A DNA stretch of 64,000 bases from contig JAQMWT010000546.1 in the NCBI GenBank assembly GCA_029834535.1, positions 186,001 through 250,000 of the forward strand, written 5' to 3'. The DNA comes from Chrysophaeum taylorii (lineage: Eukaryota; Sar; Pelagophyceae; Pelagomonadales; Pelagomonadaceae). The notes below the pieces were generated by a model. It was not told the DNA's origin. It saw only the letters and a program-made list of their open reading frames with translations, and made no database searches. Within the stretch, counting starts at the first letter, position 1, and each line of letters starts with the position of its first letter. The position numbers and the translations under genes were made by a program. Below, in pieces: positions 1 to 64,000 of this stretch.

Positions 1-537
1 CCTGTGTCGGGGTTAATTTTTGTCCCCAAAAGCAATGCAAGGAAGCATCTTGGTGCTCTCGGACGAAGCGAGCAGACGCTGCTGCGCCTGGTGAACTGGT
101 AACGGTTCGTCGCCGCACTGGAGTAGAGGCCGAGGGTGGCGACGGGGCGTCTTTATGTAGCAAATCTTGATGGCCGCAGTGTGGATAGACAATGGCAGAG
201 CGTTTACTCGAGGAGTACGCGCAACTTGGAGACAAAAACCGTGTCTCGTGCGGCGTGGCCTCGGCGCTCGGCATCGCGCGGAATGGCGTGGCCGGACGGG
301 CTCGGATGTAGGCGCCGTTGGTGATGTGATGGCAAGAAGTCTCCGAAAAGGCAATGATCGTACGGACCAGGCCGGCATCGGTGACACCGCACAGGTCAGC
401 GCACCCGTAAGCAACCGCAGACCGCGCGCCAACGTTGTCCGCCACACACGTCAACAAGACGAACGTTCAACGACTCTCTTGTCGTGGCGAGCTTGTGGTG
501 ACGAGTTCTCATCAGGGCTAACCAGTCTCGAGTTGTG
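1..537. other. 5' flank of giant gene 1, no gene recognised
   Basis: Open frames here are short, on both strands, and resemble nothing I recognise. A stretch around 395-440 looks loosely like sequence at about 15060-15110, upstream of the decayed third copy, which suggests that the tandem duplication included some 5' flank. Presumably this holds the promoter and 5' UTR of gene 1; I see no convincing core promoter element. Confidence 0.4.
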
Positions 538-3500
538 ATGCTCAGCTGCTTGGTCCTCTTGTCGTTCAGCGCTGCTAAGGGCTGCTTGATTGAGTACCTC
601 GACTTCTACTCGAACAGCAACGGCTACATCATCCTCCCGTCTACCTCGAACATCAAGGCAGTGTCCTTGTGGTTCGCCGCTTACAACGATGGCGGTGACT
701 CGTTGGAGTACATCTTAGATGCGACGTCAGGCCTGTCGTACGGCTGGTTCGGCTTTCTCGGCCTTCCAACGGTAGATTACGGTGAGGACTGGGTGACGCG
801 ATACGACGACGGCGTTCAAGTTTCTGTTGGGAAGAGCTTTGCGTCATTTAGTAATGCCACATCGGAAGCTTCTTCACCGTTCGCTCATCTCTACCTCGAG
901 GCCAGCACCACCTTCACCGACGACATTTACTTTTTCGCTGGGCTTGAGTCCGACGAATACCTTCCGGGAAAGTTCATCGCCGTCGACCTCTGGTCATCCA
1001 GCCTGTCTGCAAACGAGATCAAGGAGATAGCGACTGGAGCCACCGGCAATGAGTCCAAGCATATAGCTAGGTACGCGGCGGCGACGGTCCTGGATTATGT
1101 ATATGGCGATTACACGGTTGGCACGCTCTCGGATGACGATATAGGCGTCCCTGACTGCATCATTGAGTGGCCAACAACCGCGCCTACTGCCTCACCACCT
1201 ACTGTATTGCCGTCCTCGATTCCCTCGAGCACGCCGAGTGGGTGTCCAAGTAGCCTTCCCCCTCCTCCACCTCCTCATCGTCCTTCGGCGTCCCCGAGCA
1301 GCCAGCCGACCGAAGCACCCAGCAACTATCCGTCGGCTGAGCCTTCAGCTACGCCCTCGGCAAGCCCGTTGAAAGAGCCCACCTCAGCACCAGCACCTTT
1401 GCCTACGTCGTTGCCAAGTGCTCGACCGAGCGCTCGACCAAGCGCCCCGCCCTCTCATGACCCCACGACTGGCTCTACTTCTGTGCCGAGTATGATGCCC
1501 TTGCGACAGCCAAGCTCGTTGCCGACTGTGGGACCCTCGCCCATTCCTGCATCAATTCCAACGTCAACACCATCCTTTCTCCCCTCGACCGTGCCGAGTG
1601 CGCGTCCGACATTGGCGCCGTCGACATCGCCGAGCAGTGCGCCGATCCCTCCGCCCTCGAGCGAACCGTCCGTCGCACCATCTCTCACCCCAGTAGCGGT
1701 GCCATCTTTCACACCTCGTTCTGAACCTTCGTATGATCCAACCGAAGTACCGACCACGAGGCCGACGGCCGTGCCATCTACGCTCCCCGTAAGCAAACCG
1801 ACTTCCGTGCCATCATGGAGTCCCACAAGGCAGCCAACTCTCGATCCAAGTTCGGTGCCCTCATCGAGGCCGGCCCCGATTCCGTCGGTGAACCCCTGGC
1901 CTCTCCCCACGTCCGCGCCGACAGGAAAACCATCATCATTGCCATCGACGCTACCACACAGTAACCCGACATCTACTCCCTCTGGCCAGCCATCGGCTGC
2001 ACCGTTGGCTAGTCCTTCAAGAGTGCCAAGCGGCCGCCCAACCACTCTTCCCTCCAGCCAGCCATCTGCTGCATCGTCGGCAAGTCCCTCAGTGCTTTCA
2101 AGCAGCAATCCAACCATTTCTCCCTCCATTTTGCCGACTGCCGAACCATCGCGGAGTCCATCAACGACGCCAAGCCGCTACCCGACTACTACTCCCTTTG
2201 GATTGCCAAGTGCTGTACCATCGGCTAGTCCTTCAATGATGCCTGGCGTCTCACCAACTGTTGCTCCATCCAGCCTACCGTTTGCCACGCCGTCGGCTTG
2301 TCCTTCAAGGGTGCCAAGCAGCTCATCAACTGCTGATCCTTCCGGACTACCGTTTCCCTCGGCTAGTCCTTCAACGCCGCCAACCATTTATCCGACCCGT
2401 GTTCCCTCCAGCCAACCATCTGCCGCTCCATTGGGTAGTCCTTCAACGCTGCCAACCACCCACCCGACCACTGTGCCCTCCAGCTGGCCGTCCGGAGCGC
2501 CATCGGATTGTCCGTCAACGACTCCAGGCAGCAATCCAACCAGTGCCCCCTCTTATCTGCCGTCTGCAGCACCTTCGGCTACTCCATCAACGATGCCGAG
2601 CCGCCACCCAACTGCTGTGCCCTTCGGCGTGCCATCTACCGTACCTTCGGCTCATCCTTCAGTGATTCCAAGCAGATACCCAACCACTGTTCCAACAGGC
2701 ACGCCGTCAGCCACACCATCGACTTATCCTTCAATAATGCCAACCGTCCACCCGAGCGCTCTCTCCTCCAGCCAGCCATCTTCCGTTCCGTTGGCTCGTC
2801 CCTCAAAGCTGCCAAGCAGGAACCCGACCACTGTTATCTCCAGCTGGCCATCTGACACATCGTCCGCGGGTCCTTCGCCAGTTCCAAGCAGCAATCCAAC
2901 AAATGCTCCCTCCAGTCTGCCATCTGCCTCTCCGTCGGCTAGTCCATCAATGCTACCGAGCCACTGCCCAACCACCACGCCCTTCAGCATGCCTTCTGCC
3001 GTACCTTCGGCCAATCCTTCAGTGGTTCCAAGCAGCTACCCAATTTCTGCTCCCTCCGGCCTGCCGTCTGCCTCACCAGCGGCTTATCCTTCAACAACCC
3101 CGACCCTCCACCCGACCACTCTCCCTTCCAGCCAGCCGTCTGCCACTCCATTGGCAAGTCCTTCATCGCCACCACGCAGCTACCCGACACTTGTTCCCTC
3201 CAGCCAACCATCTGCCGCTCCATTGGGTAGTCCTTCAACGCTGCCTAACACCCACCCGACCGCTGTGCCCTCCATCTGGCCGTCTGAAGCACCATCGGAT
3301 TGTCCGTCAACGATTCCAGGCAGCAATCCAACCAGTGCCCCCTCTAGTCTGCCGTCTGCCGCACCTTCGGCTAGTCCATCAATGATGCCGAGCCGCTACC
3401 CGACCACTGTTCCCGTTGGCTTGCCGTCTACCGTACCTTCGGCTCATCCTTCAGTGCTTCCAAGCAGATACCCAACCACTGTTACTACGGGCTCGCCGTC

Positions 3501-6500
3501 AGCCACACCATCGACTTATCCTTTAAGAATGCCAACTGTCCACCCGAGCGCTTTCCCTTCCAGCCAGCCATCTTCCGCTCCCACGGGCTCGCCGTCAGTC
3601 ACTCCATCGGCTAATCCTTCAAGAATGCCGAGCGTTCACTCGAGCGTTTCACCCTCCAGCCAGCCATCTTCCGCTCCATTAGGTAGTCCATCAGCGCTTC
3701 CAAGAAGCTACCCGACTCTTGTTCCCTCCAGCGAACCATCTGCCGCTCCATTGGGTCGTCCTTCAACGCTGCGGGCCACCCATCCGACTACTGTGCCCTC
3801 CAGTTGGCCATCTGGCACATCGTCCGCTGGTCCTTCGACGGTTCCAAGCGGCAATCCAAACAGTGCTCCCTCCAGTCTGCCGTCTGCCGCACCTTTGGCT
3901 AGTCCATCAATGCTGTCGAGCCACGACCCAACCGCCGCGCCTTTCGGCGAGCCATCTGCTGTACCTTCGGCTAATCCTTCAGTGGTTCCAAGCAGTTACC
4001 CAATCACTGCTCCCTCCTCCGGCCAGCCGTCTACCTCACCATCGGCTAATCCTTCGACAACCACGAGCCTCCACCCGACCACTCTCCCCTTCGGCCAGCC
4101 ATCTGCCACTCCTTTGGCAAGTCCTTCATCGATACCAAGCAGCAACCCAAGGCTTGTTCCCTTCAGCCAACCATCTGCGGCTCCATTGGGTAGTCCTTCG
4201 ACGCTGCCTAACACCCACCCGACCACTGTGCCCTCCAGCTGGCCGTCTGGAGCACCATCAGATTGTCCGTCAACGATTCCAGGCAGCAATCCAACCAGTG
4301 CCCCCTCTCGACTGCCGTCTGCTGCACCTTCGGCTAGCCCATCATTGATGCCGAGCCGCTACCCAACCGCCGTGCCCTTCGGCGTGCCATCTGCCGTACC
4401 TTCGGCTAATCCTTCAGCGATTCCAAGCAACTACCTCGTGACTGTTCCCACGAGCTCGCCGTCAGTCACTCCATCGGCTAATCCTTCAAGGATGCCGAGC
4501 GTCCACCCAAGCGTTCTCCCTTCTAGCCAGCCATCTTCCGCTCCATTGGGTCGTCCTTCAACACTGCCGGCCACCCACCCGACTACTGTGCCCTCCAGCC
4601 GGCCATCTGGCATACCGTCCGCTGGTCCTTCGACGATTCCAAGCGGCGGCAATCCAACCAGCGCTCCCTCCAGTCTGCCGTCTGCCGCACCTTTGGCTAG
4701 TCCATCAATGATGCCGAGCCACTACCCAACCGCCGCGCCTTTCGACGTGCCATCTGCCGTACCTTCGGCTAATCCTTCAGTGGTTCCAAGCAGCTACCCA
4801 ATCACTGCTCCCTCCAGCCTGCCGTCTGCCGCACCTTTGGCTAGTCCATCAATGATGCCGAGCCACTACCCAACCGCCGCGCCTTTCGACGTGCCATCTG
4901 CTGTACCTTCGGCTAATCCTTCAGTGGTTCCAAGCAGTTACCCAATCACTGCTCCCTCCGGCCTGCCGTCTGCCTCACCATCGGCTAATCCTTCGACAAC
5001 CACGAGCCTCCACCCGATCACTCTCCCCTTTGGCCAGCCATCTGCCACTCCTTTGGCAAGTCCTTCATCGACACCAAGCAGCAACCCAAGGCTTGTTCCC
5101 TTCAGCCAACCATCTGCCGCTCCATTGGGTAGTTATTTGGCGCTGCCGACCACCCACCCGACCACTGTGCCCTCCAGCTGGCCGTCTAGAGCACCATCAG
5201 ATTGTCCGTCAACGATTCCAGGCAGCAATCCAACCAGTGTTTCCTCTAGTCTGCCGTCTGCCGCACCTTCGGCTAGTCCATCATTGATGCCGAGCCGCTA
5301 CCCAACCGCCGTGCCCTTCGGCGTGCCATCTGCCGTACCTTCGGCTAATCCTTCAGTGATTCTAAGCAACTACTTCACGACTGTTCCCACGGGCTCGCCG
5401 TCAGTCACTCCATCGGCTAATCCTTCAAGAATGCCGAGCGTCCACCCAAGCGTTTTCCCATCCAGCCAGCCATCTTCCGCTCCATTGGGTCGTCCATCAG
5501 TGCTTCCAAGAAGCTATCCGACACTTTTTCCCTCCAGCCAACCATCTGCCGCTCCATTGGGTAGTCCTTCAACGCTGCCGGCTACCCACCCGACCACTGT
5601 GCCCTCCAGCTGGCCGTCTGGAGCACCATCGGATTGTCCGTCAACGATTCCAGCCAGAAATCCAACCGCTACTCCCTTCAGTGTGCCGTCTGCCGCACCA
5701 TTGGCTAGTCCATCAATGATGCCGAGTCGCTACCCAACAGCCGTACCCTTCGGCGTGCCATCTTCCATACCATCTTCCGTACCTTCGGCTTATCCGTCAG
5801 TGATTCCGAGCAGCTACCCAATCACTACTCCGTCCGGCCTGCCGTCTGCGACACCATTGGCTTATCCTTCAATGATACCAAGCGGCCTCTCGACCACTCT
5901 CCCCTCCAGCCAGCCATCTTCCGCTCCATTGGCAAGTCCTTCAAAGGTACCACGCAGCTACCCGACTGCTACTCCTTCCAGCCTGCCGCTTGCTACACCA
6001 TCGGCTAGTTCGTCAACGGTGCCAAGCGGACACCCAAGCACCGGTCCCTCTGGACTACGGTTTGCCGCGCCTTCGCATCATCGTTCAATGTCACCGTTAG
6101 ACTCGCCTTCAAATTCTGCATCTACATCTTCACCGTCGATGATGCCAGTAACCAAGCCGACTTTTTGTCCATCCTCATCATCTCTGGGCTCGAGCTCAGG
6201 TGGTACTTCCACCACAAGTCCCTCCCTTGAGCCAATGTTTCTCTCTCACACCCCATCACGGAATCCGTCCTTTGGTCCATCCGTGTGTCCGACGGTCTGT
6301 CCTTCCCTCTGTCCGTCAGCTTCGCCCAGCACTGTGCTTTCAGTTCATCCGTCGCAATGGCCGACGCGCCAGCCGTCAATAGATCCATCCATGCTGCCCT
6401 TGCCGTGTCCCTCCCTTCAACCATCGCCACTTATGATTCCGGTTTGGGCACCATCATGGTCCCCAGTTTATTGTCCAAGTGCAGCCCCGTCGTCCACCGC

Positions 6501-9500
6501 ACCGACACGTCTTCCAACGGCAATGGAAGTGCCATTGACAGAAACATTTGCACCTTCCTTTGCCACTGCATCAACATATTCCCCAACAAGCCAACCTATA
6601 ACGTTGCACAAACCCACACTTGCGCCTCAAGATACACCGACAGTCCAACAAACTCCGCAGCCGTCGAACTGGCCGATCTCGAAACCAGTGTCCATCCCGA
6701 CTTTGGTGCCGTCGATGCAACCGACGTTAGCACCGTCGACCGTACCATCGACGGTTCCATCGAGGCCCCCTTCCAACGTCCCATCGACTGCCCCATCAAC
6801 TGCCCCAACGGCTACGATGGACATCGATGCCCCGCCAACTATAATTCCAACGATGGATGCTGTAGGAGGGCGTTCGTCGACACCGACAAGAAAGAGCACA
6901 TTGACAAGGGAACCGATACTTGATTGGTCTACAAGCCCAACAAGCCACAAAGAGCCGCCTTCTTCGGAGCCGTTTTTTGCAGTTACTAACGCACCCGCGG
7001 TTGTAGGGTCCCCCGTTCCCATTGGCCCAACCGCCTTGCCATCACTGTCACCCACGCATTGCCCACCAACACTTTGGCCTTCCTTGTCTCTTGCACACTC
7101 CAAAGATACAGACAGGACCCCGTCGTCAGCTCCTACGGAGGAGGCTTCGGGCCCGTCCAAGCTCAAATTCGAAAACACCTCGCATCCAGCAGCTTGCCCA
7201 ACTTTTTCAAGTTCGACCTCACCGTCTCTGGTTCCGACATTCTCATCAAGCGTGGGACCGCCCACTGCTCCGACAGTCACACCGACTGTCACGTTTCTCC
7301 CCACAAGTACAACCCGAGAGCCCACACAAAAACCGACGCCCAAGCCAACCCGCCGGCCCACCACCGCGGCTCCGAGCTCTCTTCGTTGTACGGCGCCGCG
7401 GTCGCCGCCGCAAATGGTGTCATCACAGTTCGATTCGACTGGAACGGTCATCGATGTTTCCTTTGACCAAGCGACTGATCAAGCTGGTCTTGTCGCTGGC
7501 TCCACTTTTGAGTGTTCGAAGCTGTTTGTCACCTCCAGCGATATCGTCGACTGCGTATGGATTTCCAGTAGCGAGCTGGAGGCAGACGTGAGTGACTCCG
7601 ATATCCTGCCCGGAGCTAATTGGACATTACGCGCGGGGGTGATAACGAACGCGTGCGCCGAGGGCAATAACTGCAACTGCTATCGAACCTCAAATCGAAC
7701 GGCCATTTATGTGTTGTCTCCAGCGGAACCAATTGTCCCGAATGTCGTATTCCAGGCCCCGGCGTCCGTGTCCATTTGCGGCGAGCTCGAGGTTGAAGCC
7801 TATCTATCTACTGGTTCGGCGGGACGCGGTTTCGTCCTGGCAAACTGGACTGTCAATGAAACGCCTTCACTGGGCAACACAACGTCACTGAATGTCATCG
7901 AGGTACTCGAGGCACCGGCATCAGAGGCGAGCGCGCTAACCAAGGATGTGCTCGTTTACTCGAGTGAAGCCCTGAGTAGTCTTTTTGAAGAGGGAGTGCG
8001 AGCGCTGCTGGTCTCGCTCACGCTGGAGAACGTCTTCGGTGAAGTCGGTAACAGAAGTGTGACAATAAGCTTGTCATCGGACTCACGACCTACTGTTGAG
8101 ATTGTCGGCGGGAACGAAGACAAGACGGTGCTTCGGCCTGATGCGCTCTCGGTAAAGGCAGACGCCACGGCAACTATATGCGGCGATTCGGACGCGTCCG
8201 CATCCGGACTTCTTGATTACGGGTGGTCCCTCACCTTTTATGATAACGGAAGCGCAACTGGGATCGAATCGTCGTCGCGCGATCCTAGATTCTTTTCCCT
8301 CGACTCGTATGTTCTAGAGGCCGCAACAGACTACCTACTATCAGTGCGTGTCACTGACGACCTGACTGGCAACTTTAGCTCGGCAAGTGTACGTGTGAGC
8401 TGCGGACGTTCTGATGTGGTAGCCATCATTTCAGGTGGCAGTCGGTCTGTTGCCCAACAAGGCATAGAAGTTATCTCAGCTGCGATGTCCGAAGACCCTG
8501 ACGTGCAAGGCACGACTGGAGCTTCGGCTGGACTTGCCTTCATATGGAATTGCACGAATATAGATGATCCAGAAGACACCTCATGTATGAGTGCTGTAGT
8601 TGGCGGCAACTTGACGAGTGAGGAGCTCTCGCTCGACCTGTCTCTCCTCGATTACAGGGTGTTTAAACTTTTCGTCCATGTATCAAGAAGCACCGAGAAT
8701 TCGAGCAGTCCAGCTGCAGATTCGGCGTCAATCGAGCTTTATCATGACGCCGATCCACCATCGGTGAGTATTGACATGGCGTCGAGTGTCGTCCTCGCAA
8801 ACGAACGGTTGGTTCTGACGGGCTCGGCTCTCGCGTACATGCCCACAGGAGTCTCGACTGCGATTTGGTTGAACACAACCTGGAGCGTCGTCCAAGGCTC
8901 GTTTGTTGGCGAGGCGAGTCTCGAAAATGTCAGCCGCTCGAGCCTGGAGGTCAATCGCCGCGAAGCTCCGGATGTCAGCAAAGGTTGTCAAGCGGATTCT
9001 ACAAGTTGGTACAAAGCGGGGGACCCGGCGTCAACATGCGAGTGGGTCTCTGGGGCTGTGTCTCGCTGTGACGTCATTGGCCAGGACGGATCTCTTGCGA
9101 GCGATGCGTGCTTGTTCAGCTGCACGAGTGGATGTCTTTTCATCGAGAGCGATGTCAACCTGGTTATCAAGCGTGCTAGCTTGATCGAAGGTGCAACCTA
9201 CACTATGGAGCTTCGGGCAGTAGTCACTGGTGCGAATGATACCGGCTTTGCGACGGTCGAGTTCTATGTGGAGCGAAGTCCTCGTGGTGGCAATGTTGAG
9301 GTGAGTCCTGTACGCGGACAGGCCCTCAACACCACGTTCACCATATCAGCAGTAGACTGGGAGGGCGATGAGCTCCCGCTTCTGTATGGCTTTGGCATCG
9401 AAGGCGGGCAAGTCCTCCGGGTGTCAACCGAGGACTCGGTCTTGAGCCAAGTCATGCTCCCCGCGGCGGATAATGATTGCAGCGAATGTGCGCTCACCAT

Positions 9501-12500
9501 CGTCACCACGATACAAGATGCAATCGGCGCTTCAACTGAAGACTCGATCGAGGTCATTGTCACGCCTAGCACACAGCATGGGAGCGCGCTCCTGACACAA
9601 GTCGATGGATTGTTGTCGACAGCTCTCGTAGAAAACTCTTACGAGGATGTGTGCAACGTTGCAAGTCGCAGTGTCGAAATTCTAATTCATGTAGCTCGTT
9701 TGCAAACAAAAAATTCAGACTCGCCTCATCATCTTGACTGTAGGCTATAGCCTCCGCCCGAACCGCGCCGAGCGACACCGCGCTGCTTGCCACGATTACG
9801 GAGGCAATTTCAAGCGCGCGAGAATTGGCTCAAGGTACGACATGTGCATCACTGTGCCATTGGGACCGTTGAACATCGCGCAGGAACCACGGAGCAAACG
9901 ACATTGTTTGCTACTTGTCTGGAGCAAGTTGTGTTTAACGTTTCCGCGCTTGCGTTCGACACCGCGTCGCTTATTTTGGATGAGATCAACGGTGTCATCG
10001 GTGATGCAAGCGGGATCGATTATGATGGTGACGAGGCTCAGAACAGCCTGGACGTTCTCAGCCAGCTCCTTGAGTCTAATGTTTTTGAAGAGGATGAAGG
10101 GCGCCGCCTACTTACCACAGCGCAGAACGAAAGCGAAACTACGGCAGGGGCGGTCACAACCATGTACGACTCAGTCGATGTTTTCGCGACAAAGCTTGTT
10201 GCACCACTGGTTGAGGATGAGGCGGCCGTGTCTGTCTCCACGTCAAACATCGACGTGGTGGCTCGCAGCAACTCGGGCGCTGACTCAGTAGAGCTGGAAA
10301 CGTCGGCGGCGAGTGCGACCCTGCCCGAGCAGAGCGAGGCGTACTCTGCCTCATTCACTGAACTGCGCACAAATGTGCGTGACAGCACCGATCTCACTTC
10401 GAGCTCCGTCGTTCGTTTTAGTGCGACGGCAGAGGGAAATTCGCAGGTGAACACAACAGCGTCGTTTCTACTTCCAAAGTCCGGGAACACGACGCTCACT
10501 CCAACGTCTTCACCGCTCCGTGTAAATGTGACACTTGATTGTCCATGGAATTCGTATGAGACACTGGAGACAGAGTGCCCTGTCGACAATTCGACGATTC
10601 GGTGGAAGTGCAACGGCACAAAATATGAACAGGTGATCACGTGCGGCGGCAATGAGGAAGAGGGTTGCGTGTCCTGGGGTTCGAACGATTCAACGTGGAC
10701 AACAGACGGTTGCAGCGTCAACTCGGCACGCTCGACGTCGGCAAGCGTCGCATGTGACTGTGACGTCGCGCTCGCTTCTTCAAGCGATGGCGACTCTTCG
10801 AACAAAACAGCGCGGGACTTTGGAACTCAAAACGTCTTTGTCACATATGCACAAATCTTTGCAAAGAATACGTTTGGCGGCTCACCGAATCTGCAACGAG
10901 CCCGAATCATGCTGGCCATGCTGGGCACCTTTGTTGTTGTCGTCGCGTCGCTTATGTATGCCGGGAATGTTGTGGACAAACGCGACGCTGCCGCAGCAGC
11001 TGCTGCAGGTGGTGCGCCAATGGCGCCAGACAAGGTGGATTCATTTCTCTTACCAGAGGAAGACATCCATGTGCAGGTCACCGAAGTTGATGAAGATGCC
11101 ATGTGGTACAAGGAGAACAGTCTAGGCAGCGCTCAAGAGGCAGAGGTCAAGCTTGATGAAACACGCGACTTCAACGAAGACTGTGAGCCTGAATCTGGAT
11201 CTGAATACAATGAGAACCCCATAGATAGCTCTTCTCAATGTGCAGACGATACGACGCGTGAAAGGGTTGAGCAAAGTGTATCGCAAGGTTTTGATGCCAT
11301 TGATGGTCCTGGCGGGAAAGAGACTGTCCACCGTGATACCGTCAGCTCAGTGGAGAATGGCTTGACTAAATCTGGCAGCGACGATTCATGCGGGACAGGG
11401 ACAGTCCACTCTGATGACATCAACATTATGGAGTGTGGCCTTACCGTTTCAGACGGCGACGATTCAGATGGAGAAGGGACTGTCCACTGTGATGATGTCA
11501 ATATTATGGAGAGTGGCCTTGCCGTTTCGTGCCACGATGATTCCGATGGGGAAGGGACTGTCCACTGTGATGATGTCAACATTATGGAGAGTGGCCTTGC
11601 CGTTTCGTGCCACGATGATTCCGATGGGGAAGGGACTGTCCACTGTGATGATGTCAACATTATGGAGAATGGACTAACCTGTTCGGGCAGCGATAATACC
11701 ATCGGGGAAGGGACTATCCAATGTGATGACATCCGCGCAATGGAGAGTGGCCTGGCCGTTGATGGTGGCGATGACTCTGATGGTGCAGGGCCTCTCCACT
11801 GTGATAACGTCGGCGTAACAGAGATCGCCACTCCCGGACAGCGACAGGACGAGCAGCGCTTGTCACCAAACAAAGTGCATCTTCGCAGAATGGCAATATC
11901 CCAACAATCGTACACATCGCGACTTCGAGCGAAGAACATCACAACCACAAGTTGGCAAGAACGGTTGAAGGAAGCACTCCTAGAACATCACACGTGCTTC
12001 AGCATCTGGACCACATACAGCACATCGGAACCCCGCGCGACACGAATTCTAGCCTTCGCCTTTGAAATCCTACTTACGAGTGCATCTCTAGCTGTTGAAA
12101 ACCAATATGAGTACGAGCTTGCATCTCAAATGAGACTCACTGTATCTTGTGTGCGTAATGCAGGTACCCGGATCCTGGTCCGCTACGCCCTGAGTTCCTT
12201 TTTGATTGAATAGCATTGGCTTCTTTCCTCTCTGTTCCTCATCAAGCTCGTTGCGCGCATAGGGTGCGATGAAAAAATCTCGGCGAGAACATGTCTTCGG
12301 GGCCGCACTTTTGGTGGGCGCCGTATGTGCAAATGGGATGACACAACGGGCAAGTAAGCTGGTTTTTAGTTTGCCGACGTTCTTTTACGATGCAGGGTCG
12401 TGCATGTATCGCGCACCGCCGACCGACAGCTATGCAAGTATAGAGCACTTTTGGGTTGTGCTCGTGACCACTCTCGTCCTCATACCACTCCTGTTTCTCT

Positions 12501-14267
12501 TTGAGAAATCCTTCAATATAGTGTGCAAGACAGGTATTTTTAAGCGGAATTGTCAGCATTCCAGTGCGGGGATTGGCGCACCCCCCCGAGCTGATGTTGA
12601 TACTGAGTGCGACGGATCAGAGTCATCTTCCTCTTCAATTGTGTCCCAGCAGTCTAGCCGGCAAACTACCAGCAGAGATTCTTCGTTTTCCGGTGAAAAA
12701 ACGGCGCGGTTGCCGAATTCTCCTGGTAGCAGCAGTACGCACTCTTTCACAAAGCACAAGGGCGCGCGTGATGGCTTCAACCTTCGCGTTGACGTCCCAC
12801 GCGAACGGGAGTTACGATGGGCTCGGCAGATGAAACCTCGGTTCTACTTCAAAACTATGGTGTTTGGAAAGCAGGGCATAATAGAAGAAGCGCGAGCGCG
12901 GACGCCGGCCATTTGCGCCGCGGTCACAGCGAGACACGAAGAAATTCGAAGTGACATCCTTGCTGCTGTCGCCGAAGGCACGGTGATGGGTGAGCAAAAG
13001 GCACGTATCCTTTACGAAATCGAAAAGGACTTCGTCGACAAGTGGGGCTGGAGCACTACACCGGCAATACTGCGAAATAATGTGTTCAATGTGGTTCTGA
13101 AGGAAGTTCGCCTTGCCCGCCATTGGTTCAAAATCATCAATACAGTTGAGGACGATAATGATCTGCGGCGGTGGCTCATCGAGTTTGCGCGCGTGAGTCA
13201 ATTGTCGTGGGCCGAGAAGAAGATATACAAGCGGACCGTCGGCTTAGATGAAGGCATGGACAGTCACGACAGCAGACCATCGCGGCGCGCCGTGGTCGCT
13301 GCCTCAATTGTACTCGTACTCGTCATTGTCCTCCCCATGTACTACCTGTTGAATTATGCATCCAACATTGGCGTCAAGGAGACATGGCACTGGTAAGACG
13401 AAACACACGGCGCCAATGATGGCGATTCTCGTAGGTTCTTCTCGCTTCTTTTTCTCCTAGCTATGATCTACATCCTTGTCAATCCGACAATTATCTTGCT
13501 GTTTCATGTCGTCATGCCTGGACTCATCCAAGATAAGCTCGCATACAATCCCAAGTTGAACAAGGCGCGATACACATTTGTCACGAAACTGCCAGAAGAT
13601 TCCTTTGATTTCTTGCTCGAGCTGAGGCCTGACCTCAAAACGCTGGTCTCTGAACTTGTGTCAGATGATCTCGCACTTCGGCTCTCGTCCATGCATAAGG
13701 AGGACATCACGGCTGAAGCGCTCGAGGAGATCCAAGTCGATATGCGGTGGCGAGCAATAAGCATGGTAGGCCACGTTTCATGCTGTGACGTTATTCTCTC
13801 CTCGTGCTTCCGCGCAGATCGCGGGCGGACTACTCCTCGCCGGGCCGTTCTTGCGTCTGCCTGAGATCCTTCAGGAAACAATTTGCTCTGAGATCGTCAT
13901 GTTGGATCCAGCGTCCTGTCTAGAAATTATTTTCCTTCTTGGGCGTGTGCTCTCTTTCGCGCGATTAACATCACGGTTCAGGTTGGCACCGATCGGCGTC
14001 TTCTCGGTTGTCTCACGGCTTCACTTAAACGACAGCAGCGTGTGGAACTCCGGAATGCTTGCTCTTACGACCGTCTCACTCTCGGGCATCTTATTATTTG
14101 CGGTCGCAAAGACTGTAAGTTGGGCCCACCGGCAAGTCCTCCAAGCAGAAGAGGCCAATCGACAACGTAAAAAGGAGCAGGTAGGCAAATCCATCGCGCG
14201 GTTCTCCACCGACGACATCAGCGTCTCGCGTAACAAATATGCGCAAGCGCCAGCGCCATCCCTATAG
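538..14267 (+). CDS. Giant LamG-like / PS-repeat / REJ-type / GPS-like multi-pass membrane protein (paralogue 1), 9 exons, 4420 aa
   Basis: Exons inferred by aligning with gene 2: 538-9672, 9744-9834, 9884-12110, 12164-12177, 12263-12349, 12396-13392, 13435-13765, 13818-13912, 13982-14267; the total divides by three. The ATG at 538 is followed by a short signal peptide. Then come a laminin-G/concanavalin-like N-terminal domain (about residues 10-210), about 2060 residues of PSxxPS repeats, and a Cys-containing ectodomain starting near nt 7385 with PKD/REJ-like Ig folds (for example ISGGSRSV then SEDPDVQG). A GPS-like Cys/Trp motif lies near nt 10660-10780 and TM1 at about 10909-10977. An acidic cytoplasmic repeat follows, then more TM segments (about 12035, 12440, 13290, 13435, 14050) with a Cys-rich loop (CKWDDTTGSC). 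Polycystin-1/REJ proteins share this plan; no PLAT domain is recognisable. Role inferred: cell-surface adhesion or mechanosensory receptor. The family call is good, function unknown. Confidence 0.8.
1186..7375 (+). repeat. PSxxPS coding repeat array of gene 1
   Basis: About 2060 codons of degenerate 12-bp units (P-S-x-x-P-[ST]-x-x) make up the stalk of gene 1. Longer similar blocks recur at several hundred bp spacing, for example the motif APSDCPSTIPGSNPTSAPS in the 2.5-5.3 kb stretch, but copies differ substantially. One block (PSSLPSAAPLASPSMMPSHY) is present twice in direct succession around 4660-4960. The composition predicts an extended, probably heavily O-glycosylated spacer. Confidence 0.9.
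9673..13981 (+). other. Eight short introns of gene 1
   Basis: Introns are 9673-9743 (71 nt), 9835-9883 (49), 12111-12163 (53), 12178-12262 (85), 12350-12395 (46), 13393-13434 (42), 13766-13817 (52) and 13913-13981 (69). Seven are GT-AG; the fifth starts GCAAGT, so GC-AG. Each boundary was fixed by requiring the same reading frame in gene 2 and by loss of sequence similarity inside the intron. The intron-4 donor (GTCCGC after a 14-nt exon) is the least certain, because similarity with gene 2 continues about 19 nt past it. Confidence 0.75.
11310..11830 (+). repeat. 26-residue acidic tandem repeat in the cytoplasmic region of gene 1
   Basis: About seven copies of a 78-bp unit encode variants of DDSDGEGTVHCDDVNIMESG. 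The three central copies (about 11460-11690) are nearly identical in DNA; outer copies are degenerate. The unit follows TM1, so it should be cytoplasmic. It has a conserved His-Cys pair next to aspartates. Gene 2 has only one or two degenerate units at the same place, so the array expanded after duplication. Confidence 0.9.
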
Positions 14268-15450
14268 CTGGCGATTAGCATCTTGTAACAGGATAGGAGG
14301 TCTTGCGGCCATCCAGCTAGTGAGTGAGGTTCAGAAAGCATTGTGTGCTTTAAAGCGAAGCCCTTATCGCGACGGACGCCACGCGCTGTGTGCTGCTTTC
14401 ATGGGGAAGAGAACGATAGATATTCTCTGTATGCATCAGACGAGGGGGTGGCGCCCGGCTCCTCGAGGTCGTATACTGTCCATTGTGTAGGTCAGGCTGG
14501 CGGGGCGTTCGTAAGTTCAACAACTTCGTCGGCGGACGACCGACCAGGCGGGACTCCTCCAAGCTAGATACGCAGCAATCAGCACGAAGCCAGTCGCAAC
14601 GGACCTCCTCGACACACGCCTTCGTGTCGATTTTCCTGGCTATGGGCGCGAAGATCCACGGCACATGTTTTCGTATACACCGGCGACGGCCAGGCCTCCT
14701 TCGTTGTCACACCTTGTGGTGCCCTGGAGGAGAGGTCGCGCGCAAGCGAGCGATGGGGGGGTTGCAGACGGCTGCTGTGTGCCTCGATGACTGTATTGAA
14801 GCCCGTCGAAGCTTTGCGCTGACCCCATTGGCAACAGCGGTGTCGATTGATGTGGGCTTCCGCCCGCGTATCTTGGGGTCGTCGGCGGCGGCGAAGTCGG
14901 CAGAAAGCTGGAGTGACTTCGATGCGCGGTTGTCGTCGTAGGCCCAGTCGAGGCCGAAATACGTGAGCGTTCGATGGCGCGATGGATGTGCTCTGGCCCC
15001 AACGAATACTCAGAGGCGCGTGCTGAGCTCAACAGGGTTGGTCGTGGAGGTCGGCGCAACAGTAGGTACCCGCGCGTCAACGTCGTCCAATCCACGCGTC
15101 TCTCACAATGCGGTTGCACCGTATTCGTACTTCGAACGAACCGACTGTTGAGGCCGAAAACCCGAAGTGCTGTAGTGTACCAACGGCAGAAACCGAATCG
15201 TTCAACGGTCCTTCGAAGGAAGCTAAAACACGGTACATTTCCAGCCAACGGGTCAAGTTATGGTCCTCTCGTCGCAGAGCGCCGCCAAGGACCGCTCGAT
15301 CGAGCATGTCGACGTCTACTCGGACACATTAGGCTGAAGTCTACAGCGTACATCAGGGCCTTGGCGATGTGGCTTACAGAGACGCGGCCCATTGTGGTAC
15401 ATCGGGTGGGTACAAGCCAGAGTCAAACGGCTGATTCAGCGTCGTCCCTT
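14268..15450. other. Intergenic, no gene recognised
   Basis: This holds the 3' flank of gene 1 followed by sequence without coding signals. Open frames are short and conflict between strands. I see no family motif. Confidence 0.4.
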
Positions 15451-15454
15451 TCCC

Positions 15455-17385
15455 AGAAGTCGATTACAGCGACACGATACAATGACGATTCGGGAAGAGC
15501 TTCACGTTGCTAAATAGCGCCACTTCGGAAGTCTCTTCGCCGTTCGCTCGTTTCTACCTCGAGGTCAAAAGCACCTTCACCGACGATATCCGCCTTGTCT
15601 CTCGGGATAGTGCGACCGAAGATGTGACAAAATTCTTGTTTGTAATGTTCCTAGAAATCGACCCGTGGTCGTCGTCAGGAGATAGCGGCTGTACACACCA
15701 GAAGCGAGTCGATGCATACAGGTCGATACACGCCGGCGACCGCACAGGATTATGTGCGCGGCGACCACACGATTTGGGCGCTCTTCGACGACAATGCCAT
15801 CCCACATGTCTGCGCCCTCTCGGTCGCCGCGTCGAGAAGTCTATATTCCCTGCTCTCAACAACGACGCCGAGTGTGAGCCCAAGCGCTTTAGTAACTCAT
15901 CATCTCTCAAAGTTCATGATCACCGAGTTGACTCTCACACCATTTTATGATCCATCGACTGTGCCTTTGGCCACGCCTTCTGCGAGCCATTCGATGGTAG
16001 CCACCTCGGCACCAGCGCCGCTGCCTACGTCGCCACCCTCCGCGAGCCCATCGAGATTTCCCACCTCAGCAGAAGCGTCACTGCCTACGTCGCCGCCCTA
16101 TGAGCCCGTCGAGAGCTAACTAAGAACCAGCGGCGTTACCCACATTACCGCCTTCCGCGAGGCCGTCGATGGTGTACACCTCAGCATCAGCGCCGCCGTC
16201 TACGTCAACGCCCGATGCGCGTCTATCATGAATGCCAACTTCAGCACAAGCGTCACTGCCTTCTGTGTGCCTGTCGTGAGTGGGTTCACCCCAGTACTCG
16301 GACCGCTGCCTTCGAAATCACCAAGTTCTCCACAGAGCGAAAAACTTTCTTGTGATCCAACGACAACGGCTCCTAGGGCGCCTACTACCACACAAAAGCC
16401 AAGCTCTTTATGGAGTGCAAGGCCCATACCAGGCCCCGTATCGATTCCAACGTCAGTACCACGGCCTATTCCCTCGACCTTACCAAGCGCAAGTCCGACA
16501 TGGAGGCCGTCGAGTTTGCCGAGGAGCGCGCAATGACTGAACGTCGATCACACCGTTGCTCAGCCCGCTCGCGGTGCCATCAAGGAAATGCAGCTCCGCA
16601 CCCTACCAAGGTGTCCCAGCTTACTGCCTTTTCCTTTGCGCACCTGTGAAGCGCGCCGTTTCCGGTGCCTATTTCCGAGGCTATGGCGGTTCCCTCTGCG
16701 TACCTGACAAGCGAGCCGATTCCATGCCCAAATCGAAACCTTCGGCCGTGCCCTCTGCGCTCTCGAAGAGCGAACCGATTGCATGGTAATCGTGGATTCC
16801 CACGAAACAACCAACCTTATTTTCGAAATCGACTCCTTCGTTGATGCCAATCTTGATCCCCACAGCGAATTTCTCACATTGTCCCTCGTACGCACCAACG
16901 GCGATTTCCTCAACTCGAACCTCGTACACATCAATGGTACTGCCGACAGCACGGTTCTATTCGACCAGGACGCTCATCGTCGTTTTCTTTTACCAAGCAG
17001 CAGATCCATTGGGTCTTGACACTGGGGCTACTCTTGAGTTTTCGAAGCTATCTGTCAACTCGAGCAACATCCCCGACTGTGTATTATTACTTTCCAGTAG
17101 CGAGCTGGAGGCGACGTGAGTGACTTGGATTATTCGGCTCAGAACCTATTGAACACTTCGCGCTGAAGCGACAACAAACGTGCAGATGGCAACAACAACA
17201 ACTGCGACTGCCGTCTTCTACCTCGAATCGAACGACGGCTTTGGGTGTGTTGTCTTTCTTCGGAAAAACCGATCGTTCCACAATATCGTTTTCCAGGCCC
17301 CGGCGGCGTCCGTGTCTATTTGCGGAGCGCCGAAGGTCGATACCTATCTCACTACCAGTTCGGAAGGACGCGGCTTGGCAGAAAA
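15455..17385 (+). pseudogene. Decayed third copy of the giant PS-repeat receptor gene (exon 1 only)
   Basis: Fragments align in order with exon 1 of genes 1 and 2. The N-terminal domain piece SSPFARFYLEVKSTFTDDI starts near 15530. A much shortened PS repeat tract runs about 15870-16780 (for example PLPTSPPSASPSRFPTSAEA). The ectodomain piece containing NSSNIPDCV and SSSELEAT lies at about 17050-17118, and a piece with SVSICGAPKVDTYL at about 17310-17350. Reading frame changes repeatedly and in-frame stops occur. Sequence equivalent to exons 2-9 is absent. It sits between the two intact paralogues in the same orientation, consistent with a tandem triplication and loss of the middle copy. Confidence 0.85.
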
Positions 17386-17389
17386 GACC

Positions 17390-18110
17390 AATAACCAGGA
17401 AAGAGCATATAGGTACTGCCATCATTTCTCGACGACAAACGTCGGATTCGCGCGTCACGAAGAGGAGCCGCCGCTGATACGAACACATATCTGGCTGTCA
17501 GGCATTTTCTTTGGTTGGGGCAGTTTTTTATTTTGTTTCCAGTGGAGAGATTCCGTGACCATCCGCGTAGACCGGGTAATAGGCCCAGGCATTGCGTGTG
17601 GGGCGTCTGAACCATGCGTGTGTTGCGAAGCAAATATTGGAACGAAGCCCTTGCGATTAGGCTTCGGGGCTCATCCGCCTTCCAGTTACCACCCACTGGG
17701 TACCTTGACCGACTCAGCCTCTCGCACCTTCACAAACTTCGAACTTCCCCCCTTTTTGCATCCGACTTTGAAAACCCCTTGCGCCGCGTATTGCTCTAAT
17801 CAGATGCCTTGGACGTTCGCGTGGTAGAACGTGAGGGCTCGTGGAGTCCGACGATGAATTAAACATGGTGTGTGCTTCTCGGATCTTCTTTTCGAGGCCG
17901 TCTCGCGTCGCTGGGAGACGCTGACGAGACGGTAGCAGCATTTCGTCGGCGGGCGCGACACACCCGATGGAGTCTTCCTGATTGCATCCGCAGCAAAGAA
18001 CATGAAGCTATCGTTACCACGCGATTGCTGGTCAAGTCATCAGATAAATTTTCGTTATTCTTAGATGGCCATCATTCCGCCCCTGCGATCGCTAACTGTA
18101 TGGTTGCGAT
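17390..18110. other. Intergenic, no gene recognised
   Basis: Several short frames exist on both strands; none carries a motif I recognise. It lies between the end of the pseudogene and the LINE fragment. Part of it may be an unrecognised 5' portion of that LINE. Confidence 0.35.
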
Positions 18111-18119
18111 GGAGGACGG

Positions 18120-18546
18120 TGCCTAACACGCTTGCTCCCTGCGGCGGCCCCGGCCGTCCCGGAGTGAGACGGTGCCTGATCGCCTCCCGGACTGGCCGGT
18201 TAGCACCCGGAAAGTCTGCGCTGGGATGGGGTTCGCTCGGTAGGGCAGATGACGGACGGGTCGATTGTTCGTGGACCAAAACGTCCGCGACCTGCGACGC
18301 GACGAGAAGAAAGAAGAGTTGTTCGCATCTTTGCGGCGGCGGGACGTCTTCGACATCCCTTTCAATTCGTGGCACGACCTCGCACAAGACCGCGCGCAGT
18401 GGCGGTCCGCCATCAACAAGTACTCGTCCCTCGCCGGTACCCCATCTGTGTGATTTTCCTCCGTGTTACAGGACCGGCTCCTGCCGGTCCGGCCTGGCTC
18501 CCATGCTCGGGAGTGGTCCGAAGTTAAGTTAAGTCAGTTAGTTAGT
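18120..18546 (+). mobile_element. 5'-truncated non-LTR retrotransposon (LINE), 3' end
   Basis: A frame ending at 18453 contains SWHDLAQDRAQWRSAI, the kind of Trp-rich motif (W..LA.DR..WR) common at the C-terminus of LINE ORF2 proteins. After the stop, a short 3' UTR contains two stem-loops and ends with TTAG-like repeats at about 18520-18545. The same 3' tail occurs in the insertion at 56148-56272 and in the three SINE copies at 44.4, 48.1 and 55.0 kb. A ~52-bp stretch from about 18181 also resembles the 5' part of the fullest SINE (from about 55064). The 5' end of the copy is not clear, so the start is approximate. Confidence 0.7.
18471..18519 (+). repeat. Shared LINE/SINE 3' stem-loops
   Basis: GGACCGGC-TCCT-GCCGGTCC (18471-18490) is a perfect 8-bp stem with a 4-nt loop. 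It is followed by a second hairpin of the form CTCCC-loop-GGGAG. In the SINE copies the first stem carries T and G substitutions (GGACTGGC/GTCGGTCC) that still pair in RNA through G-U wobble. Structured 3' tails of this type are what LINE reverse transcriptases recognise in stringent LINE/SINE pairs. Confidence 0.7.
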
Positions 18547-18559
18547 CATCATTTCGGCT

Positions 18560-20134
18560 CCTATAAACCTGCCGCGACAATAACATCACGCAACACTCGG
18601 CAAAGTTTTTTGTATTGCACTCGAGCAGGACGCTGGGCTTGGCGGCAGCCGCATCCGGGGGCGCGCGAGAGCGCGAAAAGAACGCCCCCCCAGCACGAAA
18701 GCTTGGCGCTGGGGGTCGGTTTCCCCTGCCCTAGGCCTCCCCTATAACGCGGAAGGATCCCCCCCCCCCCCCTAGGACGACGGGCACAGCAGCACTTGAG
18801 TGACTCTACAATGTAGGCTACAGTTTGGCAGGGAAATTGGGTTTCGAGGGGGTTCTTGGACGACGCTGAATGGGTCGCAAGGAATGTGGCGGCCTCATGG
18901 TAGAATGTGGCGTCTCCGAGGTCCATGGGGTAGTCGGGGAGGTTCTCCTCTGGAGCTGGGCTCTCATCCTCCTCCTCATCGAGGGCGGGCTCGTCGACGG
19001 AGTCTGGCTCGTCGACCTCGCCATGTTCGCGGGGGGCGGTAGGTTGTCGTCATCATCGTCGTCTTGAGGACAGGGCGCGTACAATATCCCGACAAGTTTT
19101 ACGGCTCGGAGTCGCGCGTATGGCTAAACCACTGTGATTTTCCTGCAGCCGCGCCTCCTCTTGTCCGATTCTTTTAACGCCTATGCCCGCGAAGAGCGCG
19201 AGGCTAGCAGAGGCGCTCCCTCCCGGCCGAGTCGCCGGCACCCAGTCCGTGGCCGTCCGTAGTTCTATAGCTCTGCTGACCACCTGGGCGCTCGGCAAGC
19301 ATTCGAGGCCTCTTCTAGAGTGCGTGCGCGGTGGTCGGACACCCCCTAGCACGAAACTTTCGTGCTGGGAGGTCGCAGACTCCCCCCCGGGCACAAAACT
19401 TTAGCGCTGGGGGGGGTGGCGGCCCCCTCGCCCAGCAAAACGCTGTTCTCGCGCACCTCCCCCCCCCCTCGGATGCGGCTGTCGCCAAGCCCTGTGTGTG
19501 AAGTTTGGCGCTATCGGGCTCAAGACCACGGGAAATGTAAGATATGGCGTCGATCCCTGTGCGCATTCATTTGTCCTGTGCACTTTTCTTGCCTCATACA
19601 CTGCGCGATCGGTGAAAAGCGTCGGCAGATGGGGCTCCCGCCGGGTAATTTCTTGGGCACCAGATTTGGGTCGGTAACTATTTTTTTTTGTGTGACGCGG
19701 GAGCGTGTCGTTTACAAGAGGCGCACTTTAATTTTAAAATAGACGGGGGGTGTCGCCAATGAACCACGGCGAGCTCCACGGAAGGTATGACTGAAAGGAC
19801 CGAGAAATTTTTACATTCTCTCGCTAGTGCGAGCGTCATGCGGGAGGGCTTCTAGCAGTCCACTTGTTATTGCGAGGGGAAGGCGCACAAGGGGAGTCCG
19901 CTCGAGGTCAAGGAGGATGCCGAGACGGATCGGCCTCTGCAGGTGTGGGGGGACAGGAGCGGTCGGCTGGTTTGTAGTGTTGGAGATTTATTTCTCCGTT
20001 ACAATTGAATCCGTAACGAAGCACGAACGTTCGATTGCCGTTTTTCCACACTGTGGCCTTCTAAAAACAAAAAAGAAAAAAATGAAGAAAAAATATGGTG
20101 ACGATGGATGATTGACGAGAGATAGCGGCGGTAG
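18560..20134. other. Intergenic region with C/G homopolymer tracts, upstream of gene 2
   Basis: No gene is recognised. It contains runs of C and G (for example 18760-18773) and several related hairpins listed separately. Frames across 18.8-19.1 kb look like low-complexity sequence. The last few hundred bases should contain the promoter and 5' UTR of gene 2; an A-rich stretch lies at about 20064-20095. Confidence 0.4.
18685..19450. repeat. Family of related C/G-flanked hairpins
   Basis: Three or four short inverted repeats have a common form: C-run, AGCACGAAA-like arm, AT-containing loop, GCGCT arm, G-run. They lie at 18687-18715 (CCCCCAGC/GCTGGGGG), 19345-19371 (AGCACGAAA-C-TTTCGTGCT, perfect 9-bp arms) and 19382-19416, with a weaker one near 19430-19450. 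They could be tiny palindromic insertions or structured remnants; no function is assigned. Confidence 0.55.
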
Positions 20135-23100
20135 ATGCTCGGCGCGTTGGTCGTCATGAGATTGAGCGCCGCTGCGGGCTGCTTGACAGAGTACCTCGAC
20201 TTGAAATCGACTGGCTATGGCTCCATCAGGTTGCCGTCGACCTTAGACAATGTCAAGGCTGTGTCCCTGTGGTTCGCGGTGTACAACGTTGGCGACAACC
20301 GAACGGCGTACCTCTTGGATACGAAGAACGGTGGATTTGGCTTCCGCAACTTCCCAGCGGTCGTTTGCGGAGAGAACTGGGTGACGCGATTCGACGGCGG
20401 GGTCGCTGTAGCAGTGGGAAAGAGCCTCGCGTCGTTAAATAACGCCGCGCTCGACACCTCTTCGCAGTTCGTCCATCTCTACCTCGAGGCCGGCAGGGGG
20501 TTCACCGAATGTATCACCCTTTTTGCTCGACATAGTTCGACCGACTATCTGCCGGGAAAGTTCCTTGCCGTCGACCTGTGGTCGTCGAGCCTTTCTCCGC
20601 GCGAGGTCTCGGAGCTTGCGACTGGCGCCGCCGGCAACGAGGTCAAGCATATCGCTCGGTACACGGCGATGACCGTTCAGAAGTATGTCCATGGTGCGTA
20701 CGAAGTTGGCACGCTGACGGGTGACCTTGCGTGCGTCGAGAATTGGCCGACTCGCGCCGGTCGTTCGATCTCCGCTCTGTCTGCAGATTCCCAGACGCCA
20801 ACAGTACTTCCAACTTCGCAGCCCACCGCAACTCCAACTGTCGAAGAACCTCCGCCTCCACCCCCACCTCCTCCGCCATCAACGTGCCCGAGCAGCGGAC
20901 CGACTGTCACACCATCGCGCGACCCATCGTCTGCACCGTCGGGCGGACCTTCCCGCGTTCCGAGATCCGCACCTTCAGCAAATCCATCGAGGTTCCCGAG
21001 CGTGGTACCTACTACCCTTCCCTCGATCACACCTTCCGGATCACCCTCGGTACCCCCGTCGCCGATTCCGGCGCATGCTCCCAGTCCCGTGCCATCGACG
21101 CTCCCCACCAAGACACCAACCTCATCACCGTCACCCGCGCCATCTGCCACGCCAACAATCTTGCCCACCTTGCCGCCGTCGTCGACACCTACGAAGCAAC
21201 CTAGCTCATATCCCTCTGTGAAGCCGACATCAATTCCTACCGCGCCCCCAACGACAAATCCATCGCCAATTCCGTCGAGCGTGCCGAGCCTAAAGCCAAC
21301 AGCGAGTCCTTCGAGGTCTCCCACTGCTATCCCGTCCAGCCAACCGACCGCATCACCGTCAGCTGCCCCGTCGCCGATTCCAGCACACGTGCCCACCCCG
21401 GTGCCATCGTCGCTTCCCACCGAAGTCCCAACCTCGGCACCGACGGATACGCCATCAGTGGAGTCGACACCCTTGCCTAGCTCGTCGCCATCTTCGACGC
21501 CATCGAAAACGCCTAGTTCTTGTCCCTCTGTGGTGTCAACCTCAGTTCCTAGCTCGTTCCCGACGACAATCCCAACGCCGTTACCTTCAAGCGTGCCGAG
21601 CTCTGCGCCGTCAGCAAACCCCTCGAAGATGCCGAGTGGGGTGCCTAGTTCCCAACCCTCTATCCAACCCTCCGAATCGCCATCACCTGCGCCGTCGCCG
21701 ATTCCGGCACATACTCCAAGTCCCGTGCCATCGACTCTCCCCACCAAGACACCAACCTCATCACCGTCACCCGCGCCATCTGCCACGCCGACAATCTTGC
21801 CCACCTTGCCGCCGTCGTCGACACCTACGAAGCAACCTAGCTCATATCCCTCTGTGAAGCCGACATCAATTCCTACCGCGCCCCCAACGACAAATCCATC
21901 GCCAATTCCGTCGAGCGTGCCGAGCGTCATGCCGACAGTAAGTCCTTCGAGGTCTTCGAGTGTGGCGCCCACTGCTAACCCGTCCAGCCAACCGACCGCG
22001 TTACCATCAGCTGCCCCGTCGCCGATTCCAGCACACGCGCCCACCCCAGTGCCATCGTCGCTTCCCACCGAAGTCCCAACCTCGGCACCGACGGATACGC
22101 CTTCTGTGCAGCCGACACCCCTGCCTAGCTTGTCGCCATCTTCGACGCCTTCGAAGCAGCCTAGTTCTTGTCCCTCTGTGGTGTCAACCTCAGTTCCTAG
22201 CTCGTTCCCGACGACAATCCCAACGCCGTTACCTTCAAGCGTGCCGAGCTCTGCGCCGTCAGCGAACCCCTCGAAGATGCCGAGTGGGGTGCCTAGTTCC
22301 CAACCCTCTATCCAACCCTCCGAATCGCCATCACCTGCGCCGTCGCCGATTCCGGCGCATGCTCCCAGTCCCGTGCCATCGACGCTCCCCACCAAGACAC
22401 CAACCTCATCACCGTCACCCGCGCCATCTGCCACGCCAACAATCTTGCCCACCTTGCCGCCGTCGTCGACACCTACGAAGCAACCTAGCTCATATCCCTC
22501 TGTGAAGCCGACATCAATTCCTACCGCGCCCCCAACGACAAATCCATCGCCAATTCCGTCGAGCGTGCCGAGCGTCATGCCGACAGTAAGTCCTTCGAAG
22601 TCTCCGAGTGTGGCGCCCACTGCTAACCCGTCCAGCCAACCGACCGCGTTACCATCAGCTGCCCCGTCGCCGATTCCAGCACACGCGCCCACCCCAGTGC
22701 CATCGTCGCTTCCCACCGAAGTCCCAACCTCGGCACCGACGGATACGCCTTCTGTGCAGCCGACACCCCTGCCTAGCTTGTCGCCATCTTCGACGCCTTC
22801 GAAGCAGCCTAGTTCAAGTCCCTCTGTGGTGTCAACCTCAGTTCCTAGCTCGTTCCCGACGACAATCCCAACGCCGTTACCTTCAAGCGTGCCGAGCTCT
22901 GCGCCGTCAGCGAACCCCTCGAAGATGCCGAGTGGGGTGCCTAGTTCCCAACCCTCTATCCAACCCTCCGAATCGCCATCACCTGCGCCGTCGCCGATTC
23001 CGGCGCATGCTCCCAGTCCCGTGCCATCGACGCTCCCCACCAAGACACCAACCTCATCACCGTCACCCGCGCCATCTGCCACGCCAACAATCTTGCCCAC

Positions 23101-26100
23101 CTTGCCGCCGTCGTCGACACCTACGAAGCAACCTAGCTCATATCCCTCTGTGAAGCCGACATCAATTCCTACCGCGCCCCCAACGACAAATCCATCGCCA
23201 ATTCCGTCGAGCGTGCCGAGCGTCATGCCGACAGTAAGTCCTTCGAAGTCTCCGAGTGTGGCGCCCACTGCTAACCCGTCCAGCCAACCGACCGCGTTAC
23301 CATCAGCTGCCCCGTCGCCGATTCCAGCACACGCGCCCACCCCAGTGCCATCGTCGCTTCCCACCGAAGTCCCAACCTCGGCACCGACGGATACGCCTTC
23401 TGTGCAGCCGACACCCCTGCCTAGCTTGTCGCCATCTTCGACGCCTTCGAAGCAGCCTAGTTCAAGTCCCTCTGTGGTGTCAACCTCAGTTCCTAGCTCG
23501 TTCCCGACGACAATCCCAACGCCGTTACCTTCAAGCGTGCCGAGCTCTGCGCCGTCAGCGAACCCCTCGAAGATGCCGAGTGGGGTGCCTAGTTCCCAAC
23601 CCTCTATCCAACCCTCCGAATCGCCATCACCTGCGCCGTCGCCGATTCCGGCGCATGCTCCCAGTCCCGTGCCATCGACGCTCCCCACCAAGACACCAAC
23701 CTCATCACCGTCACCCGCGCCATCTGCCACGCCAACAATCTTGCCCACCTTGCCGCCGTCGTCGACACCTACGAAGCAACCTAGCTCATTTCCCTCTGTG
23801 GAGCCGACATCAATTCCTACCGCGCCCCCAACGACAAATCCATCGCCAATTCCGTCGAGCGTGCCGAGCCTAAAGCCAACAGCGAGTCCTTCGAGGTCTC
23901 CCACTGCTATCCCGTCCAGCCAACCGACCGCGTTACCATCAGCTGCCCCGTCGCCGATTCCAGCACACGCGCCCACCCCAGTGCCATCGTCGCTTCCCAC
24001 CGAAGTCCCAACCTCGGCACCGACGGATACGCCATCAGTGGAGTCGACACCCTTGCCTAGCTCGTCGCCATCTTCGACGCCATCGAAAACGCCTAGTTCA
24101 TGTCCCTCTGTGGTGTCAACCTCAGTTCCTAGCTCGTTCCCGACGACAATCCCAACGCCGTTACCTTCAAGCGTGCCGAGCTCTGCGCCGTCAGCGAACC
24201 CCTCGAAGATGCCGAGTGGGGTGCCTAGTTCCCAACCCTCTATCCAACCCTCCGAATCGCCATCACCTGCGCCGTCGCCGATTCCGGCGCATGCTCCCAG
24301 TCCCGTGCCATCGACTCTCCCCACCAAGACACCAACCTCATCACCGTCACCCGCGCCATCTGCCACGCCAACAATCTTGCCCACCTTGCCGCCGTCGTCG
24401 ACACCTACGAAGCAACCTAGCTCATATCCCTCTGTGAAGCCGACATCAATTCCTACCGCGCCCCCAACGACAAATCCATCGCCAATTCCGTCGAGCGTGC
24501 CGAGCCTAAAGCCAACAGCGAGTCCTTCGAGGTCTCCCACTGCTATCCCGTCCAGCCAACCGACCGCATCACCGTCAGCTGCCCCGTCGCCGATTCCAGC
24601 ACACGTGCCCACCCCGGTGCCATCGTCGCTTCCCACCGAAGTCCCAACCTCGGCACCGACGACTACGCCTTCTGTGCAGCCGACACCCCTGCCTAGCTTG
24701 TCGCCATCTTCGACGCCCTCGATGCAGCCTAGTTCATGTCCCTCTGTGTTGCCGACGTCAGTTCCTAGCTCGTTCCCGACGACAATCCCAACACCGTTAC
24801 CTTCAAGCGTGCCGAGCTCTGCGCCGTCAGCAAACCCCTCGAGGATGCCGAGTGGGGTTCCTAGTTCCCAACCCTCTATCCAACCCTTCGACTCGCCATC
24901 ACCTGCGCCGTCGCCGATTCCGGCGCATGCTCCCAGTCCCGTGCCATCGACGCTCCCCACCAAGACCCCAACCTCATCACCGTCACCCGCGCCATCTGCC
25001 ACGCCGACAATCTTGCCCACATTGCCGCCGTCGTCGACACCCACAAAGCAACCTAGCTCATATCCCTCTGTGGAGCCGACATCATTTCCTACCGCGCCCC
25101 CTACGACAAATCCATCGCCAATTCCGTCGAGCGTGCCGAGCCTAAAGCCAACAGCGAGTCCTTCGAGGTCTCCCACTGCTATCCCGTCCAGCCAACCGAC
25201 CACATCACCGTCAGCTGCCCCGTCGCCGATTCCAGCACACGTGCCCGCCCCGGTGCCATCGTCGCTTCCCACCGAAGTCCCAACCTCGGCATCGACAGTT
25301 ACGCCATCAGTGGAGTCGACACCCTTGCTTAGCTCGTCGCCATCTTCGACGCCATCGAAGCCGCCTAGTTCATGTCCCTCTGTGGTGTCAACCTCAGTTC
25401 CTAGCTCGTTCCCGACTGAAAACCCATCGCCGCTACCTTCAAGTGTACCGAGCCTTTCACCTTCCGCGAGTCCATCGGACTTTCCTAGCAGCGTCCCTTT
25501 TGCCTCGCCTTTGAGCCAACCATCTGTTTCGCCATCCGTTTTTCCATCCGCGACACCGTCTAGAGAGCCAACCTCCTGTCCATCGTCACTTCCCACTAGA
25601 GACCCGACCTCCTCACCGAGTGCCGAACCCTCGAGCCAACCATCGGGATCACCCTCTCATGTCCCGTCGCCGATTCCGGCCCATGATCCCAGCCCTTTTC
25701 CATCGTCGCTTCCGACCAAAGTCCCGACCTCGGTACCGAAGGCCACGCCCTCTGCGGAGCCGACACCTCTGCCGAGCTCCTCGCCATCGTTTACTCCAAC
25801 GAATCAGCCTAGTTCGTACCCCTCTGTGGTGCCGACATCAGTTCCCATCTCATTTCCGACGAAGAATCCATCTCCACTATCTTCAAGTGTGCCGAGCTCC
25901 ACGCCCTCAGTGAGTTCCTCGAGCATACCGAGTGCTGAATCCTCGAATGTATCATCTGGATCACCTTCAGCTGTTCCGTCGGCGGCGCCTTCCAGCATGC
26001 CCAGCTTGTGTCCATCGTCGCTTCCCACCAAAACGCCGACTTCCATGCCAACTGTCGCGTCCTCTGCGGAGCCTACAAGTGTGCCCAGCTCATCGCCGTT

Positions 26101-29100
26101 GTCGACGCCGACGATCCAGCCTAGCTCACATCCCACGACGGTGCCGACTCTGGTGCCTGTCTCATTTCCAACGACGAACCCGTCGCTATGGCCTTCAAGG
26201 GTGCCGAACTCGGCGCCTTCACCGAGTCCATCGAGCTTCCCTAGCGGTATCCCTAAGGCATTGCCCTCGAGGCAACCGACCGGATCACCGTCAGCTGTCC
26301 CATCGGTGACGCCGTCGAGCGATCCAAGCTTCGGTCCATCCTCGCATCCGACCAAGGCCCTGACTTCCGCGCCAACATCCGTGCCCGCTTTGAAGCCGAC
26401 AGGCTTGCACAGCTCGTTGCCATCTGCTGCGCCCACAAGTGAGCCTACCTCCTATTCCACTGCAGTGCCGACGTCAGATCCTATTCCGTTCCCAACCACG
26501 AACCCATCATCTCAACTTTCGACTGTGCCGAGCTCAGCGCCTTCGGCGAGTCCGTCGAACTTCCCTAGCGGCTTTTCCAGCGCAGCGCCCTTGATCCCAC
26601 CTTCCGAATCGCGGTCAGCTATCCCAACGGCGACGCCGTCGAGCGTACCCAGTTCTTGTCCATCGTCACTTCCCACCAAACTCCCGACCTCAGCGCCGGC
26701 CGCGGCACCTTCTTCAGAGCCGACAGGTTTGCCCAGCTCGCCGCCGTCGTCGATGCCCGCAGCTGAACCTACTCTCCATCTCATTTCATTGCCGACGTCA
26801 TTTCCTATCTTGGTTCTGACGACGAGCCCATCGCCACTTCCTTCGAGTGTGCCGAGTTCATCGCTGAAAACGAGCCCATGGAACATTCCTAGCAGCATTC
26901 CGAGCGCGATGCCTTCGAATACACCATCTGGATCACCATCGGCTAATCCATCGGCGATGCCATCGAGCGTGCCCAGCCCCTGTCCATCGTCGCTCCCCAC
27001 AAAAGCTCCTACCTCTGCACCGACCGCCTCATCCTCAGCGGAGCCGACAGGCTTGTCCAGCTCGTCGCCATCATCGGCGCCCACAGCTGAACCTACTTCC
27101 TATCCCACTGCGATGCCGACGTCATGTCCTATCTCGTTCTCGACAACAAGCCCGACGCCACTTCCTTTAAGCGTGCCGAGTTCAGCGCCGACAGCGAGTC
27201 CATCAAACTTACCTAGCAATATTCCGAGCGCATCGCCGGTGAATCGACCATCGGTATCACCGTTGGCTGTCCCATCGGCGGCGCCTTCAAACACACCTAC
27301 CTTCTCGCCATCTTCCGTTTCCACTCGAATCTTAACCATGCCCTCTGCAGAACCCACGAACACGCCGTCATCGTATCCGACCTCCAGTCCTTTGAGCTCA
27401 CCGAGCAGCGTACCAAACGCCAGTCCATCGAATCTTCCGTCTGCAAGTCCCTCGGCTTTTCCGTCAGAGATGCCATCAACGATCATAGGCTCAATTCTGT
27501 CATCGTTCCCAACGAATACCCTAACATATGAGCAGACTTCCTCACCCTCTGCGGAGCTGATGAGTAAACCGACAGGATCACCGTCAACGATACCCTCTAT
27601 GTTCTCAAGTTTGCTTCCGAGTGCCGTGCCCTCACCGATTCCGGCATCGATTCTAACTGGGTTACCCTCATCAATACCATCGCATCCGCCGAACGAGATC
27701 CCGAGATACAGTCCCTCGTTCAATTCTTCAGCCGCACCAACAAGCGCCTCAAGCTCTGCACCATCGAGTATTCCGACGAAAGTCCCGAGCGAGCTTCGGA
27801 CTGTCGAGCCCTCTACAAAACCGACGAGCGTCTCGATGTCGCCGCCTTCGGCGATGCCGACACAGAGCCCCGATTTATCTCCAACCGAAATGCCTTCGCC
27901 TCTGCCAGCATCATTTCCAAGACTCGTTCCATCCGCCCTTCCTTCGACCCCACCATCTAGTGAGCCTTCGACCTCACCATCCGTAGACTCTTCTCCAGCG
28001 CCTTCATTTATGCCGTCACTGACACCGTCTGCTGTGCCATCCTTGTCCATGCATCCAACGACGCCAGAGCCATCGCATCTCCCAGTCTCGTCTCCGTCCG
28101 CGCGGCCATCTTTCGCCCCTTCCCGTCTGCCATCGTTGTCTGTGCTTCTGTCAGTACCGGTGCCGTCACTTCTGCCGGTGCCGTCTCCAAGCGCGTCCCC
28201 TTCGTCTACAGCACCTGCACCGCTACTGACGGCAACGGACGCTTTTTCGACAGAAACACCTTCATATTCTGTTTGGCCTACATCGACCCCAACAAGCCAT
28301 CCTGCAAACGTTCGCCAGCCGATAGAAGACGCGCCGACGGTCCAACCAACACTGGTTCCGACGATCTGTGCAACGACGGCGCCGACCATATGGCCAACCT
28401 TAAAACCGTTTCGTTCTCCAACTTCGATGCCATTGATGCCGCCAATGTCAGCACCGTCGACTCATCCTTCGATTATCCAGTCGACTTTGCCGTCGACCAT
28501 TCCGTCGACAATTCCTTCGACAATTCCATCGACCATTCCGTCGACTATCCCGTCGACTTTGCCGTCGACCATTCCGTCGACAATTCCTTCGACAATTCCA
28601 TCGACCATTCCGTCGACTATCCCGTCGACTATTCCGTCGACCGCCCCATCAATTCTCCCGTCGGCTGTGCCATCGATTTTGCCATCAACTGCGCCATCGA
28701 ATGGACCATCGAGTGTCCCTTCAAATGTGATGGAGTCCAGCGTTGTACCAACCATGAATCCAACTATGGTGGCGGTAGGAGGGCACCCTTCGCCAAATAT
28801 CACGCGTACCTCGAGTAGCCTCCCCAGCGCGTCTCCAACATGGATGCCAACACCTGATTGGTTTATAAGCCCAACAAATGCGAGCTACAACGAGTTGCAC
28901 AACGAGTTGCCGTCCGATTCAGCGGAACCGTCGTTTGCACAGACCCACGCACCCACCATGATAGAGTCTCTCGTATCCGTTGGGCCAGTTGCTTTGCCAT
29001 CACTGTTACCGACGGTTTGGCCTTCCGCGTATCTTGCACCTTTCGTAGATGCGAGTACTTTTCCCTCGTCATCTCCCACCCTGCAGCCTTCGCGCCCACC

Positions 29101-32100
29101 CACGCTCAAATTGGCAAGCACCTCATTTTCGACCGCTTGTCCAACTTTTGCGCCGTCGATCTCGCCATCGCTGGTTCCAACCCTTTCACCAACAACGCCA
29201 TCACCCATTGTGCTGACGGCCGCGCCGACCGCCACATTTTTGTCCACCAGCGAAACACCAGCGCCGACGGTGACACCGACGCCCAAACCCACACCCCGCC
29301 CAACCACTGCGGCTCCAAGCCCACTTACCTGCACGGCGCCACCGTCGCCGCCCCAAATGCTATCAGCACAATTCGATTCGACGGGATCAGTAATCGACGT
29401 TTTTTTTGACCAAGCAACAGATCAAGCTAGCCTTGTCGCCGGGATCACTTTTCATTGCTCGAAACTGTTTGTCAATTCAAGCGGAATCGTCGACTGCGTA
29501 TGGCTTTCCAGTAGCGAGCTGGAGGCAGACGCGAGTGACTCAGATATCCTGCCTGGAGCCAATTGGACGTTACGCGCCGGAGTGATAACGAACGCTTGTG
29601 CTGATGGCGATAACTGCGACTGCTATCGGACATCGAACGAAACGTCCGTCACGGTGTTGTCTCCGGATGACCCGATCACTCCTAATGTCATATTCCAGGG
29701 TCCGGAGTCAGTGTCTGTTTGCGGCGATCTCCAAGTCGATGGCTATCTCTCTACTGGCTCGGCAGGACGCGGCTTCGTTCTGGTGACCTGGACTGTTTTT
29801 GAAACACCTGCATTAGACAACTTAACCTCGTCGGAAGTCATCGAGGCGCTCGAAACGCCGGTGTCAACGGCAAATGCACAAACTTCCGATGTTCTTACAT
29901 ACTCGAGTGATAGTCTCAAGACGCTGTTTGAGGAGGGTGTGAAAGCGCTGCATGTGTCGCTCACTCTCGAAAATATGTTTGGCGGAGTTGGGAATAGAAG
30001 TATGACGATCGCTTTGTCATCGGACGCTCGACCTACCGTTGCATTTGTTGGCGGGACCGATGACAAAACTGTCTACAGGCCAGATGGAGTTTCAGTAAAG
30101 GCGGACGCCACAGCGAATATATGCGGAGACACCGATGATTCTGGATCTCAAAGTCTCGAATATCAGTGGTCGCTTACGTTTTACTACAACGGAAGCGCCA
30201 CAGGCATCGAGTCGACATCTCGCGATCCGAGATTCTTCACCCTTGACTCGTATGCTTTAGAGGCTGCGACAGACTACCTACTCTCACTCCAAGTGACCGA
30301 CCCGCTCACTGGCAATTATAGTTCAGAAAAGGTACGTGTGAGCTGCGGACGTTCGGAACTGGAGGCCGTCATCTCTGGTGGAAGCCGCTCAGTTACGCAG
30401 CGAGGCATCGAGATCATCTCTGCGGAGATGTCTGAGGACCCGGACGTACAAGGCCTGACTGGAGCCGCGGCTGGACTCGCCTTTGAATGGAATTGCACAA
30501 ATATCGACGATCCGGAAGACTCTTCCTGCGTGACTGCTGTAATCGACGGCAACTTAACGAGCGAAAAGCTCTCGCTAGACCTTTCCCTCGTGGGCTATAG
30601 GGCGTTCAAAATTTTCGTTCACGTAACGAGGAATTCTGAGGACTCGAGCACCCAGACGGCCGATTTGGCATCGATCGAGCTGTATCATGACACAGATCCG
30701 CCGTCGGTGGGCATTGACACGTCGTCGGGCGTCATCCTCTCAAATGAGCGTTTAGTTCTGTCCGGTTCCGCCCTCGCGTATATGTCTGCAGTAGAGGCGA
30801 CCGCGATCTGGCTGAATACGACCTGGAGCGTCGTTCAAGGCTTGTTTGTAGGTGAGATGAGTCTCGAAGATGTCAGCCGCTCAAGCCTGGCGGTCGCGCG
30901 ACGTGCAGTTGTGGGTGACGACTGTCAGGCTGATTCTACAAGTTGGTATAAGGCAGGCGACGCGTCATCAAACTGCGATTGGGTCGCTGAATCCACGTCA
31001 CGCTGCGACGTCCTTGGCCAGGACGGGTCTCTCGCGAGCGATGCATGCTTGTTCAGCTGCACGAATGGCTGTCTTTTCACCGAGAGCGATGTCAACTTGG
31101 TCATCGAGCGAGATAATTTGATTGAAGGTGCCACCTACGTCTTTAAGCTCGAGGCCATAGTTACTGGAGCGAATGATACTGGCTTTTCGACTGTCGAGTT
31201 CTATGTGGAGCGAAGTCCTCGCGGTGGCGATGTCGAGGTGTCGCCCGCACGTGGACAGGCATTGAACACAACGTTCACCATCTCTGCAGAAGACTGGGAG
31301 GGCGACGAGCTCCCACTTCTATATGGTTTCAGCATCGAAGGCGGTCAAGTGCTTCGGGTGTCGACTGAAGATTCCGTGTTGAGCGACGTCCTCCTCCCGG
31401 CGGGGGATGACGGCTGCGACGAATGCGTGCTGACCATCGTCGCCACGATTCAAGATGCAATTGGCGCTACGACTGAGGACTCAGTCGACGTCATTGTCAC
31501 GCCCAGCACACAGCGCGGGAATGCGCTCCTGACGCAAGTCGACGGCCTCTTGTCGACGGCGCTCGTAGCCAATTCCTACGAGGACGTGTGCAACATTGCA
31601 AATCGCCGCGTCGAGGTTTATTTGAAGTTCCATGTTTTTGTGCACACAGACTCAGACACCCGTGAGTATCTCAACTGTAGGCTATCGCCTCTGCCCGAAC
31701 CGCGCCAAGCGACACTGCACTGCTCGCCACAATCACTGAGGCAATCGCGAGCGCGCGGCAGCTGACTCAAGGTGCGAAGTATGTGCCATTGTGGCTCCAT
31801 TGAGGCGGGTGAACTTCGCGCAGGAACAACCGAACAAACGACATTGTTTGCTACTTGTTTGGAGCAAATCATGTTTAATGTATCTGCTCTCGCATTCGAC
31901 ACTGCGTCGCTCATTTTGGAGGAGATCAATGGTGTAATTGGTGATGCCAGCGGGATAGATTATGACGGTGACGAGGCTCAGAATAGTCTGGACGTACTCA
32001 GCCAGCTCCTCGACTCAGCGGTTTTTGACGAAGATGAAACGCGGCGGCGCCTGGCCATGACGGGTAACGAAAGCGAAAGTACTGCGGTCACAACCATGTA

Positions 32101-35100
32101 CGACTCAGTCGATGCATTTGCGACGAAGCTTGTTGCACTCTTGGTTGAGGATGAGGCGGCCGTATCTATCTCCACGTCAAACATTGACACGGTGGCTCGT
32201 CGCAACTCGGGCTTTGACTCGGTGGCGTTGGAAACGACGGCGGCGAGTGCAACCCTGCCCGAACAGAGCCAGGCATACTCTGCCTCTATCACGGAACTGC
32301 GCACCAACATGCGCGACAGCACAGATTATACATCGAGTTCTGTTGTTCGTCTCAGCGCGACAGTGTTTGGAAATCGGGGGGTGAACACGACTGCGTCGTT
32401 CCTGCTTCCAAAGTCCGGGAACGCGACGCTCACTCCAACGTCTGCACCACTCCGCGCTAACGTGACACTTGTTTGTCCTTGGAATTCATATGAGATGCTC
32501 GAGACCAAGTGTCCTGCCGACAACTCGACGATTCGGTGGAAATGCAACGGCACAAAATATGAACAAGTTGTCGGGTGTGGCAGCGATGAGGAAGAGGGTT
32601 GCGTTTCCTGGGGATCGAGCGATTCGACATGGACTACAGACGGCTGCAGTGTCAACACCGCCCTCTCAACCTCGGCAAGTGTCTCATGCGACTGTGATGT
32701 CACACTTGCTTCTTCATCGACCAACGACACGGCGCGCGACTTTGGAACGCAGAACGTCTTCGTCACCTATGCACAAATTTTCGCGAAGGATACGTTTGGT
32801 GGGGCACCGAACCTGCGGCGAGCACGAATTATGCTGGTAATGCTGGGGATTTTTTGTTTCGTTGTCGCCGTGATCATGTATGCCGGCCACAAGCTTGACA
32901 TACGCCAGGCACAGGCTGCACTTGCTGCAGGTGGCGCACCAATGGCGCCGGACGCGGTAGATTCGGTTCATGTGCCGGAAAATGACGACCAACACATCGA
33001 GGTCATCGAGACGAAGGAGGATTGTCCGTGTGATATAGAAGGGAGCATCGGCACTGCTCAAGAGGTACACAATGGGTTCGAGGAATCAAGCGACTTTGAT
33101 AAAGCTGTAGAGTATGAATACAAGCAGGAACCTACATACCCGCCCGCAGGCTGTGCGACGGACAGGATAGGTGGGGTAATATCGGCCGAGAGTCTTGGTG
33201 ACACAAAGTCGGTATACAAAGATCAAGCGACAACGAGGCGTATGCTGATAAGACATGCTGATAGCGATGAATCTGACGGGCAAGGGACTGTCTATTGTGA
33301 GAATTCTGAAGTGTTCGAGATCACGAGCATCGATGACTTAGTTTCTTGGCGCCAAAAATTTCCTACGACGATACATTGTGTGCGAACGAGCTTTGATGGC
33401 AGCGATAACTCTGTCGAGGAAAAGATGGTATGTTCCGATGATTCCGACGGCGAAGGGACAGTCCACTGTGATACTGTCGTCGATGACGTTCCGAAGAGTA
33501 TACTCCCTCGGTCTAGAGCAGGTGAAGAAGCGACGCACGAATCGAGCCTCAATGAAACGGCGGGAGGGTCCATCGAGACGCAGGAACGGCAAATGCGACC
33601 GGAGGGAAAACGAATGTCACGAAGCCAGGCAAGTGTGCGTAGGATTGCGAAAGCTCGTAATGCATTGACGCGCATTCTCAAGAAGGACATCGGAACCACG
33701 AGTTGGCAGCGTCGGTTTAAGGACGCGCTCCTGGAACATCACGTCTGTTTCAGCATATGGGCCGTATATAGTGAGACAGAACCCCGGGCAACGCGCATTT
33801 TGGCATTTGCGTTCGAGATTCTTATTACGAGTGCATCCTTGGCCGTCGAAAATCACTATGAGTAAGAGCATGCATCTTGCCATGGACTCACGACTCCATT
33901 GTGCGCGCAACATAGGTACCCCAATCCTGGTCCGCCACGCCCGGAGTTTCATATTGAACTACTACCGAGTTGTGTGCACTGATCATGTGTGCGGCAGGAT
34001 GCGACGAAAAACTATCGGAGATGACGTGTCTACGACCGCGCACCTTTGGTGGGCGCCGCATGTGCAAATGGGACGAGTCGACGGGCGAGTGGAACACTTC
34101 CTTGTGATGTACGTGGACGGCACTCTTTTATGGATGTAGGTTCTTGCATGTATCGCTCGCCTCCGTCCGACAGTTACAGGCGTATAGAGCACTTCTGGGT
34201 TGTACTTGTGACCACCCTTGTCCTCATTCCAATCCTGTCAATCTTCGAGAAGTCTTTCAAGATTGTGTGCGAGACGGGTCTTTTTCAACGGTATTGCGGA
34301 AATCGAGTCGCACGGTCTGGCGCACCTCCCAGGGCTGATCTACCATCGGATCCACAGCGCGATGAACCGCGCAACACGAGCTACTCGCGGGAGTTGGGCA
34401 CACTCGCGAGTCGGGTCATTGGTAGAGAAGGGTCGGAGTCGACTTCGTCGTCATTCGCGACGCAGCTCCATAGCCGGCAAATCACGAGCGCAGAGGCGCC
34501 GTCGACAGGCAAAAGTGCAACTTTGTCGACGTCCGCATTAATGATTCCCGGAAAAGCGAAGCATAAGGCCACGCATCAGGGCTTGAAAGTTCACGTTGAC
34601 GTTCCGCCGGAACGTCGCCTGCGATTTGCCCGACAGTTCAGACCGCGGCTCTACTGGAAAAGCATATTGTTTGGAGAGAGAAGCGTTGTCGACGAAGCGC
34701 GAGAGCGGACGCCAGCGATTTGCGCCGCGGTCGCAGCGAGGCACGAAGAAATTCGAAGCGACATCCTTGCTGCTATTGCCGAAGGCACTGCGGTTGGTGG
34801 ACGCAAGGCACGGATCCTTCACAAGATCGAGAAGGACTTCGTGGAGAAGTGGGGCTGGAGCAGCTCACCTGCGATACTTCAACACAACGTGTTTAACGTG
34901 GTGCTGAAGGAAGTGCGGCTTGCGCGTCGCTGGTGCAAGATTATTGAATTGATCGAGGACGATGACGTGCTCCGAGAGCAGCTCACCGAGTTTGCACGTG
35001 TGAGCAAGTTGTCTTGGGCAGAGAACAAGATCTACAAGCGAAGCGTCGACAATGATCGCGATTACGACTGGAATGTCGGCCGCAGGAGGTCGCGGTTTAC

Positions 35101-36127
35101 CGTGGCTGGTGCGTCGTTGGTACTCGTTCTCGTCGTCGTCCTTCCCATGTACTACTTGGTTAACTATGCATCCGACATTGGCGTGAAGGGGACGTGGCAC
35201 TGGTAATAAACCTTGATGCATTGTTGATTTCCAACGACTCTTGTCTCGTAGGTTTTTCTCGTTGCTTTTTCTTCTTGCGATGATCTACACGCTCGTCAAT
35301 CCGTCAGTCATCTTTTTGATTTATGTCATCATGCCGGGACTTATCCAAGAAAAGCTCGCGCACAACCCCAAGCTGAATACGGCGCAGCTCGTATTTAACA
35401 CCCACCTACCCGATGATGCATTCGACTTTTTGCTGGACATGAGGCCTGACCTCAAACCTCTTGTCTCCGATCTTGTCACGGACGAGCTCGCTTTGGAGCT
35501 CAAGTCCATGCGTAAGGACGACGTGAGTCCCGAAGCGCTCGAGGAGATCCAGATTGACATGCGCTGGCGAGCAATGGCCACGGTGGGTAGCACTGCGCGC
35601 CACGACGTCGTCAGTATCGCTTTCGCGTGTCCGCGCAGATTTCGGGTGGGCTGCTTCTCGCCGGACCGTTCTTGCGTCTCCCCGAGGTGCTCCAGGAAAC
35701 AATTTGTGGCGAGATCGTCATGTTTGAGCCGGCGTCCCTGGCGTTTTTCTCTCGAATAATGTTCTCGTGTTGTGAACGTGACGGCCTCAGGTTGGCACCG
35801 TTGGGAGTGTTCTCTGTCGTCGCGCGGCTTCGCGTCGACGACCACGTCGCGTGGAACTCGGGGATGCTTGCGTTAGCAACGATCATTATTTCGGGGCTAT
35901 TGGTGTATTTGTGCGCAAGATTTGTGAGTTGGATTCACCGGCAAGTGCTGATCGCACGAGAGGCCAGTTTGAGACAGTCCAAGGAGCGGGCAGGCTGGCT
36001 TGTCGATCGGGTCTCCTTGCGAAGTAGCATGGCTGTGGCACACAACATCGGGGCATATATGTCGCGACATTCGCAGCAGCGGCACGACAGCGAGCAGCAG
36101 CAAGCTTCACCACCGCCGCAACCGTGA
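20135..36127 (+). CDS. Giant LamG-like / PS-repeat / REJ-type / GPS-like multi-pass membrane protein (paralogue 2), 9 exons, 5176 aa
   Basis: Exons: 20135-31609, 31681-31771, 31824-33861, 33916-33929, 33998-34084, 34140-35202, 35252-35582, 35639-35733, 35791-36127; the total divides by three. Domain order equals gene 1: short signal peptide, laminin-G-like domain (to about residue 200), a longer PS/PT stalk to about residue 3060, and a Cys-bearing PKD/REJ-like ectodomain from nt 29330. A GPS-like motif follows at about nt 32585-32710. TM1 is near 32830-32895. The acidic cytoplasmic segment has few 26-residue units. The Cys-rich loop (CKWDESTGSCMYR) and further TM segments sit in exons 6-9. 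Introns and many codons differ from gene 1 mostly synonymously in the C-terminal half, so both copies appear to be under purifying selection there. Likely a surface receptor or adhesin; ligand unknown. Confidence 0.8.
21055..25440 (+). repeat. Higher-order 648-bp coding repeat (about seven copies) in gene 2
   Basis: A two-part block (PIPAHAPSPVPSTLPTKTPT ... then PIPAHVPTPVPSSLPTEVPT ...) recurs about seven times. The period is 648 bp in the central copies (for example 21960, 22608, 23256) and slightly shorter in variants lacking four codons. Central copies are almost identical in DNA, including synonymous sites, pointing to recent unequal exchange or gene conversion. The complementary strand is accidentally open for more than 1600 codons because of codon periodicity. 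Confidence 0.9.
28440..28700 (+). repeat. IPST 12-bp minisatellite in gene 2
   Basis: A run of TIPS/TLPS codon quartets forms a 12-bp minisatellite. Within it a 72-bp segment (28483-28554) is followed by an exact-looking second copy (28555-28626). Gene 1 has only a short equivalent (VPSTVPSRPPSNVPSTAPST) near 6730-6800. Confidence 0.85.
31610..35790 (+). other. Eight short introns of gene 2
   Basis: Introns: 31610-31680 (71 nt), 31772-31823 (52), 33862-33915 (54), 33930-33997 (68), 34085-34139 (55, starts GCGAGT), 35203-35251 (49), 35583-35638 (56) and 35734-35790 (57). Positions and phases equal those of gene 1. Intron sequences have diverged while flanking exons keep their frame, which supports the model. 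Confidence 0.75.
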
Positions 36128-36800
36128 AAAGGACCGGCCATCGTCACATTATCATCGACGACGCCGCACCACCCCACTGCTTGCTAGCTAGCTAGCTAGC
36201 GAATATGGATGGTGGTGGAGTCAAATGTGAAATCATCTTCGATTCGAAATCAAATGTGAAATCATCATCGACTCGAAAGTCGGCGACGAGTCCCTCCCTC
36301 CCGCCGACGACGACGTGTAAATAGTATTAACCGTGTGTCTGTGCCTAAAAAGACGCGACGACGACGACGACGACCGAGAAGAAGGGAAATACTGCTTCGC
36401 GCGGCAGCGCAAGAAACATCGCAATATAGTGTGCACGAGAAAAGAGAGAGGGACACTGCGCCCTCCAAAATCGGCGCGCCGCCGAGTACCTGCAGGTACA
36501 GCGCGGACGACGACCATTATGTAAGTATATTCCCGAGGTAGAGTAGGTCCGCAGTACGCCAAAAGACGAAGGCGAAGATGCGGGTGAATTAATTGGTCGT
36601 CGCGCCGGTTGATAGATGAAGTGGCGGCGGAAGCGAGCCATACCACAAAAAGGCGAATGGCGAGTGGAGAGGAGGTTCGGAAAAAAAGAAAGACGAAGAA
36701 AAAGAAACAGCCACAGTACCAGGAGGAGGCTTGATTGAAGAAGGAGAAAACGAGTCGGGTCGAAGAAGAAGAAGAAGAAGAACAAGAAGAAGAAGCACGA
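36128..36800. other. Convergent intergenic/UTR region, low complexity
   Basis: This lies between the 3' ends of gene 2 (+) and the SDR-like gene (-). It contains a GCTA microsatellite near 36183-36200, a ~30-bp imperfect direct repeat at about 36223-36278 (TCAAATGTGAAATCATC units), and GAC- and GAA-rich tracts. Overlapping frames are low-complexity shadows. I see no gene. Confidence 0.5.
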
Positions 36801-37988
36801 CTAGGCGGCCGCGAAGACGGTGGCGAGCGTCCTGGTATTGGGCGTGTCGCGAGTCCCGGTGGTGGGTGCGACGGTCCATTGGTTGAGATGGAAGAAGCGC
36901 TGGTGCTTGTGGGCACCAGCGACGGGCGTCGGGCCTCGGTCGTTGTGGCACCTAGTGACCTGGAGGAGGTTGGTCGCGGCGCAGGAAGAGAGGTCGAGGG
37001 CGGCGAGGGAGCGGCTAGGGGCCGAGACGGCGGGGTGGAGGGGCCGGCGATGGACGGCGGCGGCGAGCGCGGGTGCCGAGAGGGCCTTGGCGAGTTCCTT
37101 TGCGACGGCGACGTCGAGAGGAGCGGGGGCCCAGGCGAAGAGGGCCCTGAGCTTGGAGACGTCGGCCGCGGCAAAGCCCGGTCGGGCGGTCCTGCCCGTC
37201 GGCTGGGGTGCGGGGTGGTCCTCGGCGTCAAGGCCAAGGGCCGCGAGAGCATTCGCGACGGCGCGGCGGCAGTGTTCGACGCGGTAGGCGCGTCCGGTGG
37301 CGACGTTGAGGGCGACTCGAGTCTCGAGACTCTTGAGAATATCCAGGGCTCTGATCGCGGCGTCAGCGGCGTCGGTGAGGCCGCAGACGTCGTTACCGTA
37401 GGCGCCGAGGAGGTCGACGGCGTCCTGGGAAGACACGAGCTCGCGCGCCCAGACCTCGCCGCCGAAGACGCCAAAGTACCGGAGAACGGCGACGGGCGCG
37501 CCGGAATCGAAAGCGGCGCGCTCGACGCGTCGGATTTGACCGTCCTCGTCGACGGCGTCCGACTCGGAGAGGAGGGGTCGGGCATGCGCGCGCGCCGAGG
37601 GCCCACCGCGCCAACCGCCCCCCGGCGAGGTGTCGTAGACTTGGGCCGACGACGCGACGACGCCGCGCGAAACCGATCTCGCGCGCAGAACGCGCGCCGC
37701 GATCTCGGGTCCGTCCGGCCGGCCGCACAGACCGAGGAGCACGACCTCCGAGGGACCCCAGCCCGCCACGACGCGGTCGACCTCGCCCGACGACACGATT
37801 CCAAACTTAGGAAATGCCGAGAGGCGGTCGAGGGTTCGCTGCTTCTCGGCGGCCGAGGCCATGTTCACGACATCCTCGGACGGGCTCCTCGGGTCAAAGC
37901 ACAGGACCTCGTCGTCTCGGACCAGCGCCATCTCGCACACTTCGGCCCCCAACCTACCGAGGCCGTCGTACACGAAGAGTCGCCCCAT
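36801..37988 (-). CDS. Atypical extended SDR / NAD-dependent epimerase-like protein, 395 aa
   Basis: I chose the ATG at 37988, because the Rossmann start follows at once: LFVYDGLGRLGAEV, with a GLGRLG dinucleotide-binding turn. Later features match extended short-chain dehydrogenases: an SSAQVYD segment at the active-site Ser/Tyr strand, LRYFGVFGG (usual form RYFNVYGP), and a C-terminal sugar-binding-like helical part (ALNVATGRAYRVEH). The canonical YxxxK pair is not evident, so it may bind nucleotide without classical oxidoreductase chemistry. The last ~60 residues are unlike the family and low confidence. Uninterrupted by introns and very GC-rich. It is divergent from the DHHC-like gene with only 72 bp between the chosen starts. 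Confidence 0.65.
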   Translation of the reverse strand: MGRLFVYDGLGRLGAEVCEMALVRDDEVLCFDPRSPSEDVVNMASAAEKQRTLDRLSAFPKFGIVSSGEVDRVVAGWGPSEVVLLGLCGRPDGPEIAARVLRARSVSRGVVASSAQVYDTSPGGGWRGGPSARAHARPLLSESDAVDEDGQIRRVERAAFDSGAPVAVLRYFGVFGGEVWARELVSSQDAVDLLGAYGNDVCGLTDAADAAIRALDILKSLETRVALNVATGRAYRVEHCRRAVANALAALGLDAEDHPAPQPTGRTARPGFAAADVSKLRALFAWAPAPLDVAVAKELAKALSAPALAAAVHRRPLHPAVSAPSRSLAALDLSSCAATNLLQVTRCHNDRGPTPVAGAHKHQRFFHLNQWTVAPTTGTRDTPNTRTLATVFAAA

Positions 37989-38060
37989 GTGGCCTGAGCA
38001 GAACACACACAAGCGCAACAGCCGAGAAGAGTCTCCGCACAGCCACGTCACTCGGATTGA
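37989..38060. promoter_or_regulatory. 72-bp divergent promoter region between SDR-like and DHHC-like genes
   Basis: The two genes are transcribed away from each other with starts at 37988 (-) and 38061 (+). The interval must hold both promoters or 5' UTRs. No TATA box is obvious. If the DHHC-like gene starts at its second Met (38112) the gap grows to about 120 bp. Confidence 0.4.
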
Positions 38061-38744
38061 GTGACGTTCCGTTTCTTTCAACAGCAACAATTTGTTCGTT
38101 TGGTTCGTCGCATGACATTGCCAACGCGGTCCATCGAGGCACCGCCGCGGAGACCATCATCTCTCCTGAGAGGAGGAGGATGCGACGACGACGGGAATTG
38201 GCCCGTCCGCGACCAGGTTTGTTGCAGATGCCTGCGGGTCCGCAAGCTCGGCAACATCTACGTCTTGGCCGAGTGGACGAGGAGCGACGGCCAAAAAAAA
38301 AGACTCGTCCTCGGACCCTACTGGCATTTTCTCGTCGTCACGCTCTGCGTCATCTCGTCCGTCAGCGCGATGATCTACGCCGTCGTCATCCCGACCGACT
38401 ACGTCGCCGAACGTGTCGTCGGCATCACCCTCACTATCCTCGCGGTCACCAGCCTCCTCTGCACAGCAATGACCGACCCCGGCATTTTCCCGCGCTACTC
38501 CAAGCCCCTCGCCCAAACCTGGACATACAGCGAGTACGCCCAAGCCTACCGCCCGCCGGGCGTCATCTACTGCCAGCAGTGCCAGGTCTTGATCGAGGAA
38601 TACAACCACTTCTGTCCCTGGTCCGGCATCGTCATCGGAAAAGGAAACGAGGCCTACTTCCAGGTCTTCGTTTGCGCTCTGGTCCTCGCTTTCCTTTTCG
38701 ACATGACCATCGTCATCCTCACCTTGCATCACAGGGGCCTATGA
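38061..38744 (+). CDS. DHHC-like palmitoyltransferase-family membrane protein with NHFC motif, 227 aa
   Basis: Two hydrophobic segments (about residues 89-108 and 120-136) are followed by TDPGIFPRY, the DPG motif typical after TM2 of DHHC S-acyltransferases. Next comes a cysteine-rich segment YCQQCQ...EEYNHFCPWSGIVIG, then GNEAYFQVF leading into a third TM (about residues 198-222) at the C-terminus. The catalytic Cys and the CPW context are kept, but DHHC reads NHFC. The first half of the usual cysteine-rich domain is missing, and the protein ends before a fourth TM and TTxE motif. It may be an inactive or specialised member, or a truncated model. An upstream CxxC (VCCRCLRVRK) is present near residue 56. 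Confidence 0.7.
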   Translation: MTFRFFQQQQFVRLVRRMTLPTRSIEAPPRRPSSLLRGGGCDDDGNWPVRDQVCCRCLRVRKLGNIYVLAEWTRSDGQKKRLVLGPYWHFLVVTLCVISSVSAMIYAVVIPTDYVAERVVGITLTILAVTSLLCTAMTDPGIFPRYSKPLAQTWTYSEYAQAYRPPGVIYCQQCQVLIEEYNHFCPWSGIVIGKGNEAYFQVFVCALVLAFLFDMTIVILTLHHRGL

Positions 38745-39138
38745 GGCTCCAGGAGAAGAAGAAGAAGAATAACGACGAATTTTTATTCTTATCCTTGTTT
38801 ACTTTTATTTAAAAAACAAGTGCAAGCCAGTAAGTTCACCTAGTCTCAATCTCTAACCCTAGTAAGTTCAGTGAGCTCACCTGGTCAGTTAGTTCACTTA
38901 GTCCCAATCCGGCGTAAACCCACTCGTGCTCACACCCACTCACCCCACTCTCCTTCGAGCCCGTCGCTCTCACCCCCGCCAATCTAAGCTGCTTTGATCC
39001 GCACTCGCCGCTAGCCTTTGCGTTTACTTTTAAAACCCCAATGAGCTAACCTGGTCCCAGTAAGTTCACCTGGTCACTAAGTCCACCTAGTCCCAATCTC
39101 AAACCCCAGTAAGTTCACCTGGTCCCAGTAAGTTCACA

Positions 39139-39735
39139 TACAGTGCGCGTGTAGACGCCGGGAGGGGGCTTATCGGTATTGCGCATCACGTGTGGGGTAG
39201 GGTGGAGTCGTCAACCCAGAAGAGGATACCCTCGGGGTTGCCGACTCGACAGAGAGCCACGTAAAGCTGGACGTGGCAGAAGACGGGCTTGGGCAAGCGG
39301 ACGCCGACCTTGCGGGGCGTCTACCCCTGGCTCTTGGTGATCGTTTGGCGCCGGCGGGGCTTAAGGGATACTGGTTGGAGGAGCCTTGGTGACACGACAC
39401 GATCGATGATGTATCGGGTGCCGTTGCAGAGGCCGTGCGACGGGTCGAGGTTGCGAAGACTTTAAGCTCGCGATCAAAGTCAGCATGCCGTTGGTGGTCA
39501 GGGAGTTGAAAACTCGACTGTAAAGAGCGAGGCGTCGTCTTCCGACCCAATCTAGTCGGCCGAAAAGAACTCCGACGCTTCGTCTCCGGGAAAAAAAGGC
39601 CGCGGTCATGCGCGCGTTGTCAGCATCGACAACATCGTTTCGACGGGGCGTGAGAATGGCGCGCTGAAAGAGCCGCCGCGGGTCGTGGAAATAGTCTGCG
39701 TGGTCGCCGTAGTAGCCGGGTGAGGATCAATGTTT
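39139..39735 (-). pseudogene. PIF1/Helitron-type helicase C-terminal remnant, copy 1
   Basis: This is the same sequence as the 40117-40712 remnant, more degraded. The conserved C-terminal helicase piece reads [17 protein letters not shown]-like in the minus-strand frame near 39240-39300. Frames are interrupted. See copy 2 for motif evidence. Confidence 0.6.
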
Positions 39736-40116
39736 GGCTCGCGCGCATACCTGACTGAGCCTTACCCTGGGGACAAACAAACAAAAATAAAAGGGGACAA
39801 GCGCAGACCAGTATGTTCACCTAGTCCCAATCTCTAACCCTAGTAAGTTCACCTAATCCCAGTAAGTTCACCTGGTCAGTAAGTTCACCTAGTCCAAATC
39901 TCTAACCCCAGTAAGTTCGGCGTAAACCCACTCATGCTCACGCCCACTCCTTTGAGCTCGTCGCTCTCACCCCCGCCAATCCAAGCTGCTTTGATCCGCA
40001 CGCGCCGCCAACCCTTGAGTTTACTCTAAAAACCCCAGTAAGTTCACCTGGTCACTCAGTTCACCTAGTCCCAATCTCAAACCCCAGTAAGCTCACCTGG
40101 TCCCAGTAAGTTCACT

Positions 40117-40712
40117 TACAGTGCGCGTGTAGACGCCGGGAGGGGGCTTATCGGTATTGCGCAGCACGTGTGGGGTAGGGTGGAGTCGTCGACTCAGAAG
40201 AGCATATCCTCGGGGTTGCCGATCGACAGAGAGCCACGTAGAGCTGGACGTGACAGAAGACGGGCTTGGGCAAGAGGACGCCGACCTCGCGGGGCGTCTG
40301 GCCCTGGCTCTTGTTGATCGTTTGGCGTCGGCGGGCCTTAAGGGATACAGGTTGGAGGAGCCTCGGTGACACGACACGATCGATCATGTATCTGGTACCG
40401 TTGCAGTGGCCGTGCGACGGGTCGAGGTTGCGAAGACATTAAGCTCGCGATCAAAGTCAGCATACCGTTGGTTGTCAGGGAGTCGAAAACTCGACTGTAA
40501 AGAGCGAGGCGTCGTCTTCCGACCCAACCTAGTCTGCCGAAAAGAACTCCGACGCCTCGTCTCCGGGAAAAAAAGGCCGCGGTCATGCGCGCGTTGTCAG
40601 CATCGACAACATCGTTTCGACGGGGCGTGAGAATGGTGCGCTGAAAGAGCCGCCGCGGGTCGTGGAAATAGTCTGCGAGGTCGCCGTAGACGGCTTCGAG
40701 GATCAATGGCTG
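40117..40712 (-). pseudogene. PIF1/Helitron-type helicase C-terminal remnant, copy 2
   Basis: The minus-strand frame from 40706 includes a DPRRLFQRTILTPRRNDVVD segment. It corresponds to the conserved 'R.ILtP.N.dVd..N' block of PIF1-like helicases, including those of Helitrons. A second frame, about 40148-40320, contains INKSQGQT and [17 protein letters not shown], the C-terminal helicase motif usually written INKSQGQT..VGvyLP.PVFsHGQLYVALSR. The two parts are in different frames, so the gene is broken. The N-terminal two thirds and any Rep domain are absent. Helitron origin is the likeliest explanation given copy number and surroundings; a broken host PIF1 gene is the alternative. Confidence 0.65.
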
Positions 40713-40759
40713 GGTGGCGGGCCTACATGATCCTTACCCTAAATCGAGGAACAAACAAA

Positions 40760-41090
40760 CCCGCATCCTTCATGCTCCCCACACACACCCCCCTCTTAGG
40801 AGTCGACATTTAAAGACAAACAAATCCTCAGGGAACCCCACCCAGGCCGCCCGATCCCAGCAGGACGTCACCCTTCGTCGCACATACGTCCGGCGGCAGC
40901 ATGCGTACGACCTACGGGCGGGGCCCGTCCTCTCTTCGCCTGCCCCACGCCTCGGCGATGACCCCGACTAGGTCCCGCGTACTTATCTCCGCCCGTCAGG
41001 CATATCCCTCATACCCCACAAACCCACCCACATCCTTCATGCTCCCCACACACACCCCCCTCTTAGCAGTCGACATTTACAGACAAACAA
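40760..41090 (+). repeat. Repeat unit related to the 62.5-kb gene end, copy 1
   Basis: The stretch from about 40845 (CGATCCCAGCAGGACGTCAC...) to 41090 (...GACAAACAA) matches 62545-62800 closely, including the part that at 62.5 kb is read as codons for SQQDVTLRRTYVRRQH. It ends in a CA-rich segment (CCCCACACACACCCCCCTCT) and an ACAAACAA tail. A partial further copy of the tail precedes it at about 40760-40830. Confidence 0.75.
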
Positions 41091-41349
41091 TAGGGTCGGA
41101 TAAGAAAGTTCGTACGAGCCGTTAACTATGTTTCAGTTTGTACTAAGACATACTCAACGGATCGCTGAGCTATGTTCATTTGTACTCAAGCAGTATGTGC
41201 CGCCACGCCGCGAGATCGTCGCGATGGAACTAGTCCCCATAGTGAAGTCGGCATCCTTTCGTCCCCTCACGCAAAAAAAGGAAAAAGCCCACGCGTTGTA
41301 GGACCCGTCGTTGCGGCGCGGGCTAGTCTCGTTTTCTTATCCGACCCTA
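41091..41349. mobile_element. MITE with 17-bp terminal inverted repeats (hAT-like)
   Basis: The left end TAGGGTCGGATAAGAAA (41091-41107) is the exact reverse complement of the right end (41333-41349). The total length is 259 bp with no coding capacity. The flanks CAAACAA (41084-41090) and CAAACAA (41350-41356) could be a 7-bp target duplication, but the surrounding (CAAA)n sequence makes that weak. The TAGGG terminus suits hAT superfamily ends. It separates two copies of the surrounding repeat unit. Confidence 0.8.
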
Positions 41350-41511
41350 CAAACAAATCCGCTCTTCGCCTGCCCCACGCCTCGGCGATGACCCCGACTA
41401 GGTCCCGCGTACTTATCTCCGCCCGCCAGGCACATCCCTCATACCCCACAAACCCACCCACATCCTTCATGCTCCCCACACACACCCCCCTCTTAGCAGT
41501 CGACATTTAAA
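41350..41511 (+). repeat. Repeat unit related to the 62.5-kb gene end, copy 2 (partial)
   Basis: From CTCTTCGCCTGCCCCACGCC (41362) to GACATTTAAAGACAAAC this repeats copy 1 almost exactly. It runs directly into the (CAAA)n tract. Confidence 0.75.
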
Positions 41512-41739
41512 GACAAACAAACAAACAAACAAACAAACAAACAAACAAACAAACAAACAAACAAACAAACAAACAAACAAACAAACAAACAAACAAACAA
41601 ACAAACAAACAAACAAACAAACAAACAAACAAACAAACAAACAAACAAACAAACAAACAAACAAACAAACAAACAAACAAACAAACAAACAAACAAACAA
41701 ACAAACAAACAGACAAACAAACAGACAAACAGACAAACA
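41512..41739. repeat. (CAAA)n microsatellite, about 230 bp
   Basis: Over fifty near-perfect tetranucleotide units run here, with a few CAGA variants at the right end. It is followed by CATCTGTCGATTAGTAGT, a flank that also follows the short equivalent tract at 62.8 kb. Confidence 0.97.
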
Positions 41740-42154
41740 TCTGTCGATTAGTAGTTAGGATCCACACAAAACTTACGGTAGGGCACATCTGAGGGATGAT
41801 GTCCCGGACTCGCAATGACCTGAACAGCTTTTATAGCTTGCGAATCACTAGAGTGATGAATATTGTGAAAATTTGTAGCGCGTCTCTGGGCATCTCGAAA
41901 AGCTACAGTGCCTCTGGCATGCACTTTTCTGTCAAAAGAAGCATGTTTTTCATGTAACTGTCTTGGAGTTATGAGAGGAATGTGTTTCATTTTTGTAGTA
42001 GATGGTTCATCTGCGGATGAGATGTTAGATAGGAATACGTGGGCTACTGAATCGAGATGAAACAATGGAAGTTCGTGGTTGGAAGAGATGTTGTCACAAC
42101 ATTGGATTGCTTTATTAGAAATGTATAACATTGTGATAGAACTCTGGTTTAATA

Positions 42155-43444
42155 TTAAGGATGTGTCAGTTGGAAATCTTGGCACAACCAAAGAAAACCG
42201 GTAACAGGATTGAGAGAAGCAGTCTTATCGATTCCTGTTTCATGTGTTTGCAAGGTGTAGGTTTCCCCAAATGCTTTTATGTGTGCCTGGTATTTAGAAG
42301 AAGAGTTAGAAACTGTAATGTCTCCACCTGTATGTCTCCCGCCAGTGATGTAAATAATAGGGGAAGTAGAGGATTTGTTTAAAAATAACCTGTGAGATGG
42401 TTGGTTAGATTCGATGGTTGTAATACGAAAAGACACAGGTAATGTAGAAGAATTTGGGAACAAGCGTCCCATAATGTTATAGAGGATAACAAAGGCCTTG
42501 AGTTCGATAGGTGAAGTCATACACGCAAGGGGCTTTCTGGAATTCGTTAAGAATCCTAGGCGAAAGTTAGAAATGCCCTCCATTTCGTCTTGACTTGGGT
42601 GTTGGATTGTTTTATATGAATGCAAACGGAGGAACAGCATGGTTAGTGTCTCTAGCTCGGTAACCGTTAGGTGAACGGATCCTGTACGACTGAAGCTGCT
42701 ATAAGTTTTGGGCATGGGAACAAATGGTACATCCGAGAAGACCTGTGTCCAGGGTTCGTCGACAATTAACTTGCGACTTATGGAATTAACATGATCCGCA
42801 ACGTCCAGGAAGGAAGTAACTCGCTTATTGGGCCAAGAGAGCAAATCTAGTGAGCCGGTATTATATTTGCGAGCAACAAGGATCCATCTTTCTCTAGCTT
42901 GATAATCTCCACACAAGTAGCATGGAAACCGGTCGCATGTGTCCACCGTGTAATGCATTGTGGAGAAGATCAGGTTAGCAACTCGTATATGATCTTCATA
43001 CGATGCAGAGTGTGGTGGTGTCATTTCCATAAAAAGAACGAGGGGCTTTAAGAGCGCAAGTACACTTAGCGCATTTGGAAATAAAGAGTCGTCCATATCT
43101 CGCTCGAAAGTTGACATAGATCTCCCATTGACTATGTTACGATTGGTACATGGGGAAGTCAATTCCACAATGTCAGAGTAGTATCTTGCACGCTCAGCGT
43201 CCGATGCTCGATGCAGATAGTTTAGGAATTTGGGTAGTGACGGGAAAACTTCTATGGAATTACCAAGCCGTCTTCGTAGCATATGTGTGAGATTTTCATC
43301 GCTTTCAACAAGAACTTTAACGTTAATGTTGATTCGCAAGTCATTGGAAGCACAAGCCAAGAATGCAGGAGTGGACATCCCGGAGCAAAGTAAAGTTACA
43401 GTAGGTACTCGTGAACTAGAAGTAGTTGTTACAGTATGGAGCAA
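42155..43444 (-). CDS. C5 DNA methyltransferase-like domain of copia element A (fossil)
   Basis: A 429-residue frame parallels the better copy in element B (51261-53552). It keeps the same cytosine-5 methyltransferase hallmarks: TLLCSGMSTPAF in the SAM-binding motif I position, VESDE (motif II), SPCTN with the catalytic Cys (motif IV), FMEMTPP (motif VI Glu) and YQARERW (motif VIII). Most differences between the copies fall outside these motifs. See the element B entry for spacing. Confidence 0.75.
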   Translation of the reverse strand: MLHTVTTTSSSRVPTVTLLCSGMSTPAFLACASNDLRININVKVLVESDENLTHMLRRRLGNSIEVFPSLPKFLNYLHRASDAERARYYSDIVELTSPCTNRNIVNGRSMSTFERDMDDSLFPNALSVLALLKPLVLFMEMTPPHSASYEDHIRVANLIFSTMHYTVDTCDRFPCYLCGDYQARERWILVARKYNTGSLDLLSWPNKRVTSFLDVADHVNSISRKLIVDEPWTQVFSDVPFVPMPKTYSSFSRTGSVHLTVTELETLTMLFLRLHSYKTIQHPSQDEMEGISNFRLGFLTNSRKPLACMTSPIELKAFVILYNIMGRLFPNSSTLPVSFRITTIESNQPSHRLFLNKSSTSPIIYITGGRHTGGDITVSNSSSKYQAHIKAFGETYTLQTHETGIDKTASLNPVTGFLWLCQDFQLTHP

Positions 43445-44354
43445 GCGTGTGTTAAACTTGCGTCATACGGGAGGTGAGAAATGTTTGCGAACATAAGGCA
43501 ACTGTGAGTGCATAGACTCCAAAATAGATTTAAACCATGGGACGTAAATTACACGTTCAAGAAGTTTGGAGTATAATTAAGCATCTCACGTTGTTCGTTA
43601 AAAGCTCTTAATCTGAGCTGTAGAGAACGTAGTTCCAGTTTTCGAGCTTTAGCTTGCTGTAATGAATAAATTGGGAGAGTAGGTAATAAATTGTTTAATC
43701 TAAACAAAGTAATCTTGGCGTTGTCGTCAATCTTGCTCTGGATAGATGATTGTCCTTTAAACTTAACCCCATGGAGGTGTATACCAAGTTTATCTTCTCC
43801 CAATTGAGTCATACTGATGATGTGCAAATCAGGATCGTTATGTTGATTTTGTCTGGGTAGGAAAAGATCAACATCAAGCTTTGCATATCCAACGTTAGGA
43901 TGTTTTGGAAGAGCAGGGATGACTGTTCGTAATATCATTGCATGAGTAATACTTTGAGTGTCGGTAGCCGTCTGGATGGCGGGTGACAAGGATTCGGGCA
44001 GTTTAACAATATGTAGTGGGTCGGCGTAACGTTTAAAGTTAACTACATGTTGAGAAGCGCACGTATCAGCATACCCAGGCGTGGTCATTAATGGTAAGTT
44101 GTATTCATTATACAGTTTGAGCATTATTGCATAACAAGCATGTGTAGAACTTTGACTAAACATATACTGAGTCATGAAACTTTGCGTTTGTTCGGAAGGT
44201 ACCACAACAAGTGTAAAACCATTGTTTAATTTCGGGAGTAACACAGGGGGATCTGCACCATCCTCGTTTTCTTCGTTTTGTTGATTATTAGGAACTTCAG
44301 AGTGCAAAGAAGTTTCCCTAGCTTGACGTCGAACGATAGCATTCTGTGCTTTAG

Positions 44355-44602
44355 CCGGTTGGCAGCCGGAACGTTCGCAGTGGGACGGGGTATGGCCGGG
44401 GGGCGAAGACGGAAGGTTATCGACGAGTTGGTTGTCAGTCACATCGCGGTCTCCTCGTCGCATGGCGACAAGCTTGATGGTCACTCTCCGCCGACCGACC
44501 TTTCGGCGCTCCTCGTCTACAGGCCCGTGATTCCGGACTGGCTCCTGTCGGTCCGGCCTGGCTCCCATGCTCGGGGGAGGTCTGAAGTGAGTTAGTTAGT
44601 TA
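44355..44602 (+). mobile_element. SINE-like retroposon copy 1, inserted in copia element A
   Basis: The insert is flanked by GCTTTAG on both sides (44348-44354 and 44603-44609). The sister copia element has the uninterrupted sequence at about 54459-54470 (GGGCTTTAGCATTTATG), a clear empty site. The 3' end has the shared stem-loop tail and TTAGTTAGTTAG. Length 248 bp, slightly 5'-truncated relative to the copy at 55039. Confidence 0.9.
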
Positions 44603-44803
44603 GCTTTAGCATTTATATGCTCCAGTAACGGTTGAGAAATATTATCGACTTCATCATCTTTGATAGATAGAAAAGCGTGAAACATCTTTTCCGTTTCAGC
44701 AGTCCCCCTATGCTCCGCATCACTGGGGGACGCTGCAGGAACATAAGTTTCAACTTGATCCTTTTCTTCTACGATGTAAGACTCTTTATCTGTCTATAAA
44801 AGG

Positions 44804-45201
44804 TGGGGAGATTTGACCCTCTCCGGGTACATGGTAGAGACTGCGTGCAGTCTTAGGCGTGTACAGACCATTCCGCTTGTCACATGCTACTACACAAGGT
44901 AGGGATTTAGGCCCTAACTCCTTAAGGACATTAGGTCCCATAGAAGCGCTCACACTGACAATGGGGAATGAAGCCTCCATTCATTAAACAGACAGCCCCA
45001 TACCTGACGGTACGCACCTGGAGGTCGGCTCCTTGTTGGAAGTGAACTGTAGATCTAATTCTTCATAATCTGAATAATGGCGGAAGGGTAAGGAAGGAAA
45101 GAGGGAAAGCCGTATTGCGGAGAGAAAACCCTCTAGTGGAGATAGGTGTGAAAGGAGTGGGGTGTTCCAGTGTCATACACATAATAGTGTAGCTCTCTGG
45201 A
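44804..45201 (-). repeat. 3' LTR of copia element B
   Basis: Aligns along its length with 57231-57631, for example sharing CCGCTTGTCACATGCTACTA and CTAACTCCTTAAGGACATTA. On the plus strand it starts TGGGGAGATTTG, so the element-sense LTR ends in CCA. Its other end abuts a purine-rich tract. Confidence 0.85.
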
Positions 45202-45211
45202 CCCCCTCAAC
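45202..45211 (-). other. Polypurine tract of copia element B
   Basis: The minus strand reads GTTGAGGGGG directly before the 3' LTR start, the expected position for priming of second-strand synthesis. Confidence 0.65.
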
Positions 45212-45338
45212 GTGTGAAATAATTGTTTGTGCATTTCAGACGTTCTTGAGGGCGGAACTTGTGTAAGGTACATGAGAACAGCGAACAAATTAAACAAACA
45301 ACAACAAAACAGGGGAAGCGGTAACATAGCAAATTAGT

Positions 45339-47332
45339 TTAGGAAGATGAGGTTGGGCGAGTCGTGACATTGCGTAAAGAAGCGGCATCCACAACATCAG
45401 ATGTGTGGTCCAACTCATCATCACTATTATCTTCCAGTTCCTTTAACTCTGGAGAGGAAGAATCATGACCTTCGGGTTGGTCGTTAGTAGTATTGTTTGT
45501 AGTGATAGCATCACTGAGGGCGACCAGGGGTGCCATGACAGAAGATAGGAAGGACATAGCTGCATCTGGTGTTAAAGTATGCAAGTCTGCTGCTGGGATA
45601 ACATGATCCTACGCATCAGACATAGCGGTATGTAAGTTATGAGCTGTATCGCCGATTAGAGTTTGCTGTGCCTCGTCATAGGTATTTGGAGGAAACTGTC
45701 CAATAGACGAAATGAGTGATCGCGAGATTATATGAACAAAGACAGCAAGGGTAGGCATCATAGTATCTTGGTGCATTTGGTAGCTTGATAGTATATTATC
45801 CAAGAGCGCGACGTGTTTTATATTTTCGGTTACTTGAGCGCTCAGTGTGGCATAAGCTTCTTGTAGCTGAGTTAAGTTCTTTAAAGCAGTCGATAGTTGT
45901 TAATCTCGCTCCATCAATTGTTGCTCACTGTTAGTAATACGCGAGGATAGGGATCGAATTTCTCTTTTTAACTGGCGTAAAGATGCAACGACATTGTCGT
46001 TAGGTTCGTCTGGCGTGGGTTCAGCAGATGCAGTTTCGACTGGTGTACGTGTTTCACCTTCAGACAATTTAGTATCTGAAAATGCGTCTATTATAGCAGA
46101 GGGATAGCCAACCTGGACTAGCACGCTTTTGAAACGGACTGATGCTCAGGTGAAAGGTGAAGAAAGTAATCCAACATTGGCGGTACCATCTCGCGAGAAG
46201 TGTCATTAAGCTGGTGAAAGACATCATTAACGAAACTTTCAATGAGCACATTAAGTAGCTCGTCAGGATTGGTCACGACACAGATTTTATCTTCAACAGA
46301 CTGTAGTAATGACCAAGCCGCTACAAGAATCTCAAGATTTACGTTCGAGATATAAGGCAGCTGTAGCGAGAAGGGAGCGTTGGCGTCAGGGTTTACGGTG
46401 ATTTTAGAAGCATCCAAATTATGGATAGCCATACATTTCATGAGCGCCTCTTTAAGCAGCTTGTTGATTGCAATGGACTTCCCAAAGCGGAGAATGATAG
46501 CTCTCATGTGTGCAGCTGGATCATTATAGCAAGAAACATGAAAGGACTGTCGGCTATTCCGAATTAACGCTGTCCCGTGCTGCGACAAATTACACATGAC
46601 ACAGATCAAAATAAAAAATGGACGCGGTACGTCAAAACAATGCGAAGCATGTTGATCTGACGCAAGGTGGTCCTCGATGATTTTGTTGATTTTGTCCGTT
46701 GTAAGCTCATCTTCGGTGCAAATGGCGAGTGCAAGGGGCGTACCCGGCGCATCGGTTTTGTTAAAGCATTTCGTACACGCCACGTGTACTTTGACAACGC
46801 CTTTAATGGGTGGGTATCGATGAAATCGAATACCCTCTTTTGTCGGTATGTTAGGAGCGTTACGGATGTGCTTCGCCTTTAGACACAATAGTGAGCTTAA
46901 GAATTGGATGTTGTCTACACAGTTATTTTGTTGTGCCTCCGTAAGCAGTTGTTGGATGGATTGATGCCAACATTGAGGATCCTTAGGTGACGGTAGCAAA
47001 AACTTCGGTGGCTGGGTGCCAAGCGAAAGAACGTTCCCTGACATCATCGCCATAGCATCGAATTTGCAATGCTTAAGCAGAAAGTACTCTGTATTTGCCA
47101 AATGCGATTTAGTTTGATGTTGGACTATTTGAGATTTAGGAGTCACTGGCGAGGACTGTTTTCCTTGAGCAACCGAAAGGTACGTTTGATGCTTCCGATT
47201 AGGAGAACTGGTTGGAGAAACGCCTGGATTTAGTGCATTAAACGGAGAAGATAATGATGAAATGCCACCACGTCCACGGTTCAGTACAGAGTAACGTCGG
47301 CTCGCAGCATCCTTGTTCTTGGCAGGGTTCAT
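45339..47332 (-). CDS. Extra ORF region downstream of RNase H in copia element B (zinc-finger and coiled-coil, fossil)
   Basis: The main frame (46118-47332, 404 residues) starts MNPAKNKDAASRRYS. It contains CTKC followed about 30 residues later by DHLASDQHASHC, a C2H2/BED-like arrangement, then a second CxxC (ICVMCN). Further frames down to 45339 continue with a Glu/Lys-rich heptad-like stretch (LRQLKREIRSLSSRITNSEQ) suggesting a coiled coil. The position between pol and the 3' LTR is that of env-like or accessory ORFs in some copia lineages (Sirevirus, for example). It does not resemble gag of this element, and I see no envelope signature. Function unknown. Confidence 0.55.
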
Positions 47333-47441
47333 TTTGTAGGGGTCCTCACATTGCGTATTTCACTTCACGTTTTGGCGAGCCACGATGCCGTTTTATATGA
47401 GGGTTAGTTTAACGTCATTCGGACATAGTGAAGGGTAAGGG

Positions 47442-48063
47442 TTAAGCATCTTGCTGAGCTATAGCTATGGGTTGTTGTAAGCCAAGTAACGTGCGGAATC
47501 TGGTTAAGAGCGGAGCACCAAAGGGTTTAGTGAATCCGTCAGCGATGTTCCGAGTACCGGAAACATGATGTAAGCGAATGCGTTTTAGATGTGCGTAATC
47601 GCGAATACGAAACCAGCGTGTGCTAATAGCTTTGGCCTTAGTCGCACTGTCAGGATTATTTGATAGATGGATAGCAGAAGCAGAATCCCCAAGTATAGGA
47701 CTGTTACGTATGAACGACATGTCCGATGGGAGAGGGTTGTCATGAGCATCATAATCTAATAACAAATCTTTCCCTGGAGGTTGGCGAAGATAGTATTGTG
47801 GGTTTATAGCGAATGCCATTTCAGTTAACAATTTGCGTAACCAGACCTCATCATCAACACACATATTAAGGGCGATGAGTTCACTCTCATGCGTAGAAGT
47901 AGCTGTGCTAGGCTGTAGTTTGGACTTCCAAGTGATGAGAGAACCGAACATAAAGATGGCGTAACCGGTTGTAGACTGGCGGTCTTGTTCATAAGAGGGT
48001 GCGTTATCAGCATCGACGAACGCGACCAGTGGATCAAAGTTACCTGAATTTACTTGTTCTTTA
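47442..48063 (-). CDS. RNase H region of copia element B (fossil)
   Basis: The frame has hallmarks of the Ty1/copia RNase H tail: a STHESELIALN segment, GDSASAIHLSNNP, and HVSGTRNIADGFTKP near the end. It is separated from the reverse transcriptase by a SINE at 48064-48283. Confidence 0.85.
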
Positions 48064-48283
48064 CGCAGTGGGACGGGGTATGGCCGGGGGGCGAAGACGG
48101 AAGGTTATCGACGAGTTGGTTCTCAGTCACATCGCGGTCTCCTCGTCGCATGGCGACAAGCTTGATGGTCACTCTCCGGCGACCGACCTTTCGGCGCTCC
48201 TCGTCTACAGGCCCGTGATTCCGGACTGGCTCCTGTCGGTCCGGCCTGGCTCCCATGCTCGGGAGAGGTCTGAAGTTAGTTAG
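48064..48283 (+). mobile_element. SINE-like retroposon copy 2, inserted in copia element B
   Basis: A 220-bp insert, 5'-truncated relative to the longest copy. It is flanked by TTACTTGTTCTTTA on both sides (48050-48063 and 48284-48297). It carries the common stem-loop tail and ends GAAGTTAGTTAG. It lies on the strand opposite to the host element. Confidence 0.9.
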
Positions 48284-49466
48284 TTACTTGTTCTTTAGTG
48301 TAATCCAACATGGTTGCCATATCAGTACGATTGCCGATGAGAAGTCTAAGGTGGTCCATTAGAGTGGAAGAGCGAGAGTAGTACCATAGTCGAAGATTGC
48401 GATTTTCGGGCTTGCGCAAATAGCGGAGAGTTCCTGTTAATACTTGAACATGCAGAAATAGTGGATTATGCATTCCTCGGGAACAACGACTAAGGCTTTG
48501 TGATAAATCAGGGCGACAGGCCAACTGTACAAAAGTGAGCTTGCCAAGTAAGGTTGAGAAGGTGTGTAGGATGAACTTGTCCATATCAGAAGATGGCTCT
48601 CCAGTTTTATAAGTGGTTGATGGTGACATCGGTGTAGAGGTAGGACGTAACTGCATTAGAATGGGGTACTCTTCAAACAATGCATCAATTTTAGCTTGAC
48701 AGTCAAGTGAGATGGAACCATCGGTAGTACGCGTTATGCGCATACCTAAGAGAGTATGAACTTCTTCAAAGGTTTCGACTGAATATCCCTTTTTCATGGC
48801 TTGCTGGAATTCACGACGTAGCGTTTCCGAGGTGCAAGTGATAACAACATCATCCACTGAGAGCGTGCAAAGAAAATACGTAGCGTCAGCTTGGACTTTA
48901 GCATAGATGCATGTATCTATTCGAAAGCGTGTATAGCCTAATGAGTCAAAGAAACCATTTATGGTTTGATTCCAAAGGGCAGGACTCTGTCGTAATCCAT
49001 AAAGAGATTTAAGTAGTTTTGGGAGACGTCGTCCTTTATATTTTGTATCTTCAGGATCGAGTAGGTAAATACCTTGTGGCAGTTTAACATGGACATGAGA
49101 ATCTATGGGAGCTTGAACAAAAGCGTTAAGAACGTCTACGTGGTAGACGGGAAGTCGTAGGTGAGCTGCTAGCGCCAGAACACAACGGATGCCAGTAAAC
49201 TGCGCCATAGGACTGAGTGTGTTGAAAAAGTCAGTGCCCAGAGAAGCTAAGAATCCTCGTAGGACCAATCGTGCTTTATGCTTGATGTACTGACCGGCAG
49301 CACTGGTTTTTATACGTAATACAAGGCGGGTATCAATAGGCTTTGAGTTGACCATGGGCAACGCGAGTTTAAAGCAGCCGAACTCAACAAAATCAAAAAT
49401 CTCCTTGGAAATAGCGGAGATATAAGCTTTACGATCAACGTCTGAGAGACCTTTGAGGCAGGTCAA
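48284..49466 (-). CDS. Reverse transcriptase of copia element B (fossil)
   Basis: Classic Ty1/copia RT: KARLVLRGF, VDVLNAFVQAPI, LKSLYGLRQSPALW, the catalytic segment LSVDDVVI (YVDDM-like with Ser in place of Tyr), and LLGKLTFVQLACRPDLS near the C-terminus. The preceding domain is the integrase/linker. Confidence 0.9.
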
Positions 49467-49499
49467 CTCATATTCATCAATCTTGATATCGTTGGCTTG

Positions 49500-51270
49500 A
49501 ATTTTATATTCGTTCGGACCAACAGTGCTGGGATCTTGAGCATTGGTAAGATGGGTGATTGCGTAAGAAGCGACCTTATCGTTAGTGTGAGCGTAAGCTG
49601 GATCTTCGACAAGTGAACGACTAGTAGAGGGTCATCTCCAAAGTGGGCCTCAATGTAATGAGATTGCACGGTGATGGAGTCTTCGATGGCGGAAAGGTGA
49701 GGCTCGGAAGCACCATGAGAAGCATCATTATGATCCAAAATGGAATGAGGGGTGAGCAAAGCATAAGCATATTGAGCGGGAGGAACTCGAAAAGCTTGAG
49801 AGTGTTCAGAAATAAGATGAACGAGAGCACGAGGAAGGTGAAAGTCTGCAAGGCTGAAGTCGTCGAAGATATGAACAGGAGTGGCATCCGTCGATGGATG
49901 GCTAAGGCTCCTATGACACATAGCGGAAGACGATAGGGAAAGCGCTTGGTGAACATGATGATGAAGGGATGGTGTAAATTCCCCCTCTGGAGGTATAGCC
50001 GTCCAGGGGATGCCATGAGCAACATGAAGGGAGTGGAGGGTGGGGTCGCAGAAAGTGATATACACCAGCTTGTTTGTAAGCGGCAACAGTTGGCGATGCA
50101 ATACGAGTAAGAACAGCCTTGAGATTAGTCTTGCGACGAGGTTGAGGGTGATGAGGACCACGGGTGAGACGAAGGACATCCTGGGAATAGAGAGACCGAT
50201 AAGACGGTAAAAGGGGTAAAGTGTGGGAAGACACTTCAGATGTTGGAGGTGTGGTGACAGAAGCAGCGGGTGCAGAAGCAGCTGGAGCACATGCGGGAAC
50301 GGGAGTAGGAGCATGGGCAAGAGAAGAAGGAGTCCACCTCTCGTGTTTAATGTCGGTGGACATAGTATTCCCCCTCTGCGCCGCATCATTGGGGGTGCTG
50401 TGAACAGAGAAGGGGATGTCGGGTGAAGGTGCGGGTGGGGGATGTTGTTCATAGTCGGGAGGTGATTTGGAAATAAGATGAGGAAAGGTAAGTTTAGAAG
50501 AAACACGGACTTGGCCGTTCTCAGGATTAAGGACAACATCAGCTAAATGGTTGACATGGGGTGTTATTAACGGGTTTATAACATTAGCACCACATAAGCA
50601 GATGTAAGGACGACATCGAGGTTCATATTTATGAAATTCAGTGGGTTCCAAATGCAGGTAACACACAGAATCAAAAGGTTTGAGGTAATCTTGTTGGGGG
50701 ACATTACATTGATCCAACAAATCTTGTTGGGGGCTTAAGACTCTATTGTAAATACGTTCGAGGGAAACGTTAGGAAGGAGATTATACGATTGGACAGCAT
50801 GTATAACAGCCCACGGGTAGTGTGGTGCCGGATCTGTTAGGGGTTGAAATTTATAGGATACATTAAGTATATGCCGGAGGCGTGTAGACGCGGCAGTTGC
50901 TATATGACCAACAGCGGCTGCTACTTCAGGATTAAAAACATGTAAGTAAGGGGGGAACGCAGACATATTAATACCGTGTTCAACACGAAAGGGAGTTGTA
51001 ACATGTTGAGATAAGTTGGGTTAAAAAGAATCACAATAAATTTGTTTTAATTGTACAAAAGTGGAGCAAAAGTTGCGAACAAAATCGAGGGCATTACAAA
51101 ATTCGCTAGAGTTGGTGGTACGACAAAAGTACACTAACAAAAATTTAGAAATGAGACACTTAAAGACGATGATAAGGCGAAAGGATCCCCATTCCGAGAG
51201 GACAGATACGTAACCACCATCACATGCCCAGGCTTCACCAGGTTGAAAAACTTTTTCGAATTATGGTTGC
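49500..51270 (-). CDS. Integrase and Pro-rich linker region of copia element B (fossil)
   Basis: The region follows the pre-integrase zinc segment of the upstream frame. The DDE-core start (a PGEAW.CD-like segment) lies near 51230. Later integrase sequence continues in the frame from about 50966. It then passes into a long Pro/His/Ser-rich linker (about 49.9-50.5 kb) before the reverse transcriptase, as is usual for copia. Carried in more than one frame. Confidence 0.65.
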
Positions 51271-53552
51271 TTGGTAAGATGATGTGGATGAGGAAAGCGT
51301 TTTTTATGTAAGGTGCAATCCACACAGAACTTACGGTAGGGCACATCTGAAGGATGATGTCCCGGACTGGCAATGACCTGAACAGCTCTTGTAGCTTGGG
51401 AATCACTAGAATGATGTATATTGTAAAAATTGGTAGCACGTCGCTGAGCATCTCGAAACGCGAGGGTGCCTCTGGCATGAACTTTTCTGTCGAAGGGCGC
51501 ATGTTTCTCATGTAACTGTCTTGGAGTTATGAGAGGAATATGTTTGGTTTTTGTAGGAGATGATGTATCTGCGGATGGAGTGTTAGAGAGGAAGACGTGA
51601 GCCACTGAATCAAGATGAAATAGTGGAAGTTCGTGGTTAGAAGCGAGATTATCACAACATTGAAAGATTTTATTAGAGATGTATAACATTGTAATGGAAC
51701 TCTGGTGTAATATTAAGGATGTGTCAGTAGGAAAGATGTTTGTGAAAAAGGTTGGCCTGTAGTTTTTGGTTAGAGAGGCGTGATCAGGGTCAAAAGATGG
51801 TGATAACGTTAATTTACGCAAGTCATAGACAATCTGACACAAATGTGTATAAATTACATGATAGGTTCCAGCCGGAATAGCATTAGCGATTATGGCACAG
51901 CATAGATCCGGGGACAAAGACAGAAGAAAATTAATTTGGTACGCTGTGAAATTATTGGCGCGTGCCAATTCGCGAGTTGAGTAATGTCGAATGCGATCGA
52001 GCCGTGGATCGTAAAGGATGATGTTAGTAAACCCACGAATAGTAGGTGTTGGGGTGTATATAGAGTGAACTTTGGCGCCCATTTTCCTATCGCTGGATGT
52101 GATGAAGCCAAGGTATCTGCTTTGAGACAGATGCATGTCACTTAAAGCAAAACTTTTATCGATGAACTCGAGACGATTTTCCTGAGGGTAAAAAATGAAA
52201 GAATCGTGAAGCACAGGTGAAGTGTAGGAAACCAATGTTTGTACTAGACGACGCGTGTCTTGATTTTCATTATGATGGTGATAAGCTTGGCATAACCAAA
52301 GAAAACCGGCAACAGGAGTAAGAGAAGCAGTCTTATCGATTCCTGTATCATGTGTTTGGAAGATGTAGGTTTCGCCAAATGCATTTATGTGTGCCTGGTA
52401 TTTAGAAGAAGAGTTAGAAACTATGATGTCTCCACCTGTGTGTCTTCTACCAGTGATGTAAATGATGGAGGCAGTAGACGATTTATTTAAGAATAACCTG
52501 TGAGATGGTTGGTTAGATTCGATAGTTGTAATACGAAAGGACACAGGTAATGTGGTAGAGTTTGGGAACAAGCGTCCCATAATATTATAGAGGAGCACGA
52601 AAGCCTTGAGTTCAATAGGAGAGCTCATACAAGAGAGGGGCTTTCTTGAATTCGTTAAGAATCCTAAGCGAAAGTTAGAATTGCCCTCCATTTCATCTTG
52701 ACTTGGATGTTCGACTGTTTTGTTTGAGTGCAGACGAAGAAACAACATGGTTAAAGTTTCGAGCTTAGTAACTGCTAGGCGAACGGATCCTGTGCGACTG
52801 AAATTGCTGTAAGTTTTGGGTATGGACACAAATGGCATATCAGAGAAAACCTGCGTCCAAGTTTCGTCGATAATTAACTTGCGACTGATGGAGTTGGCGT
52901 GATCTGCAATGTCCAGGAAGGAAGTGACTCGTTTATTAGGCCAGGAGAGCAAATCTAGAGGACCGGTATTATATTTACGAGCGACAAGGATCCATCTTTC
53001 TCTGGCTTGATAATCTCCACACAAGTAACGTGGAAATCGATCACATATATCCACTGTATAGTTCATCGTAGAGAATATAAGATTAGCAACTCGTATATGA
53101 TCTTCATACGATGCAGAGTGTGGTGGCGTCATCTCCATAAAAAGAATGAGGGGCTTTAAAAGCTCAAGGACACTTAGAGCACTTGGAAACAAGGAGTTGT
53201 CCATATCGCGCTCGAAAGTTAAAATGGATCTCCCGTTGATTATGTTGCGATTGGTGCATGGAGATGTCAATTCCACTATATCAGTATAATATCTTGCACG
53301 TTCAGTGTCCGATGCTCGATATAGATATGTAAGGAACTTGGATAGTGACGGGAAAACTTCGATGGAATTACCAAAGCGTCTTTGTAGCATATGCGTAAGA
53401 TTTTCGTCGCTCTCAACAAGAACTTTAACGTTGATGTTGATTTGCAAGTCATTGGAAGCACAAGCCAAGAAGGCAGGAGTGGACATCCCGGAGCAAAGTA
53501 GAGTTACAGTAGGTGCTCGTGAACTTGGAGATGTTGTTACCGTATGGAGCAA
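51261..53552 (-). CDS. C5 DNA methyltransferase-like domain joined to pre-integrase region, copia element B (763 residues)
   Basis: The N-terminal ~200 residues show the catalytic half of a cytosine-5 DNA methyltransferase. TLLCSGMSTPAF at residues 17-28 is in the SAM-binding motif I position and VESDE (46-50) is motif II. SPCTN has candidate catalytic Cys99 in the motif IV Pro-Cys. FMEMTPP supplies motif VI Glu140, and YQARERW (181-187) is motif VIII. Cys-Glu and Glu-Gln distances (41 and 42 residues) match M.HhaI (38 and 42). The DLFAG Phe is replaced by Cys, so cofactor binding may differ. A motif IX/X-like RTGSVRLAVTKLETLT follows near residue 260. The C-terminal part (about 640-763) ends with H...H and CVDC, the pre-integrase zinc region. 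The protease lies just upstream. Confidence 0.8.
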   Translation of the reverse strand: MLHTVTTSPSSRAPTVTLLCSGMSTPAFLACASNDLQININVKVLVESDENLTHMLQRRFGNSIEVFPSLSKFLTYLYRASDTERARYYTDIVELTSPCTNRNIINGRSILTFERDMDNSLFPSALSVLELLKPLILFMEMTPPHSASYEDHIRVANLIFSTMNYTVDICDRFPRYLCGDYQARERWILVARKYNTGPLDLLSWPNKRVTSFLDIADHANSISRKLIIDETWTQVFSDMPFVSIPKTYSNFSRTGSVRLAVTKLETLTMLFLRLHSNKTVEHPSQDEMEGNSNFRLGFLTNSRKPLSCMSSPIELKAFVLLYNIMGRLFPNSTTLPVSFRITTIESNQPSHRLFLNKSSTASIIYITGRRHTGGDIIVSNSSSKYQAHINAFGETYIFQTHDTGIDKTASLTPVAGFLWLCQAYHHHNENQDTRRLVQTLVSYTSPVLHDSFIFYPQENRLEFIDKSFALSDMHLSQSRYLGFITSSDRKMGAKVHSIYTPTPTIRGFTNIILYDPRLDRIRHYSTRELARANNFTAYQINFLLSLSPDLCCAIIANAIPAGTYHVIYTHLCQIVYDLRKLTLSPSFDPDHASLTKNYRPTFFTNIFPTDTSLILHQSSITMLYISNKIFQCCDNLASNHELPLFHLDSVAHVFLSNTPSADTSSPTKTKHIPLITPRQLHEKHAPFDRKVHARGTLAFRDAQRRATNFYNIHHSSDSQATRAVQVIASPGHHPSDVPYRKFCVDCTLHKKRFPHPHHLTKQP

Positions 53553-53570
53553 GCGTGTATTAACCTTGCG

Positions 53571-54540
53571 TCATACAGGAGGTGAGAAAGGCTTGCGTAC
53601 GTAAGGCAACTGCGAATGTATTGACGCCAGGATGGTTTTGAGCCATGGGACGTAAATTACACGTTCCAGAAGGTTGGAGTATAGCTTAAGCATTTCGCGT
53701 TGTTCGTTAAAAGCACTTAGTCTGAACTGTAAGGAGCGAAGTTCCATTTTCCGAGCTTTAGCTTGTTGTAGTGAATGAATTGGGAGAGTAGGTAATAAGT
53801 TGTTTAATCTAAACAAAGTAAGCTTGACATTGTCGTCAATTTTACTCTGGATAGATGATTGTCCTTTAAACTCAACCCCGTAAAGGTGTATACCAAGTTT
53901 GTCTTCTCCCCATTGAGTCACGCTGATGATGTGCAGATCAGGATCATTATGCTCGTTTTTGCTTGGGTAGGAAAAGCGCAACATCAAGCTTTACGTATCC
54001 CACGTTAGGATGCTTTGGGAGAGCGGGGATGACGGTTCTTATTATCATGGCATGAGTGATACTTTGAGTATCAGTAGCCGTCTGGATAGCGGGTGACACG
54101 GACTCGAGTAGTTTAACGATATGTATTGGATCGGCGTAACGTTTAAAGTTAATTACATGTTGAGAGGCACATGTATCAGCATACCCCGGCGTAGTCATTA
54201 AAGGTAAATTGTACTCATTGTACAATTTAAGCATTGTTGCGTAACAGGCATGTGTAGAGCTTTGACCAAACACATACTGTGTCATGAAACTTTGCGTTTG
54301 TTCGGAAGGTACCACGACAAGTGTAAATCCATTGTTTAATTTCGGTAGCAACACAGAGGGATCTGTACCATCCTCATTTTCTTCGTTAGGTTGGTTATTT
54401 GGGAGCTCGGAGTGCGAAGAAGTTTCCCGAGCTTGACGACGAACGATGGCATTCTGGGCTTTAGCATTTATGTGCTGCAGTAGCGGTAGAGGAATGTTAT
54501 CGATTTCATCATCTTTGATAGATAGAAAAGCATGAAACAT
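53571..54540 (-). CDS. Protease region of copia element B (fossil)
   Basis: Contains GYADTCASQHVINF, an aspartic-protease active-site segment (usual copia form DSGASxH) with Cys in place of Gly. The same segment occurs in element A. It lies between the gag region and the methyltransferase-like domain. Confidence 0.7.
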
Positions 54541-54648
54541 CTTTTCTGTTTCAGCAGTCCCCCTCTTCTCCGCATCACTGGGGGACGCTGCAGGAGCAGA
54601 AATTTCAGCTTGATCCTTTTCTTCTATAACATGAGATTCTTTATCGGC

Positions 54649-56749
54649 TTATAAGAGGTTCGAGATGGTTTTGGACATTGTATCAACTCGTGATAAGTAT
54701 AGATGAACTTGAGTAGCTTCGTCAAGATCTGGAGACTGTGTCGAAGCTTGGGAAGCGGTTGTCCAAAGGGTACTCAGTAAGCTCTTCATTTCTTCCTGTA
54801 CCATTTTAGAGTCGGTAGAAGGATTGGGATTCGCTTCCTGTAATTTACCAAACAGGTGGCGAAGACGGTCAACTTGATAAGTAGCCCTGTCCATTAATGA
54901 CATGTTGGAGCGCGAGTTGCAGTTAGAAGACTGTGCGTAGACAGGACGGTCGAAACTGGTGCCTTTGACATTATAATTTGAAGGTGGACGATAGTAGGAT
55001 GTATCACGAGGTGAGATTGTCGATGCTTTATCTTTTGCCCTCCCGGCGTAGGTTGGCACCTATTCGCCTCCCGGGCGGGCCGGTTGGCAGCCGGAACGTT
55101 CGCAGTGGGACGGGGTATGGTCGGGGGGCGAAGACGGAAGGTTATCGACGAGTTGGTTGTCAGTCACATCGCGGTCTCCTCGTCGCATGGCGACAAGCTT
55201 GATGGTCACTCTCCGCCGACCGACCTTTCGGCACTCCTCGTCTACAGGCCCGTGATTCCGGACTGGCTCCTGTCGGTTCGGCCTGGCTCCCATGCTCGGG
55301 AGAGGTCTGAAGTTAGTTAGTTAGTTATCTTTTGCACTACGAAGTTTACGAGCATTAAAACCAGACTGTCCAGCGACAGTAGCTAACAATGAGTAAGCAT
55401 TGTTTAGAGAATCATGAGATTGATGAATAGTATCCATCAATAATACCTTAGGTGGCTTGGTAGCGGTAGTACCAGGGATATATGGAATCCATGATGCTGG
55501 TTTATCCAAGCGTCGGTTAGATGAAAACTTTGTCTCATTATATATCTTTAACAAGAACTCCAATAACGGACGAACATCATTGGGATCAACTAGCTTTAAA
55601 ACTTCAGGATCGTGAGTCGAGTTGTTCCCCGAGCGTGTCTCGTAAAGTTTGCACCATTCTAGTAAAGACTGAGAATAGCGTTCGTGATCAGAGGGATTAG
55701 CATATGGACGACGGATCTCCTCGTGAGCTTTAAGTGCGATTATGGAATCATTAAATTGAATTGATGCTTCGTCATGGTTTAATTGATTTGCCTGAGTTTG
55801 GAATGCAAGGAGTTGTTCGACAAATACATGAGCACACCAATCAACATTTAAGGACATTCGATTAAACTGAGATTTAAGTTCAGTGACATCTGTACAAGAT
55901 ACTGTTTCGTAGTAGTGGTAAGCTAAACGCGTTGCTGCACGTAATTTATTAGGATGTGCAGTAAAGGAATAAATTTTCTTCAACTGTGGCCACATGGCGA
56001 GGGCAGGGCGTTCATGAGATTCTAGGTTGAAGAACGTGTACAGGAAACCGGCGTAAGTTTCGCAATGTTTAATCCAATCGGCATTAGAGAGACCTGAGAA
56101 GGATATGTTGGTTAGAGATGAATCATACACAATTGATTTTGGAAATCAACGCCTTTTCATCCCTCGCCTCTACCCCAACTGTGTGATTTTGCTCTGTGAT
56201 CCTGGACCGGCTCCTGCCGGCCCAGCCTGGCTCCCATGCCCGGGAGAGGTCCGAAGTTAGTTAGTTTAGTTAGATTTTGGAAATCGGGTATCTAATAAAG
56301 TGAGGACACGCTTAACATCCTCATTTTATTCGGGTCGAACAAGATTATATGACTCTTGATAGAAAAGTCGCTCGAGATCATTACGTGCATCAACTGATAG
56401 TTGATGGGTAGAGTTGACGTGCCAAGTCTTGAGATGAGCAGGCAAGGCATCTTCATTAGGTAACTGTAATTCATTAATCTTTTCAGCTTTCCATTGAGCG
56501 AAAATGATATCAACTTCGTGTTCGAGAAGTTGGTCATATTCTGGGGCATTTCGTGTATATGAGTCATAGGAGTCGTATATAGAACAACGCATCCACATGT
56601 GGGCTTGTCATATGCCTGCGAAGCATCTCAATTTGCAAACTCACCTTGGTCGAATTGTCTTGGAAGCGCAATCCACCGTTGAGTTTATCAACGAGGATTT
56701 GTTCCTGCTTATAAATATCCGTGGTGGATATTGGTCTTGGTTTCGACAT
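54649..56749 (-). CDS. Gag region of copia element B (fossil)
   Basis: Several frames in element sense. The longest (55325-56130) is rich in helical, non-enzymatic sequence (for example SNADWIKHCETYAGFLYTFF and RATRLAYHYYETV), as expected for a capsid-like gag. A shorter one at 54649-55030 follows. No CCHC zinc knuckle is seen. Two retroposons (55039 and 56148) lie within the region. Confidence 0.55.
55039..55324 (+). mobile_element. SINE-like retroposon copy 3 (fullest copy), inserted in copia element B
   Basis: A 286-bp insert with flanks TTATCTTTTGC on both sides (55028-55038 and 55325-55335). It is the longest of the three copies, so the best guide to the family. It ends in the two-hairpin tail plus TTAGTTAGTTAG. 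A ~52-bp stretch near its 5' end resembles the LINE fragment at 18181-18232. No clear tRNA A/B boxes are visible. Confidence 0.9.
56148..56272 (+). mobile_element. 5'-truncated LINE 3' end, inserted in copia element B
   Basis: A 125-bp insert flanked by GATTTTGGAAATC on both sides (56135-56147 and 56273-56285), a 13-bp target duplication. It carries the LINE 3' UTR form (TGTGTGATTTTGCTCTGTGATCC...), as at 18440-18470, rather than the SINE body. It ends with the common stem-loops and TTAG repeats. Confidence 0.9.
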
Positions 56750-57217
56750 AGTCGTGACCTATTGAAAATAGGTTATAGGAGTGATAAAACAAATTGACAT
56801 GTTCGAATGAAGGGTTTCTAACATGCGGAGGAATATGTACAGTTAGCTATTTTAAGCGTGAGCTTATATACAAGACCAAACAAATCACCGTGCCATTTGA
56901 GCATGATGCTTTGAGACTGAAGAATGGATTAGTTCTCGAGCATTCAGTCTTTTGTTGGGAATGAGAGGAAAAACCCGTACAAGTTTCCGCGGCTTGTGTA
57001 GGAAAAATTTTAATTTTATTGGCTATGCGAGTGCATAAGACCAGTGGCCGACCCAACTCGGTCACAAACCAAATTAACTGGTGGTCAAATACCGTCACAC
57101 AACAAATATGTACAGTAGACCACCGCCAAACACATTGTCGCATTGTACTCGTAATCAGGCGTAAACTGATCACTCCATTATACGCACAACACAGTTGGGC
57201 TGACACACCTACGCATC

Positions 57218-57230
57218 TGGGCCCATAACC
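57218..57230 (-). other. Primer-binding site of copia element B, matching the initiator tRNA-Met anticodon arm
   Basis: The plus strand TGGGCCCATAACC, immediately next to the 5' LTR, is identical to the anticodon stem-loop of eukaryotic initiator tRNA-Met (UGGGCCCAUAACC in plants). The element RNA is therefore complementary to it. Priming by an internal half-tRNA of initiator Met is known for Drosophila copia and yeast Ty5. Confidence 0.75.
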
Positions 57231-57631
57231 TGGAGAGATTTGACCCTCTCCGAGTACATGGTAGAGACTGTGCGCAGTCTTAGGCGTGTACAGACCATTC
57301 CGCTTGTCACATGCTACTACACAAGGTAGGGATTTAGGCCCTAACTCCTTAAGGACATTAAGTCCCGTAGAAGCGTTTACACTGACAACGAGGAACGGAG
57401 CCTCTGTCAATTAAACAGAAAACCCCGTACACGACGGTACTCACCTGGAGGCCTACCCCATGTTGGTAGAAAGCTTGAGGCGATTCTCATTGTCATGAAA
57501 TATGTAATTGCGGAAGGGTAAGGAAGGGAAGAGGGACAGCCGAATTACGGAGAGAAAACCCTCAAGTAGGAAAAGGTGTGAGAGGAGTAAAAAGTTCCCG
57601 TGTCGTACACGTTATAGTGTAGCGCTCTGGA
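57231..57631 (-). repeat. 5' LTR of copia element B
   Basis: Partner of 44804-45201, with the same end structure (plus strand begins TGGAGAGATTTG and ends CTCTGGA). The primer-binding site directly adjoins it, which identifies it as the 5' LTR. A gypsy remnant starts immediately outside. Confidence 0.85.
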
Positions 57632-57639
57632 GTAAGATG

Positions 57640-60600
57640 GATATCGACTGATGATCTCCAAGATCGCACCAAATGGAAACCTCCAGAGGTGCCGTTGATT
57701 CGGCCTGCAACAGATGAGCCGGGACGTCTCACGCTTCTTCTGCTGTCCCCCCCCGACAACCAAATTTGGACGTTCCGCCAGATCCTGAGCGAGATCGGGA
57801 ACCGAAGATTAAGAACGAGCTGAGTGTTCGTGTCAAAGGCGAGAGGATCAACGAAAGCCACCCGGAAGTGAGACTAAAATACGAGAAAAAGTTTGATGTG
57901 CCATGGAAAGATGCTCCGCGCGATGCTGAGGGGGCACCGCTGCCGCACACTCCTGAGCATGTCAAGGATAACGAAGCAATGAAAGTGAAAATTCCTATGA
58001 AAGAAGAAGTTGGCAAGGTTGTTCAGGAACTTGGAATTCCTGACAATCCGCACTTAGATGACGATGCAAAACTGATGCCCGTCACTGTGTGCAATACTCT
58101 TGGGCTTTTTTTCGACCCGATTATGAGACCTGTGGACTCGCCTCCTGTGTCTCTACGATTCAAAGACGCGAATCCGCGACCGATTAAGATGACGCCCTAC
58201 CGACTGACACCTGCGAAGGTCGATTGTCTCCGCAAGCAGATCAGCGAGTGGTGCCGGGATGGAGTGATTCGTCTGGCCGACTCACCTTGGGGCTTTCCTG
58301 TATTGATGCTTCCCAAGAAAGGAGCTGAGATTGGAACGTCAAACGCGTTCCGTGCCGCAGTTGACTTACGTCAGCTCAACGATCAATTGGTCAACGACAG
58401 TCGGCCGAACATTCGACAAGGTGATGCTTTAGCTTTTCTCGCCATGCGACGATGGCGGACATGCATTGATATTAGATGGGGATACCACAACCTTCGTCTA
58501 GATCCGGCAGCGCAAGACGCTGTCATGATGGTTAGCCCACTTGGCGCTCATAGTGTCTTGAGATTACCTCTAGGTGTGAAGACGGCCGGAGCTCTTTTCT
58601 GCAAGCAAATGGCGAGCGACCTTTCGAAATGGATGTATCGAGACTTGGTTGCGTTTGTTGACGATATTATGATGGGATCTGACGATCTTCATCGACATTT
58701 ACAGTTTTGATCGAAATTATGTGTCATTTGGCACAGAGAGGGTACAGCGGTCGAACTGCGAAGTTCCACCTTCTCAAAGATGATATAGAATTTCTGGGGC
58801 ACATTTCGACCCCAGAAGGCTTGAAGCCGAATCCGAAGACGCTGGAAGCACTGCAGAAGATGCCGATTCCAGGTACTTTACCAAATACGTCCCCGAAGAC
58901 TCAGATACGCTCTTTCATCGGCATGAGTAATTACTGCCGGCGATATGTGAAGGGCTACTTGAAGATAGTGGAACCGTTGAGACGATTATGCCTCGAAGGC
59001 GTAAAGTTAGAATGGACGCCCGAGTTGTCAAAAGGCTTGGGATACGACTATTGAAGCTTTGGTTGGTTCCCGAGGAGTCTACCACCCCGATTATGATCTG
59101 CCTTTTAAGATCCGTTCCGACGCTTCCAAGGATGGACTTGGAGCATATCTCTTCCAGATTGTCGAAGTTAAAGACGATGCCGGAAGAGTAACTCGAGAAG
59201 AACGAGTAATTGAATACTGGAGTTGCTGGCAGATATCCTTTCTCTAGAGTACTTTCGAGCCTACATCGAAGGGCACCGGACTGTATTGGAGACCGATCAC
59301 CGAAACTTGACGTTTTTACGCAAGGCGACGCACTCGTCTGGGCAGCTTGCTCGTTGGGCGATGCGCCTCGCTAATTTTGACCCTGAATTTGGTTACAAGC
59401 CGGGAAAGTCACCGGGAGTGAGTATCCCTGACTGTCTCTCCCGCAATCCGATAGATCATGTCATCGAAACTGACGAGTTTGGAGAACCTTCGAACCACGC
59501 TTATTTGGTGTTCCAAGAGCTTCCCCGACCCGTTGATGACCGAGGAATTCCCGCCTCCGGCTGCCACTTCACAATGTCGTTCGTTACGACCGACCTGCCG
59601 GAGGACGAGGAAGAAGATCCTGAAAAGGATCCGACGAGAGTGGCTACGTCTCACGCTACGAGACAACGTCAGAAGAACCGTGCGCGCGATGAGCCACAGG
59701 TCTTCAGGGACGCAGCCGCTTATAAGGATTATATCGATAAGATACCCGGCAAAATGACGCTCGCCTAGATCGCCCGTGAGGAAGAATCTGATGCTACTTG
59801 CGAGGATATTCGTCACCGAATGGCCCAAGTTCAGACGCCGCGACGTTCCCGAGCGAACGAACGATATGATGTTGTTAAAGACATTCTTTACCGCATTTCT
59901 GCTGATTTGCACCCGATGATTGTGGCCCCTGCTACGTTGCGCAAGCGCATTATTCGACTATACCATGACACTCCGGTTAACGGTGGTCATATGGGACGTC
60001 ACAGTACTGTCCATGCTATCCAAGAACGATTTTGGTGGCCCCACATGTCAAACGAAGTCGGAGTCTTCATTACCGAGTGTTTAGTTTGCCAGAAGGCTCG
60101 TACACCTGAGCCGAAACGAGCTGGACTCTTGCAACAGCCTGTGTACGATGGTGATGGTGCTGTTCTATGCATGGATTTAGTTGGACCCTTGTCCAGCGCT
60201 GGTCCTGAGACGTATCTTTTAGTATTTTTTGATGCGTTCTCGCACTTCTTGATATTAGATGTTTTGAACGACAAGGCTCTTGAATCTATTCTTGAGTCAT
60301 TTGTCATTAACATCCTCCTCAAGGGCTACTTGCCCCGGATGATTCGTTCCGAGAACGGTAAAGAATTCGTGAACAATTTGATGCGCGAGTATTGCCATCT
60401 CTTCAACACACGATATCAAACCACGATTCCTTATCATGCCCAGTCGAACCCGGCTGAGCGTGTAAACCGATTTATCAAGGCCTTCCTCCGTGCTTGCCTT
60501 CAGGGCCGGAACATCACAGATTGGCCCGACTTTGCCCATTATATTGCGTTTTGCTACAACCGCAAGTTTATTCCAGGCACGCAGATTTCTCCCTTTATGC

Positions 60601-61500
60601 TGCGCCTGAACCGTCAGCCAATGCTGCCAACTAACTACACGCTTATGGACTTTGATACGCGACTGTTACCTAAGACTCGCTCTGATGCAGTCGCCGAAAC
60701 TCGTGAACGATTGAAGTATTATACGAAGATCGTCCGCGAGGTTCGTGATAAAGCTTTAAAGAAGCAACGATTGGCCCACAACGCCGATCATGTCGATGTT
60801 GAATACAAGGAAAGGTCGCATGTTTTGCTTTACATTCCTTTCCTTCAGAACAAGCTTCGACCGGAATGGCGAGGACCGTTTATTATCAAGGAACGCCTTT
60901 CCCCGGTCACCTATAGGATTGAGTCTCTCGACTCTCCGCCCGAAGAACGACGTGTTCATGTTAGTCAGATCACGCCTGTGATGGTACCTCCGATCGTTGA
61001 TCAAACCATCCGCAAACCCGAAGAAACTTTCCGTGATAATTATCAGCACGGTAAGTTTGTTGTTTTCCGGATTCCTGACCGGAAGCTCTCTGATTGGCGC
61101 AAGAAGATTTATGTTGCCGAAGTTTACGAGCCGTACGATTACCAGGATGATCGTGTTGCTCTACATTTCTATTCTGATTTGGGTCCGAACGATGATGTCG
61201 CTTATTTTAAGCCGACCTCTCATCTTTCGCACCGCAAACTCAAGCCCGAGTTAAAGGATGTTGACGGTCGTAGTTTCACCGACAAGTCCAAGATCTCATC
61301 CAGCACAACACCTTGTGTCACGGATTTCGCTCCGCACGAGACTGATGTGTTGATTCCCAAGTTTACTTACGCAGTGGTCGGGTTCCCGAACCGATCGTCA
61401 CCCGCGTTTACAAGAAGATCCGTTCGCGAGATGCTCGTAAGGCGAGGCCGCGCTCCTCGCGCTAGCCGCTCGCTGGGGTAGCTCGGATTCTTACCAGGGG
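57640..61500 (+). mobile_element. Ty3/gypsy retrotransposon, 5'-truncated and broken (RT, RNase H, integrase)
   Basis: Parts in Ty3/gypsy order: reverse transcriptase about 58090-59050 (LRFKDANPRPIKMTPYRL, DIRWGYHNLRLD, catalytic FVDDIMMG), RNase H about 59060-59500 (IRSDASKDGLGAYL, LETDHRNLTFL), and integrase 59820-61481. The integrase has an HHCC zinc region ending CLVCQKA, a DDE core (CMDLVGPL; IRSENGKEF) and a GPY/F-type module (PEWRGPFIIKERLSPVTYRI). Gag, protease and LTRs are not seen; the 5' side is cut off by the LTR of copia element B. About three or four breaks in the surviving part. Confidence 0.85.
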
Positions 61501-62155
61501 AGTCCTGTAGCGGCAACTCCCGCCTCCTAAGGCTTACCCCTCTTCTAGGGCCTCCCTTATCAGGGGCACCCTACTCCGATCTGATGATGTCAGTTTTCTT
61601 TATGACATCATCTTCCTTTTCCGTGACATGCGTCACCCTGATTTCTGTGTTTCGATAATATCTTAATCACAAAGCAACAGCCGATCCTCAAGTTGTGAGG
61701 ACCAGCCACGGAAGTTGTTTGTGGTTGTGTGGCGAGAGAACGGCCTTCCTCGTCCAGTGACTCCATCAAGGGCACGGCCGCGAGCGGCGAGCCTAGATTC
61801 GAAGGCGCGCCAGGTAGGCATAATTTCCCATAACGCCACACCCCCCCCCCACGGTCCATCCATCGATCCACAATGTTAATAATTGGGAAACGTCAGTGGG
61901 TGAGTGAGGAAACTCTACCGGAACTATACTTTTTTTTTTTTAAAGAATGTATGTGCGAAACGGCCCGAAAAAAAGTGCGCTTTCAACGATACTCTCAACG
62001 AAAACCATCCTTCACCCGACATTCTTCAGCCGACATTCTTCACCCGTGCTTCACCCGTCCACGCTCTTCACCCAAACTCTGCCAAAAAGATAAAAAGATA
62101 CAAATCCTGACGCATCGGAACGCGACGCGACTTCCGAAACCGAGCACTGTGAATT
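61501..62155. other. Intergenic, no gene recognised
   Basis: Sequence after the gypsy integrase, with no LTR match found inside the window. A short run of near-direct repeats (TTCACCCGACATTCTTCAGCC and similar) lies at about 62008-62075 before the next gene. T- and C-homopolymers occur at 61929-61941 and near 61842. Confidence 0.45.
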
Positions 62156-62182
62156 ATGCGCCGCGCCCTCCTCCTCATTATC

Positions 62183-62854
62183 ATGGCAACGACCGACGCG
62201 CCGTCCTCCTCCGCCGCCGACGCCTACAAAGACCTCGCCGACGACCAAATTCTCGCGCTCTGGCGCGATCGCAACGAACGATGCGAACCCTGTTCGGCCG
62301 AGGGATGCGACGCCTGCTGCCGGACCGGCCGCCGATTCTCGACGAAGCACGACGGCTACAGGTATGTCTACGGCCGCCAACGTCGAATCAACGCCGCGCG
62401 CCTCCTCCGGACCGCCGCGAACGACGCCGCGACGAACGCGCTTCCCGCGCCCGTCGGACAGACACGGACGGTCGACGGTCCTCCAGAGCCTCGCGTCGTC
62501 CCGGCCGCGTCCGCTCCCGACGCGACCGCCGTCGACGACGCCGCCCGATCCCAGCAGGACGTCACCCTTCGTCGCACATACGTCCGGCGGCAGCATGCGT
62601 ACGACCTACGGGCGGGCCCGTCCTCTCTTTGCCTGCCCCACGACTCGGCGATGACCCCGACTAGGTCCCGCATACTTATCTCCGCCCGTCAGGCACATCC
62701 CTCCTACCCCAAAAAACCACTCCTTCACACCACACACACACACCCCTCTCAGCAGTCGACCTTTAAAGACAGACAGACAAACAAACATCTGCCAATTAGT
62801 AGTAAAGATAATTTGAGGCGAAAGTTTGTAGTTCAAAGTTTTATGAGCGAGTAG
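62183..62854 (+). CDS. Hypothetical protein with CxxC motifs, 223 aa (C-terminal part lies in a repeat)
   Basis: I prefer the second Met (62183, MATTDAPSSSAADAYKD) to that at 62156. The N-terminal half has a helical segment (DLADDQILALWRDRNERCEP) and closely spaced cysteines (CEPCSAEGCDACC), which could bind a metal. I recognise no family. From about 62545 onward the frame runs through the repeat also found at 40.85 and 41.36 kb, with low-complexity CA-rich sequence. The native C-terminus may therefore be earlier, or a short intron may exist. Codon use (strong GC at third positions) looks host-like in the first 120 residues only. Confidence 0.5.
   Translation: MATTDAPSSSAADAYKDLADDQILALWRDRNERCEPCSAEGCDACCRTGRRFSTKHDGYRYVYGRQRRINAARLLRTAANDAATNALPAPVGQTRTVDGPPEPRVVPAASAPDATAVDDAARSQQDVTLRRTYVRRQHAYDLRAGPSSLCLPHDSAMTPTRSRILISARQAHPSYPKKPLLHTTHTHPSQQSTFKDRQTNKHLPISSKDNLRRKFVVQSFMSE
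62545..62805 (+). repeat. Repeat unit shared with 40.8-41.5 kb
   Basis: Matches 40850-41090 and 41362-41511, including the CA-rich segment and the terminal ACAGACAAACAAACATCTG. The flank CATCTGCCAATTAGTAGT also follows the large (CAAA)n tract at 41740. Here it overlaps the 3' part of a possible gene, so either the gene fragment was copied out or the repeat was inserted into it. Confidence 0.8.
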
Positions 62855-63098
62855 TAATAAATAAAAAGAAGACCCCACCACGCAACAACAACCCGGGGGT
62901 CCAGCCAGTACAGTAATAATTGTCTCTTGAGGCATGTGCAGGTGGAGGTGGTGGTGGCACATTCATTAAAAAAAGGGTGTAGACGAGATCAAAGAGGAAG
63001 AGGAGGCCAGTGTGTGCGGCAGGTCTCGCACGCGGGTCCGGGGTTTTAAGGACCCTCACACATAGGGGGAGTGCGTTACAAAAAAGAGAAGCTCCCTT
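62855..63098. other. Intergenic/3' UTR
   Basis: A short stretch between the hypothetical gene (+) and the PH-domain gene (-), convergent. No gene seen; it contains GGTGGA repeats near 62940. Confidence 0.4.
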
Positions 63099-63581
63099 TT
63101 AGCTCAGGAGGCAATTTTGGTCCAGGTCGGCGTCGGGGGGTCCCGCCTTGTCGTCGCGCGCCAGCTGCACGTCATCGTTGAGGATAGCCACCCACTTCCG
63201 GGCGTCGGTCTCGTCGCGGGCAAGGAGGGTGTAGACGGAAGCACCGACGACGACGACGAACGAGTGGGGGTCGTCGTCATTGAGACTCACGGATGCAATG
63301 TTGCGGAGACTCACGGCGTTTAGCCGTTTTTCCTTCAAGTCAGTCTTGTAGACTGCGAGCATGACATCGGCCCGTTCGGCGTCGGGGGGTTCGACTTCCA
63401 TCCAGCGAATCGCCCACTTGGTCTCCGTGTCGCTTTTGTTTGACTTTCGTTTGAGATACCCTCTGATCAGCTTGTAGCCTTCGTGGCGCGTGAAGGTTGG
63501 GGGATTGACTGGGGGCCACTCGGGTATCCCCACGCGATCGAAGACGGGTCCATCGTCGGGGAGGTAGCACAAGCAATTCAT
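63099..63581 (-). CDS. PH-domain protein with C-terminal CaaX box, 160 aa
   Basis: I chose the ATG at 63581 (MNCLCYLPDD); an upstream extension is low-complexity and would overlap the divergent neighbour. The bulk is a pleckstrin-homology fold: GYLKRKSNK (strand 1), KWAIRWMEVEP (strand 2/3), LKEKRLNAVSLRNIASVSL (middle strands), FVVVVGASVYTLLARDE (strands 6-7) and the closing helix DARKWVAILND with its invariant Trp. The protein ends NCLLS, a CaaX box with Ser at X, which usually directs farnesylation. PH plus prenyl would tether it to a membrane, with phosphoinositide or protein binding as the likely role. No intron is needed. Confidence 0.75.
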   Translation of the reverse strand: MNCLCYLPDDGPVFDRVGIPEWPPVNPPTFTRHEGYKLIRGYLKRKSNKSDTETKWAIRWMEVEPPDAERADVMLAVYKTDLKEKRLNAVSLRNIASVSLNDDDPHSFVVVVGASVYTLLARDETDARKWVAILNDDVQLARDDKAGPPDADLDQNCLLS

Positions 63582-63638
63582 CCGCGACCGCTCGAGAGAG
63601 GAAAAATCCGTTGCGGAATCCGTTGTTTGAAATTGAAG
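63582..63638. promoter_or_regulatory. 57-bp divergent promoter between PH-domain gene and secreted CBM-like gene
   Basis: Starts at 63581 (-) and 63639 (+) face away from each other. There is no room for separate long promoters, so a shared bidirectional one is likely. No recognised core motif. Confidence 0.35.
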
Positions 63639-64000
63639 ATGCGCCTCGCCTTCTTCGTTTCGCTGCTGCGATCCTCCTCCCCCCCTCCTCCGCCCGCGGC
63701 GGGGCGCGTCGACTGGGAGCCGGAATACGACGAGGTGCAGCAGCGCGGCCACCAGATCCATTTGAGGTACGAGCCCCCCTCCGCGAACTACTTCCGGGGG
63801 TCAAACCTCATGTGGTTCGGGGAGCTCCGATCCGAGTACGTTGTTGGGGATGAAGAGGTCGAGCTCGAGGAGTCAAACGTGATATCCCAGCCCATCGTTG
63901 GGGGCCGCGTGACGATTCCCGTCCCAGCGTATTGCCAGAGCGTTGTCTTCGCGATCACCGACGGGGTAAGGTTCGACACGAACGACGGCAGTTATTACAG
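63639..64000 (+). CDS. Secreted protein with starch/glucan-binding CBM25/53-like module (N-terminal part, runs off the window)
   Basis: The frame from ATG at 63639 stays open to the window end (120 codons). It begins with a signal-like segment (MRLAFFVSLLRSSS), then a Pro-run and a domain ending VTIPVPAYCQSVVFAITDG followed by DTNDGSYY. The pattern 'ipvP..a..v.F...DG....DnN.g.yY' is characteristic of CBM25/CBM53 starch-binding modules. The aromatic-rich first half (IHLRYEPPSANYFRG, LMWFGELR) suits such a beta-sandwich. The rest of the protein, possibly a catalytic domain, is outside the window. An intron donor may occur before the end. Confidence 0.5.
   Translation, partial: MRLAFFVSLLRSSSPPPPPAAGRVDWEPEYDEVQQRGHQIHLRYEPPSANYFRGSNLMWFGELRSEYVVGDEEVELEESNVISQPIVGGRVTIPVPAYCQSVVFAITDGVRFDTNDGSYY

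Follow-up and report, generated by a model that had tools for sequence, protein, structure and literature searches.

A domain that appears to descend from a cytosine-5 DNA methyltransferase (C5-MTase, DNMT) sits between the protease and the integrase of a Ty1/copia retrotransposon in the 64,000-nt stretch of Chrysophaeum taylorii DNA analysed here (the window). Purifying selection acts on the DNMT part as strongly as on the integrase part. We give a probability of roughly 60% to the complete explanation that a diverged C5-MTase was captured in the Copia Pol, would be made by readthrough of a UGA codon, packaged, and used to methylate the element's own cDNA.

Anatomy of the Copia element

The open reading frame at 51261-53552 (minus strand), which comprises the DNMT-like part and the integrase-finger part, lies inside a 12.8-kb Ty1/copia element, the window copy of family A. 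The element and its neighbors are composed as follows.

57632..61540, plus strand: Ty3/gypsy copy adjoining the Copia 5' LTR; only the last ~50 residues of its DNMT-bearing frame are in the window (57632-57790)
57231..57631, minus strand: 5' LTR, 401 bp, TCCAGAGC...TCTCTCCA, with identical ends in further genome copies
57217..57230, minus strand: primer binding site of 14 nt abutting the LTR, complementary to a tRNA-Met (anticodon CAT) at nucleotides 27-40
55324..56130, minus strand: gag-like ORF, named by position, with no Pfam gag match; a similar frame occurs in L031
55079..55336, unstranded: 258-bp short repeat inserted within the element
53950..54540, minus strand: protease-like ORF (GYADTCAS, by eye), with no Pfam protease match
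53571..53573, minus strand: in-frame UGA separating the protease frame from the DNMT frame
51777..53528, minus strand: C5-methyltransferase-like domain with motifs I, II, IV, VI and VIII, an insert of ~210 residues, then motifs IX and X
51264..51450, minus strand: HHCC zinc-finger region of the integrase, identified by eye, in a frame that closes at 51261
49914..50966, minus strand: frame matching the SH3-like C-terminal domain of integrases (PF25597, E 5.3e-4, below the cut-off of that family)
48276..49466, minus strand: reverse transcriptase (RVT_2, PF07727, E 6.6e-39)
48042..48299, unstranded: second copy of the 258-bp repeat, separating the reverse transcriptase from RNase H
47442..47951, minus strand: RNase H-like ORF, assigned by position and by eye (ITWKSKLQ...ADGFTKP), with no Pfam RNase H match
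46118..47332, minus strand: 404-aa ORF downstream of RNase H, part of the element, as the stretch is found again in other copies
45202..45210, minus strand: polypurine tract TTGAGGGGG, preceding the 3' LTR
44804..45201, minus strand: 3' LTR, ~84% identical to the 5' LTR
41760..44804, minus strand: partial second element copy adjoining the 3' LTR, with an open DNMT frame of 435 residues (42158-43462)

The assignment to Ty1/copia made in the initial annotation is borne out by the RVT_2 match and by the presence of LTRs, primer binding site and polypurine tract, and the order is protease, integrase, reverse transcriptase and RNase H, with the integrase finger, the protease and RNase H assigned by eye. 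No target-site duplication could be established. Downstream of the HHCC finger, relatives contain an rve-type core that scores below the Pfam cut-off. A tRNA-Met primer site of this kind has a parallel in the half-tRNA priming of copia. The reported span 51261..53552 holds the integrase finger in addition to the DNMT-like domain. The window copy is a relic, and long open frames are kept in other copies.

Motifs and relatives of the methyltransferase-like domain

Translation of the frame reproduced the series LLCSGMST, VESDE, TSPCTN, FMEMTPP and GDYQARERW, i.e., motifs I, II, IV, VI and VIII in the order originally reported, with 41 residues between Cys105 and Glu146 and 42 between Glu146 and Gln188 of the stop-to-stop frame. 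A motif IX-like STRELARANNF and a motif X-like IANAIPAG, which had been overlooked, are present as well. Motif order and the catalytic Pro-Cys, Glu and Gln-x-Arg are shared with M.HhaI, DNMT2 and DNMT5, from which the domain differs by variant motifs I and VI and by the insert of ~210 residues ahead of motif IX.

The window frame itself matched no methyltransferase in Pfam (no match up to E 10), NCBIfam (no match up to E 1) or the PDB, and the same holds for profiles of family A and of families A and D combined. Lack of a significant profile or structural match had been named beforehand as a refutation of the assignment; it applies to this frame on its own, and the assignment was recovered only via relatives. 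AlphaFold2 with two window sequences as sole input gave no confident fold (pLDDT 31.5). Viral contigs scanned with the frames of family A, family B and the Gypsy element yielded nothing.

The element had been treated as a single case, but the genome carries at least three Copia families and one Gypsy family with C5-methyltransferase-like enzymes. In family B, protease, DNMT, integrase and reverse transcriptase follow each other as in family A; a single frame of 1801 aa contains DNA_methylase, rve (below cut-off) and RVT_2. The curated PF00145 cut-off of 22 bits is exceeded by relatives only, namely family B (32.2, 34.2, and 46.3 bits; E 5.1e-12 for copy L011), the Gypsy family (22.5, 23.5, and 26.3 bits), one copy of which adjoins the window Copia, and L067 (34.0 bits). 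Family D, without a PF00145 match of its own, is 44-46% identical to family A and has retained Pro-Cys, Glu and Gln-x-Arg as catalytic residues; PCTN, EMTPPH and GDYQ rank among the best-kept stretches between the two. Of 10 family-A loci, mostly the best-scoring of 64 listed matches, 9 have an intact TSPCTN, 8 an intact EMTPPH, 9 an intact GDYQ and all 10 an intact ANAIPAG. TPPCTN, EMTPPH and GDYQSR are kept at all six family-D places, and LPCQH is present in 18 of the 18 family-B loci L011-L028, which were chosen by PF00145 score.

For the N-terminal part, the alignment of D with B was reached by none of 300 shuffles in any of nine tests that use related sequences (z 7.8-11.0); for the C-terminal part the alignment is weak (z 2.1-3.0). 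Families A and D combined align colinearly with B over 462 columns, with motifs II, IV, VI, VIII, IX and X in register. HMMER comparisons between families were not significant: the best B match compared with the best decoy at 0.0013 versus 0.026 for the N-terminal A+D profile and at 0.054 versus 0.073 for the full A+D profile, the D profile ranked a decoy (0.074) above the best B match (0.077), and the B profile gave 0.06 versus 0.27. With hhalign, E-values of 0.009 and 0.016 were obtained, yet at probabilities of just 4.4 and 2.9%. The sole methyltransferase matched by the B profile in the PDB had an E-value of 0.37. The missing direct match and the HMMER results would suit coincidental motifs in an unrelated, Copia-specific domain. 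We regard this as very improbable, given that family B exceeds the PF00145 cut-off at the equivalent place of the polyprotein, that the D-B alignment lies far above shuffles, and that A and D stay in register with B from motif II through motif X. Of the original claim, the position between protease and integrase and the C5-MTase-like character are upheld by relatives, motifs and selection, and the motif set exceeds chance, but direct recognition of the window frame by a profile was not obtained.

Motif I reads LLCSG[ML]ST in families A and D, AIIAGGLH in family B and MLFSGAGGST in the Gypsy family. As noticed earlier for the window frame, the usual Phe is replaced; the second Gly is missing too. 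Due to this departure from FxGxG, we term the domains of A and D descendants of C5-MTases, not certified members. Motif VI is EMT in A and D, without the Asn of ENV, whereas B has EN; motif VIII is GDYQ[AS]RxR in A and D, and ISKTR or ISKNR replaces QxRxR in B. No target-recognition domain is recognizable in the window domain. These alterations, together with the absent CpG footprint (see below), would fit a catalytically dead descendant that binds nucleic acid or has a structural role in Pol or the pre-integration complex. Considering the retention of the catalytic stretches between A and D and of LPCQH throughout the B loci, we hold this to be somewhat unlikely.

Selection, the in-frame UGA and possible substrates

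Within family A, dN/dS is 0.074 for motifs I-VIII, 0.074 for motifs IX-X, 0.073 for the integrase part, and 0.194 for the linker. As described for retrotransposon-encoded DNMTs (de Mendoza 2018), the domain resides in an element ORF, occurs in many copies and is under purifying selection. Each of 11 family-A stretches retains the UGA that separates protease from DNMT. Under the cDNA methylation reading, Gag-protease would end at this UGA, and its readthrough would yield a minor Gag-PR-DNMT-IN-RT-RH fusion, by which the enzyme would be packaged in the particle together with reverse transcriptase and integrase. There it may methylate cytosines of the element's cDNA, either ahead of integration or during it. 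The marks could shield the cDNA from host nucleases; alternatively, host DNMT5 may keep them, and they would then determine the chromatin of the new copy. CpG decay was rejected as a sign of self-methylation. The element has lost few CpGs (observed/expected 0.94-0.96), and CpG transitions are only slightly in excess (38/1359 versus 133/6651).

Alternatively, the enzyme may act like DNMT2 and methylate RNA, e.g., genomic RNA or the tRNA-Met that serves as primer. The primer site corresponds to the half of tRNA-Met that bears the anticodon, and RHYSTRELA and PKTYxxFxRTGSVxL resemble the host DNMT2 (L009) by eye. However, DNMT2 and DNMT5 (L010) are not told apart by shuffle tests as the nearest class of the captured enzyme, with z 2.6 against L009 and 3.1 against L010 for the N-terminal part of A and 0.2 against L009 for its C-terminal part, and we consider an RNA substrate quite unlikely. 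A DNMT2 origin was not retained as a claim, since the resemblance is by eye only. The Copia and Gypsy enzymes gave no alignment beyond shuffles; as the same is true for the two host DNMTs L009 and L010, both of which are certain, the result is compatible with one common capture as well as with separate ones.

Relation to known DNMT-bearing retrotransposons

LINE, DIRS and Gypsy retrotransposons bearing DNMTs have been published, and there is precedent for de novo CG methylation by a retrotransposon DNMT, although a tested LINE enzyme gave no DNA methylation in yeast (PMC5890265). KnitGypsy-Dnmt3 of Klebsormidium nitens is likewise an LTR-type element of an algal host with a C5-DNMT in Pol under purifying selection (Ka/Ks < 0.2), but has a Gypsy domain composition, DIRS-like repeats and a Dnmt3-related enzyme (PMC5890265), whereas the present element is a Ty1/copia whose protease and integrase flank a far more diverged enzyme. 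SymbioDIRS-Dnmt3 and SymbioLINE-Dnmt of Symbiodinium also provide many DNMT copies per genome in several element types, with DIRS and LINE carriers instead of Copia; Symbiodinium Copia lacks any DNMT domain (PMC5890265). The diatom Copia-like elements (CoDi) are algal Ty1/copia as well, and unlike here, a DNMT domain is not mentioned in the available portions of their descriptions (PMC9998398, PMC3145265). Our literature search found no described Copia with the order protease, DNMT, integrase.

It seems that mobile DNA in this genome has taken over an epigenetic tool, and it may have done so repeatedly. It is tempting to speculate, though unlikely in our estimation, that LTR elements made at least two C5-MTase captures (Copia and Gypsy) and that a few hundred copies supply de novo methylation which host DNMT5 maintains, resulting in a retrotransposon-seeded methylome. 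Cytosine methylation is usually viewed as a weapon against transposons. A writer enzyme under selection in Copia and a second one in Gypsy of the same genome suggest that retrotransposons have repeatedly adopted DNMT carriage as a strategy, and the several families in one genome offer a system for asking how the enzyme benefits the element.

Organisation of the Copia element

The initial annotation of the minus-strand open reading frame 51261-53552, as a cytosine-5 methyltransferase (DNMT)-like domain between protease and integrase of a Ty1/copia retrotransposon, agrees with its translation, and the Ty1/copia setting is confirmed by LTRs, primer site, polypurine tract and a Copia-type reverse transcriptase (RVT_2). 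We refer to the family of this element as family A.

Features of the Copia element, in element order
57231-57631, minus strand: 5' LTR
57217-57230, minus strand: primer site
Following the primer site: gag-like ORF, protease-like ORF, DNMT-like frame, integrase parts, RVT_2 (Pfam, E 6.6e-39)
Following RVT_2: RNase H-like ORF (by eye), 404-aa ORF, polypurine tract, 3' LTR
46118-47332: the 404-aa ORF 3' of RNase H, without Pfam match, recurring in other element copies
44804-45201, minus strand: 3' LTR

The primer site is complementary over 14 nt (nucleotides 27-40) to a CAT-anticodon tRNA-Met, which we take to be the initiator tRNA; the exact pairing pattern occurs in four loci, in two of which ARAGORN called tRNA-Met. 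A half-tRNA primer is used by copia. The tract GAGGGGG directly precedes 8 of 11 LTR copies compared from the genome, all eight being 3' LTRs. Due to the 84% identity between its two LTRs, the lack of an established target-site duplication and the partial second copy that begins directly past the 3' LTR, the LTRs of the window element may derive from more than one insertion. This copy is broken, with 258-bp repeats at 55079 and 48042 and Pol divided among several frames.

The 258-bp repeat occurs at 44354-44611, 48042-48299 and 55079-55336 as well as in the Gypsy locus L053, and lies within both Copia and Gypsy elements; its copies are up to 97-98% alike, end in TTAG-type repeats and appear SINE-like by eye. 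A tandemly repeated unit of about 8 bases (41513-41739) adjoins the partial second copy. Furthermore, the window contains two giant open frames, 502-9750 (3082 aa) and 20135-31765 (3876 aa), with long PSxxPSxxPT-type repeats, ends similar to each other and long antisense open frames.

Probable relationship of the domain to C5 methyltransferases

The profile and structural matches expected of a methyltransferase were not obtained with the window frame alone, which gave no family in Pfam (up to E 10) or NCBIfam and, in PDB, only p53 and leptin (E about 0.1); a combined profile of families A and D, the latter a third Copia family, had no match in PDB. Searching the whole genome with the DNA_methylase profile PF00145 gave 124 rows, including two host genes and 55 rows spanning the profile middle. 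All 18 of these 55 that were read (L011-L028) belong to a second Copia family, B (L011, E 5.1e-12). One 1801-aa frame of L052, another family-B locus, encodes in turn a protease (by eye, LIDGGAS), DNA_methylase (9.8e-8), an rve match that stays under its cut-off (0.0055) and RVT_2 (1.3e-17). Family D (L058, L059 and part of L008) shares 44-46% identity with the window domain and has no PF00145 match; its member L058 retains LLCSGLSTPAFL, VESD, TPPCTNR, EMTPPH, GDYQSR and SNALPAG.

In Smith-Waterman pair tests (BLOSUM45, 300 shuffles), the N part of D against B reached z 7.8 to 11.0, and 0 of 300 shuffles attained the score in nine of nine tests, which are not independent since three D sequences were paired with three B sequences; the C part gave z 2.1 to 3.0. 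For A against B, z was 1.45 to 6.6 (N part) and 0.96 to 3.5 (C part), and with other cuts 2.9 (18/1000 shuffles) and 4.84 (1/1000), respectively. With hhalign, A+D and B aligned over 462 colinear columns with motifs II, IV, VI, VIII, IX and X in register, at E 0.016 yet a probability of 2.9% (A against B: E 0.009, 4.4%). HMMER tests between A/D and B, run against 2000 shuffled decoys, did not reach significance: top B match against top decoy was 0.0013 versus 0.026 for the N-part A+D profile and 0.054 versus 0.073 for the full A+D profile, and with the D profile a decoy (0.074) outranked the top B match (0.077). The B profile as query gave 0.06 for its top match versus 0.27 for the top decoy. 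As a yardstick, the certain host DNMTs L009 and L010 fail to find each other in pair tests. Considering family D as a bridge, the common polyprotein position and the motifs, homology of the A and D domains with that of family B is very likely. The window domain very probably descends from a C5 methyltransferase, with a probability of slightly over nine in ten.

Copies, selection and the protease junction

Genome-wide searches revealed further copies: at least 64 matches for family A, 110 for D, 71 for B and 62 for a Gypsy family, many of them broken; these lower bounds count split matches separately. The catalytic motifs recur in relatives as well. Among ten family-A loci, including the window itself, TSPCTN is present in nine, EMTPPH in eight, GDYQ in nine and ANAIPAG in ten. 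PCTN, EMTPPH and GDYQSR occur in all six family-D places examined (L054 coinciding with part of L008), SNALPAG in four. Comparing six family-A copies in 15 pairs gives dN/dS values of 0.074 in motifs I-VIII, 0.104 in the insert, 0.074 in IX-X, 0.073 in the integrase part and 0.194 in the linker; synonymous distances separating these from L033, a diverged copy, and from family D are high, up to saturation.

In family A, the protease frame closes with an in-frame UGA followed by C, directly 3' of which the DNMT frame lies (window site 53571-53573). This holds for all 11 distinct junction-bearing stretches (two in the window, L002-L008, L031 and L033), collected without the stop as a criterion, and even for L033 with only 72-74% identity. 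An ATG overlapping the UGA is in a different frame (by eye). The junction points to a candidate programmed readthrough. Three of five family-D stretches (L055, L056 and L058) have an in-frame stop ahead of the DNMT, with L054 and L059 differing at this place, and in family B the pol and gag frames overlap in -1 register. The protease active site of families A and D reads DTCAS or DSCAT (53950-54540; L033; L058), where a Gly would be expected to follow Thr/Ser.

Gypsy and host enzymes, and published precedents

The Ty3/gypsy loci L053, L064 and L065 carry LFSGAGG and ASPPCVHSA downstream of a protease-like part, with PF00145 scores of 23.5, 22.5 and 26.3 bits (cut-off 22); L053 continues with RVT_1, RNase H and an integrase zinc finger. 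Open frames containing matches of this Gypsy family reach 3067 aa. Another relative of the enzyme, in L067, has a profile match (34 bits) that extends through motifs IX-X. Between the two subfamilies, motifs I-VIII are best conserved (86% identity, dN/dS 0.063); L064 versus L065 gives 0.35, these close copies differing little. A Gypsy copy of this family lies in the window (57632-61540), and its DNMT-frame fragment begins exactly at the Copia LTR end. The Gypsy and Copia enzymes did not align above shuffles, a test in which certain DNMTs fail too; they may stem from one capture or from two.

The host genes include a DNMT2-like gene (L009; 1g55 match, E 3.9e-39), adjoined by a light-harvesting-like protein (by eye) that points to a photosynthetic algal host, and a DNMT5-like gene (L010, L066) with DNA_methylase and SNF2 in one 2086-aa frame; further ones may be missed due to a search that took no account of introns. 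CpG o/e is 0.94-1.11 in elements versus 1.13-1.46 in host stretches, giving no sign of strong CpG decay, and transitions affect 38/1359 CpG sites versus 133/6651 other C and G.

According to excerpts of De Mendoza et al. 2018 (PMC5890265), DNMTs occur in Symbiodinium within LINE and DIRS elements and in Klebsormidium within a Gypsy element, Symbiodinium Copia elements are without any DNMT domain, and a retrotransposon DNMT performed de novo CG methylation; a tested LINE enzyme gave no methylation in yeast. Section 5 of PMC12344493 places retrotransposon DNMT3s in "LTR Copia and DIRS", an attribution to Copia not upheld by the excerpted PMC5890265 that it cites, which reports Gypsy. Excerpts of PMC9998398, PMC6338049, PMC3145265 and PMC12477816 do not mention any Copia element with a C5-DNMT; the last of these papers describes a DNA transposon that carries an N4C/N6A methyltransferase. 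Our literature search, with subscription papers, preprints and Repbase outside its reach, returned no description of a Copia whose DNMT sits between its protease and its integrase. On balance, the window-family domain is somewhat more likely than not to be an active DNA methyltransferase that would work in the retrotransposition cycle.
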